Shown here: positions 1-34,489 of the stretch, piece after piece | Layout: the number at the start of each line of letters is the position of its first letter | Numbering within the stretch: position 1 is the first letter of the stretch | Assembly: GCA_009786085.1 (NCBI GenBank) | Contig: WQTW01000008.1 | Span: 1 to 34,489 of the forward strand | Direction: 5' to 3' | DNA length: 34,489 nucleotides | DNA from: Pseudomonadota bacterium | GTDB lineage: Bacteria > Pseudomonadota > Gammaproteobacteria > Burkholderiales > Casimicrobiaceae | Program-made: the position numbers and the translations under genes | The notes under the pieces: generated by a model | Database searches by the model: none | What the model saw: the letters and a program-made list of their open reading frames with translations, nothing else | What the model was told of the DNA's origin: nothing

Positions 1-145
1 AGCGGGAGAGGGGATTTGTGTAGGTGGCACGACAAACCCCCGTCCGTCTTCGACGGACACCCCCTTTGAAAAGGGGGCTTTATAAGATTGCTGAACGCCC
101 CCTCTCCCTCTGCCCCTCTCCCGCGAGGGGTTAATGTATGGCGGT
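1..145. repeat. Repeat-filled 3' flank (R2, R5 elements)
   Basis: No gene is visible here. Bases 1-14 look like the 3' half of an R2 palindrome. Bases 33-81 are an R5 element: CAAACCCCCG, then the hairpin GTCCGTCTTCGACGGAC, then CCCCCTTTGAAAAGGGGG. Bases 103-131 are another R2 palindrome. The R5 copy recurs in opposite orientation at 34281-34327. The two hairpins could stop transcription coming from either side, but no convincing T-tract terminator is seen. Confidence 0.75.
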
Positions 146-3100
146 TCATGGGCGTTCTCCACGATGGTGTGATTCGCGCGTTGTGTGGGCAGACAACTTG
201 TCCCCCTCTCCCCCTGCCCCTCTCCCGCGAGGGGAGAGGGGAGAGAATGTACGTTTCCACGCGACACCGACCAACATCAGCAGCAGGAGCAGAAGCAACG
301 GCGGGGTCAGTGTCGGAATGTGCTGGAGGTTGCCCGATGTGGTTCCCACGGCGGTCACGGTGAATCCGGCGCTGTCGATGGTTTCCCATGTTCCGTTGTC
401 GTCAACAGCCAAAATGGCGGTGTAGCCGCCGGGCGTCAGTGCGCCGGTCGGAATGTTCACCAGCGGCCAGCTTCGGCTCTCGCCGACGGCAAGGGTAACG
501 GTGTTTTGTACGCGGGAGATTTCGGCTCCGTCGCTGTTTCTCAGCAACACGCGGGCTATCGTCACGTTGTCGAGTGAGGCGCCGCCGGTGTTCTCAACGG
601 TGTCGCTGCGGCTCTGCGGATCGCCCTGAACTACGACGGGATGCGCCAGGGCGACGCTTCCATCAATAATACCCGCGCCTATCGGCACTGCCGCTTTGAC
701 AATATAGCCGCTGCTCGCCTGTGCAAGGGTGACGCTGTTTTTGTCCTCAAGCCTGGCTTCGATGGTGTAATGTCCCAGCGGCGCAGAAATCAACCTCTGC
801 GGCGTTTCAAATCGCCGCGTCCCGCGAGCGACAACATCGCCCAGCGCTTCCGCGTGGCTAAAGACGATGTTGTTCGACGGATCACGCACAGTCAAGGTGA
901 CGCGGGCGCTTTCGATGGCGGTGTTGAGGGAAAGGTTGTTCGCCAGTGAATCAAGCATCACCAGATCGTTCGATGTGTATTCGATCTGGTCGGGCGCGAC
1001 TCTCAGCGAAGCCGACAGTTGCCCTCTGGCGATCGACAGGATGGCAAAGAACGCACGGTCGCTGGCAACGATGTTGCCGTCCGTATCGAAAAGTTCGCCA
1101 TGAAGCACGTAGGAGCCGGCAACATACCGCGCTGTGTTCCAGTGTTGTTGGTGCTCAACCATGCCATTGGAAATCAACATACCCAAGTCTGTTTCAGCGA
1201 AGGTTTCCACGACGATATCGTCGGCATCAAGAACGGAAAGCCGCACTTTGAAGCCCGCCGGGAAAGCGCCCAGATTCCTGGACAGCGCGTCAAACAACAC
1301 GGCTGTTTGCGGTGGATAGGCGGGCTGATCGGTGGAAACGTTGAGACTCGCCAGCCGGTTGGCGGCAGCCACCGAGATTTGAAGCCGGTTGTTGGCGATA
1401 TTGCACTCAGCGTTGATCCGGTTTTCATCGACGATGGCTTCTATCGGGTCGTCGCTGACGAGGCTCACGTTATTGAGCACCAAGTCGGCAAATGCGCCGG
1501 TTTTAAGGGCGGCGACGGGAACTTCGCCCAGCAATGTCCCGGATTGGTAGAAGCGGACATTGGCCGCCTGAGACAAGCTGCCCGCATTGCCGATGCGCGT
1601 CGCCAGCGTTACCGGCTGACCCGCGCCTTTGTCGATCAGCCGCAAGTTTCCCAAAGTCAGATCAACCGAGCGGATCGAATCGGCCAGCGCGCGCGCCATC
1701 GCCGCCGCGATTTCGCCCGATGTGTTGGCAAGGGTGACTTTTCCGCCATGCAGGGAGTTGACGGGTTTTGGCCAGGCGTTGGCTTCGAGTTCTGGGACAT
1801 TGGCCCATCCAATTCCTATAACGTCAATCCGTGAAACGCCGTTGGCGACAGTTTGCGGTAACTGGCTTTGGGTGGCAGGAATGCCTTCCCAATAGCCATC
1901 ACCAACAAGAACGAGGGTCTTGCTGCTTCCTTGAGGCGACAGGGTTTTCAGATACTCGGAAAGCATCAGAGCGCATTTCGGTCCTGAGCTATAGCCACCT
2001 GTTACCCTCTTGTTCTTGAGATCGTCCAGCAGTTGCTGCAATGTAGCGGGTGTAACTACCACAGCCTGATGCAACGGAATGAAAGGCCCGTAGTACATCT
2101 CAAGATCGGTTCCCAGCGTAAAACGTATTGAGCCATCGTGAGGAATGATGTTCGGGTTCTCGACAGCCTTGATCACACCTTCCATTTCGAGATCGTAGAG
2201 GTGGCTCACGCTACCGGAAGTGTCGATGCAGACCGCCACATCCTGAAAACCACCACCCACAGAACAGGAGGGCGAAACCCGCAAGGTGTTGTTTCCTTCA
2301 ATGGTTTCGATCACTTCAAGATCGCTGTCTACCATCAGATAAATCGGCGCGTCGCGGAAGGGCAGCAAGGCACCATCAATGGAAAAAGTCATGGCCCTTT
2401 CCTGCTGTCCGGAAAGGGCATCCATCCGCTGGCGAAAAAGCAAAACATCAACACCGGCATCCCAAGCCTCGTTGTGGTTGGTATCGACAAAGGCAATGAC
2501 GTTGAAAGCGCCCGCATCGTAGTTGCTATTGTTGACGACCTTGACCGATACCGTGCCATTAGCTTCGAACGTGTTGGGATCAACCACGAGCAGGGAACGA
2601 TCCGCTTCCCTCAACTGCAAGTCGGGCAAGGCAGCGTTATAGCTGCGGTTCAACATGATCGTGCCCAGGTATTGGGATTGCGCCCTTTCCCGGACAAACG
2701 GGAATACGACCATATCGTAACCCGTCATGCTCACCATCAAACGAGCATGGCTTTCAGCCAGCCCCTCGAACAGAAAATCCCCATTTGATTGACTGTAGCC
2801 TCTTTGTTCAGCCAATACTGTAGCTCCCAAGATGACTTCCTGGAGCAGGATGGCGGCGCCGTGAATCGGTTCAAGGCTTACGGCATCGACGACCGTGCCG
2901 AAAATCTCAAATGGAACGGTCGCAGAACCACTCCATTTTGGGGAAAGCATGGCATTGACTTCCGTCGTGTTTTCTATCGACAGCGAATACGTCATCGCTT
3001 CATAGCCACCATGTTGAATATGGAGCATGACCTCCCCTCTTGCGACATCGGTAAATTCGTAATAACCCCGTGCGTTGCTTGTCGCTGTCGCGGTATGTGC

Positions 3101-5341
3101 GCCACTGAGCAAAAGCACCGCGCCGCTGACAGGCTGCTTTGTGATGTTGTCCAGAACAACACCGTACAGACTTGGATGGATATTGGCTTCCGGCAACAGT
3201 CCGGCAGGCAGCTCATATGCCTGACCGGGCTTGACGTTGAAGCTCGCAAACACCGACTGGTATCCGACCGCGTTGATCTGTGCGCGGGTATCTCCGAGGC
3301 TCAAGACATTAACCGTCGCTACACCATCGGCGCCCGACAAGATGGTCGCCGTGGTTGCACCGGAAAGGACGATCTCCGCGCCATGAATGGGCAGGTTTGT
3401 AGCTCGGTCGGTCACGGTGACTTTCAGCGACGATTCCGGCTGTGTGCCGGTCAATGCCGTGAGGCCGACATTGAAAACCGTGAACCAGTTGTTATAGACA
3501 AAAATCCTGTAGGTGGCTGGCTCATAGCCTGCTTTCGAGAAAATAATGTCGTCTCTCGAAAGCGTGATACCCGTGAATTCGTATTCTCCCTGCGCATTGG
3601 TCTGTGTTTCCAAGCTCCAAGTTGGAACCTGAACGCTAACACCTGCAAGCGGCAACCCGGTATCAGTATCCGCCACCGTCCCTTTAAGCACCGCTCCTGT
3701 ACCGGTGTACGGAACCAAAGAAACGGGAACTTCGATATCCTGCCACCCTTTGAGATCAATCTTTATCAAAGCGATCTCGTAACCGTAGTGCCACACCTCG
3801 AAAAAGTTTTCTCCGAGAGCCAGCGAATTGCTGTGCGTCGCCACGCCCTGAGCATTGGTGGTGACATTGACGGTCGTACCCACCGGATCGAGAGCAATAG
3901 TAACGCCCGACAGGGGCGAGCCCGTTTGCGCGTCGGTGACGATAAACTTAACGCTTCCTGCCGACGATGTTTGTTTGAACAGCAAATCCAGGTTGATGAC
4001 CTCCCCGGCTTTTGCCGTAAATGAAGCCCGGATGATGGGGTAGTTATAGTAACTAGCCTCCAGTTCAATCTGTCCGGCAGGAAGGCCTGTCAGCGTATAG
4101 GCACCAGAACCATCAGCGCTAACGATTTGCGTACCAGCCTTAATGGAAGCGCCAGAAGCTACATAAATTATGCCAGCAACCGAATGATAATAGTGAGCAA
4201 CGCCAGTGATGGTGACATCATTACTCACCCCGGCGATCAGCCGCAGTTCGCCCAGATCGAGATCCTGTCCAGTTTGCAGATTCAACGGCGCAGATAGCGG
4301 GCGGTATCCCGTAGCCTCAACGGAAAGTTGTTCCGCTCCTGCGTTAAGGTGCGTGAATGTAAAGCGCCCCTGCGCATCGGTATTGATAGTCAGATTGGTT
4401 CGCGCCAGCCTGACGGGCACGTTCTCAATAGGCAAGCCAGTATCGTTGTCAACGATGGTTCCGGTAATGCTGGCGTGATCAGGGTTGGGAGAAGGCCTGG
4501 ATGTGGCGCCAAGCACCTGCAACACCAGCGCCGTCACATAGGCGTCGCCCTCCCAACTCCCATTGGCAGATTGCGCGTCAGAAAGTACTGTCAGCGCGGT
4601 TTGCACGCTGTTGGTGTCCGGCAACATCAACAACACCGCCCGCAAGGCATGCGCGTTGTTCAGCACATTGCCCCAGTGTCCGGCGCTCTGTTGCGCCATC
4701 AACCCGTTTTGCGCCCGTGTGAGGTTGGCGTTGATGTTGAAGGTTTTTCGATACAGCCAGACCGCTTCCATCGCCTGCGCGGTTGCGGCCAGATCAAAGC
4801 CGCCTTCCATGCCGTCCCAGCGGCCATCGGCTTTTTGCTGGCTTAACAACCATGTGAGCGCTCTTTGTGTTTCGCTGCCGTTCAGTTGTCCAACGGCTGC
4901 CAACGCTTTTAACGCCCAGGTCGTGTCCAGCACCGAGCTTTCATACCATTGCTCAAAGCCGAAGCCGCCATCGGCGTTTTGGTAACTTTTGAGTGTTGCG
5001 ACGAGTGCTGCGGTCGGCTTTTCTTGTTGCGCGTTGGCAATGATACGACGCGCTACGGTCTCTGCGCTGTTGTCGGGCGAAGCGTTCAAGAAATCCAGCG
5101 CACGGGTTTGCGCTGTATCGACCGGCTGTTTCAGCGAATGAAAAACGGTCAGCGCTTCACTGGTCGATTGTTCCGGCAACGCGATGTCTGCCGAGGTTGA
5201 GTACGAACCATTGGACGGCTGACTTTGCGCCTGCAACCATGAAACGCCCTGGTCGATGCTACTGGCGTTGGCAGGAAAGACCGCACATAAACCGATGATG
5301 TACGCTAAAGACAGCACGATTCCCTTGAGTAACGAACGCAT
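146..5341 (-). CDS. Giant secreted multidomain protein: toroid, CarboxypepD-reg-like repeats, VWA, CARDB, IPTL-CTERM-like
   Basis: This is a 1731-residue protein. Residues 1-26 form a signal peptide (cleavage after ANA). Residues about 28-280 look like a prenyltransferase/squalene-cyclase alpha/alpha toroid, with repeated helices and NADGGFGFE, KADGRWDG and SANGSWEG turns. Residues about 290-895 hold seven carboxypeptidase-regulatory-like beta modules with recurring DTGLP and TNAQG motifs. A CARDB-like segment (905-1022) precedes a VWA domain (1032-1225) whose MIDAS is DTSGS at 1040-1044. Three to four more beta domains (1227-1665) lead to HIPTLTP and a leucine-rich membrane segment ending WKR (1674-1697), which resembles an IPTL-CTERM sorting signal. 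This suggests export and surface anchoring or adhesion. The last 34 residues come from R2 repeat DNA, beyond the expected end of the sorting signal. The start has AAGAGG a few bases upstream. The function is unknown; the toroid need not be enzymatic. Confidence 0.9.
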   Translation of the reverse strand: MRSLLKGIVLSLAYIIGLCAVFPANASSIDQGVSWLQAQSQPSNGSYSTSADIALPEQSTSEALTVFHSLKQPVDTAQTRALDFLNASPDNSAETVARRIIANAQQEKPTAALVATLKSYQNADGGFGFEQWYESSVLDTTWALKALAAVGQLNGSETQRALTWLLSQQKADGRWDGMEGGFDLAATAQAMEAVWLYRKTFNINANLTRAQNGLMAQQSAGHWGNVLNNAHALRAVLLMLPDTNSVQTALTVLSDAQSANGSWEGDAYVTALVLQVLGATSRPSPNPDHASITGTIVDNDTGLPIENVPVRLARTNLTINTDAQGRFTFTHLNAGAEQLSVEATGYRPLSAPLNLQTGQDLDLGELRLIAGVSNDVTITGVAHYYHSVAGIIYVASGASIKAGTQIVSADGSGAYTLTGLPAGQIELEASYYNYPIIRASFTAKAGEVINLDLLFKQTSSAGSVKFIVTDAQTGSPLSGVTIALDPVGTTVNVTTNAQGVATHSNSLALGENFFEVWHYGYEIALIKIDLKGWQDIEVPVSLVPYTGTGAVLKGTVADTDTGLPLAGVSVQVPTWSLETQTNAQGEYEFTGITLSRDDIIFSKAGYEPATYRIFVYNNWFTVFNVGLTALTGTQPESSLKVTVTDRATNLPIHGAEIVLSGATTATILSGADGVATVNVLSLGDTRAQINAVGYQSVFASFNVKPGQAYELPAGLLPEANIHPSLYGVVLDNITKQPVSGAVLLLSGAHTATATSNARGYYEFTDVARGEVMLHIQHGGYEAMTYSLSIENTTEVNAMLSPKWSGSATVPFEIFGTVVDAVSLEPIHGAAILLQEVILGATVLAEQRGYSQSNGDFLFEGLAESHARLMVSMTGYDMVVFPFVRERAQSQYLGTIMLNRSYNAALPDLQLREADRSLLVVDPNTFEANGTVSVKVVNNSNYDAGAFNVIAFVDTNHNEAWDAGVDVLLFRQRMDALSGQQERAMTFSIDGALLPFRDAPIYLMVDSDLEVIETIEGNNTLRVSPSCSVGGGFQDVAVCIDTSGSVSHLYDLEMEGVIKAVENPNIIPHDGSIRFTLGTDLEMYYGPFIPLHQAVVVTPATLQQLLDDLKNKRVTGGYSSGPKCALMLSEYLKTLSPQGSSKTLVLVGDGYWEGIPATQSQLPQTVANGVSRIDVIGIGWANVPELEANAWPKPVNSLHGGKVTLANTSGEIAAAMARALADSIRSVDLTLGNLRLIDKGAGQPVTLATRIGNAGSLSQAANVRFYQSGTLLGEVPVAALKTGAFADLVLNNVSLVSDDPIEAIVDENRINAECNIANNRLQISVAAANRLASLNVSTDQPAYPPQTAVLFDALSRNLGAFPAGFKVRLSVLDADDIVVETFAETDLGMLISNGMVEHQQHWNTARYVAGSYVLHGELFDTDGNIVASDRAFFAILSIARGQLSASLRVAPDQIEYTSNDLVMLDSLANNLSLNTAIESARVTLTVRDPSNNIVFSHAEALGDVVARGTRRFETPQRLISAPLGHYTIEARLEDKNSVTLAQASSGYIVKAAVPIGAGIIDGSVALAHPVVVQGDPQSRSDTVENTGGASLDNVTIARVLLRNSDGAEISRVQNTVTLAVGESRSWPLVNIPTGALTPGGYTAILAVDDNGTWETIDSAGFTVTAVGTTSGNLQHIPTLTPPLLLLLLLMLVGVAWKRTFSPLSPRGRGAGGEGDKLSAHTTRESHHRGERP
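199..243. repeat. R2 palindromic repeat inside the 3' end of the giant gene
   Basis: CCCTCTCCCGCGAGGGGAGAGG is a near-perfect palindrome with C-rich flanks. Read on the minus strand it encodes the tail SPLSPRGRGAGGEGD of the giant protein, directly after the basic end of its anchor segment. The same element recurs at 103, 23520, 27672, 28424, 30508 and 34181. Confidence 0.8.
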
Positions 5342-5722
5342 GTTGAGCCTCTTGACGTTAGAAATGGGGTTTCAAACCCGACGGTTTTTGATAAGGAAAA
5401 AGATAGGGGCTTTGCTGCTGCTTCTGCGGGCGAGACGAGCGCGCTTCCTTTCCAGTTTCCCGCATGAGGACGGCGGGGAAAAGAAACGCCAGAGCATGAT
5501 GATGACAAAAGAATTTCTGCCACAAGCAAAGCGGCTCATCCAGCCGCCGTTGTCGCCCGCGCATAGCGCCAGAGAATGCTTTAGGCATCCCTTCGGGGGG
5601 TTCCGGCAAGGTATCCAGCAATAATGGGGACATCCGCATTTCCACAAATTCACCCAACAAGTGAATTATTATAAACCATTTAAGCTCATAAACAATGTGC
5701 ATAGCGCGTAAGGTTCCTGCAC
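5342..5722. other. Divergent intergenic region, possible long leader of the giant gene
   Basis: These 381 bases separate the divergent giant gene and XRE regulator. An AT-rich stretch (5661-5700) holds a good minus-strand promoter, which would give the giant gene a leader of about 320 nt. The leader contains an open frame (5358-5639, minus, 93 codons) with no convincing ribosome site and no recognisable family. It also contains CGGGTTTGAAACCCC near its end (5366-5380), related to the R6 palindrome. No known riboswitch consensus was matched. Confidence 0.5.
5668..5695 (-). promoter_or_regulatory. Predicted sigma-70 promoter of the giant gene
   Basis: On the minus strand TTGTTT (5690-5695) lies 16 bases before a perfect TATAAT (5668-5673). 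It sits in the most AT-rich part of the divergent region and points at the giant gene, about 320 bases upstream of its ATG. The neighbouring XRE regulator could bind the same stretch. This is inferred from consensus match only. Confidence 0.5.
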
Positions 5723-6124
5723 ATGAAAGATGAGCACGCAGAATTTTCAAAACGTTTGGCAGCGGCAATGCGCGCGATGGGGTATGAGGCGCGCCCGTCT
5801 ATTCTTTATAAGCGATTTAACTCGCGTTATCGCGGCGAGTCCGTCAGTTTTCAAACCGCGTCGCGCTGGCTGAACGGCAAAAGCCTCCCTGAGCAGGAGA
5901 GGCTCGTCGTGCTCGCCGAGTTGTTTCGCATTGACCCGCAGACGTTACGTTATGGCGGCAAGGATCAAGCACATAAAAATGCGCCGCCTTTCATGTGGCC
6001 AGATCAGGTGACTCCACGCTATCAAGCGCTGTTCGAGGATTTCCTGGCGCTACCCGAAAAGCAACGCGAGATCGTCGGAAATTTGATCGCGTCCCTGACG
6101 GAACTCGCCCATAAACAGAAATAA
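5723..6124 (+). CDS. XRE/Cro-CI-like helix-turn-helix transcriptional regulator
   Basis: A 133-residue cytoplasmic protein. Residues about 8-75 form a phage-repressor-like HTH: helix 1 FSKRLAAAMRAMGYE, then GESVSFQTASRWLNGKSLPEQERL as the recognition region, then VLAELFRIDPQTLRYG. This variant, with VSFQTASRWLNGK in place of the usual S(Q)xxxSxxExG, is common for small proteobacterial XRE regulators. The C-terminal part (90-133, FEDFLALPEKQREIVGNLIASL) is helical and may dimerise. The gene is divergent from the giant secreted-protein gene, so it may control that promoter or its own; no operator is proven. Ribosome site is weak (AAGG about 11 bases upstream). Confidence 0.75.
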   Translation: MKDEHAEFSKRLAAAMRAMGYEARPSILYKRFNSRYRGESVSFQTASRWLNGKSLPEQERLVVLAELFRIDPQTLRYGGKDQAHKNAPPFMWPDQVTPRYQALFEDFLALPEKQREIVGNLIASLTELAHKQK

Positions 6125-6204
6125 GGCTGAGGTCATTATTGCGGCGCAATCGGCACAAACAGCGCAGTTGGATTAGAGCGTTTTTGGTTTAAACGCATAC
6201 GGCA

Positions 6205-6250
6205 AACAACCCCATCCCCTCCCTAACCCTCCCCTTGAAGGGGAGGGAAC
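6205..6250. repeat. R2b palindromic repeat
   Basis: CCCTCCCCTTGAAGGGGAGGG with the flank ACCCCATCCCCTCCC. The same element lies inverted at 30558-30599 between gspK and gspL, and a half copy lies at 33182-33195. Confidence 0.8.
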
Positions 6251-6262
6251 AAAGCGACGCAA

Positions 6263-6309
6263 CCTCTGACCTCTGACCTCTGACCTCTGACCTCTGTCAT
6301 CTGACCTCC
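6263..6309. repeat. R1 heptad array at the end of the outer membrane factor gene
   Basis: On the minus strand GAGGTCA is repeated in tandem with a 7-base period. The array begins inside the last codons of the outer membrane factor gene: it supplies GAGGTCAGATGA, giving residues E-V-R and the stop. Other arrays lie at 16064, 23654, 26941 and 27513. Confidence 0.85.
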
Positions 6310-7763
6310 GACAACCCTATCGCCTGAAACAACGCTACGGTACTCGCGTAGCGGTCTGCCGCCGATTGAACTCGCGCCAGCAACGCTTCCAGATAGCGCC
6401 GCTCGGCATCGAGCACGACCCACTGATCGACGCCGCCCAGTTGATAACGCGCGTCTATCAGCCGATACGTTGCCAGTGCTTCATCGACCGCCGCACTGCG
6501 CGCTTTCAAGGTCAGCGCATCGGTTTCCAACGCCCGCAACGCATCGGCGACATTCTGAAATCCCTGCAACACGGTTTGTCTGTACCCTGCTGCTGCTGCA
6601 TCAAACGCTGCTTCGGCAGCGCGTTTGTAAGCTTGCAATTCGCCGCCGCGAAACAGTGGTTGCGCAACACCCGCACCCAGATTCCAGAGATTGAAACCTT
6701 CGGCAAACAGTTTTTCTCCGCTCAACGCCGCAGAACCGAAACTGCCGCTCAAGGTCAGGCGCGGATACAGATTGGCCGTCGCCACACCGACGTTGGCGCT
6801 CGCCTGATGCAGCATTGCTTCGGCAGCGCGAATGTCGGGGCGTTGACGCACCAGTTCGGAAGGAACTGTTAACGGCAGTGCTTCCGGCAGTCGCAAATCG
6901 GCGAGATGAAACTGCGGTAGCGTTGCCTCGCCCGGCGTCGTTCCCGAATACAACGCCAGTTGATGACGCACGCTGTACAACAACCGTTGCAGCGGGGGCA
7001 AACGCGCCTGATGTTCGGCCAGCGCGCTTTTCAGTTGTTGCACATCAGCGTCGGACACGCCGCCCAGCGCGCGCCGCGCTTCGAGAATCGCCAACTGTTT
7101 TTGCAACGCCTCGATCATCGTATTCAAAACACCGATTTGCTCGCGCAACGACGCTTCGCGCACAGCGGCAGCGGCGATATTGGCCGCCAGCGTCAGTCGC
7201 GCCGCTTCCAGTTGCCAGGATTTGATTTCCGTTGCCGCCTGCAAACCTTCCAGCGCCCGCGCATTGGCGCCGAACCAGTCGAACGTATAAGAAACGCCGA
7301 CCGATACGTTGTAAAGCGTGAACGGCGGCGGGCTGGGCATCGTTGTCATTCCCATCGTGACGAAATCGACTTGCTGCCGCGCTGCCGATACGCCGACATC
7401 GGCCGATGGATAGCGCGACGCACCGGCGCGCGCCAGATATTCTTCCTGCGCCTGCCGGAGACGCGCCTCGGCTTCCGCCAGCGTCGGATGGTTTTCCAAC
7501 GCCTGTGCGATCAGTTGATCGAGCGCCGCATTTTGAAAAAGCGTCCACCAGGGTTTGCCGTGCAACACGTCCTCGTTGACGAATCGCTGCGCCGCGCCGC
7601 CGTGCGCAACCGTTGGAACGTCTGCGGTTTGTTCCGGCAACGGCGTCTCCGTATAGTGCGTTACCGTCGGCGCTTCCGGCGATTTGAAGTCGGGGCCGAC
7701 CGCGCAACCGCAAAGCGCCACAGTGAAGCAACAAACAACAATAGAGGCTTTTTTGAAATACAC
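6297..7763 (-). CDS. TolC/NodT-family outer membrane efflux lipoprotein
   Basis: About 488 residues from the GTG at 7763, which I prefer because it starts directly at a lipoprotein signal (FKKASIVVCCFTVALCGC, lipobox cysteine 20, then AVGPDFKSP as in NodT/OprM-type factors). An in-frame start further upstream (7994) would add 77 residues encoded by R3 repeat DNA and is unlikely. Two outer-membrane-efflux repeats are visible: PWWTLFQNAALDQLIAQAL with long coiled coil, and a second half with PSELVRQRPDIRAAEAMLHQA. Known role: the outer membrane duct of tripartite pumps. It is the last gene of the set with the ABC permease, ATPase and fusion protein, but a repeat-filled 241-base gap separates it from the permease. 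The last residues and the stop lie in an R1 array. No strong ribosome site is seen. Confidence 0.85.
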   Translation of the reverse strand: MYFKKASIVVCCFTVALCGCAVGPDFKSPEAPTVTHYTETPLPEQTADVPTVAHGGAAQRFVNEDVLHGKPWWTLFQNAALDQLIAQALENHPTLAEAEARLRQAQEEYLARAGASRYPSADVGVSAARQQVDFVTMGMTTMPSPPPFTLYNVSVGVSYTFDWFGANARALEGLQAATEIKSWQLEAARLTLAANIAAAAVREASLREQIGVLNTMIEALQKQLAILEARRALGGVSDADVQQLKSALAEHQARLPPLQRLLYSVRHQLALYSGTTPGEATLPQFHLADLRLPEALPLTVPSELVRQRPDIRAAEAMLHQASANVGVATANLYPRLTLSGSFGSAALSGEKLFAEGFNLWNLGAGVAQPLFRGGELQAYKRAAEAAFDAAAAGYRQTVLQGFQNVADALRALETDALTLKARSAAVDEALATYRLIDARYQLGGVDQWVVLDAERRYLEALLARVQSAADRYASTVALFQAIGLSEVR

Positions 7764-7786
7764 ATGGGTTATATGGCTGAATATCT

Positions 7787-7945
7787 CATGCGAAGACGCG
7801 AAGACGCGAAGGGATACCGAGGGAGTTGCGACATAGGTAAGCGTTTTTTCATCTGATGCCACGTTGCCCGTCGGCGAAGCGAGGCATTGGCTTTGGCGCG
7901 CGCTTGAACGCCAGCCTTCGCGTCTTCGCGCCTTCGCGTGAAAAT
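7787..7945. repeat. Inverted pair of R3 repeats in the permease to outer membrane factor gap
   Basis: GCGAAGACGCGAAGACGCGAAG at 7789-7811 and its inverted counterpart CTTCGCGTCTTCGCGCCTTCGCGTG at 7914-7940 flank about 100 bases. This makes a long potential stem in any transcript running through from the ABC genes. The enclosed stretch contains GGCGAAGCGAGGCATTGG, loosely related to R9. No gene is seen in 7764-8004. Confidence 0.75.
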
Positions 7946-8004
7946 TTTCTTGATGGCTTCGCTTTGCCACCCACCTAAAAATTGAAAGAGCCATGAATGT
8001 TTCC

Positions 8005-9156
8005 TCAATCCAGCGTGCGCCGATAAAACTTCAGTGCAACACCCATCAGGATGACTGTAAAAAGCATCAACGGCCACACATTCGGCCACAAATCCAGCCA
8101 ACTGTTGCCTTTCAACATGATGCCGCGCACGAGGCGATTGAAATACGTCATCGGCAGCACATGCGCGATGACTTGCGCCCATTTCGGCATCCCGTAAAAC
8201 GGAAACATGAAACCCGACAGCAGCACATTGGGCAGAAAGAAAAAGAACGTCATTTGCACGCCCTGCAACTGATTGCGCGCCAATGAAGAAATGGTGATTC
8301 CGACCGTCAACGCCGCCGCGATATAAATCAAAAGCACCACATAAAGTTCGAGAATGCCGCCGACAAACGGCACATTGAAAAGCGAAATCGCCGCCAGCAA
8401 AATAATGGTCGCCTGAATCAGCCCGATAAAAATATACGGTACGATCTTGCCGGTCAACATCTCCAGCGGGCGCACCGGCGTCGCCAGCAGATTTTCCATC
8501 GTGCCGCGTTCGCGCTCGCGGGTCATCGCCAGTCCGGTGATCATCACCATCGTCATGATCAGAATGACCCCCATCAAGCCGGGAACGATGTTGTATTGCG
8601 TGATCCCTTCCGGATTGTAGCGACGATGCACTTGCACATCGAACAGCGGCGGCGATCCGTTCAATCTTGCCAACGGCCCGCCGAGATCTTTCCAAGCGAC
8701 ACTTTCGGCCAACCGGGTGACGGCGCCGATGGCGTTGCTCGCCGCTGCCGGATCGGTGGCGTCGGCAATCACCAGAACCACCGGTCGTTCGCCACGCACA
8801 AGTCGCCGGGAAAAATCGCTCGGAATGTTGACGACAAATTGCACATCGCCTCGCGCCAGCGCCGCCTCGCCCTCCGCTTCATTGTTCAACTCGCCGACAA
8901 AATCGAAATACGCCGTGTTGTGCATCGCCATGATGAAGCTGCGCGAAAACTCGCTGCGATCGGCATCGATCATCATGGTTTTCAGATGCTTCGGATCCAT
9001 ATTGATCGCGTAGCCGAACAAAATCAGCATCATCACAGGAATGCCGATCACCATCGCAAACGTCAGGCGGTCGCGTTTCAGTTGCAGAAATTCCTTGAGC
9101 ACGACGCCCCAACAACGCGCCAGGGAAAACGTGAACAATGATGAACGGCGGTTCAT
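8005..9156 (-). CDS. ABC-2 type transporter permease (YbhS/YhhJ-like)
   Basis: A 383-residue inner membrane protein. A first membrane helix (TFAMVIGIPVMMLILFGYAI, about 33-52) is followed by a periplasmic domain of about 120 residues (MIDADRSEFSRSFI to RYNPEGITQYN). Five hydrophobic helices follow, with the typical TRERERGTMENLLATPVRPLEML loop between them; this is the ABC2_membrane_3 layout. The known role is to export substrates (drugs in YbhFSR) with a fusion protein and an outer membrane duct. The ATG overlaps the stop of the ATPase gene (ATGA), implying translational coupling. Only one permease gene is present, so it would act as a homodimer. Substrate unknown. Confidence 0.9.
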   Translation of the reverse strand: MNRRSSLFTFSLARCWGVVLKEFLQLKRDRLTFAMVIGIPVMMLILFGYAINMDPKHLKTMMIDADRSEFSRSFIMAMHNTAYFDFVGELNNEAEGEAALARGDVQFVVNIPSDFSRRLVRGERPVVLVIADATDPAAASNAIGAVTRLAESVAWKDLGGPLARLNGSPPLFDVQVHRRYNPEGITQYNIVPGLMGVILIMTMVMITGLAMTRERERGTMENLLATPVRPLEMLTGKIVPYIFIGLIQATIILLAAISLFNVPFVGGILELYVVLLIYIAAALTVGITISSLARNQLQGVQMTFFFFLPNVLLSGFMFPFYGMPKWAQVIAHVLPMTYFNRLVRGIMLKGNSWLDLWPNVWPLMLFTVILMGVALKFYRRTLD

Positions 9157-10118
9157 TGCCCCACCTTTCGCGGTTGCTCTTGCAGCGGTTCCCGCGTTTC
9201 TTTCGGCGTCCGCATCAAATGGATGAACACATCTTCAAGACTGGTTTCCGTTCGCACCATTTCATGCGGCAATCCGGCGACCGTTTCCCGCAATGTTTTT
9301 TCAAGCATGAGCGGATCGCGTCCTGTCACATGCAGCGCGTTACCGAATGCCGCCGTTTGCAAAACCCCCGGCTTGCTCGCCAGCACATCCGACAACTGCG
9401 TCAGGCTTTCGTCGGTCATCTTTCCCTTGATCGCCCAGGTGAACAGTTGTTGCGCCGCGACGATTTCCTGCGCCGTGCCCTGCGCCAGCAACGCGCCGTG
9501 CGAAATGTAAGCGAGCTTGTGACAACGTTCCGCTTCGTCCATGTAATGCGTGCTGACCAGCACCGAAATGCCTTGCGCCGCCAAGCGGTGCAACTCCTCC
9601 CAGAAATCGCGCCGCGCGGAAGGATCCACGCCCGCCGTCGGTTCGTCAAGAAGCAACAACGCCGGTCGATGCAACATGCACGCCGCCAACGCCAACCGCT
9701 GTTTCCAACCGCCGGACAATGTGCCTGCCAACTGATTCGCGCGCGCTTTCAATCCGAGGTTGTTCAGCGCATTTTCGACCGACGCTTTTCGATCCGGCAT
9801 CTGATAAACGCGCGCGATGAAATCGAGGTTTTCGCGGATCGACAAATCCTCCCAGAACGAAAACCGTTGCGTCATGTAGCCGACGTTGCGTTTGATCGCG
9901 TCGCTTTCGGCGATAATGTCGTAACCCAGACACGTGCCGCTGCCCGAATCCGGCGTCAACAAACCGCACATCAACCGGATCGACGTTGTTTTACCGCTAC
10001 CGTTCGGCCCCAAAAAACCGAAAATCTCGCCGGGGCGAACTTGCAACGACAAATCATCGACAACTTTTTTTTTGCCGAAATACTTGTTCAGCCCTCGCAC
10101 GTCGATGGCGAATTTCAT
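9153..10118 (-). CDS. ABC transporter ATP-binding protein (DrrA/YbhF-like)
   Basis: A 321-residue ATPase with a Walker A GPNGSGKTT (37-45), Q-loop at 84, signature LSGGWKQR (134-141), Walker B LLLLDEPTAGVDP (154-166) and H-loop STHYMDEAERC. The C-terminal 90 residues (MTDESLTQLSDVL to LEDVFIHLM) are the extension seen in drug-type ABC-2 exporters. E. coli YbhF carries two ATPase domains; this protein has one and would dimerise. It starts 5 bases after the stop of the fusion protein gene and overlaps the permease start, so the three genes are co-transcribed and coupled. Confidence 0.93.
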   Translation of the reverse strand: MKFAIDVRGLNKYFGKKKVVDDLSLQVRPGEIFGFLGPNGSGKTTSIRLMCGLLTPDSGSGTCLGYDIIAESDAIKRNVGYMTQRFSFWEDLSIRENLDFIARVYQMPDRKASVENALNNLGLKARANQLAGTLSGGWKQRLALAACMLHRPALLLLDEPTAGVDPSARRDFWEELHRLAAQGISVLVSTHYMDEAERCHKLAYISHGALLAQGTAQEIVAAQQLFTWAIKGKMTDESLTQLSDVLASKPGVLQTAAFGNALHVTGRDPLMLEKTLRETVAGLPHEMVRTETSLEDVFIHLMRTPKETREPLQEQPRKVGQ

Positions 10119-10123
10119 AGGAC

Positions 10124-11086
10124 TTACAACAAACGCACCGACACCGGCTGACCGGGGTGCAACGAACGCGCACCGTCCGCCTGAGGATGCGCTTCAACCA
10201 TGAACACCAGCTTGGCGCGGCTTTCGTTGCTGAAAATCACCGGCGGCGTGTATTCGACCCGATCCGAAATGTACGTGATCGTCGCATCCACCGGCGCCGC
10301 GCAACCATCGCAAACGAGACGCACGGCTTGCCCTCTTTTCAATGCGCCGACGTGCGCCTCAGGAACAAAAAAACGCACTTTGACATTTTGCGGCGGCAAC
10401 AATTTCACCACCGGCGCGCCCGCCGCCACCCACTCACCCTCGCGGTACAGCGTGTCCACCACTTCGCCGCTTTTCAACGCCGTCACCGTCTTTTGCCGCA
10501 GCGCCCAATCCGCCTGTTCGAGCGCCGCTTGCATGGCCGTTACCTGTGCTTCCTGTGCCTTGATTTGCTGCGCACGGTTGGGAAGACGCGCCACTTCGAT
10601 CTGATGGTTCAATTCCCGCACCCGCGCCGCTGCCGTTTCAGCGCGAGAACGGCTGTCGTCGCGCTGCGCCTCGGCAATACCGCCGATCGCAAATTGCTTC
10701 TCGTCGCGCTCTGCTTGAATCGCCGCCTGCTTTGCCTGCGCCTGCGCCTGCGCCAGTTGCGCTTCGATCACCTGCACTTCCGGCAAGCGCCGACCGGTTT
10801 GAATATCGGACAACTGCGCCTTTGCTGTAGCGAGCTGCGCCTGCGCCTGTTGCAGCGCGGCGTTTTCCTTTTCCGATTCCAGCGCGAAGAGCGGCGCGCC
10901 ATCCTCCACAATCGCCCCGCGCCGCACCGCCAGCACGTCGAGCCGCCCGCCCAGCGGCGAAGCGACATAGATGTATTCGCCTTCCGCATAACCCTGATAC
11001 GTCTCCGCCGCCTTCTCGGCGCACGCGCCCAACAACATTCCGGTGAAAATAACGGCAACGACTTGCAACCAGCGAACACAGGACAT
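10124..11086 (-). CDS. HlyD/YbhG-like membrane fusion lipoprotein
   Basis: A 320-residue periplasmic adaptor. It has a lipoprotein signal with lipobox LLGAC (cysteine 22). A short lipoyl half-motif follows (EYIYVASPLGGRLDVLAVRRGAIVEDGAPLFAL), then a long coiled coil rich in QAQAQLA (about 70-190), the second lipoyl half (TVTALKSGEVVDTLYREGEWVAAGAPVVKL) and a beta-barrel domain to the end. The known role is to link the inner membrane ABC exporter to the outer membrane channel. An AAGGAG ribosome site lies 5 bases before the ATG. It is first in the ABC set and lies 26 bases after the methyltransferase stop, so read-through from the signalling operon is possible. Confidence 0.9.
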   Translation of the reverse strand: MSCVRWLQVVAVIFTGMLLGACAEKAAETYQGYAEGEYIYVASPLGGRLDVLAVRRGAIVEDGAPLFALESEKENAALQQAQAQLATAKAQLSDIQTGRRLPEVQVIEAQLAQAQAQAKQAAIQAERDEKQFAIGGIAEAQRDDSRSRAETAAARVRELNHQIEVARLPNRAQQIKAQEAQVTAMQAALEQADWALRQKTVTALKSGEVVDTLYREGEWVAAGAPVVKLLPPQNVKVRFFVPEAHVGALKRGQAVRLVCDGCAAPVDATITYISDRVEYTPPVIFSNESRAKLVFMVEAHPQADGARSLHPGQPVSVRLL

Positions 11087-11112
11087 CGCGACTCCTTGGC
11101 TTGGAAAGTTCT

Positions 11113-11871
11113 TCAGGCTTTCTCAAAAACACCCATCCACACTACGCCATCATTCCAGATTCTGTCAATAAGAGGAATGATGAGACGGTCTTGCCAGCCG
11201 TTGTCAAACCGAGAATAAATCTCCCAGCTTTTTCTCTGATATTTCAGGTTCAGCCCGGCTCGGGAAGCGATTTCCAAAAAAGAGGAGAGGTTCAGCGGTG
11301 TTTCCTCGGGCGCCGGCGCCAGCGCCAGATATTGCATGAGCCGAGGTATTACAGGTTTATTCCACCATCGAATCAATGCCGGCTCAATTCGTTCGGTCTT
11401 GACGGGTTCGGCGATAACCACATGCCCTTTATCTTTGAGCACACGACAAATATGACGCATCGCCTTCGTCAAATCTGCCTCGTCCAGATGATGCAGAAAA
11501 CCGGAACACGCCACAAAGTCGAACAATTCTCCGGTTTCTTCAATAAACGCAAGCGCGTCTGCCTCTACCAGTTTGAAATTCACGTTCTCGATAACAGAGA
11601 TGTTTTTCTTCGCCTGAACCAACATCTCTTTTGAGTGATCCACCAGAAAAACTTCGGAAAAGTTTCCGCCAAAACGGACGGACATTTGCCCTGTTCCGGC
11701 GCCCAGGTCAAGCATCCTGCCCTTCCCCGAATACGTTATATGATTTTTTATTTCCCTGAACAAACAATCGTTGATCCGTTTTCTCGGAACATTGACAAGT
11801 TCGTCGTAATGCGGCGCGACGATAGCGTGATGCTCTTTATCCTGGAGGGCGTGTTGTTCGGAAGATTCCAT
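11113..11871 (-). CDS. Class I SAM-dependent methyltransferase
   Basis: A 252-residue cytoplasmic protein with a Rossmann methyltransferase core: motif I MLDLGAGTGQMS (about 53-64), an acidic SAM ribose-binding position in VFLVDHSKEML, FKLVEADAL, and post-motif FDFVACSGFLHHLDEADL followed by HICRVLKDKGHVVIAEP. This is the Methyltransf_11/25 type; the substrate cannot be told. It follows the roadblock-like gene by 42 bases, so it may be the last gene of the GTPase operon or an independent insertion. By eye it is more AT-rich than its neighbours, which could mean a different history. Its ribosome site is weak. Confidence 0.85.
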   Translation of the reverse strand: MESSEQHALQDKEHHAIVAPHYDELVNVPRKRINDCLFREIKNHITYSGKGRMLDLGAGTGQMSVRFGGNFSEVFLVDHSKEMLVQAKKNISVIENVNFKLVEADALAFIEETGELFDFVACSGFLHHLDEADLTKAMRHICRVLKDKGHVVIAEPVKTERIEPALIRWWNKPVIPRLMQYLALAPAPEETPLNLSSFLEIASRAGLNLKYQRKSWEIYSRFDNGWQDRLIIPLIDRIWNDGVVWMGVFEKA

Positions 11872-11913
11872 TGCATAAGTCTCTACGAATATTTCATCAA
11901 AAACAGCATACCC

Positions 11914-12576
11914 CTAGGGCTTGTCAGCGCCCTTCTCGTTCAAAGCATTGGCGCCATAATGCCGGAACAGCGTCCAGGCCAACTTTACCATGCAGGGATG
12001 GTTGAGGATGGGCATTCCGCTCAAAATGAGGACGAAGCGGTGGGTGTCCACGTACAGGGGCCAGAAGCCGATACGGCTGTTGCCCGCAGCATCGACAACC
12101 GCCCAGGCGGAAGTGCCCAAGCGCAGGTTGCCTTGCAGTAAGCCGACATTGCGTTCGTGCAAGATGCCTACCGCGGCAGAGAGCGCCGCAAGTTCTTCGG
12201 CGGTTTCGTGCGGGAAGCCTGCCGTCGCCACGTAAAAGCCTTGAGGGTCGGCCAGCAGGGCGCGACGCAAACTGGAGAGTTCGGACAATGCCTGAGGCAG
12301 CAGGGAGTAAAAAGTGTCTTGCGGTTCTCTGCGTGGTTCGGGAAAGCCTTCTACCCAGCCGGCTTGCTGAACATGCTCCAGCAAAGCCAGGGCGTCTGCA
12401 AGCGGCAGGCCACTCAGGGAAGTCAGTGTTTGTTCGTTCAGTTGAGGCGTGATGGATTGCCGCAGAATGGCGCGCAGAAATTTCGTTGCCATGTCCGGCT
12501 GTTGCTGGCTAAGCGCCCTGTAGGCACCGGCCGGCGTTGTCGCCAGCCAAAGCCCGGTTTCAAGTCTGTACGGCAC
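11914..12576 (-). CDS. Winged-helix plus roadblock/LC7-like protein
   Basis: A 220-residue cytoplasmic protein. The N-terminal half (about 15-80) is helical and looks like a small winged-helix unit (LNEQTLTSLSGLPLADALALLEHVQQAGWVEG). The C-terminal half (about 95-210) has the roadblock pattern: LLADPQGFYVATAGFPHETAEELAALSAAV, then a beta pair with GNSRIGFWPLYVDTHRFVLIL. Roadblock proteins such as MglB bind and activate small GTPases. The gene overlaps the end of the GTPase gene by 17 bases and starts with GTG, with GGAG about 8 bases upstream, so the two are coupled. It is a plausible GAP or scaffold for that GTPase. The domain call is by pattern only. Confidence 0.65.
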   Translation of the reverse strand: MPYRLETGLWLATTPAGAYRALSQQQPDMATKFLRAILRQSITPQLNEQTLTSLSGLPLADALALLEHVQQAGWVEGFPEPRREPQDTFYSLLPQALSELSSLRRALLADPQGFYVATAGFPHETAEELAALSAAVGILHERNVGLLQGNLRLGTSAWAVVDAAGNSRIGFWPLYVDTHRFVLILSGMPILNHPCMVKLAWTLFRHYGANALNEKGADKP

Positions 12577-13117
12577 GCGCAGGCTCCATCAGTCCAGGAT
12601 CAAGTGAGAACAGCAGGGCTTTGAGCAGGGTTCGCATGTCAGCCTCGCTGCGGGCATCAACTTCAAAAATAGGCACCTTGAAATCCAGCTTGCCCAATAT
12701 CTCATGGTACCTGGAGAGGCCGGGACTGGGGGCTTGGTCCATGTGCGTCACGCCGATAACAAAGCGCGTTTGTTTGATCGGCTTGACGAAGGACTTGAGA
12801 AAGAAAGACAGGTCGTTCAGCGGCGTGGGACGGCTGTTGTCAACCAGCAGTATCAGACCGATACAGCCCTCACAGAGAATTTCCCACATAAAATCGAAAC
12901 GCTCCTGACCCGGCGTACCGTAGATATGCACATGCTCGCCGCCGCCGAGATCGAGGCGGCCATAATCCATCGCAACCGTGGTGGTGCGCTTGCGCCGCGC
13001 AACCAAGTCGCTGGCGACCGCGTCGGTTTTGATCGGTTCGATATCGGACAAAGCGCGTACCGCTGTGGTTTTCCCGGCGCCGACCGGGCCGGAGATGACG
13101 ATTTTGTGGTTGCTCAT
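12560..13117 (-). CDS. Small Ras-like GTPase (MglA/Cvn-type)
   Basis: A 185-residue protein. The P-loop GPVGAGKT (10-17) is followed by a switch I candidate TTTVAMDYG (45-53), G3 as YGTPGQERF (66-74) with Gln71, and LILLVDNS. The G3 with TPGQ instead of DxxGQ is typical of MglA and of Streptomyces conservon GTPases. The G4 position reads THMD (124-127) instead of NKxD, and G5 is weak (VDAR), so nucleotide specificity could be relaxed. Family members are molecular switches controlling polarity and motility with roadblock partners. It lies between the receiver-like gene (16-base gap) and a roadblock-like gene (overlap), which supports that role. A GAGAG ribosome site precedes the ATG. Confidence 0.85.
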   Translation of the reverse strand: MSNHKIVISGPVGAGKTTAVRALSDIEPIKTDAVASDLVARRKRTTTVAMDYGRLDLGGGEHVHIYGTPGQERFDFMWEILCEGCIGLILLVDNSRPTPLNDLSFFLKSFVKPIKQTRFVIGVTHMDQAPSPGLSRYHEILGKLDFKVPIFEVDARSEADMRTLLKALLFSLDPGLMEPARAVQT

Positions 13118-13133
13118 CGGTGTGACTCTCTTT

Positions 13134-14228
13134 TTAGCGTGTGCCCATCAGACGTGAAAGGATGCGCCCCAACAAACTACGTTGGCTTTGGGTTTTGGGC
13201 GCTGTCTGGTCTGCCTGAGCGGTTTGGGTGGTTTTCCGGGATGTCCGTGCCTCAATTTCCATCAGGCCGATGGCCGATGCGGCGCAATAAAAAACGTGTA
13301 CATCGCCGAGCGGAATCATCAAATCCTCTGCGATAGTCGCTATGGTGCAGACGCCGGACGACCACAGGGCGGCGATTTGCATGCCATGAGGAATGGGGAT
13401 CAGCCGCGTCATGTTGGGCCAGTAACGCAAGCACATTCGCGCGTTCGGGTCTGCGCCCTCCGGCAAGCGCCCACGAGATGTCCACGCGGCCATTCGCCAC
13501 AGGAAACCCTCCATGCCTTCCGTCTGACCATCGTTGGGCCAGTTGCTTCCGTCCTCTTCGTCGAGGACGCTCATGACCGAACTTGATGCAGGCAGTGCAA
13601 CAACGGAACGCAGCACCAATTCGCGCACCAAGGGATACACTCGCTTGGTGCGGGCACAGATACGGACGAGAGGCAACATGCCACTGCGTAACTCCACCAC
13701 GCGACCCTCGGTTTCCGATCGGCGGTACGTCTGTTGCACCGCGCCGTACAAACATTGGCTCGGGTCGAAGAACATGTTGCGGCTGGCATCATCGAAACCG
13801 TGCGTGTAGTGATTGGAAGGAGGGACTTCTTCCTCCATCGCCAACGCCGCCTTGATCACACGCTTGTCGACTTGCCCGTTGGGAAAAGCGTTTCGACCTA
13901 TTTGCGCCGCGGCTTGATCCAGCACCGTGCGCAGTGCTTCAGGACTGGCGGGCTTGTGCAAGAAGAAAACACCTTCCGGGTGCGACTGGCTGGCGCTGAG
14001 AATCACGGGCACTTTGCCCTGAACTTCGCCGGTCAAGTGTTGGTAGGCAATGTGCCTGCCCTCCGGCGAATCCACGTCAATCAACAGGAGTTCCGCGTCT
14101 TCCACAGAATCGGCAAGCGCGTAGGCTTTACCCGGATAGTGGCTGATACAGTACTCGTAACTGTAGCTCTCGCCACGGTCCATGCCCAGAACCGCAAAGC
14201 GCACAGGGCTTTGGGATGGGTATCTCAT
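13134..14228 (-). CDS. Receiver-like plus winged-helix protein of the GTPase operon
   Basis: A 364-residue protein. Residues about 8-115 have a response-regulator fold outline: LLLIDVDSPEG with Asp51 and Asp53 at the phospho-acceptor end, VPVILSAS with Ser79, and LHKPASPEAL with Lys92-Pro93. The N-terminal acidic pair is reduced to one Asp (17), so phosphorylation is uncertain. Residues about 230-335 (WRMAAWTSRGRLPEG, WPNMTRLIPIPHGMQIAALW, CTIATIAEDLMIPLGDVHVFYCAASAIG) look like a winged helix as found next to MglA-like GTPases. The last 35 residues are a polar Thr/Gln-rich tail. Start and stop overlap its upstream neighbour by ATGA. It could transmit a signal to the GTPase; whether it binds DNA is unknown. 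Confidence 0.65.
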   Translation of the reverse strand: MRYPSQSPVRFAVLGMDRGESYSYEYCISHYPGKAYALADSVEDAELLLIDVDSPEGRHIAYQHLTGEVQGKVPVILSASQSHPEGVFFLHKPASPEALRTVLDQAAAQIGRNAFPNGQVDKRVIKAALAMEEEVPPSNHYTHGFDDASRNMFFDPSQCLYGAVQQTYRRSETEGRVVELRSGMLPLVRICARTKRVYPLVRELVLRSVVALPASSSVMSVLDEEDGSNWPNDGQTEGMEGFLWRMAAWTSRGRLPEGADPNARMCLRYWPNMTRLIPIPHGMQIAALWSSGVCTIATIAEDLMIPLGDVHVFYCAASAIGLMEIEARTSRKTTQTAQADQTAPKTQSQRSLLGRILSRLMGTR

Positions 14229-14932
14229 GACTGCACCTCGGCCATGAGTTCAACACCCTGCACGCGCAAACGCGCCAGGCATGCCCGCTGCGCCTCCGGA
14301 TCATTCCTGTAAGCAAGAATCTTGAGCAGCTCACGTTGCAGGACAAGGTTGTCCGGCTCGGCGCAGATTCCGCCCTCGAGCAGATCGCGCGCAGCGTCCA
14401 TCCGGTCTTGCAGAATAAGTTCGCTGACGTTTTCCAGCAGATCAGAAGATGGCTCGTTGCCGTTGTCCTCTGCTGGATCGCTTACACGATCCAGCAGGCG
14501 GGTCGTACCGGTTGCGCCGCTGCCAAGCAGCGGGACGCAACCTTCGGGCAAACCGACATGCGCCGCTTTGCCATCCGCCAGCCGATCCCGAAACCAGTCC
14601 CGACACGCGACAGAAAGCAACGGAGACGCATACCGAAGCATGCGTTGCCGCAAAGGGTATCCGCTTGCGCCGAGCACCAGGAACATATCCGCCAACGCAT
14701 GGGCAACTTCGGGCGCCTCCTGCTCACACAAATAAACGATACGCTGCACATGGTGGCGCAGATCGGAGGGGTTGCGCGTCACAGCGTGGGAAAACCAATC
14801 TGCGACGCACTGCCCCGGAAGGCCGACACCGACGCCGGCAAGCCGTGTTTGGGCGCTGAGCGCAAAAGACACCTCGCAACCCTGGGCACAACCTCCCTCC
14901 TGCACCGCAGGCGCTCCTCTGTCCTTAAGCAT
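14225..14932 (-). CDS. Uncharacterised protein with C-terminal TPR-like helices
   Basis: A 235-residue protein with no signal peptide. I do not recognise the N-terminal 150 residues, which are largely helical and include CVADWFSHAVTRNPSDLRHH and VAHALADMFLVLGASGYPL. The C-terminal segment (LLENVSELILQDRMDAARDLLEGG, PDNLVLQRELLKILAYRNDPEAQR) reads like one and a half tetratricopeptide repeats, resembling the end of FimV-type proteins, which recruit partners at cell poles. It begins 8 bases after the CZB gene and overlaps the next gene by ATGA. A scaffold role in the GTPase module is an inference from this context. Confidence 0.6.
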   Translation of the reverse strand: MLKDRGAPAVQEGGCAQGCEVSFALSAQTRLAGVGVGLPGQCVADWFSHAVTRNPSDLRHHVQRIVYLCEQEAPEVAHALADMFLVLGASGYPLRQRMLRYASPLLSVACRDWFRDRLADGKAAHVGLPEGCVPLLGSGATGTTRLLDRVSDPAEDNGNEPSSDLLENVSELILQDRMDAARDLLEGGICAEPDNLVLQRELLKILAYRNDPEAQRACLARLRVQGVELMAEVQS

Positions 14933-14940
14933 TGCCGCTT

Positions 14941-15309
14941 TTACTTGACGCCCATGCTCATGCTGTCGAGCTTCATCAGCAGTTTTTCGAATTGTACGAA
15001 TGCTTTTTCCATCTGAGTAAACTCGGCAAAGGCGCCGGTATCGTCGCCGGCCCGCTTGAGTTCCAGAGCCTTGAGACTGTGATGGTGAAAGGCTTCGTGA
15101 GGAGCGGCGATCTGGTCGTAGACCTCCAGGAGCTCACTTCCGGCGGCTTCCATCTCCGCACGACCCTCGTTGTAATACCATTGACCAAACGGGCAAACCG
15201 TGGGTAAGCGGCCCTGGAAGTCGCCCGTGCCATCCAGGGTGGACTGGATTTTATTAAAGCATTTGACGTGGTCATTTACTTGCAGCAGAAAAAAAGTGCT
15301 TTTAACCAT
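14941..15309 (-). CDS. Stand-alone chemoreceptor zinc-binding (CZB) domain protein
   Basis: A 122-residue protein consisting almost only of a CZB domain. The zinc ligands of the family (three His, one Cys) can be placed at His14 (VNDHVKCF), Cys39 in VCPFGQWYY, and His71 and His75 in PHEAFHHHS. CZB domains bind zinc very tightly and occur mostly in chemoreceptors and in the diguanylate cyclase DgcZ; a free-standing copy is less usual. The following helix (GAFAEFTQMEKAFVQFEKLLMKL) could form a coiled coil. A good AGGAGA ribosome site lies 8 bases before the ATG. It sits second in the GTPase operon, after the roadblock gene, so it may feed a zinc or oxidant signal into it. Confidence 0.8.
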   Translation of the reverse strand: MVKSTFFLLQVNDHVKCFNKIQSTLDGTGDFQGRLPTVCPFGQWYYNEGRAEMEAAGSELLEVYDQIAAPHEAFHHHSLKALELKRAGDDTGAFAEFTQMEKAFVQFEKLLMKLDSMSMGVK

Positions 15310-15367
15310 TTTCAGTATCTCCTGTATAAATTATTGCGCCGGCAAGCAAGGTTGATTTTTCTGGCAG

Positions 15368-15394
15368 CGCCTCACATGAATCCAATGTGAGGCG
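15368..15394 (-). promoter_or_regulatory. Intercistronic hairpin between roadblock and CZB genes
   Basis: CGCCTCACAT (15368-15377) and ATGTGAGGCG (15385-15394) form a perfect 10-bp stem with a 7-base loop. No T-run follows on the minus strand, so it is not a standard terminator. It may be a partial attenuator or an RNA stability element that lets the first gene be made in excess. Confidence 0.6.
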
Positions 15395-15453
15395 GACGCG
15401 AGACAAGCCTCAATTGCCGGGGAAATAAATGCCACTACGCTACATAAGACAGT

Positions 15454-15819
15454 TCAGCCGACCATCTTGGCGACTTCGTCGGCCGTCCGCTTCACATCCA
15501 GGAACACCAGACCGAGCTTGGCAGTGGAGCGGGTCAGTACGGTGAGGACGGCGTTCTCGCCAGCGTGGGTCATCAGGACATAACCCTTGTTGCCCTTGAC
15601 CAGCAATTGTTCCAAAGTGCCGCGAACCAGCTCCTGGGAAGTACGATCTCCCAAAGACAGCATGGCGGCGCTCATGGCGCCAACACGATCCTCGTCCATG
15701 CCCGCAGGCAACATGGAAGCAATGGTGAGGCCATCGGTAGAAATGATGGCGGAAGCTTCGATGTCTGGCGAACTGCTGTTGAGTTGGGTCAACAGTGAAT
15801 TAAGCATATCTGCACGCAT
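15454..15819 (-). CDS. Roadblock/LC7 domain protein (MglB-like)
   Basis: A 121-residue protein that is one complete roadblock/LC7 domain: an N-terminal helix MLNSLLTQLNSSSPDIEASAIISTDGLTIASMLP, the AMSAAMLSLGDRTSQELVRG helix, and the strands YVLMTHAGENAVLTVLTRSTAKLGLVFLDV. Homologues such as MglB act as GTPase-activating and polarity proteins for MglA-type GTPases. The start at 15819 is chosen because GGAGA lies 8 bases upstream and the longer in-frame extension runs into intergenic repeats. It is first in a minus-strand operon that later encodes a small GTPase. A TATAAT promoter lies just upstream and a hairpin follows. Confidence 0.88.
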   Translation of the reverse strand: MRADMLNSLLTQLNSSSPDIEASAIISTDGLTIASMLPAGMDEDRVGAMSAAMLSLGDRTSQELVRGTLEQLLVKGNKGYVLMTHAGENAVLTVLTRSTAKLGLVFLDVKRTADEVAKMVG

Positions 15820-15867
15820 GATGTGATCTCCAAGTTTAAGGTTGACTGTGATTTGACAAAGCTCCGC

Positions 15868-15873
15868 ATTATA
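15868..15873 (-). promoter_or_regulatory. Minus-10 element of the roadblock/GTPase operon promoter
   Basis: A perfect TATAAT on the minus strand, 48 bases before the roadblock start codon, with G/C-rich sequence following. The minus-35 candidate at 17 bases spacing (GTTTCT) is poor, so an activator may be needed. No gene is seen in 15820-16121; that stretch holds this promoter, about 130 bases without recognisable features, the serC terminator and an R1 array. Confidence 0.5.
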
Positions 15874-16032
15874 CAGAATTGTGAACAGCAAGAAACGTTT
15901 TAGGCGCGAAAACAGTGAAATGTGAATGCTCAGGCGACAATCGGCGATAATTGGCGGCTCAATGGTTTTCAGGTTTAAGCCCCATCTCCATTTCTCCGCA
16001 AGCGCTTTTCTGTGCGCCATGCGTTCTTTGCG

Positions 16033-16066
16033 ACAAAAAAACAGGGCGGGTTTGAAACCCGCCCTG
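16033..16066 (-). terminator. Rho-independent terminator of serC (R6 palindrome)
   Basis: The perfect palindrome at 16042-16066 (arms CAGGGCGGGTT and AACCCGCCCTG, 3-base loop) is followed on the minus strand by seven T residues (16035-16041). It lies 56 bases after the serC stop, beyond an R1 array. The R6 core recurs at 34118-34138. Confidence 0.8.
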
Positions 16067-16124
16067 ATCTGATACCTGACCTCCTGGCCTCTGATCCCTG
16101 ATACCTGACCTCTGATCCCTGTCA
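16064..16124. repeat. R1 heptad array adjoining the serC stop codon
   Basis: Read on the minus strand, degenerate 7-base units (GGGATCA, GAGGTCA, GTATCAG and similar) begin directly with the serC stop TGACAG and run for about 60 bases up to the R6 terminator stem. Confidence 0.85.
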
Positions 16125-17204
16125 CCCGTACCGCTTCTCAAAATCCCGCATGAACGCGACCAGCGCGTCAACGCCCGCCATCGGCATCGCGTTGTAGATC
16201 GAGGCGCGGATACCGCCGGCGACTTTGTGTCCCTTGAGGTTGAGCAAGCCCTGGCTCTTGGCTTCCGCCGCAAAGGTGTCGTCGAGTTTTTCGTTCGGCA
16301 GATAGAACGGCACGTTCATCCGCGAACGGTCGGCGACACGGATTTTGTTTTTATAAAAACCGGTGCGGTCGATTTCGGCGTACAGTTTCTGCGCTTTGGC
16401 GATGTTGCGTTTTTCGACCTCGGCAATTCCGCCCAGCGCCAGCAGGCGTTCAAACACCAGACCGGCAATGTAGATCGGGAATGTCGGCGGCGTGTTGAAC
16501 GCCCATTCGTGTTCCACTTGTACCGTGTAGTTGAAAACCGTCGGGCATTCGCGTCGGGCTTTGCCGAGCAGGTCTTCTCGGACGATGACCAGCGTCACGC
16601 CCGACGGGCCGAAATTCTTTTGTGCGCCGGCATAGACCAGGCCGAAACGGTTGATGTCGAAAGGACGCGACAGGATGTTCGACGACATGTCCGCCACCAG
16701 CGGCACTTTGCCGGTGTCCGGCGTGAAAGAAAACTCGACACCGCTGATCGTTTCGTTGGCGCAATAATGAACGTAAGCCGGGTCTTGGGAAAGCTGCCAC
16801 TCGCTTTGCGCCGGCACATGGGTGAACCCTGAGCTTTCGCCGGACGCGGCGATGTGTACGTTGCAGTATTTTCTGGCCTCTTCGAGCGATTTCGTTGACC
16901 AGTGCCCGGTGCTGACGTAATCGGCGGTGGCGCGATCGCCGAGCAGGTTGAGCGGGATGAAAGCGTTTTGCCCCATCGCCCCACCCTGTAAAAAGAGGAT
17001 TTTGTAATGCTCCGGGATCCCGATAAGCTGACGCAGATCGCGCTCGGCTTTGGCCGCGATTCCGAGAAATTCCTCGCCGCGATGGCTCATTTCCATCACG
17101 GAAAGACCCTTGCCTTGCCAATCCAGCAGATCGGCTTGTACTCGACTCAATACTTCTTCCGGCAATGTTGCCGGACCAGGACAGAAATTCCACGCTCGCG
17201 CCAT
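16122..17204 (-). CDS. serC: Phosphoserine aminotransferase SerC
   Basis: A 360-residue PLP enzyme that converts 3-phosphohydroxypyruvate and glutamate to phosphoserine and 2-oxoglutarate, in serine and pyridoxine synthesis. Visible marks are WNFCPGPATLPEEVL at the N-terminus, MSHRGEEF, FLQGGAMGQNAFIPLNLL, ADMSSNILSRPFD and the PLP lysine 196 in YAGAQKNFGPSG. Length is the usual 360. I start at 17204 because GAGAG lies 6 bases upstream; the ATG at 17222 has none. It follows gyrA on the same strand, but a strong terminator lies between, so it has its own promoter. pheA, which I would expect next in many betaproteobacteria, is not present. Confidence 0.95.
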   Translation of the reverse strand: MARAWNFCPGPATLPEEVLSRVQADLLDWQGKGLSVMEMSHRGEEFLGIAAKAERDLRQLIGIPEHYKILFLQGGAMGQNAFIPLNLLGDRATADYVSTGHWSTKSLEEARKYCNVHIAASGESSGFTHVPAQSEWQLSQDPAYVHYCANETISGVEFSFTPDTGKVPLVADMSSNILSRPFDINRFGLVYAGAQKNFGPSGVTLVIVREDLLGKARRECPTVFNYTVQVEHEWAFNTPPTFPIYIAGLVFERLLALGGIAEVEKRNIAKAQKLYAEIDRTGFYKNKIRVADRSRMNVPFYLPNEKLDDTFAAEAKSQGLLNLKGHKVAGGIRASIYNAMPMAGVDALVAFMRDFEKRYG

Positions 17205-17269
17205 GATGCTCTCGCCATTCAAGGGTTGTAAAACCGGCTAATTTACCATAGCGCCAACGCTTTTCTACA

Positions 17270-17311
17270 AAGATAAAAATAAAACGCCCCGGCGTTTGCG
17301 TTCCGGGGCGT
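17270..17311 (-). terminator. Rho-independent terminator downstream of gyrA
   Basis: ACGCCCCGG (17284-17292) and CCGGGGCGT (17303-17311) form a 9-bp GC-rich stem with a 10-base loop. On the minus strand it is followed by TTTTATTTTTATC. It lies 80 bases after the gyrA stop and before serC. Confidence 0.9.
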
Positions 17312-17391
17312 CAAATTCGCTTTTTCAGCACATTCCCATTGCTTTTTCCACCGCTTTTTCCATTACTGCCGATAGGGTCATTCTGATGGGG

Positions 17392-19953
17392 TCATTCCTC
17401 CAGCAAATCGTCGTCGTCCTGTTCTTCCACAGATTCCAGACCGGCGAGTTTTTCGCCTTCACCCAGATTGATCAGGGTCACGCCCTGGGTCGAACGCCCC
17501 ATTTCGCGGATCGACGCCACTTTGGTGCGAATCAGCACGCCGCCGGTCGAGATCAGCATCACTTCGTCCTCCTCGCGCACCAGCGCGGCGGCCACCACCT
17601 GACCGTTGCGCTCGGATTGCTGGATGGCGATCATCCCTTTGGTGCCGCGTCCGTGCCGCGTGTGCTCGATGATCGGCGTGCGCTTGCCGTAACCGTTCTC
17701 GGTCGCGGTCAGCACGGCCTGCGTTTCGTCTTCCGCCACCAGGAGCGCGATGATGTTCTGCCCTTTGTCGAGCTGCATGCCGCGCACGCCCTGCGCCGTC
17801 CGTCCCATCGGGCGAACATCGTTTTCGTCGAAACGCACCGCCTTGCCGCCGGAACTGAACAGCATCACATCGTGCTCGCCGTCGGTCAGCGCCGCGCCGA
17901 TCAGATAATCACCATCGGCCAGATCGACCGCGATGATGCCGGAAGGACGTGGCCGCGAGAAATCGGACAGCCGCGTCTTTTTGACCGTGCCCTTGGCCGT
18001 CGCCATGAACACATAGCGATCCTCGGAAAATTCCGGCACCGGCAAAACCGCCGTGATTTTTTCACGATCTGCCAGTGGCACCAGATTGACAATCGGCTTG
18101 CCGCGCGACGAACGCCCGCCCTGCGGCACGTTATACACCTTCAGCCAATACACCCGTCCGCGATTCGAGAAACACAGAATGTAATGGTGCGTGTTGGCGA
18201 TGAACATCCGCTCGATGAAATCGTTTTCTTTGGTCGTCGCCGCCTGCTTGCCGCGCCCGCCGCGCTTTTGCGAACGGTATTCGGCGACAGGTTGCGACTT
18301 CATATAGCCGCTGTGCGACAGCGTGACCACCATGTCTTCCGGCGTAATCAAATCCTCAATCGAAATATCTTCGCCCTGCGCGACGATTTCCGAGCGGCGT
18401 TTGTCGCCGAACTGATCGCGGATCGCCGTCAATTCGGTTTCGACGATCTGCGTCACCCGCGCCGGCGTCGCCAGCACGTTGAGCAAATCGACAATCGTCG
18501 CCATCACCTCCCGATACTCGCCGGTGATCTTGTCCTGCTCCAATCCGGTCAAGCGTTGCAAGCGCAATTCGAGAATCGCCTGCGCTTGTTCTTCGGAGAG
18601 TTGATAACCACCACGTTCCTGCCAGCCGAATTCCGGCGCCAGATTTTCGGGGCGCGCCGCATCGGCCTGCGCCCGTTTCAACATTTCCTCAACGACCGGC
18701 GAACGCCAGGTTTTCGCCATCAACGCCGCTTTGGCTTCCGGCGGTGTCGGCGACGCCTTGATCAACGCGATGATTTCATCGACGTTGGACAACGCAACCG
18801 CCAACCCTTCCAAAATGTGGCCGCGTTCGCGCGCTTTGCGCAGTTCAAAACGGGTGCGCCGAACGATGACTTCGCGGCGATGCGACAGGAAGTGTTCGAG
18901 GAATTGCTTGAGATTCAACAAGCGCGGCTGATCGTTGACCAGCGCCACCATGTTCATCCCGAAGCTGTCCTGCAACTGCGTCAGCTTGTACAGATTGTTG
19001 AGAACGATCTCGGCGACTTCGCCGCGTTTCAATTCGATGACCACGCGCATGCCGGACTTGTCCGACTCGTCGCGCAATTCCGAAATACCTTCCAGCTTCT
19101 TTTCACGAACCAGCTCGCCAATCCGCGTCAACAAGTTGGTTTTGTTGACCTGATACGGAATTTCATCGACGATGATCGCCTGCCGGTTTCCTTTTTCCAA
19201 GTCTTCGATGTGCGTCCGTGCGCGGATCACCACCCGACCGCGACCGGTGCGGTAGCCTTCCTTGACGCCCTCCAGCCCATAAATAAAACCTGCGGTCGGA
19301 AAATCCGGCGCCGGAATAAGGGTCATCAGTTCGTCGATCGACGTCTCCGGATTTTTGAGCACCGCCAGACAACCGTTGATCACCTCTTTCAGGTTGTGCG
19401 GCGGAATGTTCGTCGCCATCCCGACCGCGATCCCGGAAGAACCGTTGACCAACAGATTGGGCATGCGCGCCGGCAACACCGACGGTTCCTGCTCCTTGCC
19501 GTCGTAATTGGGGACAAAATCGACGGTCTCTTTCTCGATATCCGCCGTCAACTCGTTCGTGATTTTCTGCAAGCGGCACTCGGTATAACGCATTGCCGCC
19601 GCGCTGTCGCCGTCAATCGAGCCGAAATTCCCCTGCCCGTCGATCAGCGGGTAACGCAGACTGAAATCCTGCGCCATCCGCACCAGCGTATCGTAAATCG
19701 CCGAATCGCCGTGCGGGTGAAACTTACCCATCACCTCACCGACGACGCGAGCGCATTTCACATAAGGACGGTTCCAGACATTGTTGGTCTCGTGCATCCC
19801 GAACAGAACCCGCCGATGCACCGGCTTCAAACCGTCGCGGACATCCGGCAACGCCCGACCGACGATCACGCTCATCGCGTAATCGAGGTACGAATGCCGC
19901 ATCTCGGCCTCAAGACTGACCGGTAACGTTTCCTTGGCAAACAACTCCATCAT
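17392..19953 (-). CDS. gyrA: DNA gyrase subunit A
   Basis: An 853-residue subunit of the ATP-driven type IIA topoisomerase that introduces negative supercoils. The N-terminus [20 protein letters not shown] is typical. The quinolone region reads [18 protein letters not shown], with Ser84 and Asp88 at the positions of E. coli Ser83 and Asp87, so no classic resistance change. The catalytic tyrosine is Tyr123 in [10 protein letters not shown]. The GyrA box (QKRGGRGK, near residue 557) separates it from ParC, and the six-bladed C-terminal domain is complete, ending in an acidic tail [12 protein letters not shown] chose the ATG at 19953, with AAAGG 8 bases upstream, over an in-frame TTG. It is divergent from the ompA-like gene. 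Confidence 0.97.
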
Positions 19954-20277
19954 CAAAACAGCCTTTCAGGAGCGGGAAAAACCGCTCACGCGCCCATCCG
20001 GCGCCTAAATGTCAAAAACCACCCGCCAGCACCGCCGCGAAATGGCTTCAAATCGTTGTATTTTACACCATAGACAGTAGTGTTGCGTGGATGTCACGCC
20101 CACATCTTGTTCATGCCAACCGGCAAACGCCGCTTGTTGCCTCAGCGGAAGGTTATGGTATAGTTGACGAGGTAGCTTCCAGGACTACGCTTGCCCCGGG
20201 ATTTCCGGTTTCGGGCTTGCGACGATGGAAGTTGTGAGATTTTTTTCATCAACGCTTTACGGAAGAAGGATAATTCA
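19954..20277. other. Divergent gyrA/ompA intergenic region
   Basis: 324 bases without a gene. It holds the promoter of the ompA-like gene near 20137-20164 and an AT-richer stretch around 20055-20085 (GTGTAAAAT on the minus strand) that could serve gyrA, although no good minus-35 is visible for it. No repeats of the families seen elsewhere are found here. Confidence 0.6.
20137..20164 (+). promoter_or_regulatory. Predicted promoter of the ompA-like gene
   Basis: TTGCCT (20137-20142), 16 bases, TATAGT (20159-20164). It would give a leader of roughly 105 nt, as is common for abundant outer membrane protein mRNAs. Consensus match only. Confidence 0.5.
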
Positions 20278-20994
20278 ATGAAACCTCGTGCATACCTTAT
20301 GGCTTTGGTATTTGCCGGCGCCGCACTGGCATCCGCTGCGTCGATGGCGCAAGCCGACCCGAAAAACAGCGGCTATGCGATGTTTGGTCATGGTAGCCCT
20401 GAGGCCAATGTCTGGCGCAGCGCCCACTATGGCGGCACCCCCGGCATCAACGATACCCTGTGCTGGCGCACCGGCTACTGGACGCCTTCCATGGCCGTCG
20501 CCGGCTGTGATCCCGATCTGGTGAAAGCTCCTGAAGCTGCTCCGGGCGCCGCTCCGGCTCCGGGCGCCGCCCCGGCCTCTGCACCGGCTCCAACCGCCGC
20601 TCCGTCAGCCGTGCGCAAAATTTCGTTGTCCTCGAGGGCGCTGTTCGATTTCGACAAAGCCGACCTGAAACCGGAAGGCAGAGCCGCGCTTGACCGCGAA
20701 ATCGTCGCCAAACTGTCGGAACTCTCGAAGATCGAACTGGTGCTGATCACCGGCCACACCGACCGGATCGGTTCCGACCGCTACAACCAGGTACTCTCCG
20801 CGCGCCGCGCTGAGACCGTTCGCGCTTACCTCGTCTCCAGAGGCGTGCCGACCGACCGCATCGAAAGCCTCGGCATGGGCAAGACGCAGCCGACCACCGG
20901 CAACGAATGCAGGCAGAAAAACCGCAGAGAGCTGATCGCCTGTCTGGCGCCGGATCGCCGCGTTGAAGTGGAAGTCAAAGGCGAAGCCCGCTGA
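20278..20994 (+). CDS. ompA: OmpA-family outer membrane/peptidoglycan-associated protein
   Basis: A 238-residue protein. Signal peptide 1-26 (cleavage after AQA), a short cysteine-containing N-terminal part (Cys residues in DTLCWRTGYW and AVAGCDPD), a Pro/Ala hinge of imperfect repeats (about 82-115) and an OmpA C-terminal peptidoglycan-binding domain: ALFDFDKADLKPEG, LVLITGHTDRIGSDRYN and RRVEVEV. It links outer membrane and cell wall. There is no eight-stranded barrel, so this is the short betaproteobacterial form rather than E. coli OmpA. An AGAAGGA ribosome site decides the start at 20278; an upstream in-frame start lacks a signal peptide at its N-terminus. A strong terminator follows. 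Confidence 0.9.
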   Translation: MKPRAYLMALVFAGAALASAASMAQADPKNSGYAMFGHGSPEANVWRSAHYGGTPGINDTLCWRTGYWTPSMAVAGCDPDLVKAPEAAPGAAPAPGAAPASAPAPTAAPSAVRKISLSSRALFDFDKADLKPEGRAALDREIVAKLSELSKIELVLITGHTDRIGSDRYNQVLSARRAETVRAYLVSRGVPTDRIESLGMGKTQPTTGNECRQKNRRELIACLAPDRRVEVEVKGEAR

Positions 20995-21030
20995 ATGACC
21001 GAAAAACTTGCTGACTTGGCTTAACCGTCA

Positions 21031-21059
21031 AAAGCCCCGCCTTGATGCGGGGCTTTTTT
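21031..21059 (+). terminator. Rho-independent terminator of the ompA-like gene
   Basis: AAAGCCCCGC, loop CTTGAT, GCGGGGCTTTTTT. A perfect stem with a T-run, 36 bases after the stop codon. Confidence 0.93.
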
Positions 21060-21087
21060 CTTCCCTTCCCCCGATTTCAAGGCTTTC

Positions 21088-21777
21088 ATGACCCTTGCCC
21101 TGCTCTTCGATCTGGACGGCACGCTGATCGACACCGCCGACGATCTGGCCGCGTCGTTAAACCATGTGCGCCAGCATCTCTATGATCTGCCGCCGTTGTC
21201 GTCCATCCAGCTTCGCGCTTACGCCTCTCGCGGCGCTGCCGGATTGCTCTACGCCGGTTTGAACCTGAAACCGGAAGATGCCGCGTTTGAAAAAGCGCGC
21301 GAGGCCTTTCTGACCCATTACGCGCTGCATCTCACCGATCACGTCCGCTTCTTTCCCGGAATTGAAACACTGCTCGAACGTCTCGAAAACCGCGGTCTGC
21401 CCTGGGGCATTGTGACCAATAAATACCAGCGTTTCAGCGCGCCCGTTCTCGCCTATCTCGGTCTGGATCGCCGCGCTGCCTGCGTCGTTTCGGGGGATAC
21501 CACCGCCCACTCCAAGCCGCATCCGTTGCCGCTGCTCCATGCCGCGCAAACCGTTGGCGTTGCGCCGCAGCAATGCTGGTACATCGGCGATGACCATCGT
21601 GACATCGACGCCGCCCGCGCCGCCGGTTTTCAGTACGCGGTCGCCGTACGTTGGGGCTACCTCGGCGACAAACCCATCGAAACTTGGGGGGCGGATACCA
21701 TCATCGACACGCCGGAACAGTTGTGGGATTTGATTGCAGCGAAGAATCAGGAATCAGGCATCAGAAAAATCATTTAA
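21088..21777 (+). CDS. gph: Phosphoglycolate phosphatase, HAD family
   Basis: A 229-residue HAD-superfamily phosphatase that hydrolyses 2-phosphoglycolate, as formed in DNA repair or by RuBisCO oxygenation. Motif I DLDGTLIDT (8-16, nucleophile Asp8, acid Asp10), motif II as GIVTNK, motif III Lys in SKPHP, motif IV GDDHRDID. A type I cap lies between motifs I and II. It follows the ompA-like gene as in many betaproteobacteria, but the terminator between them points to separate transcription, and ubiG, which often lies here, is absent. The last residues NQESGIRKII are encoded by three R1 heptads, so the natural C-terminus was extended. Other HAD substrates cannot be excluded. Confidence 0.88.
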   Translation: MTLALLFDLDGTLIDTADDLAASLNHVRQHLYDLPPLSSIQLRAYASRGAAGLLYAGLNLKPEDAAFEKAREAFLTHYALHLTDHVRFFPGIETLLERLENRGLPWGIVTNKYQRFSAPVLAYLGLDRRAACVVSGDTTAHSKPHPLPLLHAAQTVGVAPQQCWYIGDDHRDIDAARAAGFQYAVAVRWGYLGDKPIETWGADTIIDTPEQLWDLIAAKNQESGIRKII

Positions 21778-21834
21778 CCTAAAAACGCTCTAAACCGTCG
21801 CGGTTCGCTGCGCTCACCACGACCTACGAACGAA

Positions 21835-22554
21835 CTACTGCGCTTTCGCCTGCCGCAGATAATCAATAATCACCGAATGGCCGCCGCGCTTCGCCCAGTC
21901 CATCGCCGAAGCGCCGGTTTCATTGCGCAGGTTGACGTCGGCGCCGCGATCGATCAGCAGTTTGACTGTCGAAGGGTGTCCCTGCCGCACCGCCATCATC
22001 AACGCCGTCGTGCCGTTCGGCGCGCGCGCGTCGATATCGGCCAGATAATCGAGAAGTTGATCGACGATCTCGTCATGTCCGCCGGTCGCCGCGTAAATCA
22101 GCGGCGTCCATCCTTTGCGGTTGATCTCTGCGCCGTTCTTGATCAGAAGATCGACCATGCGGCGCTGCCCGTTCAGCGCCGCCACCATCAGTGCGGTATC
22201 GCCGTACACGCTGGTCTTGTTAATCTTGGCGCCCGCCCGCAGCAGGGCTTCGCCCACATTGACATTGCCCTGGCGCGCCGCCAGTAACAATACCGGCTCG
22301 CCGTTCGGGTCGGACAATTCCGGATCAACGCCTTTTTTAATCATTGCCGTCACATCGGCAGCGCGGTTTTCTTTGACCGCCGCCAAAAACTGCGTGTAGG
22401 TTTCGTTCTTTTGATCGATGCGTTGTTGTTCTTCCTTTTGCGCGGCGGCGCGGCGTTCCAACACATCCTTCGTCGTCGATTGCGCAACAACGCAACTGCT
22501 CATCAAAACACCGAGCACCCATACCGCTATCTTCACACTTTTACTTCTGTGCAT
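21835..22554 (-). CDS. Exported ankyrin-repeat protein
   Basis: A 239-residue protein. Signal peptide with IAVWVLGVLMSSCVVAQS, then a charged helix (VLERRAAAQKEEQQRIDQKNE) and about five ankyrin repeats (for example GDTALMVAALNGQRRMVDLLIKNGAEINRKGWTPL broken as usual by 33-residue periodicity). Ankyrin repeats mediate protein binding; the periplasmic partner is unknown. The start at 22554 has AGGAGAT 6 bases upstream; an in-frame start 33 bases earlier has no such site. It lies 20 bases after tatD and ends the mltG-tmk-holB-pilZ-tatD run. The 57 bases after its stop contain a fragment (CGGTTCGCTGCGCTCACC) related to R10. Confidence 0.85.
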   Translation of the reverse strand: MHRSKSVKIAVWVLGVLMSSCVVAQSTTKDVLERRAAAQKEEQQRIDQKNETYTQFLAAVKENRAADVTAMIKKGVDPELSDPNGEPVLLLAARQGNVNVGEALLRAGAKINKTSVYGDTALMVAALNGQRRMVDLLIKNGAEINRKGWTPLIYAATGGHDEIVDQLLDYLADIDARAPNGTTALMMAVRQGHPSTVKLLIDRGADVNLRNETGASAMDWAKRGGHSVIIDYLRQAKAQ

Positions 22555-22574
22555 TTCGTTATCTCCTGTCGGCG

Positions 22575-23360
22575 CTATTCGGCACAACCGCGAAACAACC
22601 GGAAAAAATTGGCGGAAGTCGCCCGCCCCACTTCGTCAAGCGGCATGTCGCGCAAGCGAGCAATCTCCTCGGCAACATGCACCACCCAGGCCGGGTGATT
22701 GGGATAATGTCCGCGATGCGGCATCGGCGCCAGATACGGGCTGTCGGTCTCAATCAGCAAACGGTCGAGCGGCACACGCCGCGCCGCTTCTTTGATGACT
22801 TTCGCGCCCTTGAACGTGACCACACCCGAAAACGAAATATAAAAACCCAACGCCAGCGCCGCTTCGGCAGCCGCCCAATCCCCGGTGAAACAGTGCATCA
22901 CGCCGCCGACGCGATCCGCGCCTTCTTCGCGCAAAATGCGCAGCGTATCTTCGGTCGCATCGCGCATGTGAACGATGAGCGGTTTTCCGACGGCGTGAGC
23001 CGCCGCGATGTGCGCGCGAAAACGTGCCCGTTGCCATTCCGCTTCGCGCGACACATGGTAATAGTCGAGGCCGGTTTCGCCGATCGCCAGCACTTTCGGC
23101 AAAGCTGCGTAACGCAGCAACCCGCGCAGCAATTCCTCAACGTCGGTCGCAGCGCTTTCATCGACGCCCGGATGCAATCCGACAGAGCAATACACATTCG
23201 AATACGGCTCGACCAACGCCAGCATCGCCGGAAACGTCGTCAGTTCCACGCCAGCGCACAGCGCATGGGTGACGTTGGCCGCGTGCATCGCCGCCTGCAC
23301 TTCGTCCAGGCGCGAGGCGAGTTCAGGAAAATCAAGGTGACAATGTGAGTCAACAAACAT
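22575..23360 (-). CDS. TatD family metal-dependent hydrolase/DNase (YcfH-like)
   Basis: A 261-residue TIM-barrel hydrolase. Metal ligands are visible in VDSHCHLDF (His6, His8), the IGETGLDYY glutamate, the IVHMRDA and MHCFTG histidines, and ETDSPYLAPMPHRG with the catalytic Asp. TatD proteins are 3'-5' exonucleases or D-aminoacyl-tRNA-type hydrolases; the paralogue YcfH is encoded beside holB and tmk as here, so I assign this to that branch. Length matches the family (about 260). A 359-base repeat block separates it from pilZ, which would otherwise be its operon neighbour. Confidence 0.92.
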   Translation of the reverse strand: MFVDSHCHLDFPELASRLDEVQAAMHAANVTHALCAGVELTTFPAMLALVEPYSNVYCSVGLHPGVDESAATDVEELLRGLLRYAALPKVLAIGETGLDYYHVSREAEWQRARFRAHIAAAHAVGKPLIVHMRDATEDTLRILREEGADRVGGVMHCFTGDWAAAEAALALGFYISFSGVVTFKGAKVIKEAARRVPLDRLLIETDSPYLAPMPHRGHYPNHPAWVVHVAEEIARLRDMPLDEVGRATSANFFRLFRGCAE

Positions 23361-23719
23361 AGCGCGAACATTTTAACCGCAAAGAAAAACTTTTTGCCTC
23401 ACGCGAAGGCGCGAAGCCGCGAAGAAAAACCTTTAACCACGAAAAGCACGAAAGACACGAAAGCGCGTCAGGAATCAAGAATCAAAGAAGCTCATCCCTA
23501 CTCCAACCCAACCCTCCCGACCCTCTCTCCCGACCTCTCTCCCACAAGGGAGAGAGGAGGAAAACGCCGCCCCTCTCCCGCTTTCCGCGGGAGAGGGGCA
23601 GGGGGAGAGAGGAGGAAAGGGAGGGCTTACGTTCCTTCGCGTGAAATGGTTTTCTGGCTTCTGATATCTGTCCTCTGATCCCTGACCTCTGATATCTGAT
23701 ATCTGACCTCTGATATCTG
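23361..23719. repeat. Repeat block between tatD and pilZ (R3, R4, R2, R1)
   Basis: No gene. In order: R3 (CACGCGAAGGCGCGAAGCCG, 23399-23424), R4 (CACGAAAAGCACGAAAGACA, 23438-23463), two R2 palindromes (23520-23624, including CCCTCTCCCGC and GCGGGAGAGGGG), a short R3-related stretch, and an R1 heptad array (23654-23722) ending at the pilZ stop codon. Four families stacked in one gap suggest a preferred insertion site. Confidence 0.85.
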
Positions 23720-24076
23720 TCAAAGCGTATGCGTCGGTCGATCGGACGCTATGTGGCGTCCCAGTATTTTCTCAATGATTTGCTGCGCTTTCTGTCCCGC
23801 TTCATTGTCGGCAAATTGCACGCCGATTCCTTTGATGCGACCGGCCTGCAACACTTCCGGCGTCACCCAGATGATCTTGCCCTGAACCGGCAACCGGTCG
23901 GGCACATCTTTTATCGTCAGCAATAAAAACACCTCTTCGCCGAGGGCGTGTTTTTTGTTGGTGGGAACAAAGATCCCGCCGCCTTTGACGAAAGACATGT
24001 AGGCCGCGTACAACGATGAACGCGAAGGAATGTTGACCGGCAATACGACACCCCGTGGGGCGGCTTGTTCCGACAT
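23720..24076 (-). CDS. pilZ: PilZ-like type IV pilus assembly protein
   Basis: A 118-residue PilZ-domain protein. Seen: SRSSLYAAYMSFVKGGGIFVPTNKK, LGEEVFLLLTI, LPVQGKIIWVTP and GIGVQFADN, the beta-barrel pattern of the founding PilZ group. The arginine-rich c-di-GMP motif (RxxxR plus D/NxSxxG) is not present, as in P. aeruginosa PilZ, which works in pilus biogenesis through the assembly ATPase PilB. The position after holB matches other proteobacteria. Start 24076 chosen for the GAGGAAA ribosome site; a longer in-frame frame overlaps holB by about 40 bases. The stop TGA is the first unit of an R1 array. Confidence 0.88.
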   Translation of the reverse strand: MSEQAAPRGVVLPVNIPSRSSLYAAYMSFVKGGGIFVPTNKKHALGEEVFLLLTIKDVPDRLPVQGKIIWVTPEVLQAGRIKGIGVQFADNEAGQKAQQIIEKILGRHIASDRPTHTL

Positions 24077-24101
24077 GGTTTGTTTCCTCAAAAAATCTTC
24101 T

Positions 24102-25181
24102 TCATTGCGGTCGTCGATGGGTAAACAACGCACGATACTCAATCAACAGCGCCTCGACCACCAGTCGCGGCTGCAACGGGTGGCTCAACCAGCGGCGCTG
24201 CCGCAACAAGGAGCGATGATAATGGAAAAGCGCCGACGGAGCTACCGCCGCCGCCAACGGTTGCAACATTTTCTGGCATTCCACATGGTAACGCGCTGCG
24301 CCGCCGCCATGAATCCGCGCCAGATCGACCGTCCAGCCGATCAACGCCTCGACGAATTGCGCCAACCGCTGTTTGTTGTCATCGCGGTTGCCGCCCGCCC
24401 AGGCCTGCGCCACCGCATAGGGCGACAAGCGGTGCGGTTGCGCCAACGCCTTTTGCCAATCTTGCCGCCATGTCTGCTGTTCGGGATCGAAGCGGTCACG
24501 CGCCGTCAATGGCGCACCGCCGGTTTGCGCCAGAAGCTGCTCCGCTCCGTCAATCCCTTCCTCACGCAAAAACGCCAGCGCCTCCCCGGTCGAGGGATAA
24601 GGCGCCGCCCAACGCTGGCAACGGCTCAAAACCGTCGCCGGCAGGCGCTGCCATTGTTGCGCCACCAGCATCAGGGCGCTTCCGACCGGCGGCTCTTCGA
24701 GCGTTTTCAACAGCGCATTGGCCGCCGCCGCGTTCATCTGTTCCGCCGGTACGATCACCGCCACTTTGGCGCGCTGGCGATGGCTGGTCACCTGCATGAA
24801 GTCGATCAACCGGCGAATCGCATCGACCGGAATCGTGTCCAGCACCTTGACCTCGCCCGAGGGATCGCGTTCGAGCGGCTCGATCAGCATCAGGTCGGGG
24901 TGTTGCCCCATCGCTACGTAGTGACAGCTTTCGCAAACCCCGCAGGCTTCGCCGTGTTTCTTCTCCGCGCCTTCGCACAGCAGCGCTCGCGCCGCGTTCA
25001 GCGCCAACACCCGCTTGCCGATTCCCGCCGCGCCGTGGATCAGCAACGCCTGCGGCCAGGACGCGCGTTGCTGCAAACGCGCCTGCAACGCCGCATGCTG
25101 CCAGGGATAAGCGTCCTGCCATTCAAAGAACGGCGTCAACGTTTCTTCTTCGGCTTCAATGGATTTTCGGGAGCGCGCCAT
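24102..25181 (-). CDS. holB: DNA polymerase III delta-prime subunit
   Basis: A 359-residue clamp-loader subunit. The N-terminal AAA+ fold shows WPQALLIHGAAGIGKRVLALNAARALLC with a P-loop-like GAAGIGKR, a zinc module with four cysteines (Cys in ALLCEG and ACGVCESCH), VIVPAEQMNAAAANALLKTLEEPP and the arginine-finger motif VLSRCQRW. The C-terminal helical domain is divergent, as usual. In the clamp loader it helps load the beta clamp on DNA. It starts 5 bases after tmk without its own strong ribosome site, so translational coupling is likely. Confidence 0.93.
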   Translation of the reverse strand: MARSRKSIEAEEETLTPFFEWQDAYPWQHAALQARLQQRASWPQALLIHGAAGIGKRVLALNAARALLCEGAEKKHGEACGVCESCHYVAMGQHPDLMLIEPLERDPSGEVKVLDTIPVDAIRRLIDFMQVTSHRQRAKVAVIVPAEQMNAAAANALLKTLEEPPVGSALMLVAQQWQRLPATVLSRCQRWAAPYPSTGEALAFLREEGIDGAEQLLAQTGGAPLTARDRFDPEQQTWRQDWQKALAQPHRLSPYAVAQAWAGGNRDDNKQRLAQFVEALIGWTVDLARIHGGGAARYHVECQKMLQPLAAAVAPSALFHYHRSLLRQRRWLSHPLQPRLVVEALLIEYRALFTHRRPQ

Positions 25182-25186
25182 CGTGT

Positions 25187-25804
25187 TTAAAACAAAGTGT
25201 TAACAATACTGCACAACGCATCACGAATCGCGTCGATGCTTTTCCTGCCGTCGATCACGCGGTAACGTTGCGGCGCTTGTCGGGCGAGTTCGAGGTAAGC
25301 ATCGCGCACCCGCTGCATGAAACCGTCCGGTTCGCGTTCAAAGCGATCCAGTTCCCTGCCGTCCGCCTGCAAACGCTTCTGAGAAATCTCCAACGGCACA
25401 TCGAAAAGCAAGGTCAGATCGGGCATGCAGTCACCGTGCAACCAGTGCGCGAGATGGGTGATCGTGTCTTTGGATACACCGTGCCCGCCGCCCTGATACG
25501 CATACGTCGCATCGGTAAAACGATCGCACAACACCCAATCACCGCGCGCCAGCGCCGGACGGATCACCTGCGCCAAGTGTTCACTGCGCGCCGCAAACAT
25601 CAGCAGCGTCTGCGTCTCGCGGGACATCGTTTCGTGCAACAGTTGTTCGCGCCATTGTTCACCCAGCGCCGTACCGCCCGGCTCACGGGTGACGACGACG
25701 TTGACACCGCGTTGACGCAGCGTTTCGGCCAGCCAGTCGAGGTGCGTGCTCTTGCCGGCGCCGTCGATGCCTTCGAGCGTAATGAAACGGGGAAGAACGG
25801 ACAT
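25187..25804 (-). CDS. tmk: Thymidylate kinase
   Basis: A 205-residue kinase that phosphorylates dTMP to dTDP. P-loop [28 protein letters not shown], the [15 protein letters not shown] motif with the DR-F/Y signature, [16 protein letters not shown] and the LID-type DGRELDRFE. Start at the ATG 25804; an in-frame TTG two codons earlier overlaps the mltG stop. The gap to mltG is 2 bases (TGATCATG), implying coupling. Length is normal for the family. Confidence 0.95.
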
Positions 25805-25806
25805 GA

Positions 25807-26817
25807 TCAAAAACGACGTTTCAAAATATAGCGAGCCACGGCTCGGTTGTGCTGATCCAGGGTTTCCGAAAATTCACTGCTGCCGCTGCCGTCGTTGCGC
25901 GAAACAAAATACATGTATTTCGTGCTCGGCGGTTGCAACACCGCATCGAGCGACGCCTGCGACACCATCGCAATCGGCGTCGGCGGCAGGCCGGCGCGGG
26001 TGTACGTATTGTACGGCGTATCCGTGTCCAGATCGCGGCGACGCAATTTGCCGTCATAGCGCGCGCCCATTCCGTAGATAACCGTCGGATCGGCCTGCAA
26101 GCGCATGCCGATCCTGAGCCGGTTGATAAAGACCGACGCCACCAATGGCCGGTCGGAAGCGGTTCCCGTTTCCTTCTCGACGATGGACGCCAGAATCAGC
26201 GCCTCATACGGCGACGCCAGCGGCAAGCCTTCCTGACGCTTCGCCCAACTTTCGCTCAAGCGCGTCTGCAAGGCCTGATACGCCGTTTTCAGCACGGTAA
26301 CATCGTCGCTGTCGGCGGCGAAATGATAAGTGTCGGGGAAAAACAAACCTTCGGGCAAGGTTTCAGATGCGCCGACCGCCTGAAGAATCTGCGCGTCCGG
26401 CGCATCAAGCACCGTATTGACGATGTCCGGTTGATCGCGCAAGCGCCGCTTCAAATCAGCGAACGTCGAACCTTCCGTGATCGTGACCACCACCGGCACC
26501 GTGATACCGTCCACCAACTTCTGCAAAAGCGACGTCAGCGTCATCTCACCCTCGAAGCGGTACCGTCCGGCCTTGATCGCCGCCGCCTGTCCCTGCGCCC
26601 GTGCAGGCACCGTCAACTGCCAGGGATGCCGCAACACGCCATCACGCGCCAGCGTCGCCGCCACCTGATTGAGCGTCGCGCCCTTCGGAACGGTCAACAA
26701 ATACGGCTGCGTCGGCAACGGCAACGGCTGCCGCCAGACCCAAGCCAAAAGCGCCAGCCCCAACAAGGCCAGCGCCGCGATGACCCACAGGCTTCGGATG
26801 ACGTACGCTTTCTTCAT
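25807..26817 (-). CDS. mltG: Endolytic peptidoglycan transglycosylase MltG (YceG)
   Basis: A 336-residue inner membrane enzyme that cuts nascent glycan strands. One N-terminal membrane helix (about 9-28), a LysM-like [22 protein letters not shown] segment, and the YceG domain with [34 protein letters not shown] (catalytic Glu in the VEKET motif, 213-217), [16 protein letters not shown] and [16 protein letters not shown]. First gene of the mltG-tmk-holB-pilZ-tatD run. Its upstream region is filled with R3 and R1 repeats, so the promoter lies in or before these and is not clearly visible. Confidence 0.95.
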
Positions 26818-26865
26818 TGCGGTATTTTAAAGCGTTTCGCAATTTTTCAGAAATGCTTCGATTGC

Positions 26866-26937
26866 TGATTTCACGCGGAGACGCGGAGCGCGCGGAGAAA
26901 AGAACGCCTTTCTTCGCGCCTTCGCGTGAGATAACGT
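26866..26937. repeat. Inverted R3 pair between mltG and gspG
   Basis: TTCACGCGGAGACGCGGAGC (from 26869) and its inverted relative CTTCGCGCCTTCGCGTGAGA (26913-26932) face each other across a short spacer. It lies in the divergent region upstream of both mltG and gspG. Confidence 0.75.
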
Positions 26938-26940
26938 TTT

Positions 26941-27038
26941 TCTGATCCCTGATTCCTGACCTCTGATTCCTGACATCTGACATCTGACATCTGACATCTG
27001 ACATCTGACCTCTGACATCTGATATCTGACCTCTGATA
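26941..27038. repeat. R1 heptad array upstream of gspG, longest in the window
   Basis: About 14 units of 7 bases. On the plus strand it reads as repeated CTGACAT, CTGACCT and CTGATTC. A similar array in the opposite orientation starts 2 bases after the gspG stop codon, so gspG is bracketed by inverted arrays. Confidence 0.9.
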
Positions 27039-27048
27039 CGGTTATAAT
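27019..27048 (+). promoter_or_regulatory. Predicted gsp operon promoter formed partly by repeat DNA
   Basis: A perfect TATAAT (27043-27048) lies just after the R1 array. CTGATA at 27019-27024, itself an R1 unit, lies 18 bases upstream and matches TTGACA in four of six positions. Transcription would start about at 27055, the A of the gspG ATG, so the mRNA may be leaderless; no ribosome site is seen before gspG. Inference from consensus. Confidence 0.45.
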
Positions 27049-27054
27049 CGCCGA

Positions 27055-27510
27055 ATGAATACAGCGTCCTTCCCTCTCTCTCTGCCTGCCCATCGCTCGC
27101 GCGGCTTCACCCTGATCGAAATCATGGTGGTGATCGTCATTCTGGGCGTGCTGGCGGCGCTGATCGTTCCCAAATTCATGGATCGCCCCGATGAGGCGCG
27201 CATTACCGCCGCTCAGACCGACATCCGCACGCTGATGAATGCGCTGAAACTTTACCGGCTCGACAACCAGCGTTATCCAACCACCGAGCAGGGGTTGAAC
27301 GCGCTGGTGACGCGCCCCACCACCCCGCCGGAACCGGCCAACTGGAAACCTGGCGGCTATCTGGAACGCCTGCCGCCGGATCCCTGGGGGAATCCCTACC
27401 AATACCTGAACCCCGGCCTGCACGGTGAAATCGACGTGTTCAGCTTCGGCGCCGACGGCAAGAGCGGCGGCGAGGGCAATGATGCCGATATCGGGTCGTG
27501 GCATTTGTGA
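27055..27510 (+). CDS. gspG: Type II secretion major pseudopilin GspG
   Basis: A 151-residue prepilin-like protein. The leader of 17 residues ends SRG, and the mature protein begins FTLIEIMVVIVILGVLAAL with the conserved Glu5, cut and methylated by the prepilin peptidase. The body shows PKFMDRPDEARITAAQTDI, LYRLDNQRYPTTEQGLNAL, DPWGNPYQYLNPG and the calcium-site loop FGADGKSGGEGNDADIGSW. It is the main subunit of the T2SS pseudopilus in the periplasm. First gene of gspGHIJKLMN here; gspC, D, E and F are not in the window. It has no visible ribosome site and a TATAAT box directly upstream. Confidence 0.96.
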   Translation: MNTASFPLSLPAHRSRGFTLIEIMVVIVILGVLAALIVPKFMDRPDEARITAAQTDIRTLMNALKLYRLDNQRYPTTEQGLNALVTRPTTPPEPANWKPGGYLERLPPDPWGNPYQYLNPGLHGEIDVFSFGADGKSGGEGNDADIGSWHL

Positions 27511-27512
27511 TT

Positions 27513-27792
27513 GTCAGGGATCAGATATCAGATGTCAGATATCAGATGTCAGGAATCAGAAAAACCCATCTCGCGCCTCCGCGTGAGCCATTTCATGGAT
27601 TTTGCATCCTGCGGTTCCGCACAGAATGACAATTTTTTCTCCGCGCCTCCGCGTCTCCGCGAAGAGGAACCCCCCTCCCCTTCCATCCCTCTCCCCTTGC
27701 CCCTCTCCCGCGGTAAGCGGGAGAGGGGAAGCATTTCCCTCCTCTCTCCCGCTTACCGCGGGAGAGAGGTCGGAAGAGAGGGGTTGGGAGGG
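27513..27792. repeat. Repeat block between gspG and gspH (R1, R3, R8, R2)
   Basis: R1 heptads (27513-27560), an R3 fragment, R8 (TTTTGCATCCTGCGGTTCC, from 27600), R3 (CCGCGCCTCCGCGTCTCCGC, 27642-27661), then three R2/R2b palindromes (27672-27790). R8 and R3 recur again in the same order at 27818-27882, so the R8-R3 pair is duplicated on both sides of the R2 cluster. The frame stays open through the block, but the peptide is repeat-derived. Confidence 0.85.
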
Positions 27793-28401
27793 ATGGGGTG
27801 GGGATGGGGTTATGTGAATTTTGCATCCTGCGGCTTCGCGCAGGATAACGCGCTTCGCTCCGCGCCTCCGCGTCTCCGCCTGAATAACCATTCCGGCTTC
27901 ACGCTACTCGAAATCCTCATCGTGCTGGTCATTCTGGCGCTCGTCGCCGGACTGATTACGCTGACCGTCGGCGGCGATGAGCGCAACACTATACAGCGCG
28001 AAGCGCAGCGTCTCACCGGCGCACTCGAATACGCCGCCGACCGCGCCCGTTTCCGCCGTGAGATTGTCGGCGTTTCGGCGCTCCCCGACGGTCGCGGCTG
28101 GCGTTTCTGGAGCATTCCTGAAGACGCCGGTAAAAACACTTCCTGGCGTCCTGTCACCGATGACGCGCCGCTGGCCGCGCACCGGCTGTCCGGCGATCTC
28201 TCGTTGCGCCCGCTGCATTACGCCGGTCAACCGCTTGCCGCCGACGCCATCGTACCGTTGCTGCCGTCGGGACGCTCCGAACCGTATGCGCTCGAACTGC
28301 GCGGCGCGGATTGGTCGCTCCGCTTGAACGGCGATCCGCTGGGGCGCCTTTCCGCCACGCTGCCGGAAATGTCGGGAGCGGCATCGGGAGTGATGCGATG
28401 A
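27793..28401 (+). CDS. gspH: Type II secretion minor pseudopilin GspH
   Basis: Pseudopilin with cleavage at HSG before FTLLEILIVLVILALVAGL (Glu5 present), followed by EAQRLTGALEYAADRARFRREIVGVS and a beta-rich end with LELRGADWSLRL, as in GspH. The mature part is about 167 residues. The start is unclear: everything before NNHSG is R8 and R3 repeat DNA. ATG 27793 (GAGGGG 9 bases upstream) gives a 35-residue leader, GTG 27814 gives 28, and CTG 27880 gives 5. The original start was probably lost or moved by repeat insertion. The end overlaps gspI by ATGA. It is a tip-complex subunit with GspI, J and K. Confidence 0.85.
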   Translation: MGWGWGYVNFASCGFAQDNALRSAPPRLRLNNHSGFTLLEILIVLVILALVAGLITLTVGGDERNTIQREAQRLTGALEYAADRARFRREIVGVSALPDGRGWRFWSIPEDAGKNTSWRPVTDDAPLAAHRLSGDLSLRPLHYAGQPLAADAIVPLLPSGRSEPYALELRGADWSLRLNGDPLGRLSATLPEMSGAASGVMR

Positions 28402-28964
28402 AGCGCCCGATTGCTCAACGCCCTCCCCTCTCCCCTACCCCTCTCCCGCAAGCGGGAGAGGGATCTTTCTCCTTCGCGCCTTCGCAGCTTCGCGAGAGGT
28501 TTTGCCGTTGTCGGCCTGCAAAGCATAGAGGTCATAGAGATGTGATAAAGAGGCAGCTCCCGCAAGGGGAGAGGGGGGTAAATCGCGGCTTCACGCTGGT
28601 CGAAATTCTCGTCGCGCTCACCATTGTCGCCGTGGCGCTGGCCGCCGGTCTGCGAGCATTGAATCAGAGCGCCGACAACGCCAATCAGTTGAAACTGCGC
28701 ACGCTGGCGCTGTGGGTCGCGGAAAACCGTCTGGCCGAAGCGCAACTGCTGCCCGAACTGCCGCCCGCCGGTACGGTTCAGGGTCAGGTCTCGCAAGCGG
28801 GCATCGCGTTCGCCTGGCAGCAAACCATCAGCGTCACGCCCAATCCCGCCTTTCGCAAGATCGACATTCGCGTCGTTGAAACGCAAGCGCCCCATTACGA
28901 GTTGGCGCGGCTGAACAGTTTTCTCGGCATTCCGCCGCAGCCGGAAGCGAAAGAAACGCGATGA
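28398..28964 (+). CDS. gspI: Type II secretion minor pseudopilin GspI
   Basis: 188 residues from the ATG that overlaps the gspH stop (ATGA). The mature protein starts after VNRG: FTLVEILVALTIVAVALAAGL, Glu5 present, then NADNANQLK-like TLALWVAENRLAEAQLLPE, the typical GspI motif, and a beta domain. The leader would be 64 residues, far longer than the usual 6-20, because R2 and R3 repeats lie in frame between MKRPIAQRPP and the cleavage site. A GTG at 28542 would give a normal 16-residue leader (VIKRQLPQGERGVNRG) and may be the start used now. GspI nucleates the pseudopilus tip. Which start is used decides whether the protein is processed normally. Confidence 0.85.
   Translation: MKRPIAQRPPLSPTPLPQAGEGSFSFAPSQLRERFCRCRPAKHRGHRDVIKRQLPQGERGVNRGFTLVEILVALTIVAVALAAGLRALNQSADNANQLKLRTLALWVAENRLAEAQLLPELPPAGTVQGQVSQAGIAFAWQQTISVTPNPAFRKIDIRVVETQAPHYELARLNSFLGIPPQPEAKETR
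28424..28578. repeat. R2, R3 and partial R2 repeats inside the gspI leader
   Basis: An R2 palindrome (28424-28461, with CTCTCCCGCAAGCGGGAGAG), an R3 stretch (CTTCGCGCCTTCGCAGCTTC, 28471-28490), about 60 bases of other sequence, and a partial R2 (CTCCCGCAAGGGGAGAGG, 28558-28575). The total keeps the gspI frame open. Confidence 0.85.
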
Positions 28965-29572
28965 ACGCGAACCGCGGTTTCACGCTTGTCGAAATTCTGA
29001 TCGCGCTGATGATTTTTTCGGTGATTTCGGTGCTGGCTTACCGCGCCACCGCCGCATTGACCGACGGCGAACTGCGACTGACGCAGGAGGCCGCTCACTG
29101 GCGCGCCATCGAACAGGTGTTCACCCGTCTCGAAGCCGATGTCCGGCAGGCGTTGCCGCGCCCGCTGGCCGAAGGCGGGCACACTTTGCCGCCCTGGCGG
29201 GGACAACACGAACCGCAGCGTCGCGTCGAACTGCAATTCGCCCGCGCCGCGCCGGGTTTGCCGACCACCGTCAGCACCGCGCGCGGGCAGCGAATGGCGT
29301 ATGTCTGGCAAAGAAATGAAAATGGCGGCGCACTCGAACTGCTTTACTGGCCGGCGTTCGACAACCTGCCGAACACCGCGCCGCAACGCTATCTTCTGCT
29401 CGACGGCATCGCTTATTTCCGGCTCGACTATCTGAGCCGGAACGGCGACTGGATCGACGAATGGCCGCCCGCTGACAAGACAACGAGTGACGCGCCGCTG
29501 CCACGCGCCGTTCGCGTACAACTGGCTGCCGCCGATGGCGCGGTTGTCGAACGTTTGTTCGCGCTGCAATGA
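28961..29572 (+). CDS. gspJ: Type II secretion minor pseudopilin GspJ
   Basis: A 203-residue pseudopilin with a short leader MNANRG and mature FTLVEILIALMIFSVISVLAYRA (Glu5 present). The body shows AHWRAIEQVFTRLEADVRQALPRP, the typical GspJ signature, and a GQRMAYVWQRNE/ALELLYWPA beta region. It forms the tip complex with GspI and GspK. ATGA overlaps at both ends with gspI and gspK show translational coupling. No repeat has entered this gene. Confidence 0.94.
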   Translation: MNANRGFTLVEILIALMIFSVISVLAYRATAALTDGELRLTQEAAHWRAIEQVFTRLEADVRQALPRPLAEGGHTLPPWRGQHEPQRRVELQFARAAPGLPTTVSTARGQRMAYVWQRNENGGALELLYWPAFDNLPNTAPQRYLLLDGIAYFRLDYLSRNGDWIDEWPPADKTTSDAPLPRAVRVQLAAADGAVVERLFALQ

Positions 29573-30459
29573 AAACCGCGATGAAAAATACCTCTTTCCA
29601 TCGCGGCGGCGCGTTAATCATCGCCATGCTGGTTGCGGCGCTGGCTGCCGCCGTTGCCGTCACGCTGATCGTCGGCGAACAGCGCTGGCTGGCCGGTGTC
29701 GAAGCGCAGCGCGATCACGCGCAAGCGCAGGCGCTTGCCGACGCCGGTGTGCGCATGGCGCGTCACATTCTCTTTCAAGAGATGCACCGTGGCGAAGCCG
29801 TCGTCCATCTGAAAGAATCCTGGGCGTTTCCGCTGCCGCCGACGCCGTTTGAAAACGGCTTTGTCGAAGGCCGCATCATCGACCTGCAAGGCCGTTTCAA
29901 TCTCAACAACCTGTTGCCGACTTCCCGCACAAAACGCGCCGATCTCGAGCGCCTCAACCGCCTGTGCCGCCAACTGGAACTCGACGGCAACACGTGTCAG
30001 GCGCTTTTCCATCATTACCTCGCCGGTCTTGATGTCGACAACCCTTCCAGCTCAACGCTCACGCTGCCGCCGCTCTTCGATCTCGGCGACCTCGCCTTGC
30101 CCGCCGCCGCGATGAGCAAACTCGCGCCCCATCTCACCGCCCTGCCGGAACCCGTGTCGCTCAACCTCAACACGGCGGAACGCGACACCCTGAGAGCGAT
30201 TTTCGCCGACATCCGCGATGAGGACCTCAACAAAATTCTGGCGGAGCGCGACAGCCGCCCGTTCTTTTCGCTGACGGATTTTCGCCGCCGCTTGCCGCCC
30301 GATGTCCGCACCTTCAACGAAGAAGGGCTTGGCGTCAACAGCCGCTATTTTCTGATTACCGTCCGCGCCCGTCAGGGCGACGCCCGCGCACAAGCACAGG
30401 CTCTGGTGCGCCGCGATGCCAAACGCTGGCCGGAAATCGTCTGGAAAACGGTAGAATGA
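29569..30459 (+). CDS. gspK: Type II secretion minor pseudopilin GspK
   Basis: A 296-residue protein, the largest pseudopilin. Leader to RGG, then ALIIAMLVAALAAAVAVTLI without the conserved Glu5, which is normal for GspK as the distal tip subunit. Family marks are EAQRDHAQAQALADAGVRMARHIL, IDLQGRFNLNNLLP and the SAM-like helices LNLNTAERDTLRAIFADI and SLTDFRRRLPPDV. Linked to gspJ by ATGA. A 161-base gap filled with R2/R2b repeats separates it from gspL. Confidence 0.94.
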   Translation: MKTAMKNTSFHRGGALIIAMLVAALAAAVAVTLIVGEQRWLAGVEAQRDHAQAQALADAGVRMARHILFQEMHRGEAVVHLKESWAFPLPPTPFENGFVEGRIIDLQGRFNLNNLLPTSRTKRADLERLNRLCRQLELDGNTCQALFHHYLAGLDVDNPSSSTLTLPPLFDLGDLALPAAAMSKLAPHLTALPEPVSLNLNTAERDTLRAIFADIRDEDLNKILAERDSRPFFSLTDFRRRLPPDVRTFNEEGLGVNSRYFLITVRARQGDARAQAQALVRRDAKRWPEIVWKTVE

Positions 30460-30507
30460 TCGGTTATCGCTATTTCTGAAACAGCTCTTTGCATGGTTTA
30501 CGCCCCA

Positions 30508-30599
30508 ACTGCCCTCTCCCCCACCCCTCTCCCGCTTGCGGGAGAGGGGAAACCAACACCCTCCCCTTCAAGGGGAGGGCTGGGGTGGGGATGGGGTTT
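30508..30599. repeat. R2 and R2b palindromes between gspK and gspL
   Basis: R2 (CCCTCTCCCGCTTGCGGGAG region, 30525-30549) and R2b (CCCTCCCCTTCAAGGGGAGG, 30560-30579, plus a GGGGTGGGGATGGGG tail). They could form stable hairpins in the gsp transcript, with possible polar effect on gspL-M-N. Confidence 0.85.
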
Positions 30600-30620
30600 G
30601 TCGCTTTTGGCTGAATCCCC

Positions 30621-31895
30621 ATGACCGTCCTTCGCATTTTCTTCGACGCCCCGCCTGCTGCCGCCCGCGCGTTCGCCTGGGCGCTGTTCGATGCGAACGG
30701 CGTCTGTTTCCGCGAAGGACGAAGCGCCGCCGAACACTGGCCGCGTGGCGCCAGGCGCGAAGCCGTGCTCGCCGCCGACCTCGCGCCGTTGATGGCGTTC
30801 AAACTGCCGCCGTTGTCGGCGTCGCGTCTCGACAGCGCCGTTCGCCTTCAACTTGAGGATCGCCTGGCAACGCCGCTGTCCGCCCAGCAAATCATCATCG
30901 GTCAACAACAACGCGACGGCTGGGTGCGCGTCGTGCTGGCCGAACAAACGCTGCTGGAAGCGCTGCGGCAACTCGACATCGACCGCGCGTTCAGCGAAGC
31001 GGAACTGATAGATGCCGCCGACGATGCCTGGCACTGGTGTGTATCCTCAGAGGGGCACGGCTTCGTGCGCCGCGACCGCAACAGCGGCGGCAGCGCCTTC
31101 GCTCTTGACTTCGCCGCGCTTGATCTCTCGGTTGCAACCCAAAAAACATTACCCCCCGAACTGACGCTGGCGCTGGCCGCCGAAGCCGTCCCCCCCCAAG
31201 CGCTGCACATCCACGCGGCCTTGCCCGCCGAAGTTCTCTCCTCCTGGCAACAAACCAACAACGTGTGTCGCCTCACCGTCAATCCGCCCTGGCGCTGGAC
31301 GCAAGTCGAACCGGCGCGATTCGCTCAGGCCGCCGACCTTTTGCCGCCGCGCGAACCCGCAACATCGGCAACGCGCTCAAGCAACGGCTGGCGAACCGCC
31401 GCCCTGCTGCTCGGCATCGCGCTGGCGTTGCACGTTGTCGCTACCGTCGCTGTCTGGAGTTCGTCGCTGTGGCAGCACTGGCAAATTTCGCGCGCTTGGC
31501 AAGCCCTGGCGAACGAAGCCGGTCTCTCCGCGAAAACGAGCGCAGCAACAATCCCGGCGCAATGGTCACGCGCCTACGCCGACGCGCGTCACCGCGCCGG
31601 TCTCGCCGCGCCCGACGATGCGCTGCCGCTGCTGGCGCGCGCCGCGCCGTCTTTGCGGACGCTGCCGTCGGGAACACTGCCGATGGGAACACTGCCGATG
31701 GGAACACTGCCGATGGGAACACTGCGTAATGCCATCTACGCCGACCGCGCCTGGACATTTGAATTCGCATCGCTCGACACAGCGACACAAAAAACACTGG
31801 AAGCGAACCTGCGCCGCGCCGGTCTGCAAGCGATGAGCGGCAGCACCGCTGGCGGTTACCGTTTGCGCATCCAGATGCAGGAGAACGCGCCGTGA
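30621..31895 (+). CDS. gspL: Type II secretion inner membrane platform protein GspL
   Basis: A 424-residue protein. The cytoplasmic actin-like domain (1-250) contains VLAADLAPLMAFKLPPLSASRLDSAVRLQLEDRLATP, close to the GspL pattern, and binds the ATPase GspE. One membrane helix (about 258-278, LLLGIALALHVVATVAVW) leads to a periplasmic ferredoxin-like domain that pairs with GspM. A 15-base tandem repeat in the periplasmic part encodes GTLPM three times (351-365), in the linker before the last domain. The start follows the R2b repeat; no strong ribosome site is seen. Confidence 0.92.
   Translation: MTVLRIFFDAPPAAARAFAWALFDANGVCFREGRSAAEHWPRGARREAVLAADLAPLMAFKLPPLSASRLDSAVRLQLEDRLATPLSAQQIIIGQQQRDGWVRVVLAEQTLLEALRQLDIDRAFSEAELIDAADDAWHWCVSSEGHGFVRRDRNSGGSAFALDFAALDLSVATQKTLPPELTLALAAEAVPPQALHIHAALPAEVLSSWQQTNNVCRLTVNPPWRWTQVEPARFAQAADLLPPREPATSATRSSNGWRTAALLLGIALALHVVATVAVWSSSLWQHWQISRAWQALANEAGLSAKTSAATIPAQWSRAYADARHRAGLAAPDDALPLLARAAPSLRTLPSGTLPMGTLPMGTLPMGTLRNAIYADRAWTFEFASLDTATQKTLEANLRRAGLQAMSGSTAGGYRLRIQMQENAP
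31656..31727 (+). repeat. 15-bp tandem repeat in gspL
   Basis: GGAACACTGCCGATG occurs three times without mismatch (31671-31715), preceded by a degenerate copy (31656-31670) and followed by a partial one (31716-31727). As 15 is a multiple of three, copy-number change keeps the frame. Confidence 0.95.
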
Positions 31896-32416
31896 TGACC
31901 GTTCCACACACCCTCGAACGCTGGCGTCTGCAATGGCGGCAACGCCCGCGCCGCGAACAGCGCATCATCATCGCGCTGACCATGCTCGTCGTCGTTTCCC
32001 TGTTATGGTTGTGGCTCTGGCTGCCGCTGACGCAACACCTGCAACAACTGCAACGCGAATTGCCGCTTGCCCGTGCGCAACTCGAACAAGCGCAACGACA
32101 GCTCAACGAAACCATCGGCCTGGGGCGTCAGACATCCCTACCTGCCACCGCCGATGCCCAGGCCGCCATTCAGCGCACCGCCGCGCGTTTCAACATCGCC
32201 GCCGCCATCGTCACGCTCGACATCAAACAAAACAGCGGACAAAACACCGCCGCCCTCACCTTCTCGGCAGTGCCGTTCGACACCCTCGCGCACTGGCTCG
32301 ACATCCTGCAACGCGAAGAACATTTTTACGTGACCGCCGCCACCTTGACGCCTCTGACCGGCGCCGCCGGCGGACAACTGCGCGCCGAACTCATCCTCGT
32401 CCGCCCTTCTCCTTAA
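31892..32416 (+). CDS. gspM: Type II secretion platform protein GspM
   Basis: A 174-residue bitopic inner membrane protein. Short cytoplasmic basic head (RWRLQWRQRPRREQRI), a membrane helix (IALTMLVVVSLLWLWLWLPL, about 28-47), a coiled coil (QQLQRELPLARAQLEQAQRQL) and a ferredoxin-like periplasmic domain (AIQRTAARFNIAAAIVTLD, FSAVPFDTLAHWLDILQ). It binds GspL. Starts at GTG 31892, overlapping the gspL stop, or at ATG 31895; AGGAGA lies upstream of both. Confidence 0.92.
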   Translation: MMTVPHTLERWRLQWRQRPRREQRIIIALTMLVVVSLLWLWLWLPLTQHLQQLQRELPLARAQLEQAQRQLNETIGLGRQTSLPATADAQAAIQRTAARFNIAAAIVTLDIKQNSGQNTAALTFSAVPFDTLAHWLDILQREEHFYVTAATLTPLTGAAGGQLRAELILVRPSP

Positions 32417-32432
32417 ACCACGGCCTTCCATC

Positions 32433-33176
32433 ATGCGCACGCTTCTGAAAATTTTTCTTGCCCTGCTGCTCCTCATCGCCGCGCTGATTTTCTTCGCGCC
32501 GGCGTCGCTGCTCGACAGCGGTCTAGCCCGCGCCTCCAGCGGCAAATGGCGGCTCGCCGAAAGCACCGGAACACTGTGGAACGGCAGCGGCATGCTGACC
32601 CATGCGCAAGGCGCCGTACTCACCCCGCTGCGCTGGCGCTTTGAACCGTCCGCCCTGCTCGGCGGCGCGGCACGCTGGCAGTTGCTCGCCGATCAAACCA
32701 CGCCGCGCCTGACCGGCACGTTGACCTTCAGCAAAAAAGGCGTCGGACTTGACGGCCTGTCGCTGCACACCTCGGCGGCCGTGCTGCAACCGCTGCTGCC
32801 GCCGGAAATGGTGCAGGCGCTGGAAGGAACGCTCATCATCGACGCGCCATCGTTGCTGTTGCAGGAAAAAAGTCAGGAAGGCCGAATTTCAGGGCGCTGG
32901 CAGAACGCGCAAATGGTGTTCCAGGAAGTGCCGGTCGATCTCGGCAACATCACCTTCAACATCGACAGCCGCCAGCAAGGCAGCCACAGCACCATCCACA
33001 ACGAAGGCGGCGCCGTATCGCTCGACGGACAGTTTCAAACCGACACCTCCGGCAAACCGACACGCGGCACACTGAAAATCACGCCCCGCCCCGACACGCC
33101 GGAAGCCTTGCTGCAATTGCTCTCCACCACCGGCCAGCCGGACGCGCAGGGCAGCTATATTCTGGAAATGGAATGA
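32433..33176 (+). CDS. gspN: Type II secretion protein GspN
   Basis: A 247-residue protein with an N-terminal membrane anchor or signal (LLKIFLALLLLIAALIFFAPA) and a periplasmic domain with the GspN pattern WRLAESTGTLWNGSGMLTHAQG, LRWRFEPSALLGG, LDGLSLHTSAAVLQPLLP and a closing ITPRPDTPEALLQLL. GspN is an accessory T2SS component, present in some systems only. It starts 16 bases after gspM and closes the operon. Confidence 0.92.
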   Translation: MRTLLKIFLALLLLIAALIFFAPASLLDSGLARASSGKWRLAESTGTLWNGSGMLTHAQGAVLTPLRWRFEPSALLGGAARWQLLADQTTPRLTGTLTFSKKGVGLDGLSLHTSAAVLQPLLPPEMVQALEGTLIIDAPSLLLQEKSQEGRISGRWQNAQMVFQEVPVDLGNITFNIDSRQQGSHSTIHNEGGAVSLDGQFQTDTSGKPTRGTLKITPRPDTPEALLQLLSTTGQPDAQGSYILEME

Positions 33177-33181
33177 TGATT

Positions 33182-33275
33182 TCCCTCCCCTTCAAGCGCA
33201 TAGGTTGGGGTGAGCAGCGCGAACCCCAACAACCAGCGCATAAGTTGGGGTGAGCCACGCGAACCCCAACAACCA
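33182..33275. repeat. Truncated R2b followed by two R10 tandem units
   Basis: TCCCTCCCCTTCAA (33182-33195) is the left half of an R2b palindrome, cut at its centre. Two 40-base R10 units follow (33196-33235, 33236-33275; GCGCATARGTTGGGGTGAGC and onward), differing at three positions. Each unit holds GTTGGGGT and ACCCCAAC as an inverted pair. No terminator with a T-run is seen after gspN. Confidence 0.85.
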
Positions 33276-33311
33276 GAAGAAAGATAACCGAACAACGCAC
33301 AAACACACCAC

Positions 33312-34037
33312 ATGAACAAAGAAAAAACCGCCGTCGCTCACCGCCTCCCCTGGCTCGACATCAGCCGTGGGCTGGCGTTGTGGGCGATGATCGTTTATCA
33401 CTTCTGCTTCGATCTGCAATGGTTCGGCGTTATCAAAGCCGATTTCTACCGCGACCCGTTCTGGACCACCACCCGCACGCTCATCATCACCTCATTCCTG
33501 CTGATCGTCGGCATCAGCCTTTTCGTCGCCCGCGCACGCGACATCAGCGCCCGATCCTTCTGGTTGCGCGTCGCCAAAATCACCGCCTGCGCATTGATCG
33601 TCAGCATCGCCACCTCTTTTCTTTTCCGCGAATCGTACATCTACTTCGGCGTGCTGCACTTCATCGCCATCGCCTCGATACTCGCCTGGCCGTTCGCCGC
33701 TTACCCGCGTCTCGCGCTGATCTCCGGCATCATCGTCGTTCTGGCCGGAATCACCTTTTCGCATCCGCTGTTCGACACACGCGCACTCTCCATCATCGGC
33801 TTCGTCACCACATTGCCGCGCACCGAAGACTACGTGCCGATCTTCCCCTGGCTCGGCGTCGTGCTGATCGGCATCGGCGTCGCACCATCGCTGCCGATCC
33901 GAAAAGCCATCCCTGCATCGCCCACTCCCACCGCACGACTGCTCACCTGGATGGGGCAACGCAGCCTGTGGATTTACATGCTGCACCAGCCGATACTTAT
34001 TGCGGCGCTCTGGTGTGTGCTGGCGGTGCTGCGCTGA
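33312..34037 (+). CDS. DUF1624/HGSNAT-like polytopic membrane protein
   Basis: A 241-residue inner membrane protein with about seven hydrophobic segments. Its N-terminus LPWLDISRGLALWAMIVYHFCFDLQWFG and the later YIYFGVLHFIAIASILAWPF and MGQRSLWIYMLHQPILI fit the DUF1624 family, related to heparan-alpha-glucosaminide acetyltransferase and to acyltransferase-3 proteins. It may transfer acyl groups to a periplasmic sugar; substrate unknown. It follows gspN on the same strand, 135 bases away behind R10 repeats, with no clear ribosome site, so membership in the gsp operon is doubtful. Confidence 0.85.
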   Translation: MNKEKTAVAHRLPWLDISRGLALWAMIVYHFCFDLQWFGVIKADFYRDPFWTTTRTLIITSFLLIVGISLFVARARDISARSFWLRVAKITACALIVSIATSFLFRESYIYFGVLHFIAIASILAWPFAAYPRLALISGIIVVLAGITFSHPLFDTRALSIIGFVTTLPRTEDYVPIFPWLGVVLIGIGVAPSLPIRKAIPASPTPTARLLTWMGQRSLWIYMLHQPILIAALWCVLAVLR

Positions 34038-34410
34038 TCGACAGAAAAAAATACAACCGCAAAGAACACAAAGAAACGCATAGCGCGCAAAGAAAAAGCC
34101 GTCTGCGCGTGTAGGGGCGGGTTTCAAACCCGCCCTTTTGGATCTCACGCGAAGCCACGAAGCCGCGAAGGAACGAATCACCCCTTCCGCTTGCGGGAGA
34201 GGGGTGGGGGAGAGGGCGTAGGGGCGCGATTTATCGCGCCCTGTTTTGCCTCACGCGAAGACGCGAAGCCGCGAAGAAGAAAAGCCCCCTTTTCAAAGGG
34301 GGTGTCGGCGAAGCCGACGGGGGTTTGCAGGGGCGCCCGCCGAAGGCGGGCGGGGGTTTGTTGAAAACAATTAACCGCAAAGAACGCATAGAGCACAAAG
34401 AAAGGTGGCG
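34038..34410. repeat. Repeat-filled region after the DUF1624 gene
   Basis: No gene is supported. In order: a CGCAAAGAACACAAAGAAAC stretch (R4-like), R6 palindrome (34118-34138), R3 (34143-34170), R2 (34181-34216), R7 palindrome GGGCGCGATTTATCGCGCCC (34223-34242), R3 (34251-34277), R5 (34281-34327, opposite to the copy at 33-81), a CCCGCCGAAGGCGGG hairpin (34336-34350), and a second CCGCAAAGAACGCATAGAGC stretch. The R6 copy is followed by TTTT and could serve as a weak terminator. Confidence 0.85.
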
Positions 34411-34489
34411 TCATTGCGAGCGAAGCGAAGCAATCCAGCGATTTTTCGTTGCGCACATTTTCTGGATTGCTTCGCTTCGCTCGCAATGA
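34411..34489. repeat. R9 inverted-repeat element with 28-bp perfect arms
   Basis: The left arm 34411-34438 (TCATTGCGAGCGAAGCGAAG and onward) and right arm 34462-34489 are exact reverse complements around a 23-base AT-richer centre. It has the form of a small MITE or REP-like element. The window ends at the last base of the right arm, so flanking duplication cannot be checked. Confidence 0.9.

What the first reader, a model, noticed from the sequence alone, without database searches (positions are those of the whole stretch)
146..5341. Giant exported protein combining an alpha/alpha toroid, seven regulatory-like beta modules, VWA, CARDB and a sorting signal
This architecture mixes a squalene-cyclase/prenyltransferase-type toroid with adhesion-type domains and an IPTL-CTERM-like C-terminus. 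A periplasmic or surface toroid is unlikely to be a terpene cyclase and resembles the toroids of thioester or macroglobulin-type proteins. It could be a surface binding machine.
Basis: partly seen in the sequence, partly recalled or inferred. Interest (0 to 1): 0.55.

Follow-up and report, generated by a model that had tools for sequence, protein, structure and literature searches.

The report
Toroid partner of polymorphic toxin genes
A giant exported bacterial protein built like a ring plus sticky adhesion modules belongs to a widespread gene family that usually sits next to a gene with the hallmarks of a variable antibacterial toxin, so it is probably the surface half of an undescribed two-part toxin system.

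Summary
The ORF is real (1731 aa, window 146-5341, minus). The Pfam exosortase model finds nothing, yet the genome encodes exosortase H, and many of its other proteins end in IPTLxPxxLxLL like this one. The toroid has no DxDD and no thioester.

The new finding is context. Relatives of this protein are usually neighboured, on the same strand, by a pseudo-transglutaminase protein (catalytic Cys replaced, mostly by Ala): 9 of 11 other toroid-bearing genomes found order-wide; 45 of 55 named transglutaminase loci with enough upstream sequence. That partner is organised as a polymorphic toxin: for example 97% identity before a junction and 28% after it, mostly multi-helix membrane C-termini, small downstream ORFs of matching type, displaced copies. 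Inactive-transglutaminase toxins are known (PMC3482391); I found no report of the toroid partner.

Caveat: the contig ends 145 bases past the stop, so the window's own partner is not visible; the genome's only detected transglutaminase homologue is cut at another contig's end. Toxicity and the toroid's role are inferred, not shown.

The parts
146..5341 (-). whole ORF, 1731 aa, giant exported toroid protein (P0001)
5264..5341 (-). signal-peptide-like N-terminus, residues 1-26 (MRSLL...FPANA)
   Evidence: inference from sequence; no signal-peptide program was run
4505..5260 (-). alpha6/alpha6 toroid, residues 28-279
   Evidence: AlphaFold2 pLDDT 96.5; Foldseek and VIA-align matches to squalene-hopene cyclase and terpene cyclase toroids; weak Pfam hits
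2642..4474 (-). seven CarboxypepD_reg / transthyretin-like modules, about residues 290-900
   Evidence: Pfam PF13620, 7 stretches, E 5e-61; outer limits are approximate
2282..2626 (-). CARDB domain 1
   Evidence: PF07705, E 9.8e-5 in the genome search
1646..2269 (-). VWA (DUF1194-like) domain, residues 1025-1232; MIDAS DxSxS and D kept, Thr replaced
   Evidence: AlphaFold2, Foldseek top hits VWA, alignment with 5 relatives, PF06707 and PF00092 in a relative
1382..1633 (-). CARDB domain 2
   Evidence: PF07705, E 6.8e-5 in the genome search
740..979 (-). MG2-like beta domain, residues 1455-1534 (below Pfam cut-off)
   Evidence: PF01835 E 4.7e-5, 24.1 bits against a cut-off of 32.8; region homologous to relatives
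245..319 (-). IPTL-CTERM-like signal IPTLTPPLLLLLLLMLVGVAWKRTF, residues 1675-1699
   Evidence: sequence; same pattern IPTLxPxxLxLL in other proteins of this genome; exosortase H in the genome; the curated model itself does not list it
149..244 (-). C-terminal tail read from a palindromic repeat
   Evidence: sequence
1..149 (-). ORF whose ATG overlaps the stop codon of the giant gene (ATGA), open to the contig end, 49 codons, repeat-derived; not similar to the partner N-termini seen elsewhere
   Evidence: sequence; weak, may be meaningless

Best explanation
The protein is a member of a family of giant Sec-exported toroid proteins that form a two-gene module with a pseudo-transglutaminase polymorphic toxin. 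Shown: the family's toroid genes usually lie next to, and mostly directly upstream of, a gene for a protein with an inactivated transglutaminase domain, a conserved GYxxxDPxTGxGAYxI junction and a non-homologous, usually multi-helix membrane C-terminus, followed by a small ORF. Inferred: that C-terminus is an antibacterial (ionophore-like) toxin and the small ORF its immunity gene; the toroid protein is the surface half, anchored by the exosortase H system or another anchor, with its interchangeable middle module (VWA here; NHL propeller, NIDO or IgGFc-binding domains in relatives) recognising the target cell or surface and its toroid holding the toxin, perhaps through the pseudo-transglutaminase domain. 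Assigning this particular copy to the module is by family and by its closest relatives, because the contig ends right after the gene.
For: Toroid profile A1 was made before the transglutaminase link was known: of 11 other genomes it found among 300 of the order, 9 have a Transglut_core or A3-profile gene beside the toroid gene. Across 368 other genomes of the class, 18 of 21 with a toroid at E<=1e-12 also have the partner, against 25 partner-bearing genomes in all (Fisher 4e-22). Of 55 named loci with at least 9 kb upstream of the transglutaminase match, 45 have the toroid upstream on the same strand and 2 downstream. The closest N-terminal relatives of the window protein, L109 and L116 (36 and 35% identity over about 800 aa), and L117, all carry the pair. 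Partner: catalytic Cys position is A in 69, S in 4, D in 3 and gapped in 2 of 78, His kept in 76, Asp in 78. Polymorphism: L093/L091 97% identical in the 150 aa before the junction and 28% after; L117/L116 88% and 15%; 96 pairs at 55% or more before the junction. 51 of 64 C-termini have 2 or more predicted membrane helices. Membrane character of C-terminus and next ORF agree in 55 of 64 (41 both, 14 neither, 9 discordant; Fisher 3.8e-7). Further transglutaminase fragments follow in 16 of 54 loci. Exosortase H in the genome and IPTLxPxxLxLL ends on other proteins of the genome. Exchangeable middle modules.
Against: No partner gene is in the window, and the genome's only detected copy (G000:C30, 5' end cut off by the contig end) cannot be assigned to this gene rather than to its 2768-aa paralogue on C10. 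2 of 11 order-level toroid genomes (G132, G279) show no partner in about 20 kb, nor do G468 and G530 in the stretches fetched; 8 of 55 partner loci show no toroid. A3 was built from toroid-linked partners, so the 45 of 55 and the class table are partly circular; only the A1 direction is free of that. Membrane helices and next ORFs were called by simple scripts. No toxicity, immunity or binding was tested, and no interaction between the two proteins was modelled.
Confidence: 0.6

Rival explanations
1. An adhesin or matrix protein: toroid, transthyretin-like modules, VWA and CARDB bind host or polymer surfaces, and the neighbouring pseudo-transglutaminase is a second adhesion subunit, with no toxin involved.
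For: VWA, CARDB, NHL, NIDO and IgGFc-binding modules are adhesion-type; the family is common in surface-attached lineages (impression from the record titles).
Against: Does not explain C-termini that swap abruptly at one junction, the matching small ORFs, or the displaced cassettes.
Confidence: 0.2
2. A secreted enzyme or ligand carrier: the toroid binds a small hydrophobic molecule or cobalamin, as in terpene cyclases or intrinsic factor.
For: Nearest folds are cyclases, and intrinsic factor-cobalamin appears at Z 20.1.
Against: No DxDD at the site; the most conserved positions are repeat-type structural residues such as Gly, Trp, Leu and Gln; fused to adhesion modules and linked to the pseudo-transglutaminase gene.
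Confidence: 0.1
3. A thioester or alpha-2-macroglobulin-like protein that traps targets covalently or otherwise.
For: Complement thioester domains appear among the Foldseek hits; MG2-like domains occur.
Against: 0 of 48 toroids carry CGEQ; no Cys in the window's toroid.
Confidence: 0.04
4. This copy is an orphan: it belongs to the family but has lost its partner and degenerated (MIDAS Thr replaced, tail running into a repeat).
For: MIDAS Thr is replaced in the window protein; the tail comes from a repeat; only one transglutaminase homologue was found in the genome, for two toroid genes.
Against: The 1731-codon frame is intact and the C-terminal signal fits the genome's own sorting pattern; assembly gaps fall exactly where partners would be.
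Confidence: 0.25

Closest known systems
Inactive-transglutaminase polymorphic toxins (Zhang et al. 2012, PMC3482391, passages of section 19 read)
   Same: The partner gene has a signal-peptide or membrane N-terminus, a transglutaminase domain with a lost catalytic residue, and variable C-terminal domains; the paper suggests that the domain anchors the toxin by binding peptides.
   Different: The paper says that these domains are followed by RHS repeats; of 7 partners scanned with Pfam here only one (L039) shows an RHS-associated domain. 'toroid', 'squalene', 'prenyl' and 'CARDB' do not occur in the held main text.
CDI ionophore toxins (PMC11630599, abstract and passages read)
   Same: Highly variable membrane-spanning C-terminal toxins, each with a polymorphic immunity protein.
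   Different: CDI uses CdiA/CdiB two-partner secretion; here the neighbour is a toroid protein. Transglutaminase and squalene are not mentioned in that paper.
Squalene-hopene and other class II terpene cyclases
   Same: Same alpha6/alpha6 fold and QW-like repeats.
   Different: No DxDD, exported, fused to adhesion modules.
Teneurin and RHS proteins
   Same: Transthyretin-like and NHL modules of relatives hit teneurin models TTR_TEN1-4 and TEN_NHL.
   Different: No YD shell in this protein; modules sit on a separate gene from the toxin-like one.

Membership tests
Class II terpene / squalene-hopene cyclase | alpha6/alpha6 toroid fold | tested here: met
Class II terpene / squalene-hopene cyclase | DxDD catalytic acid motif | tested here: not met
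   window reads SVLDTT at the site; DxDD anywhere in 2 of 48 relatives
Thioester domain / alpha-2-macroglobulin | CGEQ thioester | tested here: not met
   0 of 48 toroids
Thioester domain / alpha-2-macroglobulin | macroglobulin domains | tested here: inconclusive
   MG2 below cut-off in this protein, above it in L033 and L116
VWA domain | Rossmann-like VWA fold | tested here: met
   PF00092 and PF06707 in relative L101
VWA domain | complete MIDAS (DxSxS, T, D) | tested here: not met
   DxSxS and D in 6 of 6, Thr replaced in the window protein; MIDAS layout is from general knowledge
IPTL-CTERM / exosortase H substrate | TIGR04174 curated model | tested here: not met
   not listed for the C-terminus at E<=10 nor in the genome scan
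IPTL-CTERM / exosortase H substrate | signal, hydrophobic stretch and basic end like the genome's other IPTL proteins | tested here: met
   IPTLTPPLLLLLLL against IPTLxPxxLxLL
IPTL-CTERM / exosortase H substrate | exosortase H in the genome | tested here: met
   G000:C12:888-1439, 83% identical to P0007, which scores TIGR04177 199.5 bits, cut-off 86
IPTL-CTERM / exosortase H substrate | actual cleavage and surface sorting | not testable with these tools
   -
Polymorphic toxin system (the partner gene of relatives, not the window protein) | conserved body with swapped C-termini | tested here: met
Polymorphic toxin system (the partner gene of relatives, not the window protein) | adjacent immunity candidates | tested here: met
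   by mechanical ORF picking; function untested
Polymorphic toxin system (the partner gene of relatives, not the window protein) | displaced cassettes | tested here: met
   16 of 54 loci
Polymorphic toxin system (the partner gene of relatives, not the window protein) | toxicity and immunity | not testable with these tools
   -
Polymorphic toxin system: this window's locus | partner gene next to the giant gene | tested here: inconclusive
   contig ends 145 bases after the stop; the only homologue found in the genome is truncated on contig C30

The most novel reading that the evidence does not exclude
A previously undescribed, widespread two-gene toxin-delivery system in Proteobacteria and some Nitrospirae, Myxococcota and Acidobacteriota: a surface-sorted toroid protein with an interchangeable target-recognition module presents a pseudo-transglutaminase toxin whose membrane-inserting C-terminus and matching immunity gene are swapped as cassettes; the ring-shaped toroid is the docking part for the toxin.
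Probability: 0.4. Interest if true: 0.82.

Novelty: new variant of a known kind. Interest (0 to 1): 0.62.

Why it matters
It turns an odd domain mosaic into a testable system: a gene pair found in cultured genera (Alcanivorax, Acidovorax, Undibacterium, Cellvibrio, Archangium and others) that may be an unrecognised route by which bacteria display variable membrane toxins. It also offers an answer to why toxin proteins would keep a transglutaminase fold without its cysteine: as a docking domain for a toroid partner. That is a hypothesis.

Tried and rejected
Terpene cyclase: no DxDD. Thioester trap: no CGEQ. RNA element upstream: no Rfam match in the window. Exosortase absence: PF09721 gave nothing in G000, which I first took as a refutation of the sorting signal; searching with the short exosortase of G002 overturned that. 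Transglutaminase absence: PF01841 found none in G000; the profile A3 then found a truncated copy at a contig end, which lacks the core domain. The search for related loci with the single protein gave no relative. The overlapping ATGA ORF at 149-1 as the partner's start: possible, but it does not resemble the N-termini seen in G002 and G007 and is repeat-derived. The ABC exporter genes at 6297-11086 as a dedicated exporter: not pursued, because the named relatives were not checked for such neighbours.

Rows not counted or dropped: second toroid site G067:C73 not fetched; 23 of 78 named loci have under 9 kb upstream and are left out of the 55 (4 of these 23 also show a toroid); 14 of 78 transglutaminase proteins had no recognisable junction, several of them truncated or RHS-type; L-loci with under 400 bases after the frame are left out of the next-ORF count. 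The 45 count takes toroid matches at E<1e-6 on the same strand and does not require that no gene lies between; in about a dozen loci a 3-5 kb gap holds another gene (in L033 and L062 it is a NIDO/MG2-type or similar gene).

Papers: PMC3482391 passages, PMC11630599 abstract and passages, PMC12419801 passages, PMC10318531 passages; all others seen only as search listings. That the toroid partner is not in print rests on searches in this open-access library only.

Full report
Observation. The window is the whole of contig C8 of a 2.25-Mb draft genome. The ORF at 146-5341, minus strand, encodes 1731 residues without interruption. Pfam finds seven CarboxypepD_reg stretches and two CARDB domains and only weak toroid hits, with no VWA call. 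Structure prediction settles both open points: residues 28-279 with 47 relatives give a 12-helix toroid at pLDDT 96.5, whose best matches are terpene cyclase toroids, followed further down by complement thioester domains, GH76 and intrinsic factor; residues 1025-1232 give a moderately confident model (pLDDT 76) whose first matches are VWA domains. A homologous region in Alloalcanivorax (L101) hits PF06707 and PF00092.

Chemistry of the toroid. The cyclase acid motif is absent: the site reads SVLDTT, and DxDD appears anywhere in 2 of 48 relatives. CGEQ appears in none, and 35 of 48 toroids have no cysteine at all. The most conserved positions are the Gly, Trp, Gln and Leu residues of the helical-hairpin repeats. 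I therefore read the toroid as a binding scaffold (inference).

Sorting signal. The C-terminus is IPTLTPPLLLLLLLMLVGVAWKRTF followed by about 33 residues encoded by a palindromic repeat. PF09721 found no exosortase in the genome, but the genus carries a short one: P0007 of G002 matches exosortase H (TIGR04177, 199.5 bits against a cut-off of 86), its neighbour P0008 matches the exosortase H-associated membrane protein, and the window's genome has an 83% identical copy at C12:888-1439. TIGR04174 lists 12 proteins over its cut-off in this genome; most of their ends read IP(T/V)LxPxxLxLL, which the window protein matches, although the curated model itself does not list it.

Relatives. Within the genus the closest proteins are 2768 aa or more (own genome, cut by the contig end), 2867 aa and 3029 aa, sharing the toroid, the regulatory modules and a similar C-terminal signal but with NHL propellers in place of VWA. 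Closest over the N-terminal half are Acidovorax proteins L109, L116 and L117; closest over the VWA part are Alcanivorax-group proteins L093, L101, L120 and L134 and an Oceanospirillaceae protein L133. The middle module varies between relatives: VWA, NHL, IgGFc-binding, or NIDO on a separate gene.

The neighbour. A toroid profile built from four proteins (A1), before any neighbour was known, found 12 genomes of 300 in the order, the window's own included. Of the 11 others, 9 carry a transglutaminase-domain gene beside the toroid gene: G002, G049, G063, G067, G175, G198, G202, G250 and G265; G132 and G279 do not in about 20 kb. In G007 the next ORF starts like the partner of G002 before the contig ends. 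In the class, with two profiles and 368 other genomes, 18 of 21 genomes with a toroid at E<=1e-12 have the partner, 7 have the partner alone and 340 neither (Fisher 4e-22); at the looser E<=1e-8 it is 18 of 30, the extra toroids being partial matches with little resemblance. A scan of named genomes with the partner profile gave 78 loci, mostly Beta- and Gammaproteobacteria with a few Nitrospirae, Myxococcota, Acidobacteriota-type and Deltaproteobacteria records; 45 of 55 with at least 9 kb upstream have the toroid upstream on the same strand, 2 have it downstream and 8 have none. Because the partner profile was built from linked copies, this second count is not independent of the first.

The partner is a polymorphic toxin by organisation. 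Its transglutaminase domain has A (69), S (4), D (3) or a gap (2) where the cysteine should be, in 78 proteins, while His is kept in 76 and Asp in 78; the alignment to PDB 3isr places the cysteine at that column. After the junction GYxxxDPxTGxGAYxI the sequence changes abruptly: 97% before and 28% after in L093/L091, 88% and 15% in L117/L116, 89% and 25% in L112/L129; some pairs keep related ends, for example L131/L091 at 55%. 51 of 64 C-termini have two or more predicted membrane helices. The next ORF has a predicted membrane helix in 47 of 64, and the two properties go together (41 both, 14 neither, 3 and 6 discordant; Fisher 3.8e-7). Extra transglutaminase fragments lie downstream in 16 of 54 loci; in L062 two partial copies share their first part and differ at the end.

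In the window's genome. The contig ends 145 bases after the stop codon. PF01841 finds nothing in the genome, but the partner profile finds the 3' part of one partner at the very end of contig C30 (20,770 bases), 64% identical to that of G002, with a hydrophobic C-terminus and a small membrane ORF behind it. It could belong to this gene or to the paralogue on C10, whose contig also ends in the gene. Repeats at all three ends probably broke the assembly (inference).

Mechanism. Most likely (0.6): the toroid protein is the surface-sorted, target-recognising and toxin-docking half of a polymorphic toxin system. Export, fold, sorting pattern, gene pairing and C-terminal swapping are shown by computation; toxicity, immunity, docking and target recognition are inferred. 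Polymorphic toxins with inactive transglutaminase domains are described in PMC3482391, which proposes surface anchoring by peptide binding; I found no description of a toroid partner (searches; passages 53, 57). Membrane-acting polymorphic toxins with polymorphic immunity proteins are described for CDI (PMC11630599), which is what the C-termini resemble in kind, not shown by homology.

Verdict. Observation confirmed, interpretation partly supported, novelty a new variant of a known kind.

Noticed in passing
window 1-250 and many other places: Palindromic CCCTCTCCC..GGGAGAGGG-type repeats occur between genes (6 matches with up to 3 mismatches, 0.02 expected; related copies read directly) and seem to break the assembly and extend reading frames.
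   Followed up: partly
window 6297-11086, minus: Four-gene cluster of outer membrane efflux protein, ABC-2 membrane protein, ABC ATPase and HlyD-type fusion protein behind the divergent regulator upstream of the giant gene.
   Followed up: no
window 5723-6124, plus: Divergent HTH_3 regulator immediately upstream of the giant gene.
   Followed up: no
window 12560-16125, minus: Small GTPase-like protein, two proteins of no known family (13134-14228, 14225-14932), a CZB protein and a Roadblock/LC7 protein in a row: resembles an Mgl-type GTPase module.
   Followed up: no
L062 12804-18975: Partial partner copies with an identical first part and different ends, separated by a transposase-like gene.
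   Followed up: partly
L016 (G010), L061 (G690), L038 (G279), L169 (G132): Toroid domains also occur inside other giant proteins (2063 aa, and frames of 3240 to 5690 aa in the fetched stretches), some with CARDB arrays.
   Followed up: no
G000:C10:1-8308 (L013): Second, larger toroid protein in the same genome, at least 2768 aa, with NHL-type propellers, cut by the contig end.
   Followed up: partly
genome G000: Exosortase H was missed by the general Pfam exosortase model and found only by its own relative; 12 or more IPTL-CTERM proteins, using a P where other lineages have WG (the WG is recalled and seen in L039).
   Followed up: yes
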